Source: Gemmatimonadota bacterium
GTDB taxonomy: Bacteria; Gemmatimonadota; Gemmatimonadetes; Longimicrobiales; Gaopeijiaceae
Assembly (NCBI GenBank): GCA_028874905.1
Contig: JAPPGZ010000073.1
Location: 124,001-188,000, forward strand
DNA length: 64,000 nucleotides
Direction: 5' to 3'
Positions 1 to 64,000 of the stretch are shown here, piece after piece. A model generated the notes under the pieces. The model searched no databases, was not told where the DNA came from, and saw only the letters and a list, made by a program, of their open reading frames with translations. The position numbers and the translations under genes are program-made. Positions within the stretch are counted from its first letter, which is position 1; each line of letters starts with the position of its first letter.

Positions 1-84
1 CTGTGACGCGCGCGGCCGTGGCTCGGGCGGTGCAACGGCTGAACGGGCCAGCCGGGGCGCATGAGGCCGGGTGCGCGCGTGCCG

Positions 85-948
85 TCAGCCGGGCCGCACC
101 ATGTTGCCCGCCGCCACCGTGACGGCCTGTCCCACGAGCTCGACGCGATCACCCCGGGCGCGCACGGTGAGCTCGCCGCCCCGCGCCGACCGCTGCCGGG
201 CCGCCATTTCCGCCTTCCCCAGCACGGCCGACCAGTAGGGCGTGAGGGTGGTGTGGGCCACACCCGTGACGGGATCCTCGTCCACGCCGAGCCACGGCGC
301 GAAGAACCGCGACACGAAGTCCACGTGGGGCTCGGCGCCCGGGGCGGTGACCGCGACGCCCATGACGCCGCCGGGCAGGCGCACCCTGCCGAGCGCGCCG
401 AAATCGGGGCGGATGGAGAGGACCTCCGCCTCCGTGCCGACCACGACCAGCGCGACCTTCCCTGACGTGGTGAAGGTGGCCGGGGGCGCGGCCGAGGAAG
501 CCGTGCGGGGGCCAGTCCCGTCCCCGCCGCCGATCCCCAGCGCCTCGGCCAGCCCGGCCGGCATGAGTGCCTCACTGGGCGGGTTCGCCGGGAAGTCCAT
601 GCGCAGCCGGCCGTCCTCCTCGCTCACCACCAGTGGGCCCGACAGCGACTGGAAGCGCACCGGCTGCGGCAGCCCGGCTTCACGCAGCAGCACATGAGCG
701 CTGGCCAGGGTGGCGTGGCCGCAGAGGGGCACCTCGGCGACGGGAGTGAACCAGCGCAGCCGCCGCTCGCCGCCTCCATCCGCCGCGTACACGAACGCGG
801 TCTCCGAGAGGTTCATTTCGGCGGCGATCCGCGCCATGGCTGAATCGGACAGATCGTCGATCTCGAGACACACCGCGGCGGGGTTGCCGCCAAACGGGGT
901 GTCGGTGAATGCATCCACTGTATAGTATGGAATCCCTCGACCGGTCAT
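85..948 (-). CDS. PhzF-family isomerase/epimerase-like protein
   Basis: The 287-aa product matches the PhzF family, which has a diaminopimelate-epimerase-like double fold. Seen in the sequence: the N-terminal strand YYTVDAFTDTPFGGNPAAV (GGNP at residues 20-23), MNLSETAF with the expected acid/base Glu at residue 49, and the second-domain GHATLAS motif. Length is normal for the family. Most members outside phenazine clusters have unknown substrates, and no phenazine genes are nearby, so the reaction cannot be named. It is transcribed divergently from the exporter at 1059 across a short gap. A low-complexity insert (GIGGGDGTGPRTASSAAP) sits around residues 138-155. Confidence 0.9.
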   Translation of the reverse strand: MTGRGIPYYTVDAFTDTPFGGNPAAVCLEIDDLSDSAMARIAAEMNLSETAFVYAADGGGERRLRWFTPVAEVPLCGHATLASAHVLLREAGLPQPVRFQSLSGPLVVSEEDGRLRMDFPANPPSEALMPAGLAEALGIGGGDGTGPRTASSAAPPATFTTSGKVALVVVGTEAEVLSIRPDFGALGRVRLPGGVMGVAVTAPGAEPHVDFVSRFFAPWLGVDEDPVTGVAHTTLTPYWSAVLGKAEMAARQRSARGGELTVRARGDRVELVGQAVTVAAGNMVRPG

Positions 949-1058
949 TTTTCAGGGGCCTTTTCCGGGGTGACACGACACATGGTAAAGTCCACATTTT
1001 GCGCTGTTGCGGTAGGCCCCGCGCGGGTTGCGGCAGGCCCCTGTCCGGCTGATCTCGG

Positions 1059-2405
1059 GTGAAGGAAGGCGAAACACTCGTCACCGCGGGCGGTTTCGCC
1101 CGCTTCTACACGCCTCTGGCGGCGACCAGCCTTCTGCTGACGGCGACCAATCCGATTCTGGCTGCGGCGCTGGCGCGTTCCGCCGACCCGGTTATCGCGC
1201 TGGCCGGCTACAGCGTCGCCTTCGCGGTTTGCGGCGTCCTGTATGCTCCGCTGCTGGTTGTGCAGCAAGTCGCAGCCGCCCGCCTGCTGGCCGAGGCCTC
1301 CTTCTCGCCGGTCAAGCGCTTCGCCTACCTGACCGGTGGGCTCATGTCCCTGATCGGGGCGCTCATCGCGTACACGTCCGTCGGCGATGTGGTGTTCGCG
1401 GGCGCCGTGGGCGTCGGCCCCGAGGTGCTCTCCGAAGCCGTTCGGGCCATGCAGTTCCTGTGGCCGGTGCCCTTCCTGACCGCCGTCCGCGCGGCGCACC
1501 AGGGACGCCTGGTCGCGGGTCACCGCACGATGCCCATCGCGCTTGCCACCGGGAGCCGCACCGGAATCCTGGCGGTCGTCGCCTTCGCCCTGCTGGCTAC
1601 CGGCGGTGGCGCATGGCTCGGCGCTGCGGCGTTCACCGGCGGCCTGGTCGTGGAAACGCTCATCGTCCTGTGGTCGCACACCCCGGACATCCAGCTCGAG
1701 CGGCAGGACTGCGAGACCGATCGCGAGAACGTGGCCGCTTTTTCGGCGCCGCTCATGTTGAACGTGCTGCTCTGGTGGGCGACTCCCCTGATCATCAATG
1801 CGGTGCTCGCGCGCACGGCCAACCCGGATCTGGCGCTGGCCGCGTTCGGGGTAGTCGAAGCCTTCGCGTGGTTCATTGCGGCGCCGGTGGGCCAGCTTCA
1901 GCACGCCAGTATCGCGCTGGTCGAGTGTTCGGAGACCCACAGGCGCGTGCGGACGTGGGGTGCGGCGGTCGCGTTCGCGATGGTGGCGACGCTCCTCATC
2001 CTGGCGCTGCCCGCGATTCGCGAGCCGCTGCTCCGCTATGTCTTCGCGCTGGATCCGGACCTGGTGGTGCTGGCCGGCGCCGCACTGCCCATCGCCGCGG
2101 CGTATCCGTTCCTGTACGGGTTGCGCCAGTACTACCAGGGCCTGTTCGTGCGGTCCGGCCGGACCGGCGTCGTGGGGGCCGGAGCCGTTCTGCGCGTCGG
2201 CAGCATCGTCGCGGCCGCATTCTTCGTGGCGGACGCGGGGGTGACGGGGGCAGTGCTGGGCGTTGGGCTGGCGGTCTTCGGCCTGACGATCGAAGGACTC
2301 TTCCTGGAACGCCTCTCGCGCAGGGACGTCATGCCGGAACTGCGTGCCAAGCGCGCCGCCGCGATCAACCTGGAGGCGTTCGAGGGCGTGACGGAGGGCG
2401 GGTAG
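1059..2405 (+). CDS. Polytopic membrane transporter of MATE/ANKH type
   Basis: This 448-aa protein has about twelve hydrophobic segments in two similar halves, the MOP-flippase architecture. The N-terminal FYTPLAATSLLL, a mid-half LWPVPFLTAVRAAHQGRLV and a C-half LYGLRQYYQGLFVRSGRTG resemble the paired 'R..hqG.l....r' elements I recall from the ANKH (progressive ankylosis, PF07260) branch of the MATE-like superfamily; that assignment is inference. The substrate is unknown. Translation starts at a GTG; no strong Shine-Dalgarno is visible, so the start could lie a few codons further in. The stop is only 4 bp from the convergent VWA gene. Confidence 0.75.
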   Translation: MKEGETLVTAGGFARFYTPLAATSLLLTATNPILAAALARSADPVIALAGYSVAFAVCGVLYAPLLVVQQVAAARLLAEASFSPVKRFAYLTGGLMSLIGALIAYTSVGDVVFAGAVGVGPEVLSEAVRAMQFLWPVPFLTAVRAAHQGRLVAGHRTMPIALATGSRTGILAVVAFALLATGGGAWLGAAAFTGGLVVETLIVLWSHTPDIQLERQDCETDRENVAAFSAPLMLNVLLWWATPLIINAVLARTANPDLALAAFGVVEAFAWFIAAPVGQLQHASIALVECSETHRRVRTWGAAVAFAMVATLLILALPAIREPLLRYVFALDPDLVVLAGAALPIAAAYPFLYGLRQYYQGLFVRSGRTGVVGAGAVLRVGSIVAAAFFVADAGVTGAVLGVGLAVFGLTIEGLFLERLSRRDVMPELRAKRAAAINLEAFEGVTEGG

Positions 2406-2409
2406 GACC

Positions 2410-3711
2410 CTACGCCGCCCGCCGCTTCCGCAGAAAATCCATCACGATGTGCTGGCCGAGCGTCATCGTGGACGTGAAGTAGGCCTTTCCGCGTGCGATC
2501 TTCGCGACTTCGCGCACGAAGCGGACCAGGTACGGGTCATCCGCCAGCATGAAGGTGTTGATCGGGATCCCCGAGCGCCGACAGGCGGCGACTTCGCGGT
2601 ACGTCGCGCGCAGAATGGTGCGGTCGAGGCCGCCCGAGTTCTTGTAGACCCGGCCCCGCTTGAGGGTGATCGCGGTCGGCTTGCCGTCGGTGATCATGAT
2701 GATCTGGCGCATGTCCTTCTTCTGCGTCGTCAGGATCCTGCGCGCCACTTCCAGCCCCTCGGCCGTGTTCGTGTGGAAGGGGCCGACCTGGGCCTTGGGC
2801 AGCTCCCCCAGCGGGATCTCCCGGGCGCGATCCCCGAAAGTCACCACGCGCAGCGAATCGCCGGGGAATTCGGTGCGGATCAGGTGCGACAGGGCCAGCG
2901 CCACCTTCTTGGCGGGCGAGAACCGGTCCTCGCCGTAGAGGATCATCGAGTGCGAGACGTCCAGCATGATGACCGTGGCGCACGAGGACCGGTAGTCGGT
3001 CTGGTGGACCATCAGGTCCTTGTAGTCGAGGGCCAGCGCGACCTCGCTCCCCGGCGGCGGCAGCCCTTCCCGGGCGATCGTCTTCTTCAGCGTCTCGGGG
3101 ATGTCCAGGTTCAGCGTGTCGCCGAACTCGTAGGGCTTGCTCCCGGCGTCCGACTCGACGCCCGTGGCGTACTCGCGGGTCTCGTGGGCCCCGATGCTCG
3201 ACTTCCCCATCGAGCCCAGCAGGTTGCGCAGCGCCCGGTAGCCGAGGAAGTCGAGTCCGCGGCTGGTGAGGTTGAAGTTGACCGTCCGGGCGGCCTCGCG
3301 GGCGTCGTCGACGTGGCCCGTGCCGGTGGCGTCTCCGGTGGCACCCGCGGAGCCGGACGGCTCGCCGGTCAGCGTGATGTAGCCCTCCTCGATCATCTTC
3401 TGAACGAGCTCGTCGAGCAGGTCCGCGATCTCCTGTTGCACGTCCGGATTGCCGGGGCCTTCGCCGCGCAGTTCCTCGATCATTTCCGGCGTCAGCTGGC
3501 CGCTCTGGACCAGCGCGCGCAGCAGCGCCTGTTTCAGCGCTTCGAGCGAAGTCGTATCCTCCAGACCGGACCAGCCCCAGTACGGGTGGAAGTGGGGACC
3601 GCCGGCGAAGCCCCCGTCCAGGAGGAAATCGGAGAGCATCTCCATGAGGCCCTCCAGGTTGAGCGCGTCCAGCCAGCTCTTGCGGTATTTCGTATAGGTC
3701 GTGAAGCGCAT
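2410..3711 (-). CDS. VWA-domain protein, partner of a MoxR-type ATPase
   Basis: This 433-aa soluble protein carries a C-terminal von Willebrand factor A domain. The MIDAS motif DVSHS (DxSxS) is at residues 251-255, with a downstream TDGKPT strand typical of CoxE/BatA-like VWA proteins. The N-terminal 230 residues are acidic and helical. The matching AAA+ partner is the MoxR/ChlI-like ATPase at 4830-6245 on the same strand. In the family such pairs act as metal-dependent chaperones or insertases. Here mutY, on the opposite strand, separates the two. Its ATG (3709-3711) overlaps the mutY ATG (3710-3712) on the other strand, so the two 5' ends abut head-to-head. Confidence 0.9.
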   Translation of the reverse strand: MRFTTYTKYRKSWLDALNLEGLMEMLSDFLLDGGFAGGPHFHPYWGWSGLEDTTSLEALKQALLRALVQSGQLTPEMIEELRGEGPGNPDVQQEIADLLDELVQKMIEEGYITLTGEPSGSAGATGDATGTGHVDDAREAARTVNFNLTSRGLDFLGYRALRNLLGSMGKSSIGAHETREYATGVESDAGSKPYEFGDTLNLDIPETLKKTIAREGLPPPGSEVALALDYKDLMVHQTDYRSSCATVIMLDVSHSMILYGEDRFSPAKKVALALSHLIRTEFPGDSLRVVTFGDRAREIPLGELPKAQVGPFHTNTAEGLEVARRILTTQKKDMRQIIMITDGKPTAITLKRGRVYKNSGGLDRTILRATYREVAACRRSGIPINTFMLADDPYLVRFVREVAKIARGKAYFTSTMTLGQHIVMDFLRKRRAA

Positions 3712-4873
3712 GACGAAGAGTAGAACCCGGACAGCCGAGCCTGCAAACCGGATCGATCCGGCCGTGTTCCGCCGCAGGCTCCTCGATCACTTCGACCGGT
3801 GCCGACGCGACCTCCCGTGGCGGCGCGACCGGACGCCGTACAGCGTCGTGGTGTCCGAGTTCATGCTTCAGCAGACCCGGGTCGAGACCGTGATCCCGTA
3901 CTATCGGCGCTGGCTGACCCGTTTCCCGGACTGGCGGTCGCTTGCGGGCGCGTCGGACAACGAGGTCCTGCTCGAGTGGAAGGGACTCGGGTACTACGGA
4001 CGCGCGCGCAACCTGCACCGCTCGGCGAAGATGGTGTGCGGGCGCTTCGGCGGACGGCTCCCCGACGACCCGCGCCAGCTCCGCAGCCTGCCGGGAGTGG
4101 GCGAATACACGGCCGGTGCGGTGGCGAGCATCGCGTTCGGGCAGACGGTGCCGGCGGTCGACGGAAACGTGCGCCGGGTTCTGTCACGGCTGCTCGACGT
4201 GGGTGACCCGACGCCGGCCCGGTTGCGGGACGAAGCCGCGCGCCTCATCGACCCGGACCGCCCGGGGGACTTCAACGAGGCGCTGATGGAACTGGGCGCC
4301 ACCGTATGCACGCCGCGTTCCCCTCGCTGTGATGCGTGTCCGGTGGAGGAAGAGTGCGGCGCCCTCGCTGCGGGGACCGTGGCGGAGCGCCCGTCGCGGA
4401 GTGTGCGCAGGCGCGTGCGGAGGGTCGAGTACGCGGTCGCGGTCGTGGTGGCGGAAGCGCCGTGCCCGTCAGACGCGGCGGCGAGCCACGGTGGCGGCGG
4501 CGGCGACGGTGGCGGCCACGGCGACGGCGGCACCGGCACCCCGGGCTACCCCCGCACCCTCCTCGTCAAACGCCCGCCGACCGGACTGCTCGCCGGCATG
4601 TGGGAGTTCCCCGCCCTCGCCGCCCTCCCCGACCTGGGCCTCACGGGCACGCCGGGCCCGCGGCTCGATCCCGTCACCCACGCCTTCACCCACCTGCGCG
4701 CGACCTACCGGCCGGTCATCGTGCGGGTGGCGCCGGCTGCGCCCCCACCCGCCGATCACGCCTGGGCGCACCCCGACCACCTCGACGAATGGGCGCTCCC
4801 GGTCGCCCAGCAGAAGATCGGCGCGCTGCTCAGGGAGTGGCTGCGCGGTAACCGCCGCCGCGCGTCCGGCTGA
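3710..4873 (+). CDS. mutY: A/G-specific adenine DNA glycosylase MutY
   Basis: MutY removes adenine mispaired with 8-oxoguanine in base excision repair. Numbering from the ATG at 3710: catalytic Glu in VSEFMLQQTRV (about residue 50), helix-hairpin-helix LPGVGEYTAGAV (about 127-138), catalytic Asp in VDGNV (about 151), and a 4Fe-4S loop C-x6-C-x2-C-x5-C at about 200-216. The C-terminal third is the NUDIX-like 8-oxoG recognition domain (LLAGMWEFP), preceded by a Gly/His-rich linker. An in-frame GTG at 3701 is an alternative start. The gene overlaps the 5' end of the VWA gene and, by 44 bp, the 3' end of the MoxR-like gene, both on the opposite strand. Confidence 0.95.
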   Translation: MTKSRTRTAEPANRIDPAVFRRRLLDHFDRCRRDLPWRRDRTPYSVVVSEFMLQQTRVETVIPYYRRWLTRFPDWRSLAGASDNEVLLEWKGLGYYGRARNLHRSAKMVCGRFGGRLPDDPRQLRSLPGVGEYTAGAVASIAFGQTVPAVDGNVRRVLSRLLDVGDPTPARLRDEAARLIDPDRPGDFNEALMELGATVCTPRSPRCDACPVEEECGALAAGTVAERPSRSVRRRVRRVEYAVAVVVAEAPCPSDAAASHGGGGGDGGGHGDGGTGTPGYPRTLLVKRPPTGLLAGMWEFPALAALPDLGLTGTPGPRLDPVTHAFTHLRATYRPVIVRVAPAAPPPADHAWAHPDHLDEWALPVAQQKIGALLREWLRGNRRRASG

Positions 4874-6245
4874 TCCGCCGGTTGGCGACCAGTCCTTCCA
4901 GCACGAGTTCGCACGCCGCCGCCTTGAGCCCGTCCTCGCTCTCGGCCGGCGCGAGCCCGACCAGTTCGGTCGCCTCGAGCAGGCCCGGCACCTGGCGGAA
5001 GCCCTGCACGCACGCAGCGGCCGCGGCGTCCTCGGAGACCTGCATCACCCCACCGCCCTCGAAGTAGTCCACCACCGAGTCGAGGTCGGCGCCACCGGCC
5101 CGCGCGTCGAAGGTCGCGCCCGCCGCCGCCGACACCAGTTCACGACCGATCCGCGCCGCGCCGTGCAGCTCGCCCTCGTACTCCAGCTCCAGCTTGCCGG
5201 TGATCGCGGGCAGGGACGCGTAGATGTCGCCGATCCGGGGGATCACCGCGTCCTCCTTCTGCCGGATCGCGCGGCGCTCGGCGCTGGACACCACGGTCTC
5301 GATCACCGCGATCGGGAGCCGCTGGCTCACTCCGCTGCGCTGGTCGATGCGCTTTTCCATGCGCCCCAGGAACGCGATCCGCTCGGCGACCTCGCGCACG
5401 AAATCGGGGATCGTCACGGGTCGGCAGTCCTCCCGGTCGACCCACGCCTCCTGCGCGGTGATCGCCACTCCCGTGTCCAGCACCTTCGGGTAGTGGGTGC
5501 GGACCTCGGCCGAGATCCGGTCCTTGAGCGGCGTGATGATCTTGCCGCGCGCCGTGTAGTCCTCCGGGTTCGCGGTGAAGGCGATCACGACGTCGAGCTT
5601 CATGCGCACGGGGTATCCCTTGATCTGCACGTCGCCCTCTTCGAGGATGTTGAACAGCCCCACCTGGATCCGCGGCGACAGGTCCGGCAGCTCGTTCATC
5701 GCGAAAATGCCCCGGTTCGCGCGCGGGAGAATCCCGTAGTGGATCGTGAGCTCGTCCGACAGCAGGTAGCCGCCCCGCGCCGCCTTGATCGGATCCAGGT
5801 CCCCGATCATGTCGGCGATGGTCACGTCCGGCGTCGCCAGCTTCTCCAGATACCGCTGATCGCGTTCCAGCCACTCCAGCGGCGTGTCGTCGCCGTGCTC
5901 CGCGACCATCTGCCGTCCGAACTTCGAGATCGGGGCGAGGGGGTCGTCGTTCACCTCGCTGCCCGCGATGATCGGCATGTGAAGGTCCAGCAGGTCGGCC
6001 AACTGCCGGAGAATCCTCGACTTCGCCTGTCCCCGCAGCCCCAGCAGGATGAAGTCGTGGCGGGCCAGAATGGCGTTCGCCAGCTGCGGAATGACGGTGT
6101 CCTCGTACCCGTGGACGCCCGGAAAGAGCGTCTCGCCGGCCTCGAGCTTGCGGATCAGGTTGGCCCGGAGTTCGTCCCGGACCGTCCTCGGCCGGTACCC
6201 GGCGGCCTTCAGCCGGCCGAGGGTTGGAGGTAGCGTTCTGGTCAT
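4830..6245 (-). CDS. MoxR/magnesium-chelatase-like AAA+ ATPase
   Basis: This 471-aa protein has a ChlI-like AAA+ core. The Walker A is an atypical GLRGQAKS (residues 69-76) and Walker B lies in IFAMNELPDL (180-189) followed by LFNILEEG and sensor-1 FTANPEDYT. The C-terminal 150 residues form an acidic helical tail. ChlI/MoxR ATPases work with VWA proteins to remodel partner proteins or insert metals, and the VWA gene at 2410-3711 is the evident partner. It is encoded divergently from the ETF-QO gene. Its 3' end overlaps mutY tail-to-tail by 44 bp. Confidence 0.9.
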   Translation of the reverse strand: MTRTLPPTLGRLKAAGYRPRTVRDELRANLIRKLEAGETLFPGVHGYEDTVIPQLANAILARHDFILLGLRGQAKSRILRQLADLLDLHMPIIAGSEVNDDPLAPISKFGRQMVAEHGDDTPLEWLERDQRYLEKLATPDVTIADMIGDLDPIKAARGGYLLSDELTIHYGILPRANRGIFAMNELPDLSPRIQVGLFNILEEGDVQIKGYPVRMKLDVVIAFTANPEDYTARGKIITPLKDRISAEVRTHYPKVLDTGVAITAQEAWVDREDCRPVTIPDFVREVAERIAFLGRMEKRIDQRSGVSQRLPIAVIETVVSSAERRAIRQKEDAVIPRIGDIYASLPAITGKLELEYEGELHGAARIGRELVSAAAGATFDARAGGADLDSVVDYFEGGGVMQVSEDAAAAACVQGFRQVPGLLEATELVGLAPAESEDGLKAAACELVLEGLVANRRISRTRGGGYRAATP

Positions 6246-6319
6246 CCGGGAAACTTATCCGCTCCTGCGTTAGGTTTCCATTTGCGTCCGATTCGCCGCC
6301 CGCAACGGCCCGTACAGAT

Positions 6320-8071
6320 ATGCCCTCCGCAACCCGCACGCCCATCCACCCGGACCGCCATCAGCCGGCCCTGCGCCGCGAGCGGTTCATCGTGAACGAG
6401 CCGCCGGACGACGAGGCCGTGCCGCTGGACGTGGTGTTCGTGGGCGGCGGGCCCGCCGGCCTGGCCGGGGCGATCGAGCTGGCGCGGCTGGTGCGGGAAG
6501 GCAACGAAGCCGGAGACGGCCCCGGAGATCTCGAAATCGGCGTCTTGGAGAAGGCGGAGGGACTGGGCGACCATAGTCTGTCCGGCGCGGTGATCAACCC
6601 GAGGTCGTTCAGGGAACTCTTTCCCGGCATGAGCGATGCCGACTTTCCCTTCCGGCGTCCCGTCACGCGCGAAGCCGTCTATTTCCTCACGGAAAAGTCC
6701 CACCTGCGCATCCCGGCGCCGCCCACAATGCGCAACCACGGGAATCACATCGCCTCCATTTGCGAGGTGGTGCGCTGGCTCGGTGAGCGCGCCGAGGAGG
6801 CGGGCGTGATGATCCTGCCCGGGTTCCCCGCCGACGCGCTGCTCGCCCGTGGCGACGACGTGATCGGGGTGCGGACGGCGGCGCGCGGCCTGGACAGGGA
6901 CGGGCAGCCGGGTGGCGCGGGCTACATGCCTCCGGTCGACGTCACCGCCCGGGTCACCGTGCTCTCGGAGGGGACGCGGGGCACCCTCACGCAGGCGTAC
7001 CTCGACTGGCAGGGAGTGGGCTCGGCGAATCCGCAGATCTATTCGCTGGGCGTCAAGGAGCTGTGGGAAGTCCCCAAACCGCTCGACCGAATCATCCACA
7101 CCATGGGATGGCCGCTCGTAGGGGGGCCGCTGGTTGGGCGGGGCGCGGACGGCTCCGGGTTCGGCGGCACCTTTGCCTACCCGCTCGCAGACGACCTGGT
7201 CGCGCTCGGTCTGGTCGTCAGCCTGGACTACGGCAACGCGCGGCTGGACGTGCACGGCCTGTTGCAGCGCCTGAAGCACCACCCGCTCTTCCACGGCATC
7301 CTGGAGGGCGGGGAAATGGTCGAATGGGGCGCGAAGACGATCCCCGAGGGGGGCTTTCACTCGCTGCCGGAGCGCCGGCACGGGAGCGGCATCTGCATCG
7401 TGGGGGACGCGGCCGGGTACGTGGACGTCGCGTCGCTGAAGGGGATCCACTACGCGATGCAATCGGGCATTCTGGCCGCGCGCACGATCTATCAAGCGCT
7501 CAAGGCCGATGACACTTCCGAGGCCGGGCTGGCGAGCTACACAGCGGCGGCGGACGCGTCGTTCATCGCGCGCGATCTGAGGCGCAACCGGAACATGCGG
7601 CTCGCGTTCAAGAGCGGGTTCGTCCTGGGCGGCGCGAAGGCGAGTCTGGCGACGGTGACCGGGGGGCGGGTGCCGGGCGGCAGGATCGCGACGGAGACGG
7701 ACGCCGCGGAGCCGAAGTGGCTGGCGCCGGGGGCTGGCGGGGCGAGCGGGGGAGCGGACGGCCGGGAGGCCGCTACGGGCGCGCCCGGGCCATTGCCCGG
7801 CCCGCTCGCCGTGTCCAAGGTGGACGCCGTGTTCAAGAGCGGGAACCAGACGCGCGACGACATCCCGTCGCACCTGACGGTGGGCGAGGACGTGTCCCCG
7901 GAGGTCGCCGAGATGTACGTTCACCTGTGCCCCGCGGGCGTGTACGAGCGCGATGGCGACGCACTGCGCGTCAACGCGCCCAACTGCGTGGACTGCAAGG
8001 CGACCGACGTGCTCGGGCCCAGGTGGGCGCCGCGCGAGGGCGGCAGCGGGCCACGATACCGGAGAATGTGA
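6320..8071 (+). CDS. Electron transfer flavoprotein-ubiquinone oxidoreductase (ETF-QO)
   Basis: ETF-QO passes electrons from reduced ETF (fatty-acid and amino-acid oxidation) to the quinone pool and is a monotopic inner-membrane protein. The roughly 583-aa product has the FAD Rossmann motif GGGPAGLAGA near residue 42, the second FAD motif IVGDAAGYVDVASLKGIHYA, and the C-terminal ferredoxin-like domain (LCPAGVYE, then NCVDCKATD). The family cluster uses four Cys (one in CPAGVY and three in CxxCxxC); here the last is Thr (see findings). A Gly/Ala-rich insert lies just before this domain. I chose the ATG at 6320; the frame stays open further upstream inside the divergent gene. The CDGSH gene follows after 10 bp. 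Confidence 0.92.
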   Translation: MPSATRTPIHPDRHQPALRRERFIVNEPPDDEAVPLDVVFVGGGPAGLAGAIELARLVREGNEAGDGPGDLEIGVLEKAEGLGDHSLSGAVINPRSFRELFPGMSDADFPFRRPVTREAVYFLTEKSHLRIPAPPTMRNHGNHIASICEVVRWLGERAEEAGVMILPGFPADALLARGDDVIGVRTAARGLDRDGQPGGAGYMPPVDVTARVTVLSEGTRGTLTQAYLDWQGVGSANPQIYSLGVKELWEVPKPLDRIIHTMGWPLVGGPLVGRGADGSGFGGTFAYPLADDLVALGLVVSLDYGNARLDVHGLLQRLKHHPLFHGILEGGEMVEWGAKTIPEGGFHSLPERRHGSGICIVGDAAGYVDVASLKGIHYAMQSGILAARTIYQALKADDTSEAGLASYTAAADASFIARDLRRNRNMRLAFKSGFVLGGAKASLATVTGGRVPGGRIATETDAAEPKWLAPGAGGASGGADGREAATGAPGPLPGPLAVSKVDAVFKSGNQTRDDIPSHLTVGEDVSPEVAEMYVHLCPAGVYERDGDALRVNAPNCVDCKATDVLGPRWAPREGGSGPRYRRM

Positions 8072-8081
8072 GGAGACGACC

Positions 8082-8498
8082 ATGAGCAATGTGGCCGACG
8101 TCCCGGCCGCCGGGCCCCTGTGCCTGACCGGACGCATTCAGGTCGAGGTCGGCGGCGAGATCGTGGCCGACACGGACGATGTCGCGCTGTGCCGCTGCGG
8201 CCACTCGGCCAACAAGCCGTTCTGCGACGGATCGCACAACGTGATCGGGTTCGACGATCCGGGCGTAATCCTGGGAGGGCGGCTGGTGCCGGGCGGCGAG
8301 GAGGCTGCGGAGGGGGCACCGGTGCGCATCGTGTGCGCGGCGAACGGGCCGCTGCTGGTGCGGGGGCCGCTCACCGTGGTGGGGTCGGACGGCGCGATGT
8401 CGGAGGGCACGAAGGGGGCGCTGTGCCGCTGCGGCCTGTCGTCCACGAAGCCGTTCTGCGACGGCTCGCACAAGGGGTCGGACTTTGAAGCCGATTGA
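8082..8498 (+). CDS. Double CDGSH iron-sulfur domain protein
   Basis: This 138-aa protein has two CDGSH zinc-finger-like motifs that bind 2Fe-2S clusters through three Cys and one His: CRCGHSANKPFCDGSH in the first half and CRCGLSSTKPFCDGSH near the C-terminus. The tandem layout matches the mitoNEET-related bacterial type with two clusters. The ATG at 8082 has a Shine-Dalgarno (GAGGAGAC) just upstream and lies 10 bp after the ETF-QO stop, so the two are very likely co-transcribed. This suggests a role in electron transfer or Fe-S handling near ETF-QO, which is inference. Confidence 0.93.
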   Translation: MSNVADVPAAGPLCLTGRIQVEVGGEIVADTDDVALCRCGHSANKPFCDGSHNVIGFDDPGVILGGRLVPGGEEAAEGAPVRIVCAANGPLLVRGPLTVVGSDGAMSEGTKGALCRCGLSSTKPFCDGSHKGSDFEAD

Positions 8499-8602
8499 CA
8501 ACCCTGACGTAACGTAAGGGTCGCTCTTGCCCCGCCAGCGACGGCCGCCAACCCGAACGGATGCGGTCGGAAGGGCGGGGCTAACACTTTGCAAGAGGAA
8601 CT

Positions 8603-9445
8603 ATGAACAGAAGACAGAAACTCACGATCATCGCTACCGCGATTGCGACCGCAGCCGTTGCCGCCTGCTCCGGATACGGCGGCCCCGCTCCCGCCCGTCC
8701 GCTGGCGTACGACGTGCCCACGCCGCCGATGGCCACCTTCCAGATGACGGATACAACGGTAGTGTCCATCAGCACGCCCATGGGCGACATGGCGGTGAAT
8801 ACCGGTACCGACCTGACCCTGGCGATGACCTTCGAGCGCGTCGCCGAGGGGATCCGCATAGTGGGAACCGTGGAGCACTTCCAGGCCTCCGCGCAGAATC
8901 CGATGATGGGCACCCAGTCGGTCGATGGGGACGACGTGAGTGGGACGCTGGAGTACGTGATCGGTCGCCGGGGCGATGTCGAGATCACCTCGCTGCCCGA
9001 GCTTCCGGCTGCCTCCGCGCAGATGTCGCCGTTCGCCGCCCTCGCGTACGAACTGCTTCCGCCTCTGCCCGATGCCGTGGTGGAGCCCGGCGGGATGTGG
9101 GTGGATACGGTGACGTGGACCACCGACATCGAGTCGATGGAGACGACATCCACGGGGATTCTCACCTACACGCTGGTCGGGGACACGCTCGTGGAGGGGC
9201 GGACGCTCCTGAACTTTGCGGTGTCGGGCGAGGTGTCCGCCGATGCGGAGGGGAACGTAGGCGGAATGACGATGACTCAGAGCATGGCGGGCTCCACGGC
9301 CGGCTTCATCCTCTGGGACGCGGAACACGGGTTGCCGGCGTACCAGGAGTCCGAACGCGAGATGGAGGGCTCGATGTCGGCGGCGGGCATGCCCCCCTTC
9401 TCGATGACCGTGAGCGGCACCACCAGGGTGAGCATGCTGAACTGA
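8603..9445 (+). CDS. Hypothetical lipoprotein
   Basis: This 280-aa protein starts with a lipoprotein signal (hydrophobic stretch, lipobox AVAAC with the Cys near residue 21) and has a good ribosome site (AGAGGAAC) before the ATG. The mature part is Thr- and Asp-rich and predicted all-beta, with recurring short strands such as GTDLTLAMTFERV and TGILTYTLVGDT. No family is recognised. It is probably exported and anchored to a membrane. It stands alone between the CDGSH gene and the quinone reductase gene. Confidence 0.8.
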   Translation: MNRRQKLTIIATAIATAAVAACSGYGGPAPARPLAYDVPTPPMATFQMTDTTVVSISTPMGDMAVNTGTDLTLAMTFERVAEGIRIVGTVEHFQASAQNPMMGTQSVDGDDVSGTLEYVIGRRGDVEITSLPELPAASAQMSPFAALAYELLPPLPDAVVEPGGMWVDTVTWTTDIESMETTSTGILTYTLVGDTLVEGRTLLNFAVSGEVSADAEGNVGGMTMTQSMAGSTAGFILWDAEHGLPAYQESEREMEGSMSAAGMPPFSMTVSGTTRVSMLN

Positions 9446-9494
9446 CCGCCCGGGCGGCGAGCCTGGTAGGGGACTTCCGACTGCGAGTGCGACC

Positions 9495-10517
9495 ATGAAC
9501 ACGACCAGGACCGTCCGCATCCACGCCCTCGGGGGCCCCGAGGTGTTGCGTTGGGAAGAGATCCCGCTGTCCAATCCGGGCCCGGGCGAGGTACTGGTCC
9601 GGCACGAGGCCGTGGGGCTGAACTTCATCGACACGTATCACCGTAGCGGGCTGTATCCCGTGCCGTCGCTGCCGACCGCGATCGGGATGGAGGCCGCGGG
9701 GGTTGTGGAGGCGGTGGGGCCGGCGGGTGGGGACGGCGAGCGAACCGGGAATAGCCGGCCGGCCGGGGACGGACCCTCCTTCCAGCCCGGCGACCGGGTC
9801 GCCTACGGCTTCGGCCTGGGCGCCTACTGCGAGCGGAGGGTGATGCCGACGGGGCAGCTGGTTCCGATCCCGGACGGGGTGGATTTCGAGACAGCCGCGG
9901 CGGCGATGCTGAAGGGGATGACGTCGTGGTACCTCTGCCGCCGCACGTACCGGCTGGGTGCGGGCGAGACCGTGCTCGTGCACGCGGCCGCGGGCGGGGT
10001 GGGCACGATCCTCTGCCAGTGGTGCAAGGCGCTGGGCGCCACCGTGATCGGGACAGTGGGGAGTGCCGGGAAGGGCGACGTGGCGCGGGAGCACGGATGC
10101 GACCACGTCATCCTGTACAAGGAGGAGGACTTCGTGGAGCGGGTGGACGAGATCACGGGCGGACGGGGTGTCCCGGTCGTCTTCGACGGGGTGGGGAAGG
10201 CCACCTTCGACGGCTCGATGGAATGCCTGAGCCGGTTCGGCATGATGATCACGTTCGGCAACGCCTCGGGCGCGGTGCCGCCGCTCAACCTGCTGCGCCT
10301 GAGCGCGAAGGGGATCACCGTGGCGCGCCCGTCGCTCAAGCCCTACATCGACCGGCGCGAGGACCTGGAGGAGGCAGCGGGAGAGCTGCTGGGGCACATC
10401 GAGGCCGGCCGCATCCGGATCACCGTCGGGCAGCGTTTTCCGCTTGCGGAGGCTGCGGAGGCGCATCGCGCGCTGGAATCGCGGGGGACGCAGGGCTGTA
10501 CGGTGCTGGTGCCCTGA
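9495..10517 (+). CDS. NADPH:quinone oxidoreductase, zinc-free MDR family
   Basis: This 340-aa protein is a medium-chain dehydrogenase/reductase of the quinone-oxidoreductase branch. It has an N-terminal GroES-like domain (GPGEVLVRHEAVGLNFIDTY) and the nucleotide-binding motif AAAGGVGTILCQW. No Zn-ligand cysteine cluster is present, as expected for QOR. An unusual hydrophilic insert (GGDGERTGNSRPAGDGPSF) sits at about residues 76-94, inside the GroES domain. It likely reduces quinones with NADPH in the cytoplasm. Its last 98 bp overlap the tail of the convergent propeller gene. Confidence 0.92.
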   Translation: MNTTRTVRIHALGGPEVLRWEEIPLSNPGPGEVLVRHEAVGLNFIDTYHRSGLYPVPSLPTAIGMEAAGVVEAVGPAGGDGERTGNSRPAGDGPSFQPGDRVAYGFGLGAYCERRVMPTGQLVPIPDGVDFETAAAAMLKGMTSWYLCRRTYRLGAGETVLVHAAAGGVGTILCQWCKALGATVIGTVGSAGKGDVAREHGCDHVILYKEEDFVERVDEITGGRGVPVVFDGVGKATFDGSMECLSRFGMMITFGNASGAVPPLNLLRLSAKGITVARPSLKPYIDRREDLEEAAGELLGHIEAGRIRITVGQRFPLAEAAEAHRALESRGTQGCTVLVP

Positions 10518-13500
10518 GGAGCGCGGCCGGTTCCTGCCGATCCGGTCCCGACCGCAGGGCGTCCCTGACCTCCACGGTGGGCAATCCCGCCGCCCGGAGC
10601 TGCCGGTTCAGACGGGCCAGGTCGGTGCTCAACATGCGGTCGAAGGTCCGCAGATGGGCGTCCAACTCGGCCGAAAGTTCGTCGAAGACCGCCTGGTATG
10701 CTCCGATCGGCGTGCCGTCTCCGCGCTCCAGGTGGCTGCGCAGGCCGGTCAGGCGGTCGTTCAGCCTGATCGGGAACGCGATCTTGTCCTTCGGGCTCTG
10801 GTTGCGGAGCTGGTAGAGCGCGCCCGCGACCGCCTCGATACCCGCCGCGAACCCGGCCGCCTCGTCCCGCAGTCCGTCGTCGTCGATCTCGGCCATGATC
10901 GCGTCGACCCGGGTGCGCAGGTCGCGCGCCAGCAGCACGGTCGTGTTCGCGCGGCTCTCGGCGTCGCGGATCGCCATGGCCAGGTGGAATTGCTCGGTGA
11001 AGGCGGACGCGGGGATGTCTCCGAGCCGCGGGTCGGGGCGCACGTCGAAGGTCACTTCGCGCGTGGCGTCGCCCACGGTCAGCCGCACCCGGTAGCGCCC
11101 CGGCGGCGCCCATGGGCCCACCGCCGGGTTGCCGCCCTCCAGGACGATCCCCGGGAACGTCACCGCGCCCGGGTAGCGGAGGTTCCAGCGCGCCCGGTGG
11201 GTGCCCCCGGCGGTCCCGGCGACGGCGCGGTCGACGAGGGTGCGCACGTGCTCGCCGTCATCGGTGAGGATGTCCAGCCGGGCGTGCCGGGCGTCCGTAT
11301 CCGCCGCGCCCACGCGGAAGTCGATCACGGCGGGGACGGATCGCCGCACCGCGTCGGCGGGGTGAAAGAGGTGGACGGCGGTGGGATCGGGGGTGGCGAG
11401 GCTGGCTCCGGGGGCGTCAGCGCCAGGACTGTCCGGGCCGGCTCCGGGAGCGCGCGCGTCCGGGCCGCCGGGCCCGAGCTGCCGGAGCGTGTCGATGTCG
11501 TCGAGGACCCAGAAGGAGCGGCCGTGGGTGCTGATCACCAGGTCGCGCTCCTCTGCCGAGACCCCGGTTACGGGAGTATCCGGGAGCCCGAAGGACAGGT
11601 CGCTCCAGTGCTCGCCGGCGTCGAAGGAGACGAAGACGCCGTGCTCGGTCCCCACGTACAGCAGCCCCTGCCGTTTGGGGTCTTCGCGTATCGCACGCAC
11701 AAAGGCACCATCGGGGATGCCGGTGCTGATCCGGGTCCAGGTCGCGCCGTAGTCGTCGGTCTTCCAGGCATACGCCGACCGATCGTCCATCTCGTAGCGA
11801 ATCCCGGCCACGTGCGCGCCCGCGGGATCGTGCGGCGAGACCTCGACGGTCATGACGCGGGTGTGTGCGGGCATGTCCGGCGGCGTGACATCATGCCAGC
11901 TGCCGCCGCCGTCGCGCGACAGGTGCACCAGACCGTCGTCCGAGCCGGTCCAGATCGTGGCGGGCTCGTGGGGAGACAGGCCGATCGCGTAGAGCGTGCC
12001 GTAGATCTCGGGCCCGTCCTGGTCCTTCACGACCGGGCCGCCCGAGTCGTCCAGTGTTTCCGGCTCCGCGCGGGTCAGATCGGGGCTGATCCTGGCCCAC
12101 GTGCGGCCCTCGTCGTCGGAACGCCACAGGTGCTGGGACCCGGCGTAGAGCGCGTGAGGGGGCCGGGGCGCCACGGCGATCGGATAGGTCCAGTTCCAGC
12201 GCTCGGGCATGTCGCGCGCAGGCTCGCCCATCACGATGCGCGGCCACGGCTGGATGTCGGTGACCAGGCCGGTCGCCCGGTCGTAGCGGGTGAGCGTGTT
12301 GGTGGCGCCCGCGTAGAAGATGTCGGGGTTGGCGGGGTGCTGGGCGATGTACCCCATCTCGCCGCCCCCCACCGCGTACATCCACTCCGTGCTGGGGCCG
12401 CGGGGATCGCGCAGGTGTCCCGGCTCGGAGGACACGCAGACGGTGGTGTTGTCCTGCTGCGCGCCGCAGACGTGGTAGGGGAAGTCGGAGGTCGTCGTCA
12501 GACGGTAGATCTGTGCGGTCGGATACCGCATCGAGGTCCACGTTCGGCCCCCGTTCACCGTCACGACGCCGCCCCCGTCGTTGCCGTTGATCATGCGGAG
12601 CGGATCCGTGGGATCGATCCACAGGTCGTGATGGTCGGCGTGCGTCTCGGGCACGGATTGCAGCGTCCGTCCGCCGTCGGTCGAGCGCATGAGCCGGAAG
12701 TTGAGGATGTAGAGCGTGTTGCGGTCGGCCGGGTCGGCCTCGAGGCGCTGGAAGTAGAAGGCGCGCTGCCAGATGTCGCGGTGGCCGTTGACGAACTCCC
12801 AGGTCCGGCCGCCGTCGTCGGACCTGTAGAGGCCGCCGCGTTCGGCCTCGATGTTCGCCCACACGCGGTTCGGGTCCGCGCCGGACACGGTGACGGTGAT
12901 CTTGCCGAGCACGCCGGCAGGCAGGCCCGGGTTACGCGTGATCTCGGTCCAGGTATCGCCACCGTCGGTGGTCTTGAAGATCCCCGACCCCTCGCCGCCG
13001 CTCCACAGGCGCCACGGCTTTCGGTACACCTGCCAGATCGTCGCGTACAGCACGTCCGGATCACGCGGGTCCATGACCAGATCGACGGCCCCGGTACGCT
13101 CGTCGCGGTAGAGGACGTTGTCCCACGATCTGCCACCGTCGGTCGTGCGGAAGATCCCCCGCTCGGGGTTGGGTCCGAAGGGATGGCCGAGCGCCGCCAC
13201 GTACGCGCGGTCGGGGTCGGTCGGATGGATGCGGATGCGGCCAATGGCGTGGGTGTCGGCCAGGCCGAGGTGCCGCCAGGTCTTCCCGGCGTCGTCGGAG
13301 CGGTAGACCCCGTCGCCCTGGAGCACGTTGGCGCGGAGTTGCACCTCGCCCATGCCGATGTAGACGATGTCGGGGTCGGACGGCGCCATCGCGACCGCGC
13401 CGACGGACGCGCTGCCCACCTGCCCATCGGTCACGGGGGTCCAGGTGGTTCCGCCGTCGCTGGTCTTGAAGAGGCCGCCGCCGGTTGCACCGAAGTAGTA

Positions 13501-13731
13501 CTCGAGGGGGCGGTCCGGATGGCCGGCGACGGCGATGGACCGGCCGCCACGGTCGGGCCCGATCGAGCGCCACTCCATCGGCGGCAGCAGCGAGACCGGG
13601 TCCTGGGCTGCGACGGGCCCCGGGGTCGTGGCCGGGATTGCCGCCGCGAGGAGGGCGAGGGCGGGAAGCGAGGCGAGGTCCGCCCCGGACCGCGGCAGTG
13701 AGCGCGCAAGCACCGAGACGAGGCCGATCAC
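10420..13731 (-). CDS. Secreted sortilin/VPS10-like Asp-box beta-propeller protein (paralogue 1)
   Basis: This 1103-aa exported protein has an N-terminal signal ending near PGPVAAQDP, then a large region of Asp-box repeats (S-x-D-x-G-x-T-W) forming one or more beta-propellers, e.g. TSDGGTTW, SDDAGKTW, TTDGGRSW, SDDEGRTW. A beta-sandwich-like domain (ARLDILTDDGEHVRTL) and a helical C-terminal segment follow. The same order occurs in the paralogue at 20131-23505. Such proteins are often annotated as 'WD40/YVTN/BNR repeat glycosyl hydrolase', but no catalytic residues are obvious here. The C-terminal 30 residues are Pro/Ala-rich and overlap the quinone reductase gene. A very long sense-strand reading frame opposite this gene is a codon-bias shadow. 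Confidence 0.88.
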   Translation of the reverse strand: MIGLVSVLARSLPRSGADLASLPALALLAAAIPATTPGPVAAQDPVSLLPPMEWRSIGPDRGGRSIAVAGHPDRPLEYYFGATGGGLFKTSDGGTTWTPVTDGQVGSASVGAVAMAPSDPDIVYIGMGEVQLRANVLQGDGVYRSDDAGKTWRHLGLADTHAIGRIRIHPTDPDRAYVAALGHPFGPNPERGIFRTTDGGRSWDNVLYRDERTGAVDLVMDPRDPDVLYATIWQVYRKPWRLWSGGEGSGIFKTTDGGDTWTEITRNPGLPAGVLGKITVTVSGADPNRVWANIEAERGGLYRSDDGGRTWEFVNGHRDIWQRAFYFQRLEADPADRNTLYILNFRLMRSTDGGRTLQSVPETHADHHDLWIDPTDPLRMINGNDGGGVVTVNGGRTWTSMRYPTAQIYRLTTTSDFPYHVCGAQQDNTTVCVSSEPGHLRDPRGPSTEWMYAVGGGEMGYIAQHPANPDIFYAGATNTLTRYDRATGLVTDIQPWPRIVMGEPARDMPERWNWTYPIAVAPRPPHALYAGSQHLWRSDDEGRTWARISPDLTRAEPETLDDSGGPVVKDQDGPEIYGTLYAIGLSPHEPATIWTGSDDGLVHLSRDGGGSWHDVTPPDMPAHTRVMTVEVSPHDPAGAHVAGIRYEMDDRSAYAWKTDDYGATWTRISTGIPDGAFVRAIREDPKRQGLLYVGTEHGVFVSFDAGEHWSDLSFGLPDTPVTGVSAEERDLVISTHGRSFWVLDDIDTLRQLGPGGPDARAPGAGPDSPGADAPGASLATPDPTAVHLFHPADAVRRSVPAVIDFRVGAADTDARHARLDILTDDGEHVRTLVDRAVAGTAGGTHRARWNLRYPGAVTFPGIVLEGGNPAVGPWAPPGRYRVRLTVGDATREVTFDVRPDPRLGDIPASAFTEQFHLAMAIRDAESRANTTVLLARDLRTRVDAIMAEIDDDGLRDEAAGFAAGIEAVAGALYQLRNQSPKDKIAFPIRLNDRLTGLRSHLERGDGTPIGAYQAVFDELSAELDAHLRTFDRMLSTDLARLNRQLRAAGLPTVEVRDALRSGPDRQEPAALLRAPAPYSPASPAIPARDAPPQPPQAENAARR

Positions 13732-13739
13732 CGCCCGCC

Positions 13740-15029
13740 TCAGGGACTATACACGTACACCACCGGCAACCTTGCGATGTCCGTGACGCCGGTGTCCGGG
13801 TGGTGGTAGATGTTCATCCGCCCGGTGCCGCAGTCGCCGAACGCGTCGCAGGACACCCTCCCGACCAGACCGCTGATCGAGGTCGCTCCCAAAGCATTGC
13901 GGAGGCCCGCCCGGTCGATGTACATCGTGTCGCCCACCTCCACGGCAACCGACCCGATGGCCGAGAGGAGGACCGTCGTCGCGTCGTAGCTGTGCGCCCA
14001 ATAGGGTGACCCCGGGAAACTGCCGTACCGATTCTCGAACGCCTGCAGAACCTGCTGCCCGTTCCGTCCCGTCACTTCGTTCGTGTTCGAACTGAAGTCC
14101 GCCTCCGGTCCGGCAAAGTACATTCCCTCCGACTGCGGCGTTGCCAGAAAATCGGAGACCAGCAGCGCCGCGGCTGAAATCAGGGTCGTCCCTTCCAGCC
14201 CGTCGAAGGCCCGCGCCTGGGCGGCAAAGGCCGTCCCTTCGGTCACGAACAGCGGGAAGAATACGGCGTCCGGGCCGGCGGCCGCGAACTGCACGAGAAC
14301 GTCCGTCATGTCGGTTTCGCCCTTCGCGATTTCGGCCTGGACCGGTACTTCGCCCCCGAGGGCCGCAAACGCGTTTGCGAACGCCTCCACGAGGGCGGAG
14401 GTGTACGGGTCGCCGTCGTGAACTGTGACCACGTTCCCCAGCCCCAGCTCGTTGTAGACGAAGTCGGAGAGCGCGCGCGCCTGATGGAGATCGTTGGACG
14501 CCGTACGATAGTAGCCGGGGTGATAGTCGGAGTTTGCGTTGCCGGCCAAGTCCGAGGTCAGGCGCGGCGACGTATTGCTCGGCGAAATCATGACCATGCC
14601 CGCCTCGCTGACGATGGGCGATGCCGCAACGGCTGCAGCCGAGCAGTTCGTTCCGATGACGCCGGCAACCCTCGGATCCCCTGTGATTCCGAGCGCGCCC
14701 GCGCGGCCGCCCACCGGCGAACAGCTCGTGTCGACGGGATTGCCCAGCTCGATCTGGCGCCCGTTCACGGTTCCCATGTCCTCGACGGCGAACTCGGTCC
14801 CGCGCCTGGCCACGGCCCCCAGCGTCGGCGCGACCCTGATCGAGAGCAGTGTGCGGATCTGTACCGCCTCGCCCGGCCCCACCGTGACTGCACCCAGCGG
14901 CCCGGGCTGGAACATCGGGGGCGGGGGCGGCGGAGGCGGAGGCGGCGGCGTGACCGGAGTTTCCTTGCACGCCGATATCGCGAGAATGGCGATCAGCGCC
15001 GTAGTGGACGTCGGGAAGCGCTTGCGCAT
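13740..15029 (-). CDS. ABC-transporter-type substrate-binding lipoprotein (Leu/Ile/Val-like)
   Basis: This 429-aa protein has a lipoprotein signal (lipobox AISAC), a poly-proline spacer of eleven Pro, and a type-1 periplasmic binding fold like LivJ/LivK: RRGTEFAVEDMGTVNGR, VAGVIGTNCSAAAVAASPI, SPSNTSPRLT and a C-terminal SYDATTVLLSAI. No permease or ATPase gene is adjacent, so it may serve a transporter elsewhere or act as a sensor. I chose the ATG at 15029 because an AGGAGAGGG ribosome site precedes it and the signal peptide starts there. GATGAT-rich DNA lies upstream. Confidence 0.88.
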   Translation of the reverse strand: MRKRFPTSTTALIAILAISACKETPVTPPPPPPPPPPPMFQPGPLGAVTVGPGEAVQIRTLLSIRVAPTLGAVARRGTEFAVEDMGTVNGRQIELGNPVDTSCSPVGGRAGALGITGDPRVAGVIGTNCSAAAVAASPIVSEAGMVMISPSNTSPRLTSDLAGNANSDYHPGYYRTASNDLHQARALSDFVYNELGLGNVVTVHDGDPYTSALVEAFANAFAALGGEVPVQAEIAKGETDMTDVLVQFAAAGPDAVFFPLFVTEGTAFAAQARAFDGLEGTTLISAAALLVSDFLATPQSEGMYFAGPEADFSSNTNEVTGRNGQQVLQAFENRYGSFPGSPYWAHSYDATTVLLSAIGSVAVEVGDTMYIDRAGLRNALGATSISGLVGRVSCDAFGDCGTGRMNIYHHPDTGVTDIARLPVVYVYSP

Positions 15030-15139
15030 GGACCCTCTCCTGATGAACTGATGATGAAACAATGATGACAGTGGTTTTAACGATGATAACGGCCCGGACA
15101 ATAGCATAGACCAAGCGGTGAAGCGCGACGACCGACCCC

Positions 15140-15724
15140 ATGACTAGTTCCACCCCCCTCTTCACCTCCCGCCGGGAGCGGCGCCTGTGGTTCTGGGCGC
15201 TGGCCGTCGTGGTCGCGATCTACTCCACGCTGGGGCTGGCGGGATCGCTGGCCGAAATGCTGCGCGAGCGCAACCTGCTGCCGCCGGCGCTGCTCGTCCT
15301 CATGTTCGTCACGGTGGCGGCCATCGTCGGGAGTGGCCTGAAGCGACGGCCCGGGCGCCGCGAGATCTGGGTGGCGCTTGGCGTCGCGGCCGTCTACGGG
15401 ATGGCCGTGCTCCGGATGGGGGGCAGCATCGAGGAACGCACCCACCTGTTCGAATACGGGATCGTCGCCGTGCTGATCTACCAGGCCCTGAGCGAGCGTG
15501 CGCAGAATGACCGCCGGGTGCCGGTGCCGGCGGTACTCGCCCTGGTGGCGACTGTGGCACTGGGCTGGATCGACGAGGGACTGCAGGCGCTCATTCCGAA
15601 CCGTGTGTACGACAACTTCGATGTGGTGAGGAACACGGTCGCGGCGCTGATCGGGATCTCGGGGAGTGTGGTGGTGGGGTGGCTGAATGCGGCGTTGGAC
15701 AGGCGGCGGGCGGGAAAGATGTAA
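15140..15724 (+). CDS. VanZ-like membrane protein
   Basis: This 194-aa protein has four to five membrane segments and the VanZ-like signature: RTHLFEYGIVAVLIYQAL and, later, ALGWIDEGLQ...PNRVYDNFDVVRNTVAALIG. In VanZ-family proteins the conserved acidic residues and the 'D...N..G' helix are typical; the biochemical role is mostly unknown apart from glycopeptide tolerance in some. It lies between the divergent binding-lipoprotein gene and a broken propeller gene and stops within the start of a hairpin at 15724-15754. Confidence 0.85.
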   Translation: MTSSTPLFTSRRERRLWFWALAVVVAIYSTLGLAGSLAEMLRERNLLPPALLVLMFVTVAAIVGSGLKRRPGRREIWVALGVAAVYGMAVLRMGGSIEERTHLFEYGIVAVLIYQALSERAQNDRRVPVPAVLALVATVALGWIDEGLQALIPNRVYDNFDVVRNTVAALIGISGSVVVGWLNAALDRRRAGKM

Positions 15725-15754
15725 ACCAGAGTATACATAGTGTACACTTTGGTT
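15724..15754. terminator. Hairpin between convergent genes
   Basis: An inverted repeat with 14-nt arms (15724-15737 and 15741-15754) and a 3-nt loop TAG; 12 of 14 pairs are Watson-Crick, and one of the other two can be G-U. It lies between the VanZ-like stop and the stop of the minus-strand propeller remnant, so it could terminate both. There is no T-run, so intrinsic termination is plausible but not certain. Confidence 0.55.
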
Positions 15755-15756
15755 GA

Positions 15757-16503
15757 CTACCGCCCCGGACCACCTCCCCGATCCAGCGGGATCATGACCA
15801 CCGACTGCACGTCGAACTCGTCCCGGTACCGCCCGAGCACGTAGTCCATGCCGATCTCGAAGACATGGAGACCGGGCGGAGTGGCGACCTTGCCCAGCCA
15901 CGCGCCGTGCTCGTCGAACACGTACCAGGAAGGCTCCTCTTCCCAGGGGGCTCGGTAGCGCTCGGCCCAGAGATTACGCTCCGCGTCGAGAATGAGGCGC
16001 CGGTACACGGGAATCCGCTCGGGAAACGGGACCTCGCGCAGGTAGCGGGCCCAGGCGGTCGGCTCGCGGTAGCGGGGTGCGACGGAATTGGCCTCGCGAT
16101 ACCGCCTCTTGTCCTGGTCGGATACAGGGCGCTCCGGAGTCGCCCAACGGATCAGATGGGACAGCGTGCCGTCGTGGTTCCATCGCCCGATGCTCGGCTC
16201 GATCCCTGTTCCGGCGTAGATGTGTCGTCGCCGGCCGTGTACGCGGGGGTGCCGACGGAAAACGGCAGATACACGCCGGGAGGCAGCCCCTGAATACCGT
16301 ACTCCCACCTGGAAGACGATGAGGACGCCGGCGCTGTCGGTGACGGTGGAGGGCTGTTGGGGGGAGAGGGGTTGGGGAGTAGTGGCGGACAGCGTGATGA
16401 CTGCGGCGAAAGCCACGGTCGAAGCGGCCGCGCGGCCTCGGATGGAAGGGCGACTTTGTGACATGGTCGGACCTCCAGCTGCCTCAGGTGCCGTCTTCGA
16501 CAT
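15757..16503 (-). pseudogene. Six-bladed beta-propeller lipoprotein, internally deleted and frameshifted
   Basis: The N-terminus (signal peptide then STVTDSAGVLIVF) and the C-terminal third (GTLSHLIRWATPERPVSD and onward) match NHL-type six-bladed propeller proteins, whose intact relative lies at 60408-61670. The frame between them is nonsense, while the other minus-strand frame reads as the missing propeller strand GLPPGVYLPFSVGTPAYTAG at about 16235-16300. Two frame changes, near 16310 and 16224, plus loss of roughly 150 residues explain this. The DNA stays open by chance. The start is 16503 or 16464. Confidence 0.65.
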
Positions 16504-17182
16504 TCAGGTCGTGAATGACCTCTCCGCCTCGCCAAAACGTCAGACCAAGAAAGGGCTCGTCGTAGTATGACATCGAGCCCGCAGGCGCTTTGCCAAGGAA
16601 CATCACGTCTCCGCCTTCGTTCAGGAAGACACCGACCATGCCCTCGTCGTACGCGATTAGGGAAACGGCCTCTCCACGACTTGAATCGAGGCCCAAAACG
16701 ACGAAATCGCTGTCCTCGCGGCTGAGCACGCCAAAGCCCCCCCGTTCGAATCCGATGCGATCATGGACCACCAGACCCGTGGACGGCGCGATGCGTTTGC
16801 CTACGTGCGGATCGGGGGTCTCTTCACCGAGAATGAGCCGGTCAAAGCCGTCTTCGTTGAGGATGACCAGTCCGTTGGCCCCATGTTCATAGTCTTCATA
16901 GGACGCCATATACGCCTCTATGTCTGGATGCTGAGGTCCCCACAACGCACGCAGTCGAGCCGTATCGGTGCGAACGCGGTTGGCCGCCTCGGGAATAGGC
17001 GCACCCAGGAGGATCCGTTCGCGTCCGGCTTCGTCCTCGATGATCAGCCCGCGGGTACGCAGCACACCGTCCGTGGTCGCGCCGCTCCTGAAGAACATGA
17101 CAATCAGCGCAATGCTCATCAGGACGGCATATGCCTGGAGCCAACGGACCGCGCGCGTCAGTCGTTCGGGATTCATACTCAC
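16484..17182 (-). CDS. Hypothetical membrane-anchored protein with repeated beta strands
   Basis: This 232-aa protein has one N-terminal membrane segment (LQAYAVLMSIALIVMFF) and then a predicted all-beta extracytoplasmic part with repeats of the pattern 'G-L-hyd-hyd-x-(D/N)-E-x-G-x-x-R-hyd-L-G': GLIIEDEAGRERILLG, GLVILNEDGFDRLILG and weaker copies. No named family is recognised. An AAGGAGGA ribosome site precedes a GTG at 17182 and, less ideally spaced, an ATG at 17176. Its 3' end overlaps the 5' end of the propeller remnant by 20 bp, suggesting a former operon. Confidence 0.75.
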   Translation of the reverse strand: MSMNPERLTRAVRWLQAYAVLMSIALIVMFFRSGATTDGVLRTRGLIIEDEAGRERILLGAPIPEAANRVRTDTARLRALWGPQHPDIEAYMASYEDYEHGANGLVILNEDGFDRLILGEETPDPHVGKRIAPSTGLVVHDRIGFERGGFGVLSREDSDFVVLGLDSSRGEAVSLIAYDEGMVGVFLNEGGDVMFLGKAPAGSMSYYDEPFLGLTFWRGGEVIHDLNVEDGT

Positions 17183-17302
17183 CGGATCCTCCTTCGGCAG
17201 GTGTCGTTCTCCCCGTGGGGATCAGTGCGGACACCCGTAGGACAACGTCTGGTGACCCAATAGTTGCACCCGGGCATGGACTCCAACTCAAGCCAGTCGC
17301 CC

Positions 17303-17342
17303 TGGACGGATCCTCAAGCGACCGCTATACTGTGTGACACAG
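17303..17342 (+). promoter_or_regulatory. vapBC promoter with overlapping operator palindrome
   Basis: A -35-like TGGACG (17303-17308), a 17-bp spacer and a -10 TATACT (17326-17331) lie upstream of vapB. A perfect palindrome CTGTGT-G-ACACAG (17330-17342) begins inside the -10. A palindrome overlapping the promoter is the usual arrangement for autorepression by a VapB or VapBC complex; that use is inferred. Confidence 0.55.
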
Positions 17343-17363
17343 AAACTGTGAGATTGTATCGTG

Positions 17364-17693
17364 ATGCGAAGCATCACCGTAGCCGTTGACGACGAGACTC
17401 ATCGCCGCGCCCGCATCCGGGCGGCGGAGCTGGACACGTCGGTGTCGGCGCTTGTGCGAGAGTTCCTGCGGCGTCTCGCGCCACGCGCCCGCCGGAGCGA
17501 GAGACAGAAGTCTCAACGCCTCGAATCCGCGCTTGAGCGCAGGCGCAGGCTGTTTGACGAGGTCTTCGCCGACTTTGACGCGCGTGGGGTTGGGCTGCGC
17601 ATGGCCGACAATCTCCCGCGGGAGGCCGTCCACGACCGCTCCGCGACCCGTTTCGAGGCAGATCCGGCCGGCCGGCCCCAACACGACGGCTGA
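17364..17693 (+). CDS. vapB: VapB-like ribbon-helix-helix antitoxin
   Basis: This 109-aa protein starts MRSITVAVDDETHRRARIRA, a ribbon-helix-helix DNA-binding N-terminus (one strand, two helices). It continues with a basic helical region and a low-order C-terminus that would wrap the toxin. The gene ends 9 bp before a PIN-domain toxin. It should neutralise that toxin and repress the operon through the palindrome at 17330-17342. The GTG at 17361 would add one residue. Confidence 0.85.
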   Translation: MRSITVAVDDETHRRARIRAAELDTSVSALVREFLRRLAPRARRSERQKSQRLESALERRRRLFDEVFADFDARGVGLRMADNLPREAVHDRSATRFEADPAGRPQHDG

Positions 17694-17702
17694 CCAACCA
17701 GC

Positions 17703-18107
17703 GTGCGCTTCGTCGACACGAACGTGCTGCTCTACGCGGCGAGCGTTCTCCCTGAAGAAGAGGCCAAGCGTGTTCGCGCGCGGGAGCTCCTGAGCGAGCC
17801 GAATCTCGCCGTATCCGTGCAGGTTGTTCAGGAGTTCTACCACCAGGCGACTCGCGTCACCCGACCCGGTCGACTCTCCGACGACGACGCCGTGCGCTTC
17901 CTCGAGCCGGTGTTGGAAATGCGAGTCCAGAACGTGACACTCGGCGTGTTCCGGGATGCGGTTTCGATACGGCGGCGCTTCGGCCTTTCCTATTGGGACG
18001 CGGTCATTCTCGCGGCCGCCCGGGCGCTCGGCTGTGACGCCGTCTACTCCGAGGACATGAGTTCGGAGCAGGACTACGGCGGGCTTCGAGTCGTCAACCC
18101 TTTTTAG
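17703..18107 (+). CDS. vapC: VapC-like PIN-domain ribonuclease toxin
   Basis: This 134-aa protein is a PIN domain of normal length: N-terminal VDTNVLLYA with the first catalytic Asp, a middle acidic residue in VQVVQEFYHQ, and the C-terminal SYWDAVILAAARALGCDAVYSEDM with the remaining acidic cluster. VapC toxins cut tRNA or rRNA with a bound metal and are held inactive by VapB. The gene uses a GTG start directly after vapB. Confidence 0.92.
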   Translation: MRFVDTNVLLYAASVLPEEEAKRVRARELLSEPNLAVSVQVVQEFYHQATRVTRPGRLSDDDAVRFLEPVLEMRVQNVTLGVFRDAVSIRRRFGLSYWDAVILAAARALGCDAVYSEDMSSEQDYGGLRVVNPF

Positions 18108-18295
18108 AACGTCCTCTTCATCGCTGGGGCAATATGGGGGACCAGTCGCGAACGCGTCAGGGCGCCCCATCATCATCTCATCATCATCTGATCATCAAGG
18201 AGTCCCCACCAGTTGTCGTAGCTGAGGGTTTTCCCTCTATCGAAGGGCTGACATGCGTTGCCAGGCTTAGGGTATCTCCCTGGAAGGAGGTTCCC

Positions 18296-18967
18296 ATGTC
18301 CCGTGGTCTCGCGTTGGCGGTGCTGGCGATTGCCGGCTGCACCGATATCATCGATCCCGACGAAACGCCGCCGCTTTGTGGTGATCCGCAGCCGATCTGG
18401 GCGATCAGCCAGCATTCGATGACATATCTCTCATGCTTCGACTACGCGTACGCCTGGGACGCCCCCGGTGTCCGCCACCGCGGGCACAGCTCCGATACAT
18501 CGGTCGTTACCGTGACCAACAAAGTCCCGGATCCCGGATCAGCGCCGTACGAAAACAACATACTCGTCCTCACGGGTCACACCCCGGGCACTGCCGTGAT
18601 CACCATCGAAGCGATCACTTCCGGTGGGTTAAAGCGGCACGTACATCCAATCACGGTGCGGCTGGCCTTGGAGACGGAAATCACCCGATGCGATGCCGAG
18701 CCAATCCCCGGGGTCGAGGGAGCGACGCATTTGGCGATGGATGCGTGGGGGAAATCGAATGCCAATCTCAAAAACCTCAACGTGACGGGCGTGGCTGGCC
18801 GGGATACGGTGATGCAGGTCTTCATGGAGCGCATGGGGGCCTTTACCCGCGCAGAATGGTCGGTCAAGGCGGCAGGCGGGCCGATGCCGCAGGAACCCGT
18901 GCAGTGCGAGCTGAGCTTTGAGTTCGAGATGCACGGTCACGGGGTACCGCAGATTGAAGGGTATTGA
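18296..18967 (+). CDS. Hypothetical lipoprotein
   Basis: This 223-aa product has a short lipoprotein signal (lipobox AIAGC, Cys near residue 15). The ATG at 18296 is preceded by a very strong ribosome site (GGAAGGAGG, 18282-18290), which decides the start over the longer open frame. The middle part (GTAVITIEAITSGGLKRHVHPITV) reads like a bacterial Ig-like (Big) strand pair. Four Cys in the mature part suggest disulfides. Function unknown. It is convergent with, and 8 bp from, the next lipoprotein gene. Confidence 0.75.
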   Translation: MSRGLALAVLAIAGCTDIIDPDETPPLCGDPQPIWAISQHSMTYLSCFDYAYAWDAPGVRHRGHSSDTSVVTVTNKVPDPGSAPYENNILVLTGHTPGTAVITIEAITSGGLKRHVHPITVRLALETEITRCDAEPIPGVEGATHLAMDAWGKSNANLKNLNVTGVAGRDTVMQVFMERMGAFTRAEWSVKAAGGPMPQEPVQCELSFEFEMHGHGVPQIEGY

Positions 18968-18975
18968 GGGCCTTG

Positions 18976-19353
18976 CTATTCGAACTGCCCCGCCAACGAC
19001 GCCATCCTGGCCTCGAGTTCGACGGTCTCAACGTGGCATCCGTTCGACTCCATCTCCACCTCGACGCCCTGCCGGTTCCAGGTTCGGTACCCCTGGGCGG
19101 TGATCTCGATATCGTAGGTGCCGGGGCGCTCGGGGGCTCCCCACAGGTGACTGGTGCCGACGGGCTCCATCGTCTCGCGGTAGGAGCCGTCCGTCAGCAC
19201 GCCGGTCGGGTCCACGCTGAGCAACGCGCCCGTCATCGAGTCCCGGACGGTGACTTCGATGCCGTATACCAGTTGGTCGGTGCAGACGCCGATCGGGAAC
19301 AGGTCGCAACCGTGCAGAAGTAGGGCAGACAAAACGATCGCGAACCGGCGCAT
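18976..19353 (-). CDS. Small lipoprotein with a carboxypeptidase-regulatory-like fold
   Basis: This 125-aa protein has a lipobox ALLLHGC followed by a beta-sandwich: YGIEVTVRDSMTGALLS, then GTYDIEITAQGYRTWNRQGV, the pattern of carboxypeptidase-regulatory-like (CarboxypepD_reg) domains. The signal peptide decides the start at 19353; the frame is open further upstream into other genes. It is likely surface exposed with an unknown role. Confidence 0.75.
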   Translation of the reverse strand: MRRFAIVLSALLLHGCDLFPIGVCTDQLVYGIEVTVRDSMTGALLSVDPTGVLTDGSYRETMEPVGTSHLWGAPERPGTYDIEITAQGYRTWNRQGVEVEMESNGCHVETVELEARMASLAGQFE

Positions 19354-19405
19354 GTGGGGTCCGGTCATCAATTGCGTATTCTGACGGCGTGGTAGGAGGG
19401 CCCGC

Positions 19406-19666
19406 TTACTCCAACGGTGCAATCTTGCCCGGCGGCTCCAGGCGGCTAGCCCGCTCCCAAGCCGTCCGCAGTTCCTCTTGGTGGAGCGAAGCCCATTCGA
19501 TGACGAGACTCTTGGCGCGCGACGACAGTCGTCCTTGAAACACCGCCAGGCTGTCGATCTCCACGAGAGCTTCCTGGTCGCCATACAAGGCGTGGAAGTG
19601 CGGTGGTCCATGGTCGCTGAAATACATCCGGATGACGATGCCATAGAACCGACACAACTCAGGCAC
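19406..19666 (-). CDS. DUF4160 protein, putative toxin-antitoxin component
   Basis: This 86-aa protein has the DUF4160 (PF13711) signature: RFYGIVIRMYFSDHGPPHFH then EALVEIDSLAV and LVIEWASLHQEEL. DUF4160 genes sit next to DUF2442 genes in many bacteria and the pair is suspected to be a toxin-antitoxin system, although biochemical proof is thin. Here the ATG lies 8 bp inside the DUF2442 gene end, so the two are translationally coupled. Confidence 0.85.
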   Translation of the reverse strand: MPELCRFYGIVIRMYFSDHGPPHFHALYGDQEALVEIDSLAVFQGRLSSRAKSLVIEWASLHQEELRTAWERASRLEPPGKIAPLE

Positions 19667-19943
19667 GTTTGGCCTGCAACTTGACCGCCCGGATCAACTC
19701 CTCAAGGGGTTTCCCAGTGAGTTCCATGTACAGGGCATCCGGGCAGAGCTCGATGTCCTCTCCCCAGGCGACTGCTCCGGCTGGCCCCAAGCGTACGTCC
19801 TTGAAGCACTGGGGATCGTTCCAGGCCGCAAAAACGCCTCGTCCGGCGAGGTGACCCAAGTCGACCTCTCCGGCTGACCCGTCCGAATACCGAATCCAGA
19901 TCCGGTAGTCCTCCAAGGCTGTCACGTCTGTTGGGCGGATCAT
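19659..19943 (-). CDS. DUF2442 protein, partner of DUF4160
   Basis: This 94-aa protein matches DUF2442 (PF10387): DYRIWIRYSDGSAGEVDL, then WGEDIELCPDALYMELTGK. It is the upstream gene of the two-gene operon with the DUF4160 protein, consistent with an antitoxin-first order. No own DNA-binding motif is obvious. Confidence 0.85.
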   Translation of the reverse strand: MIRPTDVTALEDYRIWIRYSDGSAGEVDLGHLAGRGVFAAWNDPQCFKDVRLGPAGAVAWGEDIELCPDALYMELTGKPLEELIRAVKLQAKRA

Positions 19944-20130
19944 GACGCTCCCTCCGCGCTACTATCGGGCACCGCTGACTTCAGAACCCAATATGGGGAA
20001 GTCACCACGCTCACGGCAGGCCACTGTATCAGTCCGCGATCATCATCGCGCCCTCCGCTTGTCCCCCCGTCCACCCTCCCCATAGCTTGACCCCGCCGAT
20101 TCGCCGTCCACACGCACAGGATCTGCCACC

Positions 20131-23100
20131 GTGAACCGCTCTCCAATCAAGCCGCTCGCTCTCGCCACGACCCTTCTGGCTATTGCGCCGCCCGTCGATG
20201 ATCAAACGCTGACCACCCGCTCGGCATCGCCGGAGCCCGCCGCCCGGGCCCTGGCCAGCCCCGCGCACGCCCTGGCCGGCCTCCTGGCCCTGGCCGGCCC
20301 GGCGCCCCTCGCCGCCCAGCAAGTCACCCTCGACTCCGCCTTCCTCGCCGGCTACTCCTGGCGCAACCTCGGGCCCGACCGCGGCGGCCGGTCCATCGCC
20401 ACCTCCGGCGTCGTCGGCCGCCCGCAGGAAGCCTACTTCGGCGCCACCGGCGGCGGCCTGTGGAAAACCACCAACGGCGGCGAGGACTGGTTCCCCGTCA
20501 CCGACTTCCAGATCAGCTCGGCGTCGATCGGCGCGGTGGCGGTGGCCGAAACCGACCCCGACCTCGTCTTCATCGGCACCGGCGAGACGTGCATCCGCGG
20601 CAACATCCTGCCCGGCGACGGCGTCTACCGCAGCCGCGACGCGGGCGCCACCTGGGAGCACGTCGGCTTCTCCGAGTCGCACGGCATCTCCACGATCCGC
20701 GTCCATCCGACCGATCCAGCCATTGTCTACGTTGCGTCGTTCGGGAAATACGGGGTGCCCAGCGAAGAGCGCGGCGTCTTCAAGTCCACCGACGGCGGCG
20801 ACACCTGGACCAAGATCCTCTTCCGCGACGAGCGCACCGGGGCGATCGACATCGCGATCGACCGCAACAACCCGGACATCATCTACGCGGCGCTGTGGGA
20901 GGCCTTCCGCAAGGAGTACACGATGTCCTCCGGCGGGCCGGGCAGCGGCATGTTCAAATCGGTCGACGGCGGGGACACGTGGACCGAGATTACCCGCAAC
21001 CCCGGCATGCCGGCCGAAGGCGTCGTCGGCAAGATCGGCCTGGCCGTGTCGACCGCGAACTCCAACCGCGTCTACGCCCTCTTCGAGCACGACGACGGCG
21101 GGCTCTTCCGCAGCGACGACGGCGGCGACAGCTGGGAGCTCATCAACGACGAGCGGCGGATCCGGCAGCGCGCGTTCTACTACACGCACGTGTACGCCGA
21201 CCATCACGACGAGGACGTCGTCTACGTGCAGAACACGTCGTTCTTCCGCTCGACCGACGGCGGCGCCACGTACGAAGTCATCAACAACGGCACCCACGGC
21301 GACTTCCACGACTTCTGGATCGACCCCGACGACCCCGCGCACGTCGTGGTCGCCAACGACGGCGGCGGCGCGGTCAGCTTCACCACCGGCAGCGAGTGGA
21401 CCGACCAGGAGTTTTCCACCGCGCAGTTCTACCACGGCGTCACGACCGCGCACATCCCGTGGCACATCTGCGGCTCGCAGCAGGACAACAGCACGCTCTG
21501 CCTGCCGTCCGACTGGAACGCGCAGCGCTTCGAGCAGGCCTGGGCCGCCGCCGCGGACAACGGGGACACCGACGACGACGCCGAAGCCGACGCCGAAGCC
21601 GACGCCGCAGCCGACCGCGACCCCTCCGACGCCCACCACCACGGCGGCGTCCCCACAGCCGCCCGCGCCCCCGCGATCACCGCAGGCTCCATGGACGTCC
21701 ACTACCGGGCCGGCGGCGGCGAGCCCGGCTACATCGCGCCCGATCCCAAGGACCTCGACGTCTTCTTCTCGGGCACCAACAACGGCCGCTACCTCGACAG
21801 GTTCAACCGGCGCCTGGGCACCTCGCGCGAGGTCAATCCCTACCCCTGGTTCTACTCCGGCGAGCCCGCCAGCGACATGGTCGAGCGCTGGCAGTGGACC
21901 TTTCCGATCATTTTCTCGCCCGTCGATCCGAATATCCTTTACGCCTCGTCCAACCGGCTCTGGCGCACCACCGACGGCGGCACCAACTGGGAGGCGCTGA
22001 GCCCCGACCTGACCCGCGCCGACCCCATGACGCTCGGCCACTCCGGCGGCCCCATCACCGGCGACATGAACGGCCCCGAGGTCTACGCGACCATCTTCTC
22101 GGTCGGGCCCGGCAAGCGCGACACCGACATCATCTGGACCGGATCGGACGACGGACTCGTGCACGTCACCACCGACGGCGGCGCCAACTGGACCGACGTG
22201 ACGCCCCCCGACATGCCCGACTTCGGCCGTGTCAGCCTGATCGACGCCTCGTCCTTCAACGACGCCAAGGCCTACGTGTCGGCCCGCCGCGCCCTGCTCG
22301 ACGACTTCCGCCCGCACATCTGGAAAACGCAGGACTTCGGCCAAAGCTGGACCCGGATCACGAACGGCATGCGCGACGACGCCTACGTTAACTCGATCCG
22401 CGAGGACCCCGCCCGCGAGGGGCTGCTCTACGCCGGAACCAACCACGGCGTCTACATCTCGTTCGACGACGGCGCCTCGTGGCAGGAGCTCAACCCCGGC
22501 CTTCCCGACATCCCCATCACCGACGTCATCCCCGAGCACGACGAACTGGCCATGGCCAGCCACGGCCGCGGCTTCTGGTCGCTCGACAACATCGCCCCGC
22601 TGCGCCAGCTCGACGCGACCACGACCCTCCGCGACCTGGTCCTGTTCACCCCGGCCCCGGCGTACCGGTCCGCGAATGGCGTGGTCCTGTCCTGGTGGGT
22701 GGGGGATGGGGGCGGGAGCGCGGCGGATGCCAGGCTGGAAATCATCGACACCGACGGCGAGGTGGTGCGCACCTTCGAGCCTGCGGCAGAGGGCGAGGAG
22801 CGGGACCGGTGGGCCGGGCCGGCGCTCCCCACCGGGTCCGGGCTGCAGCGAGTGCGGTGGGATCTGCGCACCGACCCCGCCGCGACGTTCCCCGGCATGA
22901 TCCTCTGGGGCGTCCGCACGATGGCGCCCGCGGTGCCGCCGGGGGTGTACACGGTGCGCCTGACGATGGGCGACCTCGTGAGCCGGTCCCAGGTGGTGGT
23001 GCTGCCGCATCCCTGGATCACCGACGTGACGGTCGAGGACCTGCAGGCCCAGTACGAGTTCGGGGTCCGGATCCGCGACCAGGTGGATGCGGCGAACTCG

Positions 23101-23505
23101 GCCGTGATCGCGATCCGCGACGTGAAGGCGCAGCTGGAAGAGCGCCTGGCCGCCGCGGACGATGATGAAACGCTGATCGCGGCGGCGGAGCGCCTGCGGA
23201 CGGCCGCGTCGGCCGTGGAGGGCGAGATCTACCAGGTGAGGAACCGGTCGAACCAGGACCCCCTGAACTTCCCGATCAAGGTGAACAATCGGCTGGCGAA
23301 TCTATTGTCGATGTCGGAGCGGGGGGATGGGCGGCCGGGGAGTGGGATGTATGCGGTGTTTGAGATCATGGTGGAGAGGTTGGGGGGGTTGATTGAGGAG
23401 CTGGAGGGGGTGTGGGGGGGGGAACTGGCGGAGGTGAATGAGGTGCTGCGGGAACTCGGCATGGAGGAAGTCGTGCCGGGAGGAGATGGGGGTATGGTGT
23501 CGTGA
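20131..23505 (+). CDS. Secreted sortilin/VPS10-like Asp-box beta-propeller protein (paralogue 2)
   Basis: This 1124-aa protein is clearly paralogous to the product of 10420-13731: NLGPDRGGRSIA, FGATGGGLWKTTNGG, the same Asp-box series, the ICGSQQDN strand, and the helical C-terminus ending with FPIKVNNRLANLLSMSERG. An Asp/Ala/Glu-rich, His-containing insert lies at about residues 470-510. The N-terminus has two hydrophobic stretches; the second, ending PLAAQQ, looks like the real signal peptide, so translation may start further in. From about 22670 to the end the sense strand switches from C-rich to G-rich wobble bases. The long minus-strand frame opposite it is a shadow. Confidence 0.87.
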   Translation: MNRSPIKPLALATTLLAIAPPVDDQTLTTRSASPEPAARALASPAHALAGLLALAGPAPLAAQQVTLDSAFLAGYSWRNLGPDRGGRSIATSGVVGRPQEAYFGATGGGLWKTTNGGEDWFPVTDFQISSASIGAVAVAETDPDLVFIGTGETCIRGNILPGDGVYRSRDAGATWEHVGFSESHGISTIRVHPTDPAIVYVASFGKYGVPSEERGVFKSTDGGDTWTKILFRDERTGAIDIAIDRNNPDIIYAALWEAFRKEYTMSSGGPGSGMFKSVDGGDTWTEITRNPGMPAEGVVGKIGLAVSTANSNRVYALFEHDDGGLFRSDDGGDSWELINDERRIRQRAFYYTHVYADHHDEDVVYVQNTSFFRSTDGGATYEVINNGTHGDFHDFWIDPDDPAHVVVANDGGGAVSFTTGSEWTDQEFSTAQFYHGVTTAHIPWHICGSQQDNSTLCLPSDWNAQRFEQAWAAAADNGDTDDDAEADAEADAAADRDPSDAHHHGGVPTAARAPAITAGSMDVHYRAGGGEPGYIAPDPKDLDVFFSGTNNGRYLDRFNRRLGTSREVNPYPWFYSGEPASDMVERWQWTFPIIFSPVDPNILYASSNRLWRTTDGGTNWEALSPDLTRADPMTLGHSGGPITGDMNGPEVYATIFSVGPGKRDTDIIWTGSDDGLVHVTTDGGANWTDVTPPDMPDFGRVSLIDASSFNDAKAYVSARRALLDDFRPHIWKTQDFGQSWTRITNGMRDDAYVNSIREDPAREGLLYAGTNHGVYISFDDGASWQELNPGLPDIPITDVIPEHDELAMASHGRGFWSLDNIAPLRQLDATTTLRDLVLFTPAPAYRSANGVVLSWWVGDGGGSAADARLEIIDTDGEVVRTFEPAAEGEERDRWAGPALPTGSGLQRVRWDLRTDPAATFPGMILWGVRTMAPAVPPGVYTVRLTMGDLVSRSQVVVLPHPWITDVTVEDLQAQYEFGVRIRDQVDAANSAVIAIRDVKAQLEERLAAADDDETLIAAAERLRTAASAVEGEIYQVRNRSNQDPLNFPIKVNNRLANLLSMSERGDGRPGSGMYAVFEIMVERLGGLIEELEGVWGGELAEVNEVLRELGMEEVVPGGDGGMVS

Positions 23506-23894
23506 GGAGGGTTGGGGGTGGGCAGGGTTGGAATAGTGAGGTGAATGTCGGAGGTCAAGACGAGCAGAGAGTTCACGGGTCTGTGACCGCGACGGCCCGT
23601 GACCAAGTCCGCCTACCTGACCCAGTTGAGCATTGTTCTGGTATGACTTGCGCCCCGGGCAACTGCACGCTGCCGCTCGCTCTGCTGCAGCCTGACGATC
23701 TGGTGGCTGTACTCGGGGGAATACCATCCGCTGCCCTCCGCCGTGGTTCGCCCCTGTGGTTGGGCTAAGGGGAATGTGTGCACGTCGATGGTCCTCGGGC
23801 CCCCAAGTACAGTAACTTGTCGGCTGCGGCGAGTCGCCGACGTCGCAGGATCGCTACCGATACCAATAACCTAGCCAGCGAGCATACCGGAACT
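23506..23894. other. Intergenic stretch at the left edge of the accessory island
   Basis: I see no gene here. Base composition drops from the extreme GC of the upstream gene. No tRNA or direct-repeat attachment site was recognised. An in-frame GTG at 23778 could extend the next gene, but its product (MHVDGPRAPKYSNLSAAASRR) looks non-coding. Confidence 0.5.
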
Positions 23895-24500
23895 ATGGGC
23901 AACGCGCGCGCCAAAGAAGCGAAGCACCAACGTGCGAGAGTAGAGGCGTTCCTTGCAACAACTCCTACACCAAGAGCGTTGGCAGAGCGTCTTGTTAGCT
24001 CGAATCCGTGGCTCTGCGACGAACTCGGTTTCGACCTAGCCGCGTGGGCAAGACCCTTGCTCGATGCTCAGGGGTTACCTCACGCGACCCTGCACCTTAT
24101 GGGTAGCGCGGCGACAGGGTTCAGCCTAAGAGCGTGCCAAGCTGGCCGACCGTTCAGGCAAACCGACCATACTGAGGGTCCCTCCGACCTCGATCTTGGG
24201 GTTGTCGACGAGACGCTCTTCGATTCTTGTTGGGACGCGATGCTTCAAGAGGAGCGAGGGGTCGACCACTATCTCGAAGTCTGCGAGCGAGCTCGCGTGT
24301 ATTGGGGACGAATCGACGACCACAGACTGCCGGATCGCTCCTCCATTAGGGCTAACTTGCGAGAGCTGCAGAATGCCGTCCGACGGTCTCGTCAATTTCG
24401 AGACTACCCAGCGAGTGTCCGGGTCTATCGGCAGCTCGATGACCTGATCGGATATACTCAAAACAGCTTAAGGGCCCTTGCACGGAGCATCTCGAAATGA
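23895..24500 (+). CDS. Nucleotidyltransferase-fold protein, first gene of a pair with DUF262
   Basis: This 201-aa protein (ATG at 23895) has a DNA-polymerase-beta-like nucleotidyltransferase core: GSAATGFS at about residues 70-77, then SDLDLG at about 97-102, matching the hG[GS]...[DE]h[DE]h pattern. A later acidic site may be in WGRIDDH. The C-terminal third is helical. No antitoxin-type HEPN protein is beside it; instead its stop overlaps the DUF262 start by 4 bp (ATGA), so the two are coupled. GC is lower than in the flanking core genes. A role in phage defence is inferred from partner and neighbourhood. Confidence 0.75.
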   Translation: MGNARAKEAKHQRARVEAFLATTPTPRALAERLVSSNPWLCDELGFDLAAWARPLLDAQGLPHATLHLMGSAATGFSLRACQAGRPFRQTDHTEGPSDLDLGVVDETLFDSCWDAMLQEERGVDHYLEVCERARVYWGRIDDHRLPDRSSIRANLRELQNAVRRSRQFRDYPASVRVYRQLDDLIGYTQNSLRALARSISK

Positions 24501-25537
24501 ACCCACATGCGACTAACCATCCCATTTCGTGGTTCCAGAAGTACTTTTTTGATGGATCCTTGGATCTATCTCCGGCTTTCCAACGAAGGCCAGTCTGGAG
24601 CGACGCGCAGTCGTCATATCTGATCGACTCGATCTTGAACGATCTTCCCATCCCAGAGGTCTTTGTTCGGACGATCACCTTGCCTGACGGAGATACGACC
24701 GTTGAGGTGGTAGATGGACAGCAACGCCTAAGGTCCATAATAAAGTTTTTCAGTAATGATCTTGAGCTTACGGGAAGCGATGTCTCACCTGCGTGGCTCG
24801 GAGTTACGTGGGATCGCCTTGATCCCAGTGTTCAACAGAGATTCTGGTCATTCAAAATCGTCGTGAGAGAACTCGAGAACGCCTCCGACACGGAAGTCCG
24901 AGACATGTTCCGTCGCCTAAACGCCAATCAGTCTGGTTTGAACTTGCAGGAACTGAGACATGCTCAGTATAGAGGAGAGTTCATTACAGCGGTCGAGAAG
25001 ATCGCGGATGATCCCTGGTGGACGGTCAACAGAATCGTAACACCGACGCAGTGCCGCCGGATGCTAGATGTCGAGTTTGTGTCTGAACTCCTGATCGGGC
25101 TGCTAGCCGGTCCCCTCGACAAGAAGAAGGGACTCGATGGCTTTTATTCGGACTATGACGAGCATTTTCCCGACCAAGGCTTGTGGGAGGTTAGGTTTCG
25201 ACAGACGCGAGATCTTACCACCGCAGTATTGGAACGCAGATTCCGGGGTTGGAATAGCAAAACTGAATATTACTCACTCTTTCTGGCTTGCGGACGCCTA
25301 ATCCTCGATGAGCGCGTGCTTTCTGATGCCGAGTTGGGTGGCGTAATTGCACGGCTAAAGGTATTCCGCAATGAAGCAGATGAAGCGAAGAAGAGAGACA
25401 GCAAGGGGAGCTTTCCGCGGTATGTGACGGATTACGCTGACGCAGTCACCAGGGCATCCACTGATTTAGCTCGGCGCATTTACCGTATTCGTGTGATCGA
25501 AGCGCTTCTGCTAGGAGTGGACCCACCCGAACTGTGA
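24497..25537 (+). CDS. DUF262 (GmrS-like) protein without the DUF1524 nuclease domain
   Basis: This 346-aa protein has the DUF262 ParB-like fold: LSPAFQRRPVWS, LIDSILNDLPIPEVFV, and the NTP-binding VVDGQQRLRS (DGQQR at residues 73-77), then MFRRLNANQSGLNLQELRHAQYRG. DUF262 is the GmrS/SspE NTPase and sensor half of type IV restriction enzymes that act on modified DNA. The DUF1524 HNH half is absent; the C-terminus is helical. It overlaps the nucleotidyltransferase gene by 4 bp. A strong hairpin (25566-25604) follows. Confidence 0.88.
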   Translation: MNPHATNHPISWFQKYFFDGSLDLSPAFQRRPVWSDAQSSYLIDSILNDLPIPEVFVRTITLPDGDTTVEVVDGQQRLRSIIKFFSNDLELTGSDVSPAWLGVTWDRLDPSVQQRFWSFKIVVRELENASDTEVRDMFRRLNANQSGLNLQELRHAQYRGEFITAVEKIADDPWWTVNRIVTPTQCRRMLDVEFVSELLIGLLAGPLDKKKGLDGFYSDYDEHFPDQGLWEVRFRQTRDLTTAVLERRFRGWNSKTEYYSLFLACGRLILDERVLSDAELGGVIARLKVFRNEADEAKKRDSKGSFPRYVTDYADAVTRASTDLARRIYRIRVIEALLLGVDPPEL

Positions 25538-25565
25538 TGACGCCCCGGTGTACGGGTACGGTTGT

Positions 25566-25604
25566 CACCTGAGACCTCGCCTTGCTGAGACGAGGTCTCA
25601 GGTG
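25566..25604. terminator. Perfect 14-bp stem hairpin
   Basis: Arms 25566-25579 and 25591-25604 are perfect reverse complements (CACCTGAGACCTCG), with an 11-nt loop. It lies between the DUF262 stop and the end of the convergent PIN gene, consistent with a bidirectional terminator. No T-run follows. Confidence 0.65.
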
Positions 25605-25683
25605 CGGTCGTGGTCCGGTTCTGGCTGCGGGCCTCCGGGTGGGCCGGTTCTGGACCGTATGGGGTGCTGAAATGGCAGCAGAG

Positions 25684-26313
25684 CTACTGACCGACGGACT
25701 CGCGGGCGATTCGAAACGAGCGAGGAAGACTGGGACATTCAGCTACCCGATGCTCACCGAGTCGGGCAATGACCTCTTGAAGCACGTGCTGTGGAACGTG
25801 CATGCGGGCATCGCGCAACGCCCCCAAGATGGCTTCGCGCTGCCCCGATTCGCCGAGCCGCTCTGCTACTGTCTCGTGGAGCAGCATCTCCACGGTCGAC
25901 ATGACGAGCACGTCGGGGAAGCGGGCGGCACATATCCTCTTTGCCTTCCGCTCATCGATCAACGCGATGCTGTCGTTCCCCACGGAATACGCGATCGTCG
26001 CGGCTTCGCCGTCGTCCAGCGTGCCCTCCAGTGGGCCTTCGACGAGAGAGCGGTAGACCGTCTGATCAGCAGGCCCGAGCTCCGTAGGCGCAACCACTCC
26101 CTGGGCGATCAACGTTTCGAGCCTCTCTCCGCACAGGTGGCCTCGGGACTTCCCGAGGGCAAGCTCTCGCCGGACGTTGTCGGTCACCAAGAAGGGATTT
26201 GGGAAGGCACCGATGATCGCTGCCGCGTCGTCCGTCGCGTTGAGGTTGATAATCACGCTGGCATCCGCCACGACCGGGACGAGGGGGCTAACGGGGAAGC
26301 TCGACGAATTCAT
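25684..26313 (-). CDS. PIN-like nuclease overlapping an XRE-ImmA/IrrE gene (cassette 1)
   Basis: This 209-aa protein has PIN-fold features: VVADASVIINL near the N-terminus with the first acidic residue, then LDDGEAATIAYSVGNDSIALIDERKAKRI, which supplies the central and C-terminal acidic residues (DUF3368-like order). The C-terminal 70 residues are helical. The ATG at 26313 lies 26 bp inside the end of the XRE-ImmA/IrrE gene, so translation is coupled. It is the last gene of a four-gene minus-strand operon. PIN proteins usually cleave RNA with a metal. The gene at 42519 has the same position in a second cassette. Confidence 0.78.
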   Translation of the reverse strand: MNSSSFPVSPLVPVVADASVIINLNATDDAAAIIGAFPNPFLVTDNVRRELALGKSRGHLCGERLETLIAQGVVAPTELGPADQTVYRSLVEGPLEGTLDDGEAATIAYSVGNDSIALIDERKAKRICAARFPDVLVMSTVEMLLHETVAERLGESGQREAILGALRDARMHVPQHVLQEVIARLGEHRVAECPSLPRSFRIARESVGQ

Positions 26314-27472
26314 CCGCCTCGTGTTTTTCGGTCTCCACACCGTCAAGGAGCTGTCGCACCTCAAGACGATGAAGCTTGAGCAGTCGGGCGAGCTGGCCCT
26401 CGCTATAGAAAGCCTTCTTCCATGCTTCGCGGGCAAGAAGCGCCAAGCGTGGCGGCACGACTTCCCGAGGCGTAGACCCTTCCTGCTCCTGGTCGGGCGA
26501 TGCCCCTAAGACTTGCTCCACTTGTTTGTTAGTGATGCCCCCGTGGTCCTGAAACCAGTCCCAAGTACCGTCACGCGCGAGCCGTAGCTCTTCGAGTCGG
26601 CGCACCATCGCCTCGCGCGAAACTCCGAAGGAGTGGGCAAGAAGAATCACATGACGACGAGTCAGGTGCGAATGACCTGCCGTCAGCTCCGCAAAGCGCT
26701 GCCTAACGGCGCGCGCGGGAGTCAAGAAGGAACGCGCGAAGTAGTTCGCGTATCGCTCTTCTCGCGAACGGGGGCTACTGTCGGCCCTTAGGACACCTGG
26801 CTCCCGGCGGGTTGAGATGAAGTGTGCCAGCTCGTGTGCTACGGTATAGGCGAGCCGACCGATTGGGTGGTTTCCGTTCAGAAGCATACATGCGCCCACG
26901 GCGTCCTCGTAAGCAAACAGTCCCGAGATCCGACCCTCGAGGGGTCGAACATACACGCGGATCCCGAGGTCTAGATCTACCAGAGAAACGATGTCCTTGA
27001 CCGGACCTGCCCCAAGGCCAAGCCAGACCCGCAAGTCATGTGCGTCCTGCTCCGCCTGAGCGGCGACATCCCCGGGAAGAATGGGCCGTTCACGAGGGTA
27101 GTTGCGAGAGCGATCCACGCCCAGGACATTCTCCAGCTCCACTTCGGCGCTCACCAGGTCCGTGAGCATTCGGGCGGCACTGTCGGTCGCTCTGTCTCCG
27201 CTTTGTGACAGCTTTCGGAACTGAGGCACGAGATCAAGGTGAACCGCGTCCTTCCGCAGGATCGCGTTTGCGGACGTCCCGTAGCGGAACGCGAGTTCCT
27301 GCAGTTCTCGCGTCCTGATCCGCCGTCTGCCCTGTTCAATGGCCACGATAGTGGTGCGCGCGACCTGGATCGCTTCAGCCGCGTCGGCTTGAGTGAGGCG
27401 CGCGACCTGCCGCGAAACACGGAGACGCTGGCCGATTTCACGATCCGACAGCCTTGCGGGGCTCAAGGCCAT
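26288..27472 (-). CDS. XRE-HTH plus ImmA/IrrE metallopeptidase (cassette 1)
   Basis: This 394-aa protein has an N-terminal XRE-type helix-turn-helix (about residues 12-65: ARLTQADAAEAIQVARTTIVAIEQG) and a COG2856 zinc peptidase domain with HELAH at about 213-217. The C-terminal 120 residues are helical and unassigned. ImmA/IrrE proteases cleave or de-activate repressors after a stress signal. The start at 27472 is decided by GGAGGGA directly upstream; it overlaps the QueC-like gene by 10 bp. The PIN gene overlaps its 3' end. Confidence 0.9.
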   Translation of the reverse strand: MALSPARLSDREIGQRLRVSRQVARLTQADAAEAIQVARTTIVAIEQGRRRIRTRELQELAFRYGTSANAILRKDAVHLDLVPQFRKLSQSGDRATDSAARMLTDLVSAEVELENVLGVDRSRNYPRERPILPGDVAAQAEQDAHDLRVWLGLGAGPVKDIVSLVDLDLGIRVYVRPLEGRISGLFAYEDAVGACMLLNGNHPIGRLAYTVAHELAHFISTRREPGVLRADSSPRSREERYANYFARSFLTPARAVRQRFAELTAGHSHLTRRHVILLAHSFGVSREAMVRRLEELRLARDGTWDWFQDHGGITNKQVEQVLGASPDQEQEGSTPREVVPPRLALLAREAWKKAFYSEGQLARLLKLHRLEVRQLLDGVETEKHEADEFVELPR

Positions 27473-28821
27473 CGGTCCCTCCGAACCCATTTCATGACAA
27501 ACGAATCTGGCCCTAACGAACGTAGGAATCTCTTCCACTCATCCGCGTGCCGCTCCAGGAGCCCAACCAGCCGATCTTCCGCGTTCTCGGCGTGCGGAAG
27601 CACCTTCCCCACCTCGGCCGCATGCCGGCTAACGGTCGGTCTCGCTTCATCGTCGGCCATGTCCGCCAAGTCATCCATGTGCCGGATCCCTGCAATGGCG
27701 TAGTCCCGATATGCGGAAGTGTACCGTTCGAAGTCGGGGTCCAGGGCGGACTCCAGCGTCGCGGCACGCATGTCGGTGCTCACATAGGTCTGCGGGGGCT
27801 CAGTGTGGCCAGCCGCGTGAACGCTGACGCGCCTCAGCATGCAGGCGGCACAGACTCCGCAATGGCGCCACGATGCCCCGACGGAACTCCACCTATTGTC
27901 GCGCCAGCAGGACTTGGTAGACTGCCACGCGCCGTTGCCGTCAATGGCGACATAGCGTGCGAGGGTTTCCCCCTTCGTGTACCAGAGCCGGGGAAACTCG
28001 TAGCGAATGGGCCATTGGAGCAGAGCTATCAAGAGGTTCTCCATCCGATGGGTAAAGAGCGGGTGGCTTCGATAGTCACGGTTAGCATGGCCAACGCTCA
28101 CCAGCGCCGGCCCGAGCGCCCCTTGGCCACTTTCCGGAACGATGATTCGTCTCGCGCTGGTCAGGTAGGCCGCGAGTCCTGAGATCATCGCGAACTTGAA
28201 TCCGCGGCTCATGGCGGTTGCCTCGCGGCGCCTGGTTTTCAGGCGATAGGGAATCGAAACGAAAGGCCTCCTGTTGGCCTTGTTGTCTCCCTTTCCGCCG
28301 AGACGAACGCGTACCACGTCCTCGCCAAGACAGTCTCTGGCGAGTCCCGCAACTGCCAGGGAGTCCATGCCATCGCTATAGGCCAGGACGGCTTTAGACG
28401 GTGGGAACAGACGAAACCGGTCTCCGGCCGAGTCCTCGGGCCGGCCCTTGCGCTTGGCAAAGCTGATCGACCAGTGGTCACCCGTGACGAAACGAAGGGC
28501 GCGGAGTAAGCTGTCCCTGACCGCTGGCGCCTCCCAGCGTGCGGGGTCATCTACTGGGACACGAATCGACAGGCGTCGCGCCCATCCCATGGACGGACGT
28601 CGGCATGACAGGTCTGCGAATTCCACGCTAGCAGCGACAAGCATTGCATCGAAGATCACCGGCTCCCACTTGGCGAAGGCGTAGGATTCGAGAGCTGCCG
28701 TGGAGAAGTGAATGTCCCGAGTAAGCACGCAGTCGATCCAGCCATTCTGCCGCGAGCGTCCCACCTCGCGAACCGCAACCTTCGCTTCGGGAAGCTCACG
28801 GCGGACCGCTCGGCGGCTCAC
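27463..28821 (-). CDS. QueC-like (7-cyano-7-deazaguanine synthase family) defence protein
   Basis: This 452-aa protein has a PP-loop ATPase motif AYSDGMDSLA (SDGMDS at about residues 149-154) and a zinc site of four Cys (Cys305 and CGVCAAC at 321-327), as in QueC. It is about twice as long as housekeeping QueC, like the QatC and type IV CBASS QueC-like proteins. QueC makes preQ0; the defence-type relatives have been linked to attaching a deazaguanine to a protein. No queuosine genes are nearby. I chose the GTG at 28821, which overlaps the upstream stop as GTGA. The gene sits in an operon of 186-aa protein, QueC-like, XRE-ImmA and PIN. Confidence 0.85.
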   Translation of the reverse strand: MSRRAVRRELPEAKVAVREVGRSRQNGWIDCVLTRDIHFSTAALESYAFAKWEPVIFDAMLVAASVEFADLSCRRPSMGWARRLSIRVPVDDPARWEAPAVRDSLLRALRFVTGDHWSISFAKRKGRPEDSAGDRFRLFPPSKAVLAYSDGMDSLAVAGLARDCLGEDVVRVRLGGKGDNKANRRPFVSIPYRLKTRRREATAMSRGFKFAMISGLAAYLTSARRIIVPESGQGALGPALVSVGHANRDYRSHPLFTHRMENLLIALLQWPIRYEFPRLWYTKGETLARYVAIDGNGAWQSTKSCWRDNRWSSVGASWRHCGVCAACMLRRVSVHAAGHTEPPQTYVSTDMRAATLESALDPDFERYTSAYRDYAIAGIRHMDDLADMADDEARPTVSRHAAEVGKVLPHAENAEDRLVGLLERHADEWKRFLRSLGPDSFVMKWVRRDRWP

Positions 28822-29378
28822 AGCGGCGGTCCCTCGTCGAGCCCAGAACGCTTGACAGGGCCGGGAGGCGACGCGGAAGAACCGGATGGTTCGACCAGCC
28901 CGGCCGCTAGGCTCGCGAAGTCGCACTGGCGGCGGGCTGAAGCCAGCCTGGTGTTGACAGGGACTTTGGGCGTACGGATGCTTCGGTAGTAGTGTTCCTC
29001 GATGGACCGTGACTGATCGCGAGCGTACTCGTCAAGCGAGTCGGCGAGAGCCTGGTTCATCATCTCGCGCCCCGACAAGCCCTTGGCCTCCGCGTCCAGC
29101 AAACAAGTGAAGAAAGTCTCGGCGAACTTCGCCCCGGGATGATCTGCCCGAAGCGTCTCGAGCTGCCCGCTCAAGTCAGAGACGAAGAGGACGCCTTGGC
29201 CGTCGGCGCCAACGGCGCGGCGGACCGCTTCCAGCGGAAGCTCCTTCCCCTCCTTCTGGAGAGCAGCCTCCATCGTCCCCGAGAGCTCATCGGCTGAGAA
29301 GGCTCCGGTTTCGGCTTGCTTTGCCACTTGTTTCCAATGCGGTCGCATCGACAGGCTCTTCCAGGGTCCGTCACTCAT
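28818..29378 (-). CDS. Unrecognised 186-aa protein, first gene of the QueC-like operon
   Basis: The protein is mostly helical (about residues 15-130), with a variable tail rich in Pro, Ser and Gly. It has no signal peptide and no known motif. It is coupled to the QueC-like gene by a 4-bp GTGA overlap. A good promoter (29400-29428) and a GGAGAC ribosome site precede it. By position it could be the protein that the QueC-like enzyme modifies, the role suspected for QatB-type partners, but I see no sequence match to QatB. Confidence 0.75.
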   Translation of the reverse strand: MSDGPWKSLSMRPHWKQVAKQAETGAFSADELSGTMEAALQKEGKELPLEAVRRAVGADGQGVLFVSDLSGQLETLRADHPGAKFAETFFTCLLDAEAKGLSGREMMNQALADSLDEYARDQSRSIEEHYYRSIRTPKVPVNTRLASARRQCDFASLAAGLVEPSGSSASPPGPVKRSGLDEGPPL

Positions 29379-29399
29379 CGGATTGTCTCCATGTCAGAA

Positions 29400-29428
29400 A
29401 CAGTATGATGCGGTTATGACAATGTCAA
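29400..29428 (-). promoter_or_regulatory. Promoter of the QueC-like operon
   Basis: On the minus strand a perfect -35 TTGACA (29423-29428), a 17-bp spacer and a -10-like TACTGT (29400-29405) lie about 22 bp upstream of the 186-aa gene start. The stretch is much richer in A+T than its surroundings. Confidence 0.6.
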
Positions 29429-29623
29429 GCCTGTGTCGGCGACAGACTGAATACGGTGTCAGGCCTGGTTTCGGGTCTTACCGAGAAAGGGGTGCTCGAG
29501 AGACGATCTCGGCCGGTGGCAACTCTGTGGCGTTGTCGAGCGAGCGGAAAGAGAACGGGGCACCCGGTCGGGCAACCGCCGGTGAGGGCCCGCCACGATT
29601 CGGCGCGTCCGACCGGTGAAACA

Positions 29624-30244
29624 TCACTCGTGAGCTCGGATCACAATACACGGCGTACGGAGCAACTGGACATCCGTGGACCAGCCGGCCCAGAGTAAGG
29701 CGGCGCCAATCAGCGAACGAGTGGGCGACTTCGGTTCCACGGCGCTCTTCGGCCCTGGGTCACCTAGGGCACGGCGAAACGCGGTGACGGCAGCCATTGC
29801 GTCGCGCTCGTCCGAACCAGTCGACGCGCTACCGGTCACAAACGCTTCCCAAATGAAGAGGCCGCTTTTCGAACGCTGGAAGCTCTCCCAGTCCAGGAAG
29901 GCCTTGGTGTCATTCGACCGTTGGCGAATCCGGTCCAAGATCCAGACAACTTGGGCCAAGCCAGTTGTGAGAGACGCCGCCCCAGCGGCTGCGGACCACG
30001 CTCGATTGCCTTCTCCGGAGCGCGCCCGTGTCAGGCTGGACGGTTCATCGGCGATCGGAATCCACAGCGGACACTCAAAACCAAGCGCGACCTTCCGCTT
30101 GACGGCGAGTCTATCCGCCACGAACTGGGCAAACTCCCGTATGTCTTTTCCCGACCATTCTTCACGGTCGGGATCACCGGAATGAGCTGCCCATCCGAAC
30201 CTATCGTTCACTACCGACCCGATGTCGGCACAACAGATCATCAT
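29624..30244 (-). CDS. DUF429-like predicted RNase H-fold protein
   Basis: This 206-aa protein has the spacing of acidic residues seen in the DUF429 RNase H-like family: Asp in CCADIGS at the N-terminus, Glu in ALGFECPLWIPI, Glu in FIWEAFVTG, and Asp in DERDAMAAV, with an Arg/Asn element GEGNRAWS between. The match is to the fold pattern, not a firm family hit. It is on the same strand as the QueC-like operon but separated by 245 bp containing that operon's promoter, so it is probably an independent transcript or the tail of the GmrSD unit upstream. Confidence 0.6.
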   Translation of the reverse strand: MMICCADIGSVVNDRFGWAAHSGDPDREEWSGKDIREFAQFVADRLAVKRKVALGFECPLWIPIADEPSSLTRARSGEGNRAWSAAAGAASLTTGLAQVVWILDRIRQRSNDTKAFLDWESFQRSKSGLFIWEAFVTGSASTGSDERDAMAAVTAFRRALGDPGPKSAVEPKSPTRSLIGAALLWAGWSTDVQLLRTPCIVIRAHE

Positions 30245-30350
30245 TCTCTTTCACTCCCATTCTGTACGAACCGCGCCCGGCAGCCCGTCTGACATCAACC
30301 CGACCATCAGTTCGAGCAAGATCGTTGCCAAGAGGGTGCAGCAACCTCGC

Positions 30351-32441
30351 TCAGCCCCCAGTCATCACGAGGGCCTGCCGAACCAGTGCCATCGATCGGT
30401 CAACATCCTCCTCAGTGTCGACATAGACCGCCACGCCCCCTCTGTACCTGGATCCGCGGAAGTACTTCCACTGCGTGGCATCCTTCACCATGCCCTGATC
30501 GTCCTCCATTTCCGCCACATCAGGGCTGAGCAAGAGCACTAGGCGGTACTCTCGCGGCAGGACTTCCATGAAGAAATCCGGCGCGTGATAGCTTACCGAA
30601 CGAGTTTCCGCAATCTCCACCACCCTGGCGCCCAAGTCCTCAGTGCGCCCGCTCAAGAGTCTGAAGAGGTGGCGTGCATGGGCACTCATCTTGACTTGGT
30701 CTACGCTGCGGGCGACCGCTCGCTCTCGGAGCTCAAGCTCCTTAGCCCGCTCGATCAGCTCTGGTGCCACCTGGAGGTCTGGCCAGATGTCTACAGCACG
30801 ACCGGCTAGGCGATCACCCCGTTCTTTCATCTGTACCGAAGTCCAAACGTTTTGATTTCGCACGAATTTGTTGAGCCGCACCGCACTTTCCTCGAATCCA
30901 CCCTTACAGGTCTTCTTGTATTCGAACGAGCGATCTGAATACTCAGAGTTGTACCTCGTTAGCGTTAGATTGCCAAGGCGATGGAGCCATTCCATTTGCA
31001 CTGTCCGCCAATCGTCGCGACCGAGCATGTCTCGCCAATCTCTCGACAGATCGTCGGTTTGCGGCATTATATGCTCAATCGAATGAAGTTGTGTGTCCGT
31101 TCTCTCCTTCATATTGTGATTCTCTAGTCGCTCGAGGATCACCCGGCACACGCGTTTGCCGTAAAGCTCCTGCTCGCGCAACTGTCTCCGAAACTCATGA
31201 TTGCGCGGAAAGCGATAGCTGTCCGACTGCCGAGCCAAGCCGACCTTGAGGTCGTCAAGTGGGGCTGTGCCATCAAGCCCATAGGCGAGTGCCGCAAAGA
31301 CGGGCCAGTATCCACGGGTTTGGTGGCCGCAGACTGCCCGCCTAAGCACATAGCTTTCGAGCAAAGCCAACGCTTCTTCGAATCCGCGACTAGAAAGGAC
31401 TTGGGCCTCATCGTGGTAGTGGAAGAGCTGCATTACCGCGATGGCTGGCACATCGACCAGTCTGCGGAGCCGACGGAGCGGTCGGCCAAGGTATTCCGGT
31501 GCGTTGCGGCCGAGACGAAATGCAGCGTAGTACCCAGCGAAACGCAACATGTCGGCAAGTGCGCCGCCAAGGTCATGCTGGGAATCGCAGAATCCGGGGA
31601 AGAACTGACGGAACTCCCGGTAGACTTCAGTAGCTCTCCCCTGCTTACGCGCTCTCGTCTTCAAAGCGACGTAGTCGCGTGCAAAATCGTCCAGTACGTG
31701 TTCGTGACCTCGGAACAAGAGTTCAATCTTGTGCCAGTAGGTGTCATAGAGGCGGTCCTGTTCGTCTACTGAGAGTTGCATCAAGATAAAGTTACGGATG
31801 AGATCAGATTGACTGAGCTCAACACCAGTGGAATTCAGTGATTCAAAGATCATCTGTGCATCGTCTCTATCCTCCAGTCTGACCCGTACAATGACGAGTC
31901 GTCCAATGCCTTGGTACAAGACCCGTGGATCGACGGTGGCGACCATCTTCCTAAAGTACCGATAGTTTTCGTGAATGCGCGGAGAGGCGTGGGGGATTGT
32001 ATCGGTACCGTGGAGGATTGCTTGGAAGGTTGAGTGGTCGTGACGCCGCAGGGTGAGCTTTAGCTTTCGTCGGTCGGGTTCATCGACATTCCGAAGGAGT
32101 TGGCGGTCGATCCGGTCGGGCGTGGGGTCGTCGCCATTCCAGTCTGAGGCTTGGAGATGATCGCGAAGGGCTGCGAGGAGGAGCATGACGGTGGTTAGAC
32201 GCTGCTGACCATCGATCATTAACCAGCGGCTGAACACGGGCGACACGTCGTCTGTACGCTTGTAGACAAACGACCCGATGAAGTGCCGAGCATCTGGATC
32301 GGCAGTGGCAACGCCAACGGTGTCCTTCCATAGTTGGCGACAGTCGTCTTCCGTCCACTTGTAGTCGCGTTGGAACACAGGGATGACGAACTGCACTGTA
32401 CCGTTGATGAGCTTCGTTAGGGACTCGTCTCTTGCTTTCAC
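30351..32441 (-). CDS. Single-chain GmrSD-type (DUF262-DUF1524) type IV restriction enzyme
   Basis: This 696-aa protein fuses the DUF262 NTPase/sensor domain (IPVFQRDYKW, LMIDGQQRLTT with DGQQR at 77-81, FESLNSTGVELSQSDLIRNF) to a DUF1524 HNH-like nuclease (SIEHIMPQ at about 454-461 and LHRLGNLTLTRYNSE). Such enzymes cut DNA carrying modified bases (glucosyl-hydroxymethylcytosine for GmrSD) or phosphorothioate (SspE type). A C-terminal extension of about 150 residues follows the nuclease motif. The GTG at 32441 is the likely start; the longer open frame upstream does not look like protein. Confidence 0.92.
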   Translation of the reverse strand: MKARDESLTKLINGTVQFVIPVFQRDYKWTEDDCRQLWKDTVGVATADPDARHFIGSFVYKRTDDVSPVFSRWLMIDGQQRLTTVMLLLAALRDHLQASDWNGDDPTPDRIDRQLLRNVDEPDRRKLKLTLRRHDHSTFQAILHGTDTIPHASPRIHENYRYFRKMVATVDPRVLYQGIGRLVIVRVRLEDRDDAQMIFESLNSTGVELSQSDLIRNFILMQLSVDEQDRLYDTYWHKIELLFRGHEHVLDDFARDYVALKTRARKQGRATEVYREFRQFFPGFCDSQHDLGGALADMLRFAGYYAAFRLGRNAPEYLGRPLRRLRRLVDVPAIAVMQLFHYHDEAQVLSSRGFEEALALLESYVLRRAVCGHQTRGYWPVFAALAYGLDGTAPLDDLKVGLARQSDSYRFPRNHEFRRQLREQELYGKRVCRVILERLENHNMKERTDTQLHSIEHIMPQTDDLSRDWRDMLGRDDWRTVQMEWLHRLGNLTLTRYNSEYSDRSFEYKKTCKGGFEESAVRLNKFVRNQNVWTSVQMKERGDRLAGRAVDIWPDLQVAPELIERAKELELRERAVARSVDQVKMSAHARHLFRLLSGRTEDLGARVVEIAETRSVSYHAPDFFMEVLPREYRLVLLLSPDVAEMEDDQGMVKDATQWKYFRGSRYRGGVAVYVDTEEDVDRSMALVRQALVMTGG

Positions 32442-32692
32442 GACGCTTCTTGCCTCCGGCCTGCCAGGAAAGGGATGGCTACAAATATGAGGTGGGCGAC
32501 CCGAGAGACGCAAAGGACCTATCCCGCCGACGGCGGAGGAGGCGAGTGGCTGGCTGTACAAGTACGGAGACCCTGCGATGTTGGTGCCTATTTGCCGAGC
32601 GGGTGAGGCGGCTATCGGCATGTCGGGGTTGGCGACGAGGAATGACAGCGACTCCCCGGTAGGAGTCCAGGACTAGGAACGGTGGTTCCTGT

Positions 32693-33247
32693 TTGGAGGG
32701 TGGTCGGGAAAACTCGGACGTAGACACCCTCGCTCCTTCCGTGCCGGCCCGACGCTGGCTGCTTGACGAGGCGATACTCGCGGCGGCCTTGTCGGGGTCC
32801 CGCACCGTCCGTGGCATGATCTTCGCTACATGCGCCTCCACGCACCGAGACGGTCGACTGGTCGTGTGCCGGCTCGGCACCGAGGCCGTCCAAGACGCCA
32901 ATCGCGTGATTGAGGATGCGTTGAGCAGGGCTGGAACTGCCAGCTCCGAGGCCAGTCTGGCACCCGGCACCACGGACGTGGTCGGCGTCGAGCATATGAA
33001 AGCTGAGGCATTGCACCTGATTCTCGTTCGCCGTCACGACTATCGGTCGCCGCGTGCGCTGGCCATCGGGAGTGTGGTGGTCTTCTCCGAGCCGACCTAC
33101 GCGGTGTTTCGGACGGAGCAGTTGCAGCTCGCAACGCTCTCCGCGGACCAGCTGATAGAACTTGGGGTCTCGGCCGGGTGCAATCCCGCGCCCGCGCGGC
33201 TCAGCCTCGTGAGGCCCAGTCCTTCCCAATGTGAAACCAAGAACTAA
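32693..33247 (+). CDS. Hypothetical protein
   Basis: A 184-aa open frame starting with TTG, or from an ATG at 32816 (142 aa). The core (GMIFATCASTHRDGRLVV, GTTDVVGVEHMKAEALHLIL) reads as a mixed alpha/beta fold and has better residue balance than the overlapping minus-strand frames. No family is recognised. Its last 47 bp overlap the end of a convergent membrane protein gene. Whether it is expressed is uncertain. Confidence 0.42.
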   Translation: MEGGRENSDVDTLAPSVPARRWLLDEAILAAALSGSRTVRGMIFATCASTHRDGRLVVCRLGTEAVQDANRVIEDALSRAGTASSEASLAPGTTDVVGVEHMKAEALHLILVRRHDYRSPRALAIGSVVVFSEPTYAVFRTEQLQLATLSADQLIELGVSAGCNPAPARLSLVRPSPSQCETKN

Positions 33248-33746
33248 AGAAGACGTTCTCAAGCGTGTCTTCGAAAACAGCGCGCACGCGTAACGGCATG
33301 TCCGTTCCACGGTTACCCAGTGCCTCAACCAATCGTGAGTAGTCGAATGCTACCTCGAGTTGGTGTCCAGGTTTCAGAATGTCGTGACCAGACTCTTGTT
33401 TCGTAGTATCAGGCCGGCGGACTACTGAGGTGATGCTATCAAGCCAATTTGGCCTTTTCTCGTATTCCAAGAACTGTGGCGTGATACGGCAGAAACCGGG
33501 TATCTCAAGGGTGAGGCTACCAACCACGACATCCTGGCGACATTCGTTGACGGCACACAGTTGCAACTTCTCTGGGGATTCTTCAGGACCTTTGCCGGTT
33601 ACGGCGAAAGACCATCCATGCGTTACAAAGATCTTGACGCGTTCGGACCGGATGTTCCTAATGCAGATGTATGTGGATAACGCGGCGCCATAGACAGCCA
33701 GAATGGGCGTCAGCAGTGACACGACGGACTCAAAGGTGATGGACAT
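33201..33746 (-). CDS. Hypothetical protein with one N-terminal membrane segment
   Basis: This 181-aa protein has one N-terminal membrane helix (SLLTPILAVYGAALSTYICI) followed by a predicted immunoglobulin-like beta domain (GKGPEESPEKLQLCAV, ILKPGHQLEVAFDYSRL, LRVRAVFEDTLENVFFSSWF). It is probably anchored to the inner membrane. No function is recognised. It lies in the accessory island just downstream of the DUF3644 gene. Confidence 0.75.
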   Translation of the reverse strand: MSITFESVVSLLTPILAVYGAALSTYICIRNIRSERVKIFVTHGWSFAVTGKGPEESPEKLQLCAVNECRQDVVVGSLTLEIPGFCRITPQFLEYEKRPNWLDSITSVVRRPDTTKQESGHDILKPGHQLEVAFDYSRLVEALGNRGTDMPLRVRAVFEDTLENVFFSSWFHIGKDWASRG

Positions 33747-33889
33747 TCTTTGTTCGCCTCGCGGTTATTCATCGGAGTCGGAATCGGCCCAACGCCTTCG
33801 TGAAGATGAAGGCAGTAGTTGGCTACGTCAACATACGAGGCATCTCGGAGCGTGTAAACGGAGAATGTCAGGTACGGGGCGCCTCACGA

Positions 33890-35071
33890 TCATCTCGCCG
33901 ATCCAGCTCGGGGTAGAGCACCGGGTGAAGGCGTTGTTGGACGTGGATCACTCGGCGGTGTTACAAGCTCAGGGTTAGCCTCGTCCGGTCCGTCCGGATC
34001 CTTCAGCAATGGTGGTGCGCCGGTCACCCGTTCGTACTCTTGGGAGTCCGCGAGCGTCTCGCAGAGGTAGTCCACCCAAGCCTGCGTGTAGCCGTAGCTC
34101 TTGGAAAGGTCGTCGAAGAGGCAGTACCGGGAAACCGTCTTCTCTGGCCTCCTCGAATCAGATCCCGGCCGCACCGCATAGGTCTTCCAGGCTTGCGTAT
34201 GCGTGTGCATAGTGACCCGGAACGGCAAGCACTCTGCAAGTCGCTCGACGACTTCGCTGGGCTTCATCAACCCCGAACTCGCCACCGGTACCTGCCGGTC
34301 CTTGATCAGAGCCGCTACCCGTCTCATTCCCTCCATCTCCTCCGGGCGCGTCGGATCATACCGTACGAATTCGACAGCCAAGTCGGCCGACTCTTCCCGG
34401 TTTGCCAGCTTCGGCACCAGGAACACCCGGAGGGAGAATGACGAGCTCTCCACCACCTCCCGAGGTAGGTCACCTCGAAACTGGCGAATGAAGTCGAGTA
34501 GATCGGTGGCTGACGAAGACTGAAGGCGGCGGAGTGCCTCTTCCTGAGCGTCGGGGCGAAGGATGGAAAACTGAAGCGCCACCGCGAGTTGCCCCGAGAT
34601 TGCGTGGTCTTCACCAAACTCGGAGGTAAGAAGCTCCTCAAAGTTCATGAGCATCGCTTGGCACTCACCGTACAGTGCCGGATCGAGCTCCGGGTGATCA
34701 CGATGCTCGATCTTGTTCCGCAGGCGTACCATGAACTCGAGATTCGCGCGCTGGGGTAGGTTGTCGCCGAGGTAGTAGCGGCGGACGCATTCGGCCAAGT
34801 CCCAGTGCCACGGGTCGCCGTCGATCTTCTTGTATTTGATCCGAGACCCGGTATCATCTTCGACGTACCAAGGCTTCTCGCCGCGCCGATGGAAGATCGC
34901 GTGGAAAAGCGCAGTCCAAGCAACGACCATGAGCATTGCGTACGTACGGGTCCGAAAGGTCCGGCCCGGCTTGTTGTAGTTCTCAACGGCCGCCACGCAG
35001 GCCTCTCGAGCCTTCGCCAGGTGGTCACGAACAACCTGGGGGAGGGTCGAAGAGGGGCGTGGCGCCGACAT
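33890..35071 (-). CDS. DUF3644 domain protein
   Basis: This 393-aa protein begins with a DUF3644-type helical domain: LAKAREACVAAVENYNKP, YAMLMVVAWTALFHAIFHR, and LEFMVRLRNKIEHRDHPE, which resembles the RxxxxH-like element of HEPN proteins (here RLRNKIEH). The C-terminal half is mixed and ends in a Pro-rich tail. DUF3644 proteins are common in defence islands, and the HEPN-like element suggests a possible RNase; this is inference. The neighbours are a TerB/BRCT protein upstream and a membrane protein downstream, on the same strand. Confidence 0.82.
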   Translation of the reverse strand: MSAPRPSSTLPQVVRDHLAKAREACVAAVENYNKPGRTFRTRTYAMLMVVAWTALFHAIFHRRGEKPWYVEDDTGSRIKYKKIDGDPWHWDLAECVRRYYLGDNLPQRANLEFMVRLRNKIEHRDHPELDPALYGECQAMLMNFEELLTSEFGEDHAISGQLAVALQFSILRPDAQEEALRRLQSSSATDLLDFIRQFRGDLPREVVESSSFSLRVFLVPKLANREESADLAVEFVRYDPTRPEEMEGMRRVAALIKDRQVPVASSGLMKPSEVVERLAECLPFRVTMHTHTQAWKTYAVRPGSDSRRPEKTVSRYCLFDDLSKSYGYTQAWVDYLCETLADSQEYERVTGAPPLLKDPDGPDEANPELVTPPSDPRPTTPSPGALPRAGSAR

Positions 35072-35118
35072 CTGGAGTTATCCCTTGATCCCCTTGGCCC
35101 GATCGACGATCGTGCGAC

Positions 35119-35919
35119 TCACGGCACGGCTTCCGCCCAATGATCCTCCGGTATGATCGCCAGGCCTGTTCGATCCCGGTATTCCACTGCCCTCTCGATC
35201 TTCCGTCCGAACGATCCATGTTTCCAATCGCGGCTGGCAAAAGTACCTATCACTAGGTAGTCCGTCTTTAGCGTGATGTTGTTCTTCCACGAACCGCCAA
35301 GATCGTCCACGGTATCACGGCATGCCGCCCGCGGGCCGTAGGCGAACCGGCCAGAGAATACGAAGAGCCGGCCGGGAATCTCCACCGATGGCAGCGGCGA
35401 ATCGAAGGGCAGCGATGAGGGTGCCTGCTTTGCCTCGACTCCAATTGTCTGGCCGGAGAGCCCCAGCATGATTTCTGCCAACTCCTGTCGTTCCTCGTCG
35501 TCTATCACGCCATCTTCGAGTATCCGATCAAGGCGGCGAGCGATCTGGTTCCCCGGCCACCGGCCCACGATATCCGGGTGTTGGCCGAACCACTTCTGCA
35601 GGGAGACCGCCTCGCTGTCCGTGACCACCCCGTCCATGATGATTCCACGGGCGATTCCGAGCATTTCCTGGAGATCCCGCTCGTAGCGCATTCGGTGCAG
35701 GAATTCAGCGGGGGGCTGGCCATGAGCGTCAGTTCGTCCGTGGAATCCGGATCGTCCCTGTCTCCGCAGCCACTCGATTGTATCACTGGCCTCCTGGAAG
35801 CTCTTGACGGCGTCGGCGTCTCCTCCAAGATTCTCGATGTAGGCCAACTGGCTCGACGTCGGCCGACCGTTCAGCACATTGCGAATCCGCCACTTCAGGC
35901 GATCAATCATCTCGGTCAT
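35119..35919 (-). CDS. TerB-like plus BRCT domain protein
   Basis: This 266-aa protein (start at 35919; 35910 also possible) has a middle helical TerB-like part (GIIMDGVVTDSEAVSL, LEDGVIDDEERQELAEIM, both with EF-hand-like DGxxxxxE spacing) and a C-terminal BRCT domain of the DNA-ligase/RFC1 type: LFVFSGRFAYGPRAACRDTV, LGGSWKNNITLKTDYLVIG and a closing Trp in EDHWAE. BRCT domains of this type bind DNA ends or phosphoproteins. It follows a 70-aa gene and the J-domain gene on the same strand with small gaps, suggesting one transcript. Confidence 0.85.
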   Translation of the reverse strand: MTEMIDRLKWRIRNVLNGRPTSSQLAYIENLGGDADAVKSFQEASDTIEWLRRQGRSGFHGRTDAHGQPPAEFLHRMRYERDLQEMLGIARGIIMDGVVTDSEAVSLQKWFGQHPDIVGRWPGNQIARRLDRILEDGVIDDEERQELAEIMLGLSGQTIGVEAKQAPSSLPFDSPLPSVEIPGRLFVFSGRFAYGPRAACRDTVDDLGGSWKNNITLKTDYLVIGTFASRDWKHGSFGRKIERAVEYRDRTGLAIIPEDHWAEAVP

Positions 35920-35962
35920 CCACTTTCGTGTCCATGTGATTAAGCACCTCAGAATACAGCCA

Positions 35963-36175
35963 TTATTCGCCTCGAAACTGCTCCACGTCACCCTCCGGTG
36001 GCGTGCCTGCCGACGGCGTCTTTCCCGTCCGCATTTGGATCAGGTCCCGGAGTCCGTCCCTCTGCCTTGCGATCTGTTCGACCCACTCGTTTCTGACACG
36101 ATCACCGGCGAGCAGGTCGAGCACGGTTCCCAATCCCCGTTTGACACCCCGCAGAAAGTGTTGCTGTTTATTCAT
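35963..36175 (-). CDS. Small hypothetical protein
   Basis: A 70-aa, mostly helical and basic protein (NKQQHFLRGVKRGLGTVLDL then RVRNEWVEQIARQRDGL). AAGGAGGA precedes the ATG at 36175; the earlier ATG at 36196 overlaps that ribosome site and is less likely. It lies between the J-domain gene and the TerB/BRCT gene. No family is recognised. Confidence 0.65.
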   Translation of the reverse strand: MNKQQHFLRGVKRGLGTVLDLLAGDRVRNEWVEQIARQRDGLRDLIQMRTGKTPSAGTPPEGDVEQFRGE

Positions 36176-36293
36176 GGCTGCCCATTCCTCCTTCATGGCT
36201 GGCGAGTTTTTGGATCGAAGCGTTAGGTGTACTTGGGGTGCCATATGCGCAGCAACGGCGTGACTCGCAACTCTCAGTAATAGACCACGCGGA

Positions 36294-38405
36294 TCACTTG
36301 GTCGGGGTCCGCTGCTCCCACCAAGTCGGAACTCCTTCAACAAGGGCACGTCTTTGGCGGGACTCGACGACCATGCCCTTGTCGGTGTTGTAGACGCGGC
36401 GGATCGGGTCCTTCGAGAGTACGGTCCCGAGATGGCGGCCGTCCTCACTGAACCAGCGCAGACTCTTCTTTTCGAGCAATCCGAACGCTGTCTGTGCCAC
36501 GATCAAGTCACCGCCGTCCAATGTGTCGACCAAGGCGTGGAGGGTGTCATCCCGTAGCACATAGAGCCGCGTATCGGTGAGCAAGTAGAGATAGTCGCCA
36601 GTATCCACGATTCTGCGCGGCACGCTGCCGATGTCGTACACCCGCTGGGCCTCGCCCCTCTCGTCGACCAGAAAGACCCGCCCGGAGTAGCCAGCCAGGT
36701 AGACAGCGTCCGATCGAGCGGCGAACGCCGCGGCGTAGATCCAGTCGGACGCGTGGATTTCTCCAACGTGCAGACCGACGCTGACGGTAAACCTGATTCC
36801 GTCTACGTCGATCTCGTGGCGATCTATCTGCTGGACGAATGTAGCGCCGGTGTAGGTCGATAGCGCACTTGAATCGACACCAGTGAGCACCTCACCCGCC
36901 CATGTGAGTGTCTTCATCCGCCCTTCGGCTTCGGGATCCCCCGGGTTGAGGTCCGGATGCCACTTCTTGGCCAATGCCCGATACCGCTGCTTCAGATCCT
37001 CTGATGTAAGGGGAAGAGAGAGATCCATGATCGTGAGCGCCTTGTCCACGTCGGCGCTCATCCAGAATTCATTGCTCGACACGGCCGCCGGCGCCCAGCC
37101 CTCTTTGATCGGTAGCCGGGTTCCCCAGAGTCCTTGTCCGTTCAAGTCCACGCACCAGGCCTCGTCCACTGCGGTGAACAGGTAGCGATTCGCACCCTGT
37201 GAGAGCGCGACACACCGTATGTGGTTCTTGAGTTGGTCATCGGAGATCTCAAGACGCTTCCTCAAGGCGACGACCTCGGGGGCATCGACGAGGCTTGTTT
37301 CCAACGCTACCTCGAGGTTGTCGCTGTATGCGTGGACTACAGTGTCCCGGGACATGGCGATCAGCCCCTGGCCGAGTGAGTGGACTCCTATACGGTAGAC
37401 GTCGTGCAGAAGCCCCTTCATTGCCTCTACCTCGCCTCCACGGTTGTAGCGCAGAGCGGCGGCCTCGATTTGGCCTAGACCGGCGGCATTGCCGAGGTCG
37501 TCGATCATCATCAGTCCCGAGTCGACCGGATGCATCCGTCGGAACGCTGGGTCCGGGCGGCGTGCCATGGGGATCATCTCGACCTGCGCGACTCTCCAGT
37601 CGGCGTCGCGAATCTCGAACTGCTCCTCCAACGGTGAGGCGGTTGCTCGTTCGCGCTGCACCTCCGCCGCCTCCCACCGCGACGGAGACCGTGGCAACGG
37701 GATGTACGTGAGCGACTCGACATCGATTTCGATCTTTCGCGGTGGCTCGCGATCGATTCGGTGTGACCGGACTTCTCGCTTGGGCGGAGCCTCTGGGATA
37801 TCTGGCGAGTCCGGCGGCAGGAGCCGGTAGGTGCGACCAGCCTTCACCCGCACGATTCTGCCCGCCTTCTCCAGGTAAGAGATCAGCCTCGCGACCCGAT
37901 GACCGTCCTGCTCGCCGATCAACCCCTTGACCTCGGTCTGACGGCAGTTCGGATTTGCGGCGACCACCTCCTGGATCGATTCGAACAACCGTCGATCATG
38001 TCGGTGCCCCTCGACCTTTTCCGCCCACGGCTCAAGCTCAGGCATCGATGCTACGATCTCACTCATGCGCCTTAGGCCTTCTCGGTCGTTCAGGAGGGCC
38101 AGAATCGTCCCGCCCTGCTGGAGGCCTGGAATCGAACTGACGTGAAGTGATCCGTAGTCTCGGACCGTCTTCTTCACCCATTGAGGGATATACCGGAGGT
38201 TCTCGCGGGCGAGTTCGGCGGCGGTCTCGTAGTCTGGTTTGGAGATCGCGGCTTGCATCTCAGCCATCGAGTCGAAATAGCGATCGCTGATGCCGACTGG
38301 GCGTGAGGCCGACGAGCGGTGGCGGAACGTCTCCTCGTTACTGCCTCGCTGGCGGTGGTCTGGACCGTTGTCGGTTCCCAGAAGGCGTCTGATCAAGCGG
38401 AGCAT
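36294..38405 (-). CDS. Winged-helix and beta-propeller protein with an inserted J domain
   Basis: This 703-aa protein has an N-terminal helical region (about 45-135), a winged-helix-like domain (about 138-195: IQEVVAANPNCRQTEVKGLI, LEKAGRIVRVKAGRTYRLL), then repeated propeller-like strands from about 290 to the end. Inside the propeller lies a J domain (about 456-510) with the Hsp70-activating HPD at 483-485 in ALAKKWHPDLNPGD. J domains recruit DnaK. A J domain embedded in a propeller, with a DNA-binding-like domain, is not an architecture I recognise. It appears to be in one transcript with the small gene and the TerB/BRCT gene; the Rad50-like gene is upstream. Confidence 0.8.
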   Translation of the reverse strand: MLRLIRRLLGTDNGPDHRQRGSNEETFRHRSSASRPVGISDRYFDSMAEMQAAISKPDYETAAELARENLRYIPQWVKKTVRDYGSLHVSSIPGLQQGGTILALLNDREGLRRMSEIVASMPELEPWAEKVEGHRHDRRLFESIQEVVAANPNCRQTEVKGLIGEQDGHRVARLISYLEKAGRIVRVKAGRTYRLLPPDSPDIPEAPPKREVRSHRIDREPPRKIEIDVESLTYIPLPRSPSRWEAAEVQRERATASPLEEQFEIRDADWRVAQVEMIPMARRPDPAFRRMHPVDSGLMMIDDLGNAAGLGQIEAAALRYNRGGEVEAMKGLLHDVYRIGVHSLGQGLIAMSRDTVVHAYSDNLEVALETSLVDAPEVVALRKRLEISDDQLKNHIRCVALSQGANRYLFTAVDEAWCVDLNGQGLWGTRLPIKEGWAPAAVSSNEFWMSADVDKALTIMDLSLPLTSEDLKQRYRALAKKWHPDLNPGDPEAEGRMKTLTWAGEVLTGVDSSALSTYTGATFVQQIDRHEIDVDGIRFTVSVGLHVGEIHASDWIYAAAFAARSDAVYLAGYSGRVFLVDERGEAQRVYDIGSVPRRIVDTGDYLYLLTDTRLYVLRDDTLHALVDTLDGGDLIVAQTAFGLLEKKSLRWFSEDGRHLGTVLSKDPIRRVYNTDKGMVVESRQRRALVEGVPTWWEQRTPTK

Positions 38406-38486
38406 TGTCCCTCCGTGTGGTTACGGGTGCCCCACGGCAGTAGTCGCTGACACGGCGTGGCTAGGACTCCTCCCTCTCCTCCACCC

Positions 38487-40934
38487 TTACTTCACCTTCA
38501 GATTCACCATCATACTCCCGCAATCACACCGCAGGCTCTCCGCAGTGCCCTTTCTTGGCGCGACGTAGAGCCAAGACTCGCACGACGAACAACGCAGCTC
38601 CGCCAGCAAGCGCTTGAACGCTTCGACTACCTCTCTGAATTCCGCCTTCGTGAATTGCGCCCACTCGTTGAAATGGATGGCTCTGTTGAGGACCCACTGC
38701 TCGCCTTGGTAGGCATCCAGAGCCTCCTTCCTAGAGTTTTGTAGGGCTACGACCTGCGCCTCGGCTGCCTCGCTGCCCCACTTCTTCGCTGCCTTCACAC
38801 CGAGCTTTAGTAGTTGCCCGTGGCGCCCGATGACCGCCGAGATCAGGTCGCCTGCATCGTACGAGAAGTCACCACGGAAGGGCGGTTTCGCTCCGAGTCG
38901 ATCCGCCAGCTCCGCGCCGATGTACTCCATGTGTCGCCGTAGCCGGCCTGCGGCAACGGGCGTTTCACCTTTGGCGACATCGGACTCGATCTCGTCCCAA
39001 ATTCCCGCCGTCTGCTCCACGATCGGGCCCGTCTCGACGCTCCAATTCTGTAGAGTCAAACCGCCCCTCGACTCGACAAGCCCCTCGGTCTGCATCTGCT
39101 TTGCCCAGACCCTGTCGTGCGTCGTGATGATGAACTGGGTGTCCGGGAAGTGTGCTTTCAGCAATCGGCAGAACTCCTTCCGGTGACCACGGTCGACGGA
39201 CATCACCACATCGTCGAGGACCGCGAATCGGAAGCGGTCGCCGAGAAGATGCTTCATCAGCGCGAGGTAGAGGCACACCCCCATCCCGTCCTGGTGTCCC
39301 TCACTGTGGTAGGCGGCGGGGGCATGCAGGCCCGTGTCGTGGAAAGCCACCTGGAGATCCAGGCCCGCCTCGGCCTGGTCCAGCTTCACTTCGAATCCGC
39401 CCTCGTCCTCCGCGTTGATCTCCCGGTAGTATCTGCCGAACCGATCTTCCACAGACCGATACAACTCGCTCAGGTACGCGTCCGCCACGTCGCAGTACGT
39501 CTTGTACGTGGCCCTTCCCGCTTTGACCGTGAGCTCCGCACGCGTTCGTTCGCGCTGCGCAGTCTGCCAAGCCGAAAAGCGATCCTGAGCGCGCGTCAGG
39601 AAGGTCTGCGCCGCGACCTCCGCGCTCTGGTCCGGCGTGCTCTCGATCATTTGTTGGAGGGCATCGAGTTGGTCGTCGACGGCGTTTGGCGCCACGGTCC
39701 ATCCGTCCTCCAGCCGGTCGCGGCGCTCGGCAATTGACGCAACCGTGTCCAACCCGCCCGCGAAGGCCCTCAGATCCGAGGACCATCTCGCAAGCTCCTC
39801 GCCGAGCTCTTCCAAACCGTAGCGCTCGCCCAGAGGCTGTACGGGATCTATGAGCGCCGCAATTCGCTTCGCCTCGTCGGCGATCGCGGCGCCGTTGTCC
39901 AGCAGGCGTCGCCGGAGTGCCTTCGCTTCGTCGGCCTTGGCGAGCTTGGCGCGCAGGTGCGCCTTCAACGCTTCCACATCCTGCCAGCTGCTGTCGCAGA
40001 GCGGGCAGTCTGCGTTGTCCGCCAGCCGCAGTCCCGCCTCGACGAACGAGCGTCGAGTGATCGCTTCCAGGAGTGCCGGGTCACTGTCCAATGTGTCGAG
40101 GTCGCGCACGACACTTCGGACCGCGTCCTGACTGAGTGTGGCCAGGTCTGCCACGGCGCTCCGTAACGCTTCCACATCCCGAAGTGCGGAGTTCCTGTTG
40201 AAGCCCCCGTCGCCGGACGCCTCCAGGGTGCCGGCGGTGAAATCGGTATCCGGCACCAAGCGCGTGATCTCGCCGAGACCGAGGATTCCACGGTGCTGGT
40301 TGATTGCCGCGAGGATGTCCTCTGGTCTGGGTGAGGTGATATCAAGATGGAGGCGAAGCGCGTCCTCTGCGGTTCCGAGGGCACTCTTCGTGTGTCGTGC
40401 TGCGGTAGTGAGCTTGTTGAGGGCGGTCTTCAACACCCCGCGGGTCTGCCCGATGGCCTCCAGCTTCAGAAGCTCCTGGATCTCCTTCGACCGTTGCGCG
40501 GCCTCGACTATGATGTACTTGATGATCTCCCGACGTGTCAGCGTCAGCTCGGGATGATCGGCAACCTCTTCGATGATGCCCCTGATCTCGGGCTCGTCGG
40601 GCGCGAGGGTGAAGGCCCGTGGGTTCTTCACGTTCCGCGTCAAGACGGCCGACTTGTCCAACTCAGGCACGTAGAACTGAAGCGAGACCTCGGCGGAGGC
40701 GGGATCATGGCGACGGTCCACGTGGGGGCCGTGCGTCTTCACGCTCAGCCCACGGGTGCCCTTGCCGGAGAGCCGGGACATGACCCCCGTCAAGGCGAAC
40801 TCAATGGCATCGACCAAGCCACTCTTGCCCGACCCATTCGGCCCGGAGACGACGAAGTTCTTCCGGTCGGGCTTGACCTCCAGATCGCGGATTCCCCTGA
40901 GTTCCCGAATCGCAACCGACTCAATCTGAATCAC
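38487..40934 (-). CDS. Rad50/SMC-like ATPase with zinc hook and C-terminal zinc ribbon
   Basis: This 815-aa protein has Walker A GPNGSGKS (31-38), coiled-coil arms with a zinc-hook CPLC (310-313), a signature region YHSEGHQDGMGVCLYLAL (about 542-559) in place of LSGGQ, Walker B FAVLDDVVMSVD (570-581) and an H-loop TTHDR. After this comes an extra helical region and a C-terminal ribbon with CSSC and CDC. Rad50-like ATPases of this size act in DNA-end sensing and in Lamassu-type defence. Its start overlaps the 61-aa gene by 14 bp. No nuclease gene is directly beside it; the J-domain gene follows. Confidence 0.88.
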   Translation of the reverse strand: MIQIESVAIRELRGIRDLEVKPDRKNFVVSGPNGSGKSGLVDAIEFALTGVMSRLSGKGTRGLSVKTHGPHVDRRHDPASAEVSLQFYVPELDKSAVLTRNVKNPRAFTLAPDEPEIRGIIEEVADHPELTLTRREIIKYIIVEAAQRSKEIQELLKLEAIGQTRGVLKTALNKLTTAARHTKSALGTAEDALRLHLDITSPRPEDILAAINQHRGILGLGEITRLVPDTDFTAGTLEASGDGGFNRNSALRDVEALRSAVADLATLSQDAVRSVVRDLDTLDSDPALLEAITRRSFVEAGLRLADNADCPLCDSSWQDVEALKAHLRAKLAKADEAKALRRRLLDNGAAIADEAKRIAALIDPVQPLGERYGLEELGEELARWSSDLRAFAGGLDTVASIAERRDRLEDGWTVAPNAVDDQLDALQQMIESTPDQSAEVAAQTFLTRAQDRFSAWQTAQRERTRAELTVKAGRATYKTYCDVADAYLSELYRSVEDRFGRYYREINAEDEGGFEVKLDQAEAGLDLQVAFHDTGLHAPAAYHSEGHQDGMGVCLYLALMKHLLGDRFRFAVLDDVVMSVDRGHRKEFCRLLKAHFPDTQFIITTHDRVWAKQMQTEGLVESRGGLTLQNWSVETGPIVEQTAGIWDEIESDVAKGETPVAAGRLRRHMEYIGAELADRLGAKPPFRGDFSYDAGDLISAVIGRHGQLLKLGVKAAKKWGSEAAEAQVVALQNSRKEALDAYQGEQWVLNRAIHFNEWAQFTKAEFREVVEAFKRLLAELRCSSCESWLYVAPRKGTAESLRCDCGSMMVNLKVK

Positions 40935-41106
40935 GGCTCGCCTCCTGGGCCGCCCTCTCGAAGATGGCCACGAAATCGTTGGCTTTCGGCTTCTTCTCCG
41001 CCGCGAGGAGGGTACGCAGCTCTTCGACCGTTGATTCGCTCACAGAGTCCGACTCCAAGAGCTTGCTGTAGAACGAATCGAGAATCTCGTCGAGTACCTT
41101 GGCCAT
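40921..41106 (-). CDS. 61-aa partner protein of the Rad50-like ATPase
   Basis: A small acidic helical protein (MAKVLDEILDSFYSKLLESD, then VEELRTLLAAEKK). Its end overlaps the ATPase start by 14 bp, so the two are coupled. A GGAGAAAC ribosome site precedes the ATG. No family is recognised; size and position suggest an accessory or inhibitory subunit, as small partners of Lamassu-type ATPases can be. Confidence 0.7.
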   Translation of the reverse strand: MAKVLDEILDSFYSKLLESDSVSESTVEELRTLLAAEKKPKANDFVAIFERAAQEASRDSD

Positions 41107-41547
41107 GCGCTGTTTCTCCGGTAGGGATGATCTCTGGGCGTCCGGTGTCCGACGGGGGAGGGTCAGGGTACCAAGATAGTGTTGGGAGGTGGTTTGGGGC
41201 GTTGGTCCGGCCGACGGCGGTCGAGCGGCGACCTTCCCAGCGGGTGAGTGGGGACGTTGGACTGATTCGTCGCTCGCTTCCGGGGCGCGTCGGTCACAGC
41301 GTTTGGCGATGCGGATGTAATGTAGACTTTACCAAATGTATACTTCAGTTGACATTTTCTCCGAACACCCATCGAACTCTCTGCGACTCGACGGCCCAGC
41401 TGGCCCGGTTGCTGGCCGAAAGCGGATTTCGTGCTCCGAGTCGGGCCATGTCCTGGTTCCTCTCTTGACATGTCCGAAGCCCCGTCGGAGCGTGATCCGC
41501 CGGACTTTCACCTGTAGGCCAGTTTCAACTCGACCAAAGGAGCTAGA
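41107..41547. other. Divergent intergenic region
   Basis: No gene is seen in these 441 bp between divergent genes. Around 41316-41355 there is an A+T-rich patch (AATGTAGACTTTACC, then GTATACTTCAGTTGACA) that probably holds promoter elements. The rest matches neighbouring GC. Confidence 0.45.
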
Positions 41548-42423
41548 ATGGCGGCCGGTTACGGCGATGGACGTGTGACGATAGGACAGAACATGGTAGG
41601 CCGGGTGGCGGTAACCAACGTCACAGCCGTCCCCGCGCTGAGCCCACGAATCCGCTTTGAGCTGTCTTGGACCTTGGGGCATCGCGTTCGCTCGCGGGAG
41701 GGGCTTCCGCCCGAGGAGTACCAGGTGATCGACTTTGGGGGCGAATTGCGAATGGAGTCAGACGATCTCTTCGTCGGCACACTCGTGCGAGACGGACCGA
41801 GACACTCACTCCGTTCACTCAGCTATGTGGATACCCGGACAGGATCCGTAGCTCTCGATCTAGGTATGGATCGGTTGGAACGGCTTGAAGAGCGTCGGGC
41901 TGGCGGTGCTCTCACAATGCAAATGAACCTATGGTCCCGCATCGAGATAGGCCCAACGACAACCGATGCGCGCATCGAGGGGATCCGGATGCAGATCCCG
42001 CGCGACGATTGGCTCACATCGCTGGCCGCACTCACCGGCGATCAGGTCGAGGTCCTAGAGATCCGTTACCACCTCCTGTACGCGGACCGTTACAGGTCTA
42101 GCCTCGCGGAGCTCCACCTCGCGCGAGATGCGGCGGAGCGAGGCGACTTCAACGGCGCAGTCCTACAGGCGCGCAAGGCAATCTACCTCATGGAGGAGTC
42201 GGTGAAGGCAGCGACCGGGGAAGTCCTCAAGGCCGCCCTGACGGAAAAGATCGACAAACGGCATGCGGACCTGTACGGTGGGATCGTCAAGCGCGCGAAG
42301 GACATGGGCAACATCACCGCGCACCGCGCCGAGGCTCGTGAGTACACCCGTGTCGAAGCCCTGTTCGCCATCCGGCTCGCGACCATCACGCTGGAGGTCG
42401 TGGCAGGGCTGTTGGCGGAGTAA
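41548..42423 (+). CDS. Hypothetical protein with a HEPN-like C-terminal helical region
   Basis: This 291-aa protein starts at an ATG with an AAAGGAG ribosome site. The first 150 residues are beta-rich (VGRVAVTNVTAVPALSPRI, GTLVRDGPRHSLRSLSYVD). The C-terminal 120 residues are long helices (HLARDAAERGDFNGAVLQAR, KAIYLMEESVKAATGEVLK) like HEPN or TPR-type bundles, but without a clear RxxxxH site. It stands alone between divergent Rad50-like and convergent PIN genes. Function unknown. Confidence 0.72.
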   Translation: MAAGYGDGRVTIGQNMVGRVAVTNVTAVPALSPRIRFELSWTLGHRVRSREGLPPEEYQVIDFGGELRMESDDLFVGTLVRDGPRHSLRSLSYVDTRTGSVALDLGMDRLERLEERRAGGALTMQMNLWSRIEIGPTTTDARIEGIRMQIPRDDWLTSLAALTGDQVEVLEIRYHLLYADRYRSSLAELHLARDAAERGDFNGAVLQARKAIYLMEESVKAATGEVLKAALTEKIDKRHADLYGGIVKRAKDMGNITAHRAEAREYTRVEALFAIRLATITLEVVAGLLAE

Positions 42424-42518
42424 GGGCGAGGTCACGAACGGCGCGGGCACGCGTGGCTGGCGTTCGGGCCATCGGCGACCAGCCATACGCCCGCCGTCAC
42501 TGGAGCACCGCAGGCCAG

Positions 42519-43028
42519 TCACGGCAGCTTTTCAAGAGATCTCAGCCGCTTGGCGATTTCCTGTCGAGGTAGGAAGACGGTATTGTCGCTTTGCCAGCAC
42601 TTGAGGGCGTCCATCAGTTGGGATGTGGGGCAGGCATCCGTGACCGCCAGCTCGTCGACTACCCACAGTACGCCGTGCACGCGAAGACCTTGCCGGTTGG
42701 CCACCTTGCGGAGCTGGGCGTCTCCGGTCAGCAGGATCCCGCGATTCGCAAGCGCGGTGACCAGACAGAGACAGTCGTTTGCCGATAGGCCGCAGTGATC
42801 GTCCTTGAGGGCAAGAGCTTGCTCGACCTCAGCGGGCGTGAGGTCGTAAGTAGTCATTCCGTGTCTGTCTAGGTACTGCCATTCCTGGCCGGAGAAGTGG
42901 AGAACTTCCGACTCTCGTACCGGCAACGGGATCACGAGCCGGTAGGGCAGTCTGCAGAGAGCTTCCAGCAGCCCCCCTTTGCGGAGGTCGATCAGGCAGG
43001 AAGCGTCGTTCACGATGACGCAAGTCAC
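42519..43028 (-). CDS. PIN-like nuclease overlapping an XRE-ImmA/IrrE gene (cassette 2)
   Basis: This 169-aa protein has an N-terminal VIVNDASCLIDLRKGGL with the first acidic residue, a central LSANDCLCLVTALANRGILLTGD that supplies later acidic residues, and a helical tail. This is the PIN order also seen at 25684-26313, though the two sequences differ strongly. The ATG overlaps the XRE-ImmA/IrrE stop by 4 bp (43025-43028), so translation is coupled. Confidence 0.8.
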   Translation of the reverse strand: MTCVIVNDASCLIDLRKGGLLEALCRLPYRLVIPLPVRESEVLHFSGQEWQYLDRHGMTTYDLTPAEVEQALALKDDHCGLSANDCLCLVTALANRGILLTGDAQLRKVANRQGLRVHGVLWVVDELAVTDACPTSQLMDALKCWQSDNTVFLPRQEIAKRLRSLEKLP

Positions 43029-44104
43029 TGTCTAGCCGGGCCACTTATCTGCGCCTCGACCGCGTCGAGAGGCTCGTTGAGCAGGGCGGCGGCGCGGACC
43101 GGCGAAATCAGTTCTTCGCCTATGGCACGCCAGACGAGCTGCTTGAAGCGGTGAGGGGTTTCGAACGCTCCGAATCCGCAATCATCGCGGATGGGTTCTG
43201 GTTCGGATTTGCGCCAGGGGCGGGCGAAGGTACGAAACGCATGTGCCACGGTAGCGGGCTGTAGGACGCCGACCTGCCCGAGGCGGACCAGCATGGCAGA
43301 TGCCGAAACGCCGTAGGTGTGCTTGAGACGGATGATCTCGTAGTAGGTGATGCGGCGACGTCCGACTCCGACCTCCTCAAGGAGGTGGCGGCCCGGGACG
43401 AGGAAGGCGCCGGCGAACCGATTCATCGCTCTTTCGACCTTGATGGCCGGGTTGCCGGTCGAACGGATGATCCTGTGTGCGACTTCATGGGCGAGAGTGA
43501 GTCGCTTACGCTCTACGGTGGATTGGCTGGAGACCACGACCGCATCGGCGATGGGCCTGCCGCCTCGCAGGACTTGGCAAGCCAAGCCGCTGATCCGCTC
43601 GGGCAAATCGGCTTCGATGACCCTGATTCCCCTTTCTTCGAGTAGGGCGCACAGGCTGGGAACAGGGTCCCTACCGAGTTTCCACGCGTCGCGGAGTTCA
43701 TCGGCTCTCTGGTCGATCTCCTCTTCGGTAGCGACGCTGTCGTAGCGCAGGCCCGCGAACGAGTCGCCCCCCGGCGGGATGTCGAGAATGTCCTCGATGG
43801 CCAGATACCGCTCGAGGCTGTCGATCACCAGGGCTTCCGCCGTGGCTCTGTCACGAGCGCTGGTACTGGAATGCTTGCGGAACTCGAGCCCGTCGAGCGC
43901 CTCGACCTGGGCGCTCATGAGGAAGTCCAGCGAGACATCGAGCGCCCTCCCCAACCCCACCAACACCGCGGAGGAAGGCATCATCTTGCCAGCCTCGTAC
44001 TTGCTGATGGCCTGCGGGGTGACCTTCGGATCCATCCGCTCGGCGAGTGCCTTCATGGAAAGGCCTGCTCGCTTGCGGGCGAGTCGAAGTCGTCGTCCGA
44101 ACAT
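43025..44104 (-). CDS. XRE-HTH plus ImmA/IrrE metallopeptidase (cassette 2)
   Basis: This 359-aa protein has an N-terminal XRE helix-turn-helix (about 3-60: RRLRLARKRAGLSMKALAER, QAISKYEAGK) and a zinc peptidase domain with HEVAH at 206-210. The start at 44104 is supported by AGGAGAA just upstream; the longer open frame runs into the promoter. It is divergent from the ubiquitin-like operon across about 140 bp with a shared control region (44130-44158), so it probably regulates that operon as a cleavable or protease-type repressor. The PIN gene follows with a 4-bp overlap. Confidence 0.92.
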   Translation of the reverse strand: MFGRRLRLARKRAGLSMKALAERMDPKVTPQAISKYEAGKMMPSSAVLVGLGRALDVSLDFLMSAQVEALDGLEFRKHSSTSARDRATAEALVIDSLERYLAIEDILDIPPGGDSFAGLRYDSVATEEEIDQRADELRDAWKLGRDPVPSLCALLEERGIRVIEADLPERISGLACQVLRGGRPIADAVVVSSQSTVERKRLTLAHEVAHRIIRSTGNPAIKVERAMNRFAGAFLVPGRHLLEEVGVGRRRITYYEIIRLKHTYGVSASAMLVRLGQVGVLQPATVAHAFRTFARPWRKSEPEPIRDDCGFGAFETPHRFKQLVWRAIGEELISPVRAAALLNEPLDAVEAQISGPARQ

Positions 44105-44129
44105 GCGGTTCTCCTGGGTCTCGGGATGG

Positions 44130-44158
44130 TTGACAGATAATCTATCGTATTGTAGAGT
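44130..44158 (+). promoter_or_regulatory. Promoter of the ubiquitin-like operon
   Basis: A perfect -35 TTGACA (44130-44135), 17-bp spacer and -10-like TAGAGT (44153-44158) face the Ubl gene. The minus strand of the same stretch has TTGAAA and GATTAT 16 bp apart, facing the XRE-ImmA gene. GGTTGA and TCAACC arms bracket the region (about 44128 and 44161), and GATA/TATC half-sites lie in the spacer, making this a likely shared operator. Confidence 0.6.
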
Positions 44159-44247
44159 TTTCAACCATGGGTTTCAGTCTCCCGTCTCGCCCGGAGAATC
44201 GGGAGACGTGACGCTCCACAATGATAGCCAAGTCAGAGGAGGCGGGC

Positions 44248-44490
44248 ATGGATCGGTACGAGTACAAGGTGAACGGGGAGACGTTCTTCTCCGAGAAGCG
44301 AGCGGTCGACGCAGCGGTGCTGCTGAGGGCGGCGTTCGCCGGAAAGGCGGTTGGCGAGGACCCCGACAAGACGGGTTACGTCCTGAGGGTTCCGGACTCG
44401 GATGTGACTTTCGTGTCGGGACAGGTCGTGGAACTCGACAAGTACGGCATCTTCCGGGCGGCGCCCGAGCAGGGGGCGCCCTTCGCATGA
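44248..44490 (+). CDS. Ubiquitin-like (multiubiquitin/YukD-type) protein
   Basis: This 80-aa protein reads as a beta-grasp fold: DRYEYKVNGETFFSEKRAVD, then a helix VLLRAAFAGK, then YVLRVPDSD and VELDKYGIFRAAP, in the order of the Multi_ubiq family (PF14452). It is a single domain. The C-terminus is EQGAPFA with no Gly-Gly; the JAB protease encoded downstream might trim it. The ATG at 44248 follows GAGGAGG. The next gene overlaps its stop by 4 bp (ATGA). It is the first gene of a conjugation-type operon. Confidence 0.72.
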   Translation: MDRYEYKVNGETFFSEKRAVDAAVLLRAAFAGKAVGEDPDKTGYVLRVPDSDVTFVSGQVVELDKYGIFRAAPEQGAPFA

Positions 44491-44912
44491 GCCGGAACTC
44501 CGAGCAAATGGCGGCGGAACTGGCCGAGCTGAACTACGAGACGGCCCCGTTCCGGGCACCGAATGACCAGGGTGGTGCGGATGGTGTCCGATTCGAGTAC
44601 CGGATCCAGGACGGCAGTCGCGTAGGCGAGACGGTGACCTTGGGGTTGGCGCTGCACCCGAACGAAGGCGAATGGCCCGAAGTGGCGCCGCATTGGCTGT
44701 ACCTGTCGCCACCGGATGACGTCCTGGCGGAGCAGGTGAGAGGGTCCCGGCAAAGAGGAGTCGTCAGACCCTATGAGGGTGAAGACGGGCTTGCCTGGAT
44801 GGCGATCAGCGCGCCGCCCAGAGATTTTTGGGACGCGATCGAGCCGCCGGACACCAAGAGCATGAAGACGTATCTGACCCGGCACATCCGCCGGATCTGG
44901 AGGGTGCGTTGA
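44487..44912 (+). CDS. E2-like (Prok-E2 type) protein without cysteine
   Basis: This 141-aa protein has an E2/RWD-like layout: helix MAAELAELNY, strands VRFEYRIQDGSRVGETVTLG, LALHPNEGEWPEVAPHWLYL followed by SPP (the 'P-x-x-x-P-P' E2 element), Trp residues, and a terminal helix TYLTRHIRRIW. It resembles the prokaryotic E2 families found next to JAB-E1 fusions. The translation contains no cysteine at all, so it cannot form an E2 thioester itself. It overlaps the Ubl stop (ATGA) and the next start (TTGA). Confidence 0.72.
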   Translation: MSRNSEQMAAELAELNYETAPFRAPNDQGGADGVRFEYRIQDGSRVGETVTLGLALHPNEGEWPEVAPHWLYLSPPDDVLAEQVRGSRQRGVVRPYEGEDGLAWMAISAPPRDFWDAIEPPDTKSMKTYLTRHIRRIWRVR

Positions 44913-46420
44913 TCCATCGGGTCCTGGTCCGGGAAACGTTGCACCGGAGGCTGGCGGACCACCTCCTGAGCCGACTGCGCCGGGGCGAGTACCAGGAGGA
45001 GGCCTGCCTGGCACTGTGGCACCGGGGGGACGGCGTTAGTCGTTACACTGGAGTTCTGGGCGAGATCATTCTGCCCGAAAATGGGGATCGGAGTCTGCAC
45101 GGAAACGTTACGGTGCACAGCGGCTACATGAACCGCGTGCTCGACTTGGCGCTGAAGGTGCGGGCGGGGGTGGCCGTCATCCACAGTCATCCTGGATCCG
45201 GCTGGCAAGCATTGAGCGACATTGACGAACACGCGGAGCGCGATCTGATCGCACCATTCATTCGCGAGACACGCCTGCCTCTCCTTGGGATGACCATGGG
45301 TGCCGATGGTTGCTGGAGCGCCCGGTTCTGGCGGGAATCGGGAGGCGGCGCCCACCCCGCTTACTGCAGGGAGGTACGGCGTGTGGGCACGCGGTCCACC
45401 AGCGCGGACTACCGACCAGGTGCGCACCCTCCGTACGTCCGGAGAGAGAGCTTGGTGCGGACGCTGGACTGTTGGGGATTTGAGGCGCAGGCCCGGTTGG
45501 CTCGTACTCACGTCTGCGTTGTCGGGGCTGGGAGTGTCGGTTCCATCGTCCTCGAGTGTCTCGCGCGCACAGGCTTCGAGGAGATCACGATCGTCGATCC
45601 GGACCGCGTCGAGGACAGGAATCTGGATCGATTGGTCTACGCTGACCGGAGCCGTGTCGGACTCCGCAAGGTGGAAGCAGCGGCGGCGCGTCTTCGACGG
45701 GTAGCCACGGCAGCGAGACCGCTCATTCGCCCAGTGCCACTGTCGGTTCGCACCGAACAGGCGTACCGTAGCGTGGCGGACGCGGACGTCATCCTGTGCT
45801 GTGTCGACAACGCCGAGGCGCGCGAGGTCCTCAACCACGTTGCGTACTCGAACTGCATCCCGTTGATCGATGGCGGTGTCTTGGTGGAGGCTCGGGACCG
45901 CTTGTTATCCGCCAAGTGGCGTGTCCACCTGGTTGGGCCGGAGATGCGGTGCCTGCGTTGTCGGGGTCAGTACACCAGCAGTGACGCAAGGGATGAACGG
46001 ATGGGAATCCGTCGCCGAGGACGCTACATCGACGATGGCGAGGATCGCGGGCCGGAGCCGGGGCAGAACACGATGGCATTCTGCAATGCCGTCGCGGCGG
46101 AAGAGATGCGCATCCTCATACGCTACCTGGTCGGTCAGGAATGGTGGCATGACACCGGACCGACTTCGGGCCAGTGGTCGTCCGAGCACCGTTTCGTGGA
46201 AGCCGAAACGGATTGGTTCGAACACCCTGCCAGGTGCGTCGAAAGCTGTGAGTTCTCGCACAAGCGGCTCGGGCTGGGGGCGAACGGACGGCCGACATAC
46301 CCGTTCCTTCAGGCGCCGAGAGACGGCTGGCGCGAGCGCCTGAGCGATCTAGTCCGGTGGCGTCTTGGGAGAATGGGCCGGAGAGCATACTGGAAGGGAT
46401 TCCGGCGGACGGCGAGATGA
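44909..46420 (+). CDS. JAB (JAMM) protease fused to a ThiF/E1-like activating domain
   Basis: This 503-aa protein has an N-terminal JAMM peptidase: HSHP at 92-95 then S103 and D106 (H-x-H-P-x7-S-x2-D), with an upstream Glu near VLGEII. The C-terminal half is an E1/ThiF adenylation domain: VVGAGSVGS (204-212), IVDPDRVEDRNLDR and DNAEAREVLNHVAYSN, plus a zinc site CLRC (348-351) and CVESC (443-447). E1s adenylate the C-terminus of a Ubl; JAMM proteases process or remove it. The TTG at 44909 overlaps the E2-like stop as TTGA, so the three genes form one coupled operon. Confidence 0.9.
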   Translation: MIHRVLVRETLHRRLADHLLSRLRRGEYQEEACLALWHRGDGVSRYTGVLGEIILPENGDRSLHGNVTVHSGYMNRVLDLALKVRAGVAVIHSHPGSGWQALSDIDEHAERDLIAPFIRETRLPLLGMTMGADGCWSARFWRESGGGAHPAYCREVRRVGTRSTSADYRPGAHPPYVRRESLVRTLDCWGFEAQARLARTHVCVVGAGSVGSIVLECLARTGFEEITIVDPDRVEDRNLDRLVYADRSRVGLRKVEAAAARLRRVATAARPLIRPVPLSVRTEQAYRSVADADVILCCVDNAEAREVLNHVAYSNCIPLIDGGVLVEARDRLLSAKWRVHLVGPEMRCLRCRGQYTSSDARDERMGIRRRGRYIDDGEDRGPEPGQNTMAFCNAVAAEEMRILIRYLVGQEWWHDTGPTSGQWSSEHRFVEAETDWFEHPARCVESCEFSHKRLGLGANGRPTYPFLQAPRDGWRERLSDLVRWRLGRMGRRAYWKGFRRTAR

Positions 46421-46599
46421 GATGAAGGCCGACGTTGCCGGGCCGCCGAGTCCTACGAGCCACGCGATCCGACGAACACTCGCTGGACGGTCACGCCGTT
46501 GGACGGGCCCGGCAAGCAACAGGCATAGCAAGAGACGTCGGCAGTCCCCGGGGCGGCCCGGAAGGTTGTCCGGCGACCGTAAACACAAGGAGGAGTTAC

Positions 46600-46917
46600 A
46601 TGTCGGAGATGTCACAGCAGCTTACAGTTCCCGCTAGGCTGGTATCGTGGGCCGAACCGTTCCTATCCTTCCTGAAGGGGAATGACGGGCTACCCACCGT
46701 GAAAGTGGTCGTAGCGGTACTCCTGCTGTTTACCTGCATGGACCTTGTTGACCACTTCAATTTCGGTGAAGGGTGGGACGGTGATCAGAAGCTGATCGCA
46801 CTCGGGATTATAGCCGGGACAAGAGTCGCAAGTGTATTGGTGGCAGAAATCAGCTCGGCCATCAGGAGCAAGCAACACTCCAATGGCGGCCGTTCCGATC
46901 CCGACACAACGGCGTAG
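46600..46917 (+). CDS. Small membrane protein downstream of the Ubl operon
   Basis: This 105-aa protein has two hydrophobic segments: VKVVVAVLLLFTCMDLVDHF and LIALGIIAGTRVASVLVAEI, the second more amphipathic. A strong AAGGAGGA ribosome site precedes the ATG at 46600. It follows the JAB-E1 gene on the same strand after 179 bp without a gene or clear terminator, so it may belong to the unit. A small membrane protein would fit a membrane-disrupting effector or a conjugation target, both inferred. Confidence 0.7.
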   Translation: MSEMSQQLTVPARLVSWAEPFLSFLKGNDGLPTVKVVVAVLLLFTCMDLVDHFNFGEGWDGDQKLIALGIIAGTRVASVLVAEISSAIRSKQHSNGGRSDPDTTA

Positions 46918-47097
46918 GTCGCCAGCCCGCGTGCCGGTTGTCGATCGTTGCAGGTCGGGATGTCCAACTCGGCTGGGACAGCCGTGGTCGCCCTCAACCT
47001 CTCTCCCTCCACCAGCAGTCACGGTGTTGCTGACGGGAGAAGCCACGAAATGTAAACTATAGTGTACTTAATGTATGGTGCAGTTTCCATTCCTGCT

Positions 47098-48813
47098 CTA
47101 TACCCGGAGTATCCGCCCCAATGTCGCTCGCAGCACGCCGCCGCTCGTGGCCGCGGTTCCAGGGCCATGGCCCTCGCCTCTCGCCACGACCGGAGCCATC
47201 GGAATCGCGCCGACCCCCTTCAGCTCTTCAGGCAGCCGCTCGGCCGACGAAACCACCGGGCCACCACGCCGCACACCATCCTCCGGCTTCGCAAAGAACT
47301 GAAACTCCCCACCCGGGTACAGGATCCACACCGACCGCGCGTCCGGAATCGCGTCGCGGTAGGCGTGCATCTTGTAGATGTCCGCACGCTTGAACGTACC
47401 CGCCCGCTCTTCGGTCTTCGGGTCGTCGGCGTCCTTGTCGTCTGCGGCGAGTCCCACGTCGGCGAGTCCGTGGACCCGGAACTTCGCGTCGAACAGGTGA
47501 AGGCCAGCGTTCGACCCGGCCGGGATCGAGAGAGCGATGTCAGGAATCAGCGGCACGGAGTAGGAGTGCCGTTGTCTCTTCCGTGACCTGGAGAAGCCCT
47601 GGTTGTACTCCAGGCGCACGCCCGGATCCCATTCGAAGGTTCCGCCGGCGGTGAAGGCGGTCTCGAAGGGACCGGTGGCCAGCCGCTCCGATCGAACCGG
47701 CGGCCTCCCCAGCACCGTCGAGATCTCGTCAACCAACCGGAAGAAGGTCCAAAGCTCGTAAAGAAGCGCGATGTTCTTGAGTTCGAGGAGGTCGCGCATG
47801 CCGTCCTTATCGAGCGGGATCGTCGGCGCCAGGCGAATCCGGGAGAAGTGCTGGAGCACGCGGCGATACCCCCGCCGTCGCTGGAGCACGGTGGACGAGA
47901 AGGGGATCCGCACCATTCTTCCGACTTCTTCCCACATGCTGTGCCGAGCGATCGGCATCAGCGACGCCTCCATGCGGTCGCAGTCCCGCAGCAGGTTCTT
48001 TCGGAACGCGTTGGGCTCCGGGGAGCTGACCGCCGACCGCATGCGACCGATGATCGTCCGCGCCTGCCCGATGAACGCTTTCACGAACCGGTTCTCAGGG
48101 GTATCGGTTGTCGGCCTGATCTTCCGCTCGGAGACGAACTCCGGGAGACGCCAGCGGAGTCGTTTAGCGAGCCTCGCCCCGGCGGGTGAGAGAGACGACG
48201 CCTCCACGGACATCCCGGGCCGGGTCACGAGATCGAGCGGGGTGTGCGCGTCCACTCTGGTCATGGCTTCAATGCGGACGTCGCGGCGGTGGCTGCGCCA
48301 CAGGCGGTGCGGCTCTCTGACGATCATCTCGAGGGCGGGAAGCAGGCGTACTTCCTCCGGGGCTCTGTCCGAGAGGATGTAGCGCAGGTAGACGAATGCG
48401 TGGTAGAGGACATCGTCGCGGGGGGCGGTGCTGACCGAGTAGCGCCCGGCGGCCGCTTCGTTCGCCGAGAACGGGAGGGTGGTAGCTGCGTCGGTCAGTT
48501 CGCGGAGCATGGCGTCGAACTGGTTGCCGTCGAACTTGCGCGTGACCAAGTCCAGGGTCCCGAGATGGGGCAGTTCGAGGGTACCGACCGAGTTGACGAG
48601 GTTGAGGATGAGGGCGTTGGTTCCCACGCGGCGCCAGTTCGCACGCGGCAACTGGCTCTCTATCTGTGCGAGGGCCTGATCGTCGCCTTCGACGACCCAC
48701 CGCCGTTCGCTCTGCAAGCGGTAACCGTCGCCTGTTTCCTCGGCTGACTCGCGCGAGCGATGCTCGTGGATGGTGACTCGCGAAGCCCGTCCGACGCCGG
48801 CAGAGCCGTTCAC
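47098..48813 (-). CDS. McrC-like DUF2357 / PD-(D/E)XK nuclease subunit
   Basis: This 571-aa protein has a DUF2357-type N-terminal and middle region (NRFVKAFIGQARTIIGRMRS, ELKNIALLYELWTFFRLVDE) and a C-terminal PD-(D/E)XK nuclease (DUF524 type): LIPDIALSI, GLHLFDAKFRV with the D-x-K core, and ADIYKMHAYRDAI. It pairs with the McrB-like GTPase/AAA+ gene, whose stop is 7 bp upstream; the GTG at 48813 is therefore the likely start. In McrBC-type systems this subunit cuts DNA when the ring translocates on modified DNA. Confidence 0.88.
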   Translation of the reverse strand: MNGSAGVGRASRVTIHEHRSRESAEETGDGYRLQSERRWVVEGDDQALAQIESQLPRANWRRVGTNALILNLVNSVGTLELPHLGTLDLVTRKFDGNQFDAMLRELTDAATTLPFSANEAAAGRYSVSTAPRDDVLYHAFVYLRYILSDRAPEEVRLLPALEMIVREPHRLWRSHRRDVRIEAMTRVDAHTPLDLVTRPGMSVEASSLSPAGARLAKRLRWRLPEFVSERKIRPTTDTPENRFVKAFIGQARTIIGRMRSAVSSPEPNAFRKNLLRDCDRMEASLMPIARHSMWEEVGRMVRIPFSSTVLQRRRGYRRVLQHFSRIRLAPTIPLDKDGMRDLLELKNIALLYELWTFFRLVDEISTVLGRPPVRSERLATGPFETAFTAGGTFEWDPGVRLEYNQGFSRSRKRQRHSYSVPLIPDIALSIPAGSNAGLHLFDAKFRVHGLADVGLAADDKDADDPKTEERAGTFKRADIYKMHAYRDAIPDARSVWILYPGGEFQFFAKPEDGVRRGGPVVSSAERLPEELKGVGAIPMAPVVARGEGHGPGTAATSGGVLRATLGRILRV

Positions 48814-48820
48814 GGGCCGG

Positions 48821-51800
48821 TCACTCGATGAACGACGTGAAACCGCGGTCCCGAAGTCGGTGGAGCATTCGCAAGACCTTCGCTCCGGTTCGCGGGTAGG
48901 CCGGGGAGTCGGTGTCAGCGTCAGGAGCTTCCGGGCTGTTGGACTCCGTTTCGTTTCCTTCGGCGGCGGCGTCGCCGGAGGGTGACTGGGTCTTGAATCT
49001 GGCCACCAGGCGGCCCTTGACCACTTTCCAGTCATCCAACTCGACCTGCTCATCCTTCTTGGGAACATGGTCGCTGCCACGCAAGGCGAACTGAAAGATC
49101 TCTTCGAGAGGAGACTGCAGCTCCTGTTGGGTTCCGTGGAACTTCGGGAGAACCTTCTGCAGGAGGGCCAGGTCGAAGGCTGCGGTGACCGCCGCTTCCG
49201 TGGTCGCCTCAGCAGCCTGTTCCCGGGCCAGATTGACGAATCGGGCGATCTCGTTTGCGACGCGGTATCCGAAATGCCGGTGGTGTCGTTCTAGGATGCC
49301 GTGGAGTCGCACGAGGGCTTTCTGATGTTCGCTGGTCTCCTTGCTGAACTCCTTCCAGTCGTCACGGCTCGGCTTCCAGTCTTCGCCCCCGGAGGAGCCG
49401 GATGGCAGGAGATCGAGTGAGCCCTGCACGCCATCCAGATTCAGTCCGGAGGCTTCCTCACCGGCTTCCCCCTTCGTGAACGCTTCTAGGTCGACTTGGT
49501 CGAACTCGATGGTGAATGCGCGGTCGAGCACTTTGGGGCTGAACATGTAGGTCGTCTCGTCGACGTTCACGGTGCCCGTGAAGAGGACGTTGCCGGGTAC
49601 TTTCAGCTGTCGCGGGACTTGCGGGCCCGATTCGGACTCGCCGCTCTCGATAGCTTCGTTCTCGTGAAGCGCAATATCCTCATCCGATTCAAGCGCTGAC
49701 AGGAAGTCCGAAAAGTAGTGCTCCACACGGGCCAGATTCATCTCGTCGAGAATGACGAAGAAGGGATGGGGCTTCTCCCCGGCTGTAGCGGCCCTCTCTT
49801 CCTCGGCGCGGGCGTGAAGCAGCAGGCTCAGGAACTGGGTGGTCGCGTACTCGTTGGTTAGGGGGTTGAGATAGCCGAGCAGACCGCGGTTGTCGACCCA
49901 GTCGGGACGGACGGGTATGACTTCGTAGTTTTTGGCTCTCTGCTCAACAACGTCTGTGTCCGACAGCCCGATTTCGAGTTCGTCAGGTTCGTCCTCTTCG
50001 CCTGGGCATACTCGAAGCCAGAACTGATCTCCCTCCTTCAGATTCGCATGGAACCATTCTCGGAAGTCCCCCTTGAAGTACAGCATGGGGTGTCTCCCCT
50101 GTGCCAGAAAGGCACTAAGTCTGATACGGCCATTCGGGTACCGAACCCATATCCGTGGCCCGTTCCCGGGATCTGCAGTTGTATCGATGGTGAGGTGATT
50201 GCTGATGGCGACAGGCAAACGTAGCCTTGAGAATCTGATGGTGTACGGCCTCACATCGATGCCAACGGCATCGTCCGGGGGTCGTGCTACGCTCCTCTTC
50301 AGCACGGGTCCTACGTGTTGTGCCACAGCCTTGGCGATCTTCGTCTTTCCGGTGCCCGAGATGCCTGTCAGAATGGCGAAGCGCTTGGTTTGGAGGGCGA
50401 GGATGTAGTTGGCAACCTGGTCCCGTGAGAACAGCAGGTCGTTGTCTTCAAGAGACTGGGTAAGTGAGAACACAGGCCGTGGATTAGGTTGGGGTTTCGG
50501 TCTTGACTCGTCACCAAAGTGCCGCTCGAAAGCCGGGCTGAAGTAGAATGCTGCGGTTGCCATCGGATCCCAGTGTTTCCGTCCATATTTGCGGGGCAAC
50601 TCGGTCAGGGCTCGCTCGAGGGCCACGAAGCGCTCTCCCAGCGATGCATCGTCCGCCATCGCAGGAACGAGGCCTACTAGTTCCAGCTTCGTAGCCTTGG
50701 CCGCCATGTGCAGGATTCCCGACCACTTCTCTGGATTCTGGAGGAAGAGTAGGGCGCTCGCAATCGGAAGAGATTCCGTGATGTAGTTTCGCACGTTGGC
50801 GCCCGTCTCCCACATGCGGTCAAGCCGTCCTGCCTCAGTGCCAGTGCCGTGAAGAAGGGCGATGAGTGCTTTCCTGAAGACTGGAAGATCCTCTTCGAAG
50901 TTGCGGTACGCGTGGGTGTCCCGGTTCTTCGGGAAGGCGAGATTCGGCGAGAATAGCCCAGGCGTTCTGCCACCGTGCGCGTCGAGTTCATTGAAAAACG
51001 CGAAGAAGTCATCCGGCAAAAGCGATTCGATGGCTGCCGCGGTGCCGAACAGTTGTTTGAAATGGCTCCGAGCCCGATCAAGGAGTTCTTGCCGCTCGAT
51101 CAGGTTCCGGGCATCGGCCTCTTCCTCGAACTCCGTCAAGGCCCGTTCGATTCGGGGGTCGTACTCATGTCCCGCCTCGCGAGCACGCTTTTCCGCCGCG
51201 TTCCGCTCATTCGCTTCCTGTACCGCGACCCAGACGAAGCCCTGGACATCGATCATGTGCCTGGGCTTATACTCCCCAAGAGCTTCACGGAGTTCCAAGT
51301 AGGCCGTGCGTACCCGGGCGTACTCCTCCCCCGAAGGCTCGACGCCGAGCTTGCCACCCCACTGGCCGATTTCCAACAGCGTGCGGACTGTTCTGGGCTT
51401 GATTAGGACCTCTTCGTCCGGATAGAGGAAGAAGAGGAAGTAGGTGGGCATGGCCCATCGGTTGACATTGGGGTGCAAGCCCATGGATCTGATTCGATCG
51501 GAGTACCGATCTAGGCGCTGGGGGGTGTCGCCATCGCCGTACAGGAGATCAAGGAACGCTTCACAGAATCTTCGATGGTCAAGATCGTCGTGGTTGAGTA
51601 ATGCTAGATCCCCGCCGCGGAACCGGGTGGTAAGGAGATTGTTGTGTTTTGCGATCTTCTCGAGCCGCCCGATCACTTCGCCATAGTTACCATTGTCGAT
51701 CAAGCTCCGAAGGGCGTGCTCGGAGAGGAGTTCCCTAGCCTTCTCAACCGTCGCCAGCTTGTACTTGACCTCATCGCAACGTCCGCCGTCGAACCGTGGA

Positions 51801-51925
51801 TCTCTGAAGCCGAGCCATCCCGGCAACCTTGATCGAACGAGCGCAAGAAGACGGGACTTGCTGGGCACGTAGGTCTGGCGGCGAGCGAGTGCTTCACGGA
51901 GCGTAGTCGGGGTGTGGGACTCCAT
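48821..51925 (-). CDS. McrB-like AAA+ motor with a large insertion after Walker A
   Basis: This 1034-aa protein has a long N-terminal sensing region (about 1-480, helical with a fold I cannot assign), then the McrB AAA+ core: Walker A GISGTGKT (521-528), Walker B FFVILDEMN (722-730), and TGTVNVDETTYMFSPKVLDR. Between about 555 and 665 there is an extra beta-rich domain (RIWVRYPNGRIRLSAFL, NLKEGDQFWLRVC) before the family PVRPDWVDNRGLLGYLNPLT. The ATG at 51925 is the natural start. The McrC-like gene follows directly. Confidence 0.9.
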   Translation of the reverse strand: MESHTPTTLREALARRQTYVPSKSRLLALVRSRLPGWLGFRDPRFDGGRCDEVKYKLATVEKARELLSEHALRSLIDNGNYGEVIGRLEKIAKHNNLLTTRFRGGDLALLNHDDLDHRRFCEAFLDLLYGDGDTPQRLDRYSDRIRSMGLHPNVNRWAMPTYFLFFLYPDEEVLIKPRTVRTLLEIGQWGGKLGVEPSGEEYARVRTAYLELREALGEYKPRHMIDVQGFVWVAVQEANERNAAEKRAREAGHEYDPRIERALTEFEEEADARNLIERQELLDRARSHFKQLFGTAAAIESLLPDDFFAFFNELDAHGGRTPGLFSPNLAFPKNRDTHAYRNFEEDLPVFRKALIALLHGTGTEAGRLDRMWETGANVRNYITESLPIASALLFLQNPEKWSGILHMAAKATKLELVGLVPAMADDASLGERFVALERALTELPRKYGRKHWDPMATAAFYFSPAFERHFGDESRPKPQPNPRPVFSLTQSLEDNDLLFSRDQVANYILALQTKRFAILTGISGTGKTKIAKAVAQHVGPVLKRSVARPPDDAVGIDVRPYTIRFSRLRLPVAISNHLTIDTTADPGNGPRIWVRYPNGRIRLSAFLAQGRHPMLYFKGDFREWFHANLKEGDQFWLRVCPGEEDEPDELEIGLSDTDVVEQRAKNYEVIPVRPDWVDNRGLLGYLNPLTNEYATTQFLSLLLHARAEEERAATAGEKPHPFFVILDEMNLARVEHYFSDFLSALESDEDIALHENEAIESGESESGPQVPRQLKVPGNVLFTGTVNVDETTYMFSPKVLDRAFTIEFDQVDLEAFTKGEAGEEASGLNLDGVQGSLDLLPSGSSGGEDWKPSRDDWKEFSKETSEHQKALVRLHGILERHHRHFGYRVANEIARFVNLAREQAAEATTEAAVTAAFDLALLQKVLPKFHGTQQELQSPLEEIFQFALRGSDHVPKKDEQVELDDWKVVKGRLVARFKTQSPSGDAAAEGNETESNSPEAPDADTDSPAYPRTGAKVLRMLHRLRDRGFTSFIE

Positions 51926-52204
51926 CTGGCTTTCTCTAGGTCTGGAGAAACGGGCTGCGGAGTGAATCAATCTGACTCGTCCCGCTGCGGCTGGCCACCC
52001 AGTTTCGGTCCAGTCGAAGCGCCCCGGCGGGCCCAACAACCGACGAGGCTGCTCGCCATAGCCTTCCCCGTGATTCACAGCCCTCGAGTCGGGTCACTTG
52101 ATCGGATCGCCTGTCTTCGCTTGATTCCCATGCTGCAAGACACACAGGGATTCCGGCCAACACCGGGACGCCCACTGCACGCCATACAGGAAGGGGACGT
52201 GTCG

Positions 52205-52534
52205 ATGACCGATGCTACCACCAGTACTGTGAAGGCCCTGATCGACCTCAGCAAACGAATTGCGGTCAATGGTGACGAACTAGACGAGGAAGAATTACTG
52301 GCCGAGAACATCGCACTCCGTGCCGTGCTCACTTTACTTGTAGGCATGGGTGGCTCGGAGGACACGGACCAGGTCCTTAGCGCACTGCGTGGCGAATTGC
52401 GCCTGCTTATCGAGGCGCGCCCACTTATCGAGCGTCTCGGGGATAGTGCCGAATTCGCCGACGCTATTGTCAGTTTGCTCAACGGAATCCTCACGATTCT
52501 CTCTGAGTCCGACGACGGCAGCTTGCCTTTCTGA
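52205..52534 (+). CDS. Small acidic helical protein
   Basis: This 109-aa protein is strongly acidic and mostly helical (TVKALIDLSKRIAVNGDELD, EENIALRAVLTLLVG as part of longer helices). GGAAGGGGA lies upstream of the ATG at 52205; an in-frame GTG at 52199 is possible. No family is recognised. It is divergent from the McrBC-like pair and could be an anti-restriction or regulatory factor, which is speculation. Confidence 0.6.
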   Translation: MTDATTSTVKALIDLSKRIAVNGDELDEEELLAENIALRAVLTLLVGMGGSEDTDQVLSALRGELRLLIEARPLIERLGDSAEFADAIVSLLNGILTILSESDDGSLPF

Positions 52535-52610
52535 GACCTTTCCGTCGGCACTGACCACCGCGAACAGCCCAACGCCGCGTGACTCCGTCAACCTCCCCCC
52601 GTGCCGGTCC

Positions 52611-53203
52611 CTACTGGCTGCAACTCGGCGCGGCCACCCCGGCGGCAACTGCCATCGCCGCCCTCTTTCCCCCCCACCCTCCCCACCGGCAATACCACCT
52701 ATCCGCCGCCCATCGCATCGCATGCGCGTTCGGACGCTCCCCGCCTTCGAATGGAACCGCACCCCCGATCTGCTCGAACTCCTCGTAGCCCAGGTCGACG
52801 GCCGCCGGATAGAACGTGATCCGGATTCCCCGGGTTCGCCGATCGTTACGCAGTGCGACCCGCGGACACGCACGCCATCGGGCAGGGTGGTCGTCCGCTG
52901 CAGGTAGGTGATGCCGGCTTTCGTGTAGTACGTCCGGACACTGTAGTGCAGCGATTCTCGGGCATCCTGCCGGATCGCCGCGACTCCGCGCTCGGTGGCC
53001 TTCCGATTCAGGTCGCGTGCGCCTGGCGGACCGGCGGACGACGTACGGGTATCGTCCGCGGCCCGTACCTGCCTGGCCAACAGCATCTCCTGGTCGTGAA
53101 CTTGGCTATGGAAGGTAACCAGCCGGATGTCGATGGCCCTGTCCGCCAGCTGGGACACCATTCGGTGGGCGCTCGCATCGAGCCCGAGACCGACCAGGAC
53201 CAT
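52611..53203 (-). pseudogene. Frameshifted remnant of a nuclease-like protein
   Basis: The first part (VLVGLGLDASAHRMVSQLA, IDIRLVTFHSQVHDQEMLLA) reads like a predicted restriction-endonuclease-like family common in bacterial genomes. It continues with HYSVRTYYTKAGITYLQRTT up to about 52835. There the reading moves to another frame, which gives ITFYPAAVDLGYEEFEQIGG and ends at 52611. The upstream side has no good start. The gene is therefore truncated at the 5' end and frameshifted. The exact family is uncertain. Confidence 0.6.
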
Positions 53204-53360
53204 CCTGGCGGGCCTGGGGGACTCTCCCCTCTGGCTTCCGTCGGCTAACCAGCGTGAGCCCGCTCATCCGGGCTGCACGTATTCGGTCCGCTGATCACTT
53301 AGTGATTCGACTGCCCTAAGCTGCTGCGGTCCTCAGTCACCAGGAGGATCGCTCTTCCCA

Positions 53361-53389
53361 TTGACGGATTGTACGATGTATGGTACACT
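53361..53389 (+). promoter_or_regulatory. Promoter/operator of the HigBA-like pair
   Basis: TTGACG (53361-53366), 17-bp spacer and TACACT (53384-53389). An inverted repeat TGTAC (53370-53374) and GTACA (53383-53387) lies inside it and fits binding by the antitoxin. A+T content rises sharply here. Confidence 0.6.
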
Positions 53390-53410
53390 GTACTTTGTGA
53401 GATACGCTTG

Positions 53411-53575
53411 GTGGTACTTAAGAGACTGCCGGCGGCATTCTACCAAAGCCCCAGCGGCAATGAGCCAGTGCGGGACTGGCTCCTCGCCCTGGACCCCAAG
53501 AGCAGGCGCATTGTCGGACGGGACATCGCCACCGCGGAGCTGGCAAGGCAACGAGCAAGGGAGATCACATCATGA
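53411..53575 (+). pseudogene. HigB/RelE-type toxin with an internal deletion
   Basis: The 54-aa product starts like a Gp49/HigB toxin (AAFYQSPSGNEPVRDWLLAL then RRIVGRDI) and jumps to what looks like the very C-terminus (TAELARQRAREI). Full toxins of this family are about 100-120 aa; the missing middle holds the beta sheet and active-site residues. It should be inactive. Its stop overlaps the antitoxin start by 4 bp, so the operon layout is kept. Confidence 0.7.
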
Positions 53576-53862
53576 CCCAGACGAAGGGACGGATCGGCTC
53601 CTCCTTCGAGGACTACCTGGCCGAGCAGGGAACCCTCGAGGAGACCACTGCCAGTGCGGTAAAGCGCGTTCTGGCCTGGCAGTTGGAGCAGGCGATGGAA
53701 AGGCAGCAGATCACCAAGAGTGCCATGGCTCGAGCGATGCGCACGAGCCGAAGCCAATTGGACAGGATTCTCGACCCGGACAACGACCACATTCGCCTCG
53801 ACACTCTTACCGCTGCTGCGAACGTTCTCGGCCTGAACCTGAGGATCGAGTTGATCGGGTAG
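53572..53862 (+). CDS. HigA-type XRE antitoxin
   Basis: This 96-aa protein has a complete XRE helix-turn-helix (ITKSAMARAMRTSRSQLDRI, then LDTLTAAANVLGLNLRIEL). It normally neutralises the upstream HigB/RelE-type toxin and represses the operon. The ATG overlaps the toxin stop by 4 bp. With the toxin gene damaged it would be left as an orphan repressor/antitoxin. Confidence 0.88.
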   Translation: MTQTKGRIGSSFEDYLAEQGTLEETTASAVKRVLAWQLEQAMERQQITKSAMARAMRTSRSQLDRILDPDNDHIRLDTLTAAANVLGLNLRIELIG

Positions 53863-53938
53863 CGTCAGCCGACGCGTTGGTAGCCAGCGCTCTTTGGCCG
53901 GTCACTTCCGGGTGATCGGCCTGCCGGTCCCCGCCGGT

Positions 53939-54580
53939 TCAGTCCGCGCGTCGGGGCGCGAGTCCGGCGGCAATCGCCGCTCCGCTCCTGGCCGTGAACA
54001 CTCCCAGTGTCAAACCCGCGACTCCCAGGAAGGCGGCGAAGCCGACCGGGCTCTGGAGTCCCCCCACGAGTTCCGCGGCCAGGCTGCCGGCGGGCAGTCC
54101 GGCACCGAATCCGGCGACGCAAAGGACGATCCACCGCCGGGCCATCGGCGCCGCGGGGCGGAGCGCCAGCCACTGCGCTGTACCCAGCCCCAGGCCGGCG
54201 AACGCCCCGACGAACGACAACCCGCCGAGTCGGCCGAGCATGTCGAGCGCCAGCAGGCGCATCGGCTCGCCGGTCAACGCCTGGCCGAGCATCTCGACCA
54301 ACACGATGCCGACGGTCATGCCGACACCGAGGCCGAGACCCGAGGTCCCGACCCATGACGTGAACCGCGGGCTCCTTCCCAGGGCCAGCCACTGGGCGCC
54401 GCCGAACATCGAACCGGCCAACGCCAGGGTGACGGGCGTCACCAGCATCATGCCCACGACCGCCTCGACCGGTGCTGCCAGGCCCAGGCCGACGGCCAGC
54501 CCGCTCGCCAGGCCGAGCCCGCAGAGAACGGTCCAGCGCAATACGAACCCGCTCGCGGCACCCCTGATATCTTCGAACAT
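53939..54580 (-). CDS. Hypothetical polytopic membrane protein
   Basis: This 213-aa protein has about six Gly/Ala-rich hydrophobic segments with many GxxxG pairs (e.g. LGLASGLAVGLGLAAPVEAV, VGAFAGLGLGTAQWLALRP). The half-repeat GxAQWLALxR/P occurs twice, suggesting internal duplication. The start at 54580 has a GAGGTG ribosome site; the frame further upstream is not protein-like. No family is recognised. Confidence 0.7.
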   Translation of the reverse strand: MFEDIRGAASGFVLRWTVLCGLGLASGLAVGLGLAAPVEAVVGMMLVTPVTLALAGSMFGGAQWLALGRSPRFTSWVGTSGLGLGVGMTVGIVLVEMLGQALTGEPMRLLALDMLGRLGGLSFVGAFAGLGLGTAQWLALRPAAPMARRWIVLCVAGFGAGLPAGSLAAELVGGLQSPVGFAAFLGVAGLTLGVFTARSGAAIAAGLAPRRAD

Positions 54581-54849
54581 CGCACACCTCCCACTCGGCC
54601 ACCGTCGGCTGGGTCGACGTTCCGGCCCGTTACTGGTCTCGTCGGTTGTCCTACGGGCGGGAACGGTAACCGGTGCCAACCGGCACCTCCAGTCCACAGC
54701 CAGGGTCGTGTATCGGTTGGATCTGGGGCGCTGAGATTGACGGGCACCCTCCCTTTGTAGCATCATGCCACTTACTTGCTCCCCGCCCGACACGCCGAAA
54801 GGCCTCGGGTGGGGTTATTTCTTTCCCGATCTTGCCTGGCTGACGGCGA

Positions 54850-54960
54850 TCAAGGGAGACTCATCGGGGCGGCGACCCGGATGTCAATGACCGGCTGCCG
54901 AGCGATCTGGTGGTCGATTTCCGCAGCTGCCGTCTCTCGCAGCAGCTCCGTCCGGCTCAT
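54850..54960 (-). CDS. Very small open frame with a ribosome site
   Basis: A 36-aa frame (MSRTELLRETAAAEIDHQIA...) with GGAGG 4 bp before its ATG. It may be the start of a truncated gene. No family is recognised. Confidence 0.25.
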   Translation of the reverse strand: MSRTELLRETAAAEIDHQIARQPVIDIRVAAPMSLP

Positions 54961-54984
54961 GCAACCTCCTCGGTGTGGGTTCAG

Positions 54985-55017
54985 AACCGGACAGATATTG
55001 TGCTATGAAACCGGACA
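54985..55017. repeat. Two direct copies of AACCGGACA, possible IS end
   Basis: AACCGGACA occurs at 54985-54993 and 55009-55017, 24 bp apart, in an A+T-richer patch. Repeated 'AACCGGACA'-like boxes are typical of the termini of some IS elements such as IS21-like ones. No transposase gene is present, so this is at most a remnant. Confidence 0.35.
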
Positions 55018-55208
55018 TTTCACGTGCTCCAACACTTGCACGGAAAGGGGTTGATGGACAACCACATACGCGTTAGCATGCGGACATTCATGGGTCGCGC
55101 CGCTCGACGGGTGGTGCGACAAGTTTTTGCCCACTTCCTTCCAAGGAGCCCAAGACAAATGTCATTCCTCACCCGTTCGTTCCGTGGTTAACTGGCGGTC
55201 CTGATCCG

Positions 55209-56360
55209 GTGTTTCGCAGTTTTTGGGTGGTCGCGGCGCTCGCAGCACTCGCCGCGACCGCCTGCCGGAACGAACCGGGCCACGTCGCGACACCCGAGCC
55301 GCTCTCGCTGTTTCCGGCGGCGGCGTCCCCCGCACCATTGAGCGTCAGCAAGAGCATTGCCCTCGGCGACGAAGAGACGGCCTGCGTAGTCGACTCGTTT
55401 GAGTTTCGCGTGGTTTGTGTCAGGCCTGAAGGCGAAGAGGTCGTCGTGTTCGGGCGGGAGGGCGATGGCCCAGGGGAGTTCCGTCGTCTCAGTTTGGTGG
55501 CCCGTGTTTCGCATGGCCGTTTGGGTGTCGTGGACGCTACGCTAAACCGGTTGACGATCTTCGACGCTACGGGCGACCGCGTATCGGAGGTTGCCTTTCC
55601 TACGATGTACTACCCCGACGGAATTCGACAGGCCACCCTATTCGGGTCCGAGGTCGATCTCGCTGCGTATTCCCTGGGAGATTCGATCTTGACGCGGATC
55701 TACTCGGAGTTGGACATCAATTCGGGGGAGATCACATGGACGCGCGGTGACATGAACGGGATCGCCGATACCGAGTGCGGCGGGTTGGACAAGGGCGTAC
55801 CTCGACCGGGGGGCGGATACGTGTTCTGGGCATGTCGCCGCGAGTTGGTCTTTCTTGACGACCGCGACGCCGACGCCGCGACCTTAGTCACGTCTCCAGC
55901 CTACCGGGAGGAACCCCCGAGCGAGCGTGATGTGGAGGCTTTTTCGGAAGGCCTGACAAGGCTTGGAGGCAGGATGGCCATGCCGCGGTCGGCGACCGAG
56001 CCGTACGTCGAGACATTCCGAGAAGAACCCAAGAGGTGGTTCAACGTACCGGGTGCCCTACGGTTTGATTCGCAGGACCGGTTGTGGGTGGCGATCACGG
56101 TCGACCGCGACACCTTCTCCTACTTCGAGATCTGGATCGGGAACGAGTACGCCGGCTCCGTTAGGGTGCGCGACCGCGCAATGGGCTTCGACCTCTTCCA
56201 GAACACTCTGGCGGTATTGGTCGAACGGCAACCTGGACCCGAAGGAATAGCCGCTCGCGGTATCGATTGGTACGATATCAGTGACTTGGATTGCCGACCG
56301 TCGGGGACCGAACGGGGTTGCAGCCAACGCCCACGCAGCGAGGGTACAGCGGCACCGTAG
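55209..56360 (+). CDS. NHL/six-bladed propeller-type lipoprotein
   Basis: This 383-aa protein has a lipoprotein signal (lipobox LAATAC, Cys near residue 19) and a propeller-like body: VVVFGREGDGPGEFRRLSLV is the G-x-GPGEF turn typical of the family, followed by RLGVVDATLNRLTIFDATGD. The C-terminal half carries more Cys and acidic residues than usual. The GTG at 55209 is the start. It resembles the proteins at 15757 and 60408, so a family of such lipoproteins exists in this genome. Role unknown. Confidence 0.8.
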   Translation: MFRSFWVVAALAALAATACRNEPGHVATPEPLSLFPAAASPAPLSVSKSIALGDEETACVVDSFEFRVVCVRPEGEEVVVFGREGDGPGEFRRLSLVARVSHGRLGVVDATLNRLTIFDATGDRVSEVAFPTMYYPDGIRQATLFGSEVDLAAYSLGDSILTRIYSELDINSGEITWTRGDMNGIADTECGGLDKGVPRPGGGYVFWACRRELVFLDDRDADAATLVTSPAYREEPPSERDVEAFSEGLTRLGGRMAMPRSATEPYVETFREEPKRWFNVPGALRFDSQDRLWVAITVDRDTFSYFEIWIGNEYAGSVRVRDRAMGFDLFQNTLAVLVERQPGPEGIAARGIDWYDISDLDCRPSGTERGCSQRPRSEGTAAP

Positions 56361-56419
56361 TCGCACTTGACCCCTGCGCTGAACGTGCGGCTCGGGCACC
56401 CCGAAGCCCTGCACCCTAC

Positions 56420-56690
56420 TGTGCCCCGTATCTGTCCAGACCGCCGATCGCCACGGAATGGCCGAAACCGCCTTCTCGGCGATCCGGAGTTGGCTGTTGA
56501 CGTAGTGGTCGGTGATCTTGCCGCCGCCGTCGGCACACATCGTGCTTGACGGCAGGCCACGCGCGGGCCACCGCAAATGCCGCATGCAGGTGTCTCGGGT
56601 TCTCGTCCAGCAACCACTTCAAGCCGGTCGGGATCGAAGTCGTGAATCGGTGCTGCCGCTGACCGGCACGCGGGCCAGCGGGGCGCCAGG
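56420..56690 (-). pseudogene. Possible frameshifted gene remnant
   Basis: In the 352-bp gap before the DUF2723 gene, one minus-strand frame reads LKWLLDENPRHLHAAFAVAR and continues into AWPAVKHDV. At about 56535 the sense moves to another frame: ADGGGKITDHYVNSQLRIAE. Both halves look like real protein and join smoothly, suggesting a decayed gene without start or end. Family unknown. Confidence 0.35.
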
Positions 56691-56712
56691 AATCCATGAC
56701 TCCGGAGCACAA

Positions 56713-59085
56713 ATGGACCTGCAAGGCATTCTACAGCGCCGTCGCGCGACCAAGACCGGATCCGGGGACGGTCCGCCGTACCTCTGGGCGGGGGTGGCCG
56801 CGCTCGCGATCGGGATCCTCTACGCCGTCACGCTCTCGCCGAGTACGGCCTTCTGGGACGCCAGCGAGTACATCGCGACCGCCCACATCCTGGGCATCCC
56901 CCATCCCCCCGGGAATCCGCTCTTCGTGGTCATGGCCCGAACCTGGGAGATCCTTCTGTCCCCGTTCGGGCTCTCCAGCGCGGTCCGCATCAACCTCTTC
57001 TCGGTGCTGATGAGCTCACTGGCGCACGGGATGTGGTTCCTGGTGGTCCATCACATCCTCGGGCACTTCTCCACCGACCGGCGCTTCCGCCTCATCGGCG
57101 CGGCCGCTGCCGTCCTGGTCAGCGCCACCGCCTTCACGGTCTGGAACCAGTCGAACGTCAACGAGAAGGTCTACACCGTCTCCCTCTTCACCATTGCGCT
57201 CCTCTCCTGGCTGGCATTCCGCTGGCGGGAGCGTCTCGGGCGCGGCAAGGAAGGCAACCTCCTCATCCTGATGGCGTTCATCCTGGCGCTGTCGGTCGGC
57301 AACCACCTGATGGCCTTCCTGGCGGCGCCGGCGCTGGCGGTCTTCATCTTCTTGGTGCGCCCTTCCACGCTGCTGAACTACCGCATCTACCTGTTCGGCA
57401 TTCCCGCGGTCGTGCTCGGGCTCAGCATTCACCTCTTCCTGCCGGTCCGTTCCGAGCTGGGGCCCGTGATCAACCAGGCCGAGCCGAACTGCGAGAACGT
57501 CGGGGAGGCGCTCGCCAGCGCCGTTACCTATGGGAATGCCGGGTGCGAGGAACTCTCGGCGGCGCTCAAGCGCGAGCAGTATCCCGCACGGTACCTCACT
57601 GTTCGGCAGGCATCCATGCTGGAACAGTACACGAACTGGATGCAGTACTTCGACTGGCAGTGGTCCCGGGGCCTCTCTTCGGACGACGTCCTCTTCGGAC
57701 GGCTCCGGGCACCCTTCACGGTGCTCTTCATCGCCCTGGGCATCTTCGGCCTGGTGGAATACTACCGGCGGGACCGTGCGGGTTGGGCCTACATGGCGAC
57801 GCTCTTCGCCGTGCTCTCGGTGGCCCTCGTCTTCTACATGAACTTCAAGCCCGGCTACTCCATGCCGTTGCCCGAAGGCGACGCCCTGCAACGCGCCATG
57901 CAGGAGGCCGGCGCGCGAACGCCCCGGGACCTCACCGAGGCCCGCGAGCGGGACTACTTCTTCACGATCGGCTTCTCCGTGTGGGGGCTCCTGGCCGGGA
58001 TCGGGACTGCAGGCCTGTGGTACCGGGTTCGGCGAAGGTCCGGGCGGTCGCTGCTGTTCTGCGCCCCCGTGCTGGGGCTGGCCTTCATCCCCCTGGTCCT
58101 CAACTTCAACTGGGCCAGCAGGGCCGGGGATCACTCGGCGCGCGACTGGGCCTACAACCTGCTGATGAGCGTGGAGCCGTACGGCCTGATCTTCACCAAC
58201 GGCGACAACGACACCTTCCCGCTCTGGTACCTGCAGGAGGTGGAGGGAATCCGGCGGGACGTGACCGTGGCGGTGACCTCGTACTTCAACATCCCCTGGT
58301 ACGTCACGCAGCTCCGGGACCTTACCCAGCCCTGCGAGCCTGGCGAGGACCCCGACGCAGACCCGACCCGCATCGTTTGCCAGCGTCCCTATACCGCCGA
58401 GAACACCGATAGCATGTACACGCGCGATCCGGCGAAGGCGGAGGCGCTCGGCAAGATCCCAATCCTCCTGCGCGAGCCAATCCGGGTGCCGACCCGCTCG
58501 ATCCTCGACGAGTCGCGGTTCACCGACGAGGCCATCGAACAGACGGCTGTGCAATTCGTGCCGATCGACAGCGTTCAGGCCGTCCCGCTGGGTCCGATCT
58601 CGGGGGTCATCACAGGGCAGCGAGGACTCGCTCCCTGGCAGGTATTCGGGCTTTGGGCGATCCGGAACTCGATTGGTGACAGGCCCATCTACTTCGCGTC
58701 AAGCGGCGCCGCGCCGTACGAGCTCGGCGTGCGTCCATACGTGATTCGACAAGGCCTGGCATTCCGGTTGTGGCCGGGTGATCCTGCCGAGCTGGCCGAC
58801 TCCGGGGTCATGGCGAACCGGGCCGTCGATCCGCGTTCGATACAGGTGGGGCCCTGGGTGGATGTGGAGCGCACGCGGACCCTGGCCCACGACGTGTTCG
58901 TACACCGGAGCGGTCTGCCGGATTGGCCGGTGTGGAAGGACAGATCGACGATCGGCATCCCGAACTACTACTCCTGGGTGTACCTGGCGCTGCTCAAGCA
59001 TGCGGAGCAGGCCGGCGACCGGGAGGCGATCGCCGAGTACCGTGCGCGCGCCGATGCGTGGGCCCGGCTGGGGGGTGACCTCTAG
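56713..59085 (+). CDS. DUF2723 membrane glycosyltransferase-like protein
   Basis: This 790-aa protein has about ten membrane segments and the DUF2723 (PF11028) N-terminus: STAFWDASEYIATAHILGIP then HPPGNPLF, with the conserved W-D-x-x-E and H-x-P-G loop of GT-C glycosyltransferases. The central NGDNDTFPLWYLQEVEGIRR block is also typical. DUF2723 relatives (TMEM260-like) are protein O-mannosyltransferases in some organisms, which suggests glycosylation of exported proteins. The ATG at 56713 is the likely start because the frame upstream is not protein-like. Confidence 0.9.
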   Translation: MDLQGILQRRRATKTGSGDGPPYLWAGVAALAIGILYAVTLSPSTAFWDASEYIATAHILGIPHPPGNPLFVVMARTWEILLSPFGLSSAVRINLFSVLMSSLAHGMWFLVVHHILGHFSTDRRFRLIGAAAAVLVSATAFTVWNQSNVNEKVYTVSLFTIALLSWLAFRWRERLGRGKEGNLLILMAFILALSVGNHLMAFLAAPALAVFIFLVRPSTLLNYRIYLFGIPAVVLGLSIHLFLPVRSELGPVINQAEPNCENVGEALASAVTYGNAGCEELSAALKREQYPARYLTVRQASMLEQYTNWMQYFDWQWSRGLSSDDVLFGRLRAPFTVLFIALGIFGLVEYYRRDRAGWAYMATLFAVLSVALVFYMNFKPGYSMPLPEGDALQRAMQEAGARTPRDLTEARERDYFFTIGFSVWGLLAGIGTAGLWYRVRRRSGRSLLFCAPVLGLAFIPLVLNFNWASRAGDHSARDWAYNLLMSVEPYGLIFTNGDNDTFPLWYLQEVEGIRRDVTVAVTSYFNIPWYVTQLRDLTQPCEPGEDPDADPTRIVCQRPYTAENTDSMYTRDPAKAEALGKIPILLREPIRVPTRSILDESRFTDEAIEQTAVQFVPIDSVQAVPLGPISGVITGQRGLAPWQVFGLWAIRNSIGDRPIYFASSGAAPYELGVRPYVIRQGLAFRLWPGDPAELADSGVMANRAVDPRSIQVGPWVDVERTRTLAHDVFVHRSGLPDWPVWKDRSTIGIPNYYSWVYLALLKHAEQAGDREAIAEYRARADAWARLGGDL

Positions 59086-59201
59086 GCCGAGGCGCCCGCG
59101 TGGGGCACCAAAAGGTGGAGCCCTGCCTTGGCTCGTGCTAGCTTGCGATGCCGTTGGGGGCTCCCACTATAGCACATCAGGTAAAAGCGGGATATGGAAA
59201 G

Positions 59202-59678
59202 ATGATTAGTGTCAAAAAAGATGACATATTCAGGTTCGCTCCGGACGTGGACGCCATAGTCAATTCCGTGAACTGTAAAGGCGTCATGGGACGAGGGCTC
59301 GCACTACAGTTCAAAAAACGGTTCCCGGAGAACTTCCAGGAATATCAAGAACGGTGCCACGAGGGAAGCATGAAACCGGGTGACCTGTTCGTGCACGAGA
59401 ACAAGGGAGAAGGGCCGAGGTACATCATCAACTTTGCGACCAGGGATCACTGGAAGGACAATAGCCGTGTGGAATACGTGGAAACTGGACTGACCACATT
59501 GGCAAAGCTCATTCGTTACCTGAAAACGGATGACGCATGGCTGGCAATCAACTCCATCGCCATTCCGGCACTCGGATGCGGACTCGGGAACCTCAAGTGG
59601 CCTACCGTCAGGAAGTTGATCGAACTCCACCTCAAGGATGTCGAAGGGGTGGATGTCATTGTGCTTGAGCCACGATAA
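59202..59678 (+). CDS. DarG-type macro-domain protein, orphan
   Basis: This 158-aa protein is a single macro domain of DarG type: AIVNSVNCKGVMGRGLAL (the ADP-ribose loop, with the K/G pattern of DarG), then RYIINFATRDHWKDNSR and IAIPALGCGLGNLKW. DarG removes ADP-ribose that the DarT toxin puts on DNA. No DarT gene lies in the neighbouring 5 kb, and the C-terminal half of full DarG is absent. The ATG at 59202 is the start. A+T content is higher than in the neighbours, consistent with acquisition. Confidence 0.85.
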   Translation: MISVKKDDIFRFAPDVDAIVNSVNCKGVMGRGLALQFKKRFPENFQEYQERCHEGSMKPGDLFVHENKGEGPRYIINFATRDHWKDNSRVEYVETGLTTLAKLIRYLKTDDAWLAINSIAIPALGCGLGNLKWPTVRKLIELHLKDVEGVDVIVLEPR

Positions 59679-59693
59679 CATGTCCACCAGCCG

Positions 59694-60313
59694 ATGACGG
59701 CGCGCAGGGGCGACGACGCGGCGCGCGAGTTCGGGGGGGCGCTTGGGGCGGGCCTCATCATCACGGTGTCGCACGCCTTGATGCTCTACCTGTGGCTGGC
59801 CTGGCGCTTCCATGACGGCGCCGTCTTTTACCCGACCGGGTTGTCCGACGTGGGGTCGTTCGTCGGGCGGGTCTGGGAACAGGTCGTCGCGCACGCAACG
59901 CCGTCCTGGCGTACGTTCGCGATCTACTGGACGTTTCTCGTCGTGCAGGGATTGTTGGCAGCCTTTCTTCCGGGATTAAAGGTCAAGGGTTTGCCGATCC
60001 CATCGCGCGGAGGCGAGCGACTGGTCTACCGCTGCAATGGAATCAGCGCCTGGTGGCTGACCCTCGTCGGCGTCGCCGGGCTGCACTTCTCGGGCATCTT
60101 CCCACTGCAGACGATCTACGAGCAGTTCGGCTGTCATGGGGTCTGATCTGCGGCTTCGAACACTTCCTGCCCTATTTCTACGTGGTCTTCTTCGTAGTCA
60201 TGATCGTTCATCGCGCGAGCCGCGACATCGCGCGCTGCAAGCGGAAATACGGAGCCGACTGGGATCGCTACGTTGAGGAGGTGCCGTACCTCTTCATCCC
60301 GAGGGTCTACTGA
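59694..60313 (+). pseudogene. ERG4/ERG24-type sterol reductase, internally deleted and frameshifted
   Basis: The first 145 residues (AFLPGLKVKGLPIPSRGG, LVYRCNGISAWWLTLVG, IFPLQTIYEQFG) match the start of ERG4/ERG24-family sterol reductases. The frame then stops at about 60146. From about 60135 another frame gives the family C-terminus: FLPYFYVVFFVVMIVHR, then KYGADWDRYVEEVPYLFIP and VY. Roughly 200 residues of membrane helices are missing between them. The product would not work. The family reduces double bonds in sterols with NADPH and is rare in bacteria. Confidence 0.82.
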
Positions 60314-60407
60314 CGAGCCAACCTGACTGACAGCTCGTGAGTGACCCTGGCGTTTCGGATGGGAACCGGCTGCCGAGCGATCAGGGTCTATTTCTTTTCG
60401 ATGGGGT

Positions 60408-61670
60408 TTACCGAACTTCGGTCGGGAGCCTCCGCACCACCACGCTGGCCACGTCGAACTCGTCCAGCTCGATGAATGCCGCCAGTCCGTCCGGGCCGAA
60501 GGCATCCGGCATGGCGGTCGCCTCGGCGGAGTAGGTGCCGACATACTCCCCATCGGGAGTCACAACATCGATTGGTCCGCCGCGTTCGGGGTGTTCGCCG
60601 CGGCGTTGCACCCAGATCCGGCCCTCCCAGGTAGTGGAGAGATCGTGAAGGACCGGGATTTCGTGGTAGAAGGGTCTCTCAACCGCGAAGCGGATACTGG
60701 TGCTGGTACGCGTCGACTCCACTCGAGTGGCCAGTCGTTCCTCGTAGTCCCGTTCAATTGCGGGCGTCACGGGCTCGGGCTCAAACGGTCTGCGAATGAT
60801 GCGTGTTACTTCTCTTGAACCCGATGGCGTGATCTTCAAAGCGTAGGCGGATGAGTCGGAGTGGACAATGCCACCATCCGGTAGGACCCCCACCAGGAGC
60901 GGCGGCTCGAAACGGGCTGGGTAGCCAACCTGTTCAAACGCGTCGGCCAACGAGCCACCTCCTATCCTGATGTTCTCAGCCATGCCTTTGACAGGCTCCC
61001 CGCGGGGAGGAAGCCAACCATCGACCACGGTATCGGTCTCGACGATTTCGCCCTCGAGCCCGACCCATGTGACCGGACGGGATGTCGGGGGGGCAGCCGG
61101 GGCACCGCCATCGCCGCCGTGGAGGCCAATGCTGGCACCGAAACCACCGGCGAACACGGCTCCGCCGCGCGGATCGCTATGTATCGCACGCGAGCTGGCG
61201 ACGCCACCAGGTGCGTCGCTCGTGTGAACCATGCGGAGATACTGGCCAGTTGCGTCGAACAGTTGGTAGGCGCGGTGTCCGAGATCTCTCACGACCGTGG
61301 TTCCGTCCCTCAACACCGCGAAGCCCACCGGGAGGTTGAACTCACCGGGACCTTCGCCCGAGCGGCCGAACTCGCGCAGGAAGCCTCCGGTGGGGTCGAA
61401 CACCAGAACCCTCACCTCGTTGGATCCCAGCTCGTCGAACACGAAGAGGTTGCCCGCCGCGTCGAAGGCCACTTGGGTAACCTGGGCAAACATCTCCCAG
61501 GTCTCGCCTTCAAGTACACCGACACGGAAGACTTCCTCGAAGTCGGGTTCGATCAGCTGATCCCGGCCGGTGACCTCGACGATCTCCTGAGCTCGGAGAC
61601 CGGCGGGCGCGGCCAGGACTGCCATGAGGACGGAGCAGTGAATGGGCGCGAACCTGCTGGCGTTCATCAA
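60408..61670 (-). CDS. Six-bladed beta-propeller exported protein
   Basis: This 420-aa protein has a signal peptide ending LRAQ and an intact NHL-type six-bladed propeller: [40 protein letters not shown], then repeated blades and [20 protein letters not shown]. It serves as the full-length comparison for the broken gene at 15757-16503. These proteins are abundant in some Gemmatimonadota-like genomes; the role is unknown. Start is at either of the first two Met codons. Confidence 0.85.
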
Positions 61671-61770
61671 GGACCTCTTCTGTCAATCGAAGGTGCCGAG
61701 TCGGGGCAATCGGGCCCTAAGTGAATGTTCTACCTTGGCGCCGAGGTTGTCCACCCGAGGCCGACAGCGC

Positions 61771-62908
61771 TCAATAGATTGGCGGCAGCCGTATTCGGTG
61801 GAAGTCCGCCCAGAGCTCCAGGAACGGTATCAGTACTCCGGCGCCCCGATCGCTGTTCGCGGCCAGGAATAGGGCTGTCCCGCGATATGGGGCCACGATC
61901 AGGTATGCAACCACGCCCGGGTTTCCTCCGCTGTGGTACAGGTTTTGTTCGGAACCCTGACCGGACACTCCGTGCCCGTAGAATGCGTTCTCGACACCAC
62001 TGGATCGTGACTTTCGCGGTAGGGGCACGAAGAAGTTGCGTGGCCATTTCACTGGGTCTGGTCGTGCCATCGTCGGCGATCTCAAAATAGCCCGATAGGA
62101 AGTGGCTCATATCGACGGCATCGGTCATCAGCCCACCGGCTGCCGCCCCCGTGACTCGGTATGGCGCGATCGAGTTCCCGTTCGAATCCGTCCCCATGGT
62201 CGCCCGTATCTCATCGTCGGTCGGTGAGAAGGTCGAAGCCGTCATGAGATTCGGCCCAAAGACCGTAGCTCGCATGAAGTCGTCGAAGCGTTGACCCGAC
62301 ACTTCCTCTACAAGCAACTCCAGTACCGTATATCCCCCTCCTGAGTACTGCCAGGAGGCGCCCGGCTCCTGCACAATCGCGACCGCGGTCCCATCCACCT
62401 CGCCCGAAAGCGTCGCCTCCAGCGTCACGTTCGATTGGTTGAGCGGCACCATCGGAACTGACGGTACGTTGAGGCCAGCGGTGTGGCTGAGTAACCGACC
62501 TATCGTAACTTGACGAGACCGGCCATCACTCTCGGACAGGCGCCACCGGGTCAGCCGCTCGTTGACTGGTTGTCCGAGCGCCAGGTCGCCATCTGCCACG
62601 AGCCCGAGAACTCCCCATGCCGTCACGGCCTTTGAGAGGGAGGCAACATTCAGTGGCGTCGAGGCCGTCATCGCTTGCCCCGACGAAGGATCCACGAAGC
62701 CGTACCCTGTGGTCAGAACCGGAACCCCATCATGAAGGTAGGCGATGACAAGGCCCGCAACCTCATGTTCAGCCAGCAGCCCCGGCGCCACCGAATCGAG
62801 CATGGCCCGGAACCGGTCCGGTCCTTCTTGCGCCGCGGCCAGGGTGGGGCCGATGAGCAGCCACATGGCTGTGGCCCATGGGACGTGAATGGACCCCACT
62901 ACTGGCAC
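61771..62908 (-). pseudogene. Serine hydrolase (class C beta-lactamase family), frameshifted near the 3' end
   Basis: Starts with a signal-like segment (AMWLLIGPTLAAAQ) and the beta-lactamase-type motif SLSK in NVASLSKAVTAW, then LLSHTAGL and WQYSGGGY. At about 62005 the reading frame changes: the original frame runs on as nonsense to 61730, while the next frame gives FYGHGVSGQGSEQNLYHSGG then NPGVVAYL and ends at 61771. HSGG is the third active-site motif. One frame change separates the catalytic Ser/Lys from it. It directly follows the gene at 62909 with no gap. Confidence 0.72.
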
Positions 62909-64000
62909 CTAATTCCCGATCCGCAGGAACTCCTCGCCAGTATCCGGGCCCGTCCGCAAGGTGATGCTTGATGCCGGTCCTCCATCGGGCGGGAACTCGA
63001 AATCCAGGACGTTGCCGCCCGCGAGTTCCGCGCGCAGCATGTCTTCGCTCGCGTCGAACAGCTCCGCCCGGCTCCGCGCGACCCCTATCCGAACCTCGAG
63101 TCCGTTCGCCACCACCCGCCACTCCATCCGGCCGAATCGAGGGCTCTCATACACGCCGGCATAGTGCTCGAGGGGATGCGAGAGAGGACCGAGACGCGCC
63201 TTCCGCTCCGCCAGATGGGCGGCCAGTCCGCGACGGGCCTCGTCCAGGCGTTCGCGCATGCCGTCGATGCGTGCGGCATAAGTGTCTTCAAGCCGTGCCT
63301 TGCCAAGCAGGCGATCGTAGACGTACGTCGCCATCAGGTCGGCCGCCAAAGCAGAAGGGCCTCCCGAGTTGACGAGCACGACGACTCCGATGCCGTGCTG
63401 CGGCATGAACGACAAGTGGGAGTGGTACCCCGAGAACCCGCCGAAGCGATGCACCACGGTGTCGCCTTCGTACGTGCCGAGATCCCATCCGTAACCCCAC
63501 CCGAAGCGATGCAACGACAGGAACTGGCGATCCTGCTCCACGTGCTGCCGCTGCGTCGCCTGAAGCGCGCTCAAGCTCGGCACGGTGCCCCGGCCGCCCT
63601 CCGCTCGGCCACTCAAGTGCACGGCGACGAAACGTGCCAGATCGCGAGCGGTGGCAAAGTGTCCTCCTGCGGCGTGCATGTTCGAGTCGGCCTTGCGCAA
63701 GGGACTCCGCTCGAAGCCGTCAGGCAGGAAGCCATGTGGCTGCGCGAGGCGCTCCGCGGGGATCCGCGACACGTAAGCGGTCGTCTCATCCATGCCGAAC
63801 GGGTCGAGCACCTCCTGCCGCACGACTTCCTTCCAACTCTCGGAACTTGTGCTCTCGAGAATCATCCCCAGCAGGTTGTAACCGAGGTTCCCGTAGGCGA
63901 AGCGACGCCCCGTCGGTGACGGGACGTATTCCCGCAGGGCATCGATGAGCTGTGCGTGGGTGAAATCGCCGGTAAAGGCCGTTCGGAACACCACCGGTCC
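62909..64000 (-). CDS. Serine hydrolase (beta-lactamase family), 5' end beyond the window
   Basis: The 363 residues visible cover the middle and end of a beta-lactamase-type serine hydrolase: FAYGNLGYNLLGM (the YxN motif), HRFGGFSGYHSHLSFMP (equivalent of the HxGG motif), and a C-terminal lipocalin-like domain typical of peptidase S12 proteins. The N-terminal SxxK part lies beyond position 64000; the frame is open to the edge. It is the upstream neighbour of a frameshifted relative, with no gap between them, so the two form a tandem pair. Confidence 0.85.
   Translation of the reverse strand, partial: GPVVFRTAFTGDFTHAQLIDALREYVPSPTGRRFAYGNLGYNLLGMILESTSSESWKEVVRQEVLDPFGMDETTAYVSRIPAERLAQPHGFLPDGFERSPLRKADSNMHAAGGHFATARDLARFVAVHLSGRAEGGRGTVPSLSALQATQRQHVEQDRQFLSLHRFGWGYGWDLGTYEGDTVVHRFGGFSGYHSHLSFMPQHGIGVVVLVNSGGPSALAADLMATYVYDRLLGKARLEDTYAARIDGMRERLDEARRGLAAHLAERKARLGPLSHPLEHYAGVYESPRFGRMEWRVVANGLEVRIGVARSRAELFDASEDMLRAELAGGNVLDFEFPPDGGPASSITLRTGPDTGEEFLRIGN

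Follow-up and report, generated by a model that had tools for sequence, protein, structure and literature searches.

Within the window (the whole 64,000-nucleotide stretch of DNA that was analysed) five genes are arranged around a 37-bp dyad: genes for a PIN protein and an XRE-ImmA protein on the (-) strand, and genes for a ubiquitin-like protein (Ubl), an E2-like protein and a JAB-E1 fusion on the (+) strand (Table 1). The reading that we favour, with a probability of about 0.6, is that XRE-ImmA is a portable antitoxin-repressor which, when cut, would free PIN and switch on the immune operon that it faces. Judged from the proteins they encode, the right arm is a member of the established Bub family and the left arm is a toxin-antitoxin system of a known, RosmerTA/VapBC52-like kind. 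The parts are each already known; their coupling was not found in the literature searched.

Table 1. Features of the locus, numbered from the first letter of the window
Feature	Position	Strand	Basis or remark
PIN-domain nuclease, predicted toxin	42519-43028	(-)	169 aa, GTG start; Pfam PIN; aligned relatives
XRE-ImmA, HTH and ImmA/IrrE (M78) protease	43025-44104	(-)	Pfam HTH_3 and Peptidase_M78; PADLOC RmrA
Predicted operator dyad, GTTGACAG-N21-TTTTCAAC	44129-44165	strandless	over divergent promoters; score 14/16
Promoter-like site TTGACA-17-TAGAGT, for Ubl operon	44130-44158	(+)	consensus scan
Ubl, one ubiquitin-like domain, 80 aa	44248-44490	(+)	Multi_ubiq matches of relatives; hhalign
E2-like protein without cysteine	44487-44912	(+)	Prok-E2_E matches of relatives; hhalign
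JAB-E1 fusion, BubCD-like	44909-46420	(+)	Pfam ThiF; BubCD 9ea4
Small transmembrane-like ORF, outside the unit	46600-46917	(+)	without relatives

Organization and conservation of the locus

The genes and overlaps are almost exactly as a sequence-only reading of this DNA had described them. It had the Ubl, E2-like and JAB-E1 genes joined by 4-bp overlaps, and the gene calls bear this out (ATGA, 44487-44490; TTGA, 44909-44912); the PIN and XRE-ImmA genes also overlap by 4 bp (GTGA). The control region that it named is exactly the promoter-like site TTGACA-17-TAGAGT, which falls within the dyad.

The close Ubl-E2-JAB-E1 set was found at eight loci (the window and L013-L019), which span three phyla (Gemmatimonadota, Pseudomonadota and Acidobacteriota), and all eight have a divergent XRE-ImmA gene. 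PIN comes after XRE-ImmA in six of the seven whose contig reaches the PIN place; L019 keeps XRE-ImmA without PIN, which shows that the pairing of XRE-ImmA with the Ubl operon does not require PIN. Since the gene order recurs across phyla, the arrangement is not due to chance. The nearest relative, L013, has homologous DNA from 42544 to 46338, that is from PIN to JAB-E1, when compared with 40901-52200 of the window. The genome that holds L016 has a decayed second copy, L144, in which the order PIN, XRE-ImmA, Ubl, E2 is retained. That a conjugation operon and an XRE-ImmA/PIN pair diverge from a common control region is therefore supported, both by the adjacency in 8/8 close loci and by the kept dyad. 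The unit has five genes, not the six that had been proposed: five recur together and the membrane gene does not.

The conjugation operon belongs to the Bub family

The Ubl gene is taken to start at the ATG at 44248, where its relatives align, and not at 44221. Ubl has no C-terminal GG and the window protein alone gave no Pfam match. Multi_ubiq (PF14452) is matched by 10 of its 17 aligned relatives (E up to 1), hhalign against the other Bub Ubls gives 91%, and the Ubl profile matches multi-ubiquitin structures; it is presumably BubA. The E2-like protein, which we take to be BubB, likewise gave no Pfam match alone and no match to solved structures, and Prok-E2_E (PF14462) is matched by 7 of 19 aligned relatives (E up to 1; hhalign 94%). 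It contains no cysteine, and no cysteine position is conserved across the 19 relatives; Ser108 is invariant (19/19). JAB-E1 matches Pfam ThiF (3.1e-37) and, weakly and under the Pfam cut-off, Prok-JAB (0.073). Its best solved match is Citrobacter BubCD, and against BubCD 9ea4 it scores 2.2e-65 by profile and 1.4e-22 as a single sequence, with both domains aligned. E30, H92, H94 and D106, as well as glycine and acidic residues in the E1 part, are invariant in 18/18 JAB-E1 proteins. No relative of JAB-E1 was found in viral_contigs or in phages (phage search at E<=1e-10); a viral or phage home is rejected on these searches.

The operon had been called Bil-like. Bil operons have separate BilA, BilB, BilC and BilD genes and an E2 with a cysteine. 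They share the Ubl, E2, JAB and E1 functions with the operon described here; in the latter, however, JAB and E1 are fused, the E2 lacks cysteine and the BilD match is weak (2.4e-06). These differences and the BubCD match correct the assignment to Bub/type 6e. We infer that Bub is type 6e of Iyer et al. 2006 from common features: a Ubl of the Multi_ubiq group, a cysteine-free E2/RWD-like protein between Ubl and JAB-E1, and a JAB domain N-terminal to E1 in a protein that here matches Citrobacter BubCD over both domains. The single Ubl domain is a difference. The available text on Bub operons names three kinds of controller, CapW, CapH+CapP and CapK+CapS, in contrast with the one-piece XRE-ImmA and PIN found here; the same text states that Bub operons have yet to be shown to protect against phage.

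XRE-ImmA and PIN resemble a toxin-antitoxin pair

XRE-ImmA is one protein of 359 aa that matches Pfam HTH_3 (2.5e-14) and Peptidase_M78 (6.5e-14); a search of solved structures by sequence gave no match at E<=0.001. It has the zinc motif HEVAH, and F75-R76 lies at the junction of the HTH and the protease. All 30 XRE-ImmA proteins compared by pattern have F-R close to the junction (W-R in two), and F-R or W-R is also present in 8/8 plasmid relatives. The protein of L174 has HDxxH in place of HExxH.

Set side by side by description, VapBC52 (PMC13273310) has the same HTH, ImmA/IrrE protease, F75-R76 junction motif and PIN partner, and the motif is at residue 75 in the window protein as in VapB52. 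The available text of that study (NAR 2026) reports that the VapB52 antitoxin cleaves itself on ssDNA, probably at F75-R76, and describes a cysteine switch after HExxH for VapB52 and for CapP. In contrast, 28 of the 29 XRE-ImmA sequences listed, the window's included, have no such cysteine over the 16 residues that follow HExxH, and the latch must therefore be a different one; the pair in the window also differs in facing a divergent immune operon across a dyad. On these features XRE-ImmA is a predicted antitoxin, sensor and repressor, and self-cutting is probable. The proposal that ImmA is the likely sensor releasing the operon gains support from the adjacency in 8/8 close loci, the kept dyad and the finding that VapB52, a protein of similar build, cleaves itself on ssDNA.

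PIN matches Pfam PIN (7.1e-07); by sequence, its matches to solved structures are chance-like only. It had been paired, as a nuclease, with an ImmA regulator. The gene pair stands, and PIN is better read as the putative toxin of that pair, with XRE-ImmA itself as antitoxin. RosmerTA (RmrA/RmrT) likewise has an HTH fused to an M78 protease followed by a toxin gene, and XRE-ImmA matches PADLOC RmrA at 1.2e-43. Fused COG2856-Xre proteins with PIN or RelE are described in Makarova 2009, and ImmA with PIN-like domains in PMC10440598; unlike here, a facing Bub or CBASS operon is not mentioned for RosmerTA or the Makarova 2009 pairs in the text available.

The intergenic dyad is a predicted operator

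The score of the window dyad was equalled by none of 300 shuffles. A dyad of at least 12/16 is present in 28 of 30 upstream regions, the motif having been framed after inspection of these 30 regions, many from near relatives, and in seven of eight plasmid loci left out of its definition; the partner operons varied in both sets. L187, L115 and plasmid L197 do not reach this score. At 14/16, the window dyad equals the lowest score among the regions facing a 130-aa gene (14 to 16). The data suggest that the dyad is an operator common to both divergent operons. A 7-bp loss in the window control region, read from a MAFFT alignment, was dropped because the dyad search gives the full 37-bp spacing.

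XRE-ImmA is not restricted to Bub operons

Twenty-seven XRE-ImmA places were found and Bub genes lie beside only three of them, so an exclusive pairing is rejected. Among 21 places (E<=1e-25, 148 related genomes) Ubl, E2 and JAB-E1 occur only at G000 and G003, counted over flanks of about 1.5 kb with some loci ending at contig edges; among six places (E<=1e-50, 196 genomes of the order of G100) they occur at one. No Ubl, E2 or JAB-E1 was found in 30 widened loci (20 of these places, two stand-alone and eight plasmid loci; G004:C509, G081:C252 and G071:C92 are left out). Several non-Bub places face CBASS operons and others face other genes, and most keep the dyad. Additionally, XRE-ImmA without PIN faces the 130-aa gene in eight loci, XRE-ImmA/PIN pairs without a recognised adjoining immune operon occur at L145 and L146 (PIN is short in L146), and relatives of XRE-ImmA are on 47 plasmid records. 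A single origin of Bub-linked XRE-ImmA is not supported: nine Bub-labelled rows of the tree need four changes, at least two on well-supported branches, in a tree that has many open forks and in which long branches meet. The suggestion that ImmA/PIN and the Ubl operon form one system holds for their association in the close loci, but ImmA/PIN is not particular to Ubl operons.

The ImmA/PIN arm is conserved in the close Bub loci; among more distant Bub operons a different controller, or none recognised, is common. Of the 52 Bub-type operons surveyed, 26 have an M78 gene no more than 6 kb away, against about 0.4 expected (computed with 131 places, where the source table sums to 127; the result is unchanged), and small ones (<350 aa) are upstream and divergent in 12 of the 52. 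Several of the small divergent M78 genes adjoin a small HTH-looking gene, most of these being assigned without a family scan. The toxins beside other Bub operons differ.

Proposed mechanism and alternatives

The anatomy, its conservation, the common dyad, the kept junction and protease residues and the swapping of partners are all evident from comparison of sequences. We propose that the two divergent operons are under one operator and that XRE-ImmA combines the roles of antitoxin and repressor. In the resting state it would sit on the dyad, keeping its own operon and presumably the Ubl operon low, and, by analogy with similarly built proteins, would mask the PIN nuclease. The same analogy suggests a build-up of ssDNA, through phage attack or DNA damage, as the trigger, upon which the ImmA domain would cut XRE-ImmA at F75-R76 and so separate the DNA-binding part from the protease. 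With the operator vacated, Ubl, E2-like protein and JAB-E1 would be made, and PIN would be freed. Ubl might then be put on targets via the cysteine-free E2, with a possible role for Ser108, and the JAB domain would reverse this; RNA cleavage by PIN would slow or stop the cell. The XRE-ImmA/PIN pair would be a portable cassette that elsewhere faces CBASS operons with a like operator. A broader form, put forward tentatively at a little under even odds, has one self-cleaving XRE-ImmA act as antitoxin and as repressor of any immune operon placed opposite it over a conserved 35-37 bp dyad: Bub, CBASS of the patatin and TRIP13 types, and probably other operons.

XRE-ImmA might instead be a one-piece CapH-CapP only, a DNA-damage controller, with PIN as a co-induced nuclease effector and not a toxin. 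The small M78 proteins in the upstream divergent place of 12/52 operons fit this, as do the eight PIN-less loci facing the 130-aa gene and the PIN-less L019. Overlapping or abutting genes are, however, the usual toxin-antitoxin layout, and the PIN and XRE-ImmA genes overlap; the pairs at L145 and L146 have no recognised immune operon, and VapBC52, of the same build, is described as a toxin-antitoxin pair. We regard this alternative as unlikely. More doubtful still is that the arms are independent neighbours, the pair being an addiction module by which the Bub genes are stabilised but not regulated. The pair does travel alone and with other partners, and plasmid records contain relatives of XRE-ImmA; against this, the promoter-like site of the facing operon lies within the dyad, and the divergent position, which known controllers take in published descriptions, persists across phyla.

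Attachment of Ubl to XRE-ImmA or PIN, setting their stability or activity, is very improbable: their constant co-occurrence in the close family is the sole point for it, whereas none of the 30 loci centred on XRE-ImmA relatives, several of which face CBASS, has Ubl, E2 or JAB-E1, and toxins differ beside other Bub operons. The six-gene system of the sequence-only reading, taken with the membrane protein as its effector, is hardly credible. The membrane gene starts 179 bp after JAB-E1 and has a good ribosome-binding site, but no relative turned up in 97 related genomes or, once the window's own genome is set aside, in 201 loci (198 are from elsewhere), and the DNA homology with L013 stops at 46338, inside JAB-E1, leaving this gene outside the conserved block. 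It is rejected as a sixth part.

If the portable-cassette reading is true, a single cut would couple toxin release to immune induction, so the operon would not be armed without the toxin being freed, and Bub operons would be one client of the alarm. This would explain a toxin beside an immune operon, the switch that arms defence also freeing a cell-stopping nuclease. A repressor common to Bub and CBASS would give a testable trigger (ssDNA), and the three-part COG2856-Xre system predicted earlier (Makarova 2009) could be put to a direct test, with named candidates for operator, cut site and client operon.

Relation to known controllers

CapH+CapP of CBASS and Bub operons similarly consist of an HTH repressor and an ImmA-like protease adjoining an immune-operon promoter with a candidate operator; here the two are fused in one 359-aa protein, with a PIN gene. 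VapKSC and CapK+CapS (EMBO J 2026, PMC13373217) are described as one sensor type that serves Bub operons and, at separate loci, a VapC-like PIN toxin, whereas here one protein appears to serve both at one locus. PD-lambda-2 (PMC9519451) also pairs an HTH-M78 fusion with a toxin; as described, it differs in its HigB-like toxin, gene order, third component and XRE-ImmA family. There the Xre-peptidase is reported as toxic and the HigB-like part as rescuing; because these roles are reversed, the direction of toxicity in XRE-ImmA/PIN cannot be taken for granted. Finally, a protein at L047 that faces a multiubiquitin operon matches PD-Lambda-2_B at 1.7e-30.

Gene layout and conservation of the unit

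The unit consists of five genes arranged as two divergent operons (42519-46420) around a 37 bp dyad. The 4 bp gene overlaps described in the sequence-only reading are present, ATGA (Ubl/E2-like) and TTGA (E2-like/JAB-E1), and PIN and XRE-ImmA also overlap by 4 bp (GTGA). The SMC-like ATPase and McrBC-like genes on either side suggest that the unit sits in a likely defence island. A relative of the 291-aa protein is found near a distant Bub (bacterial ubiquitination-like) operon in another genome (L029, 5128-6039).

Features of the unit and its surroundings (window positions)
Feature	Position	Strand	Remarks
Second XRE-ImmA with downstream PIN-like gene	25684-27538	-	XRE-ImmA of 416 aa; FR motif at 84
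SMC-like ATPase	38487-40934	-	
291-aa protein	41548-42423	+	beside PIN gene; no family assigned
PIN	42519-43028	-	Pfam PIN
XRE-ImmA	43025-44104	-	Pfam HTH_3 and Peptidase_M78
Predicted operator dyad	44129-44165		contains promoter-like TTGACA-17-TAGAGT of Ubl operon; overlapped by further promoter-like sites on the minus strand
Ubl	44248-44490	+	family matches Multi_ubiq (10 of 17 relatives), window protein itself does not
E2-like	44487-44912	+	no cysteine; Prok-E2_E matched by 7 of 19 relatives, not by window protein
JAB-E1	44909-46420	+	Pfam ThiF and weak JAB
Small membrane-like protein	46600-46917	+	sixth ORF, 3' of JAB-E1
DUF2357/PDDEXK_7 protein and large protein	47098-52078	-	weak AAA matches in large protein; read as McrBC-like

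One scan of genome_contigs gave eight loci, one of which (L020) is a JAB-E1 remnant. XRE-ImmA lies divergently upstream in all eight loci with a close Ubl-E2-JAB-E1 set (the window and seven others, the close family), although the L014 copy occupies two frames and lies where the contig ends. PIN is next to XRE-ImmA in six of the seven close loci whose contig reaches that far and is absent in L019. By title, the loci belong to Gemmatimonadota, Alphaproteobacteria, Immundisolibacterales and Bryobacterales, and JAB-E1 is 69-90% identical across the family, which speaks for movement between phyla.

Comparison of window positions 40901-52200 with the nearest relative, L013, shows homologous DNA at 42544-46338 only. 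The shared block therefore runs from PIN to JAB-E1, and the small membrane protein, which had been counted as a sixth member of the system, falls outside it. A search of 198 loci outside the window's own genome and of 97 further genomes gave no relative of this gene. Within the block, 43744-44944 is 99-100% identical to L013 and the flanking parts are 85-93% identical, suggesting that the HTH half, the control region with its operator, Ubl and E2 were probably exchanged as one piece. The genome of L016 holds a second, decayed copy of the unit (L144), in which three apparently recombinase-like genes lie between pieces of XRE-ImmA. In L016 itself JAB-E1 is directly followed by genes for an AAA ATPase and a helicase resembling GajB (4e-262), a Gabija-like pair at 6164-9044.

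The conjugation arm is a Bub operon

The best solved match of an 18-protein JAB-E1 profile is Citrobacter BubCD (2.2e-65, positions 4-413), and the window JAB-E1 as a single sequence aligns to BubCD over both domains (1.4e-22). E30, H92, H94 and D106, which we take to be the JAMM pattern, are invariant in 18/18 proteins, as are residues of the E1 part. In profile comparisons the close-family E2-like proteins align to other Bub E2s at 94% and the Ubl proteins to other Bub Ubls at 91%. The Ubl profile matches solved multi-ubiquitin proteins; the E2 profile gave no match to solved structures. Ser108 of the E2-like protein is invariant across 19 relatives and no cysteine position is common to all of them. 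In the fifth operon type described by Iyer et al. (2006) an E2/RWD protein devoid of Cys separates Ubl from JAB-E1, and the window arm has the same order. The conjugation arm is Bub, and these features place it in this fifth type.

The XRE-ImmA/PIN pair

The left arm has the build of a known type of toxin-antitoxin pair. Makarova et al. (2009) describe fused COG2856-Xre proteins that pair with PIN or RelE, and Ernits et al. (2023; PMC10440598) report PIN-like partners of ImmA. The window XRE-ImmA matches PADLOC RmrA at 1.2e-43. The closest published mechanism is that of VapBC52, in which, as described in PMC13273310, ssDNA makes the HTH-IrrE antitoxin cut itself, probably at F75-R76, and this is thought to free the PIN toxin. 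The likeness is one of architecture and motif: F and R are at residues 75 and 76 of the window protein, and a pattern search places an F-R or W-R pair close to the junction in 30/30 XRE-ImmA relatives, one of which (L174) has HDxxH in place of HExxH. The switch cysteine of VapB52 is not seen here: in 28 of 29 sequences the 16 residues that follow HExxH lack Cys. The second XRE-ImmA in the window is followed by a gene that is PIN-like by PADLOC (PDC-S70) and has no match in Pfam, and no Ubl relative was found beside this second pair.

A predicted operator between the operons

There is a dyad of approximate form GTTGACAA-N20/21-TTGTCAAC upstream of XRE-ImmA, 19-32 bp from the start codon. It scores at least 12/16 in 28 of 30 regions (31 loci were tried, one without that end; L187 and L115 fail), and in these 28 no more than 5 of 300 dinucleotide shuffles do equally well, but the motif was framed after viewing the 30 regions and many of these are near relatives. 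Eight later plasmid loci are a fairer test, and here the dyad scores at least 12/16 in seven, where no more than 3 of 300 single-base shuffles reach the same score; the eighth, L197, fails. The arms covary in several cases: GTTTACA occurs with TGTAAAC and GTTGATAA with TATCAAC. A single dimer on this predicted operator could close both operons.

Proposed mechanism

The sequence-only reading had ImmA as a sensor that releases the Ubl operon. Our best reading is that XRE-ImmA would repress both divergent operons and mask PIN, and that ssDNA would induce its self-cleavage at F75-R76, releasing Ubl conjugation and PIN together. The anatomy and conservation of the unit, the dyad and the motifs are read directly from sequence; for ssDNA sensing and self-cleavage we draw by analogy on VapB52, and on CapP as summarised in PMC13273310. 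PIN toxicity, repression of the Ubl operon, a Ubl target and phage protection are presumptive. PMC13373217 describes Bub operons as associated with DNA-damage regulators and one sensor type as used at Bub operons and, at other loci, with a VapC toxin; it states phage protection by Bub as not shown. The Xre-peptidase of PD-lambda-2 can itself be the toxic partner (PMC9519451), which calls for caution as to which protein of the pair is toxic.

Other partners of XRE-ImmA

The sequence-only reading treated XRE-ImmA and the Ubl operon as one system. All close Bub loci do have XRE-ImmA, but the converse fails. With XRE-ImmA as query, 18 of 148 related genomes gave 21 places and 5 of 196 genomes from another order gave six, and Ubl, E2 and JAB-E1 were seen beside it in only three of these 27 places: the window's genome, G003 of the same genus and G100:C11. 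They are absent from all 20 fetched flanks. In eight of these flanks XRE-ImmA (73-76% identical) faces a gene of about 130 aa and there is no PIN; this gene family (L175 and L177-L183, loci of the window's own taxonomic family) gave no Pfam or PADLOC match in the one member scanned. In four flanks it faces CBASS genes: a patatin effector and cyclase in L188 and L189 (the latter also with E2), TRIP13 and cyclase in L190, and cyclase and E2 in L191, PIN being present in the first three. In the other eight it faces other genes or the flank is cut.

Eight plasmid stretches were taken, seven from 47 XRE-ImmA-matching records and one from 28 PIN-matching records. In four, XRE-ImmA faces CBASS-annotated genes, with a DUF2188 gene in between in three, and in a fifth it faces a nucleotidyltransferase and a SLATT gene. 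PIN is present in six of the seven chosen by XRE-ImmA (in two pieces in L198). XRE-ImmA/PIN occurs with neither a Bub nor a CBASS operon in L145, L146 (short PIN) and at the second window pair. The XRE-ImmA tree requires several partner changes. These varied partners suggest that XRE-ImmA is a swappable controller.

Candidate regulators near other Bub operons

Profile searches of 398, 297 and 395 genomes from three phyla yielded 52 Bub operons, including four of the close family; one place with the coordinates and score of another genome's place and one partial place were left out. Peptidase_M78 lies within 6 kb of 26 of the 52, against about 0.4 expected, and was not found within that distance of the remaining 26; 21 of the 26 neighbours are upstream and divergent. 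Seven, in frames of 350-500 codons, are HTH-M78 fusions: the window, G003, G100 and G103 (close family), G469, G489 (weak HTH) and G619. PIN follows in five, including G469 (L102; PIN 33% identical). The G489 fusion has a 110-aa partner with no family assigned and that of G619 ends near a contig edge.

Ten actinobacterial plasmid records matched (E<=1e-30) and eight were looked at. In six of these an HTH-M78 protein is divergent to a multiubiquitin operon (not in L046 or L143), L139 and L140 being called below the M78 cut-off and L141 by annotation and alignment. The partner carries a RelE/ParE toxin annotation in L047 (with a sub-threshold HigB-like match) and L139, and L140 and L141 have an ORF related to it; the L048 partner is 122 aa with no family assigned and none was seen in L142. 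This suggests that Bub operons repeatedly face toxin-antitoxin-like pairs, with other putative toxins than PIN. The HTH-M78 protein of L047 is PD-Lambda-2_B-like.

The group behind PMC13373217 counts CapW or CapH+CapP at 219 of its 544 Bub operons, a number that may include fused HTH-protease forms. Among the papers listed for Bub/Ubl operons with toxin-antitoxin, ImmA, CapP or CBASS, none was found to describe a one-piece XRE-ImmA/PIN facing Bub or CBASS.

Three operons of another Bub clade (L022, L110 and L123) carry downstream (9999-11761 in L022) an AAA ATPase, assigned to AAA_21 in L022, and a protein of 161-169 aa that has a weak PIN_9 match in L022 and none in L110 and L123. In L024 a fusion of an M78 protease with a UvrD helicase (10161-13601) lies upstream of the Bub operon. 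L103, L106, L109, L133 and L136 have proteins of about 1,100 aa, similar in size to that of L024, with an M78 match, and some of these face away from the Bub operon.
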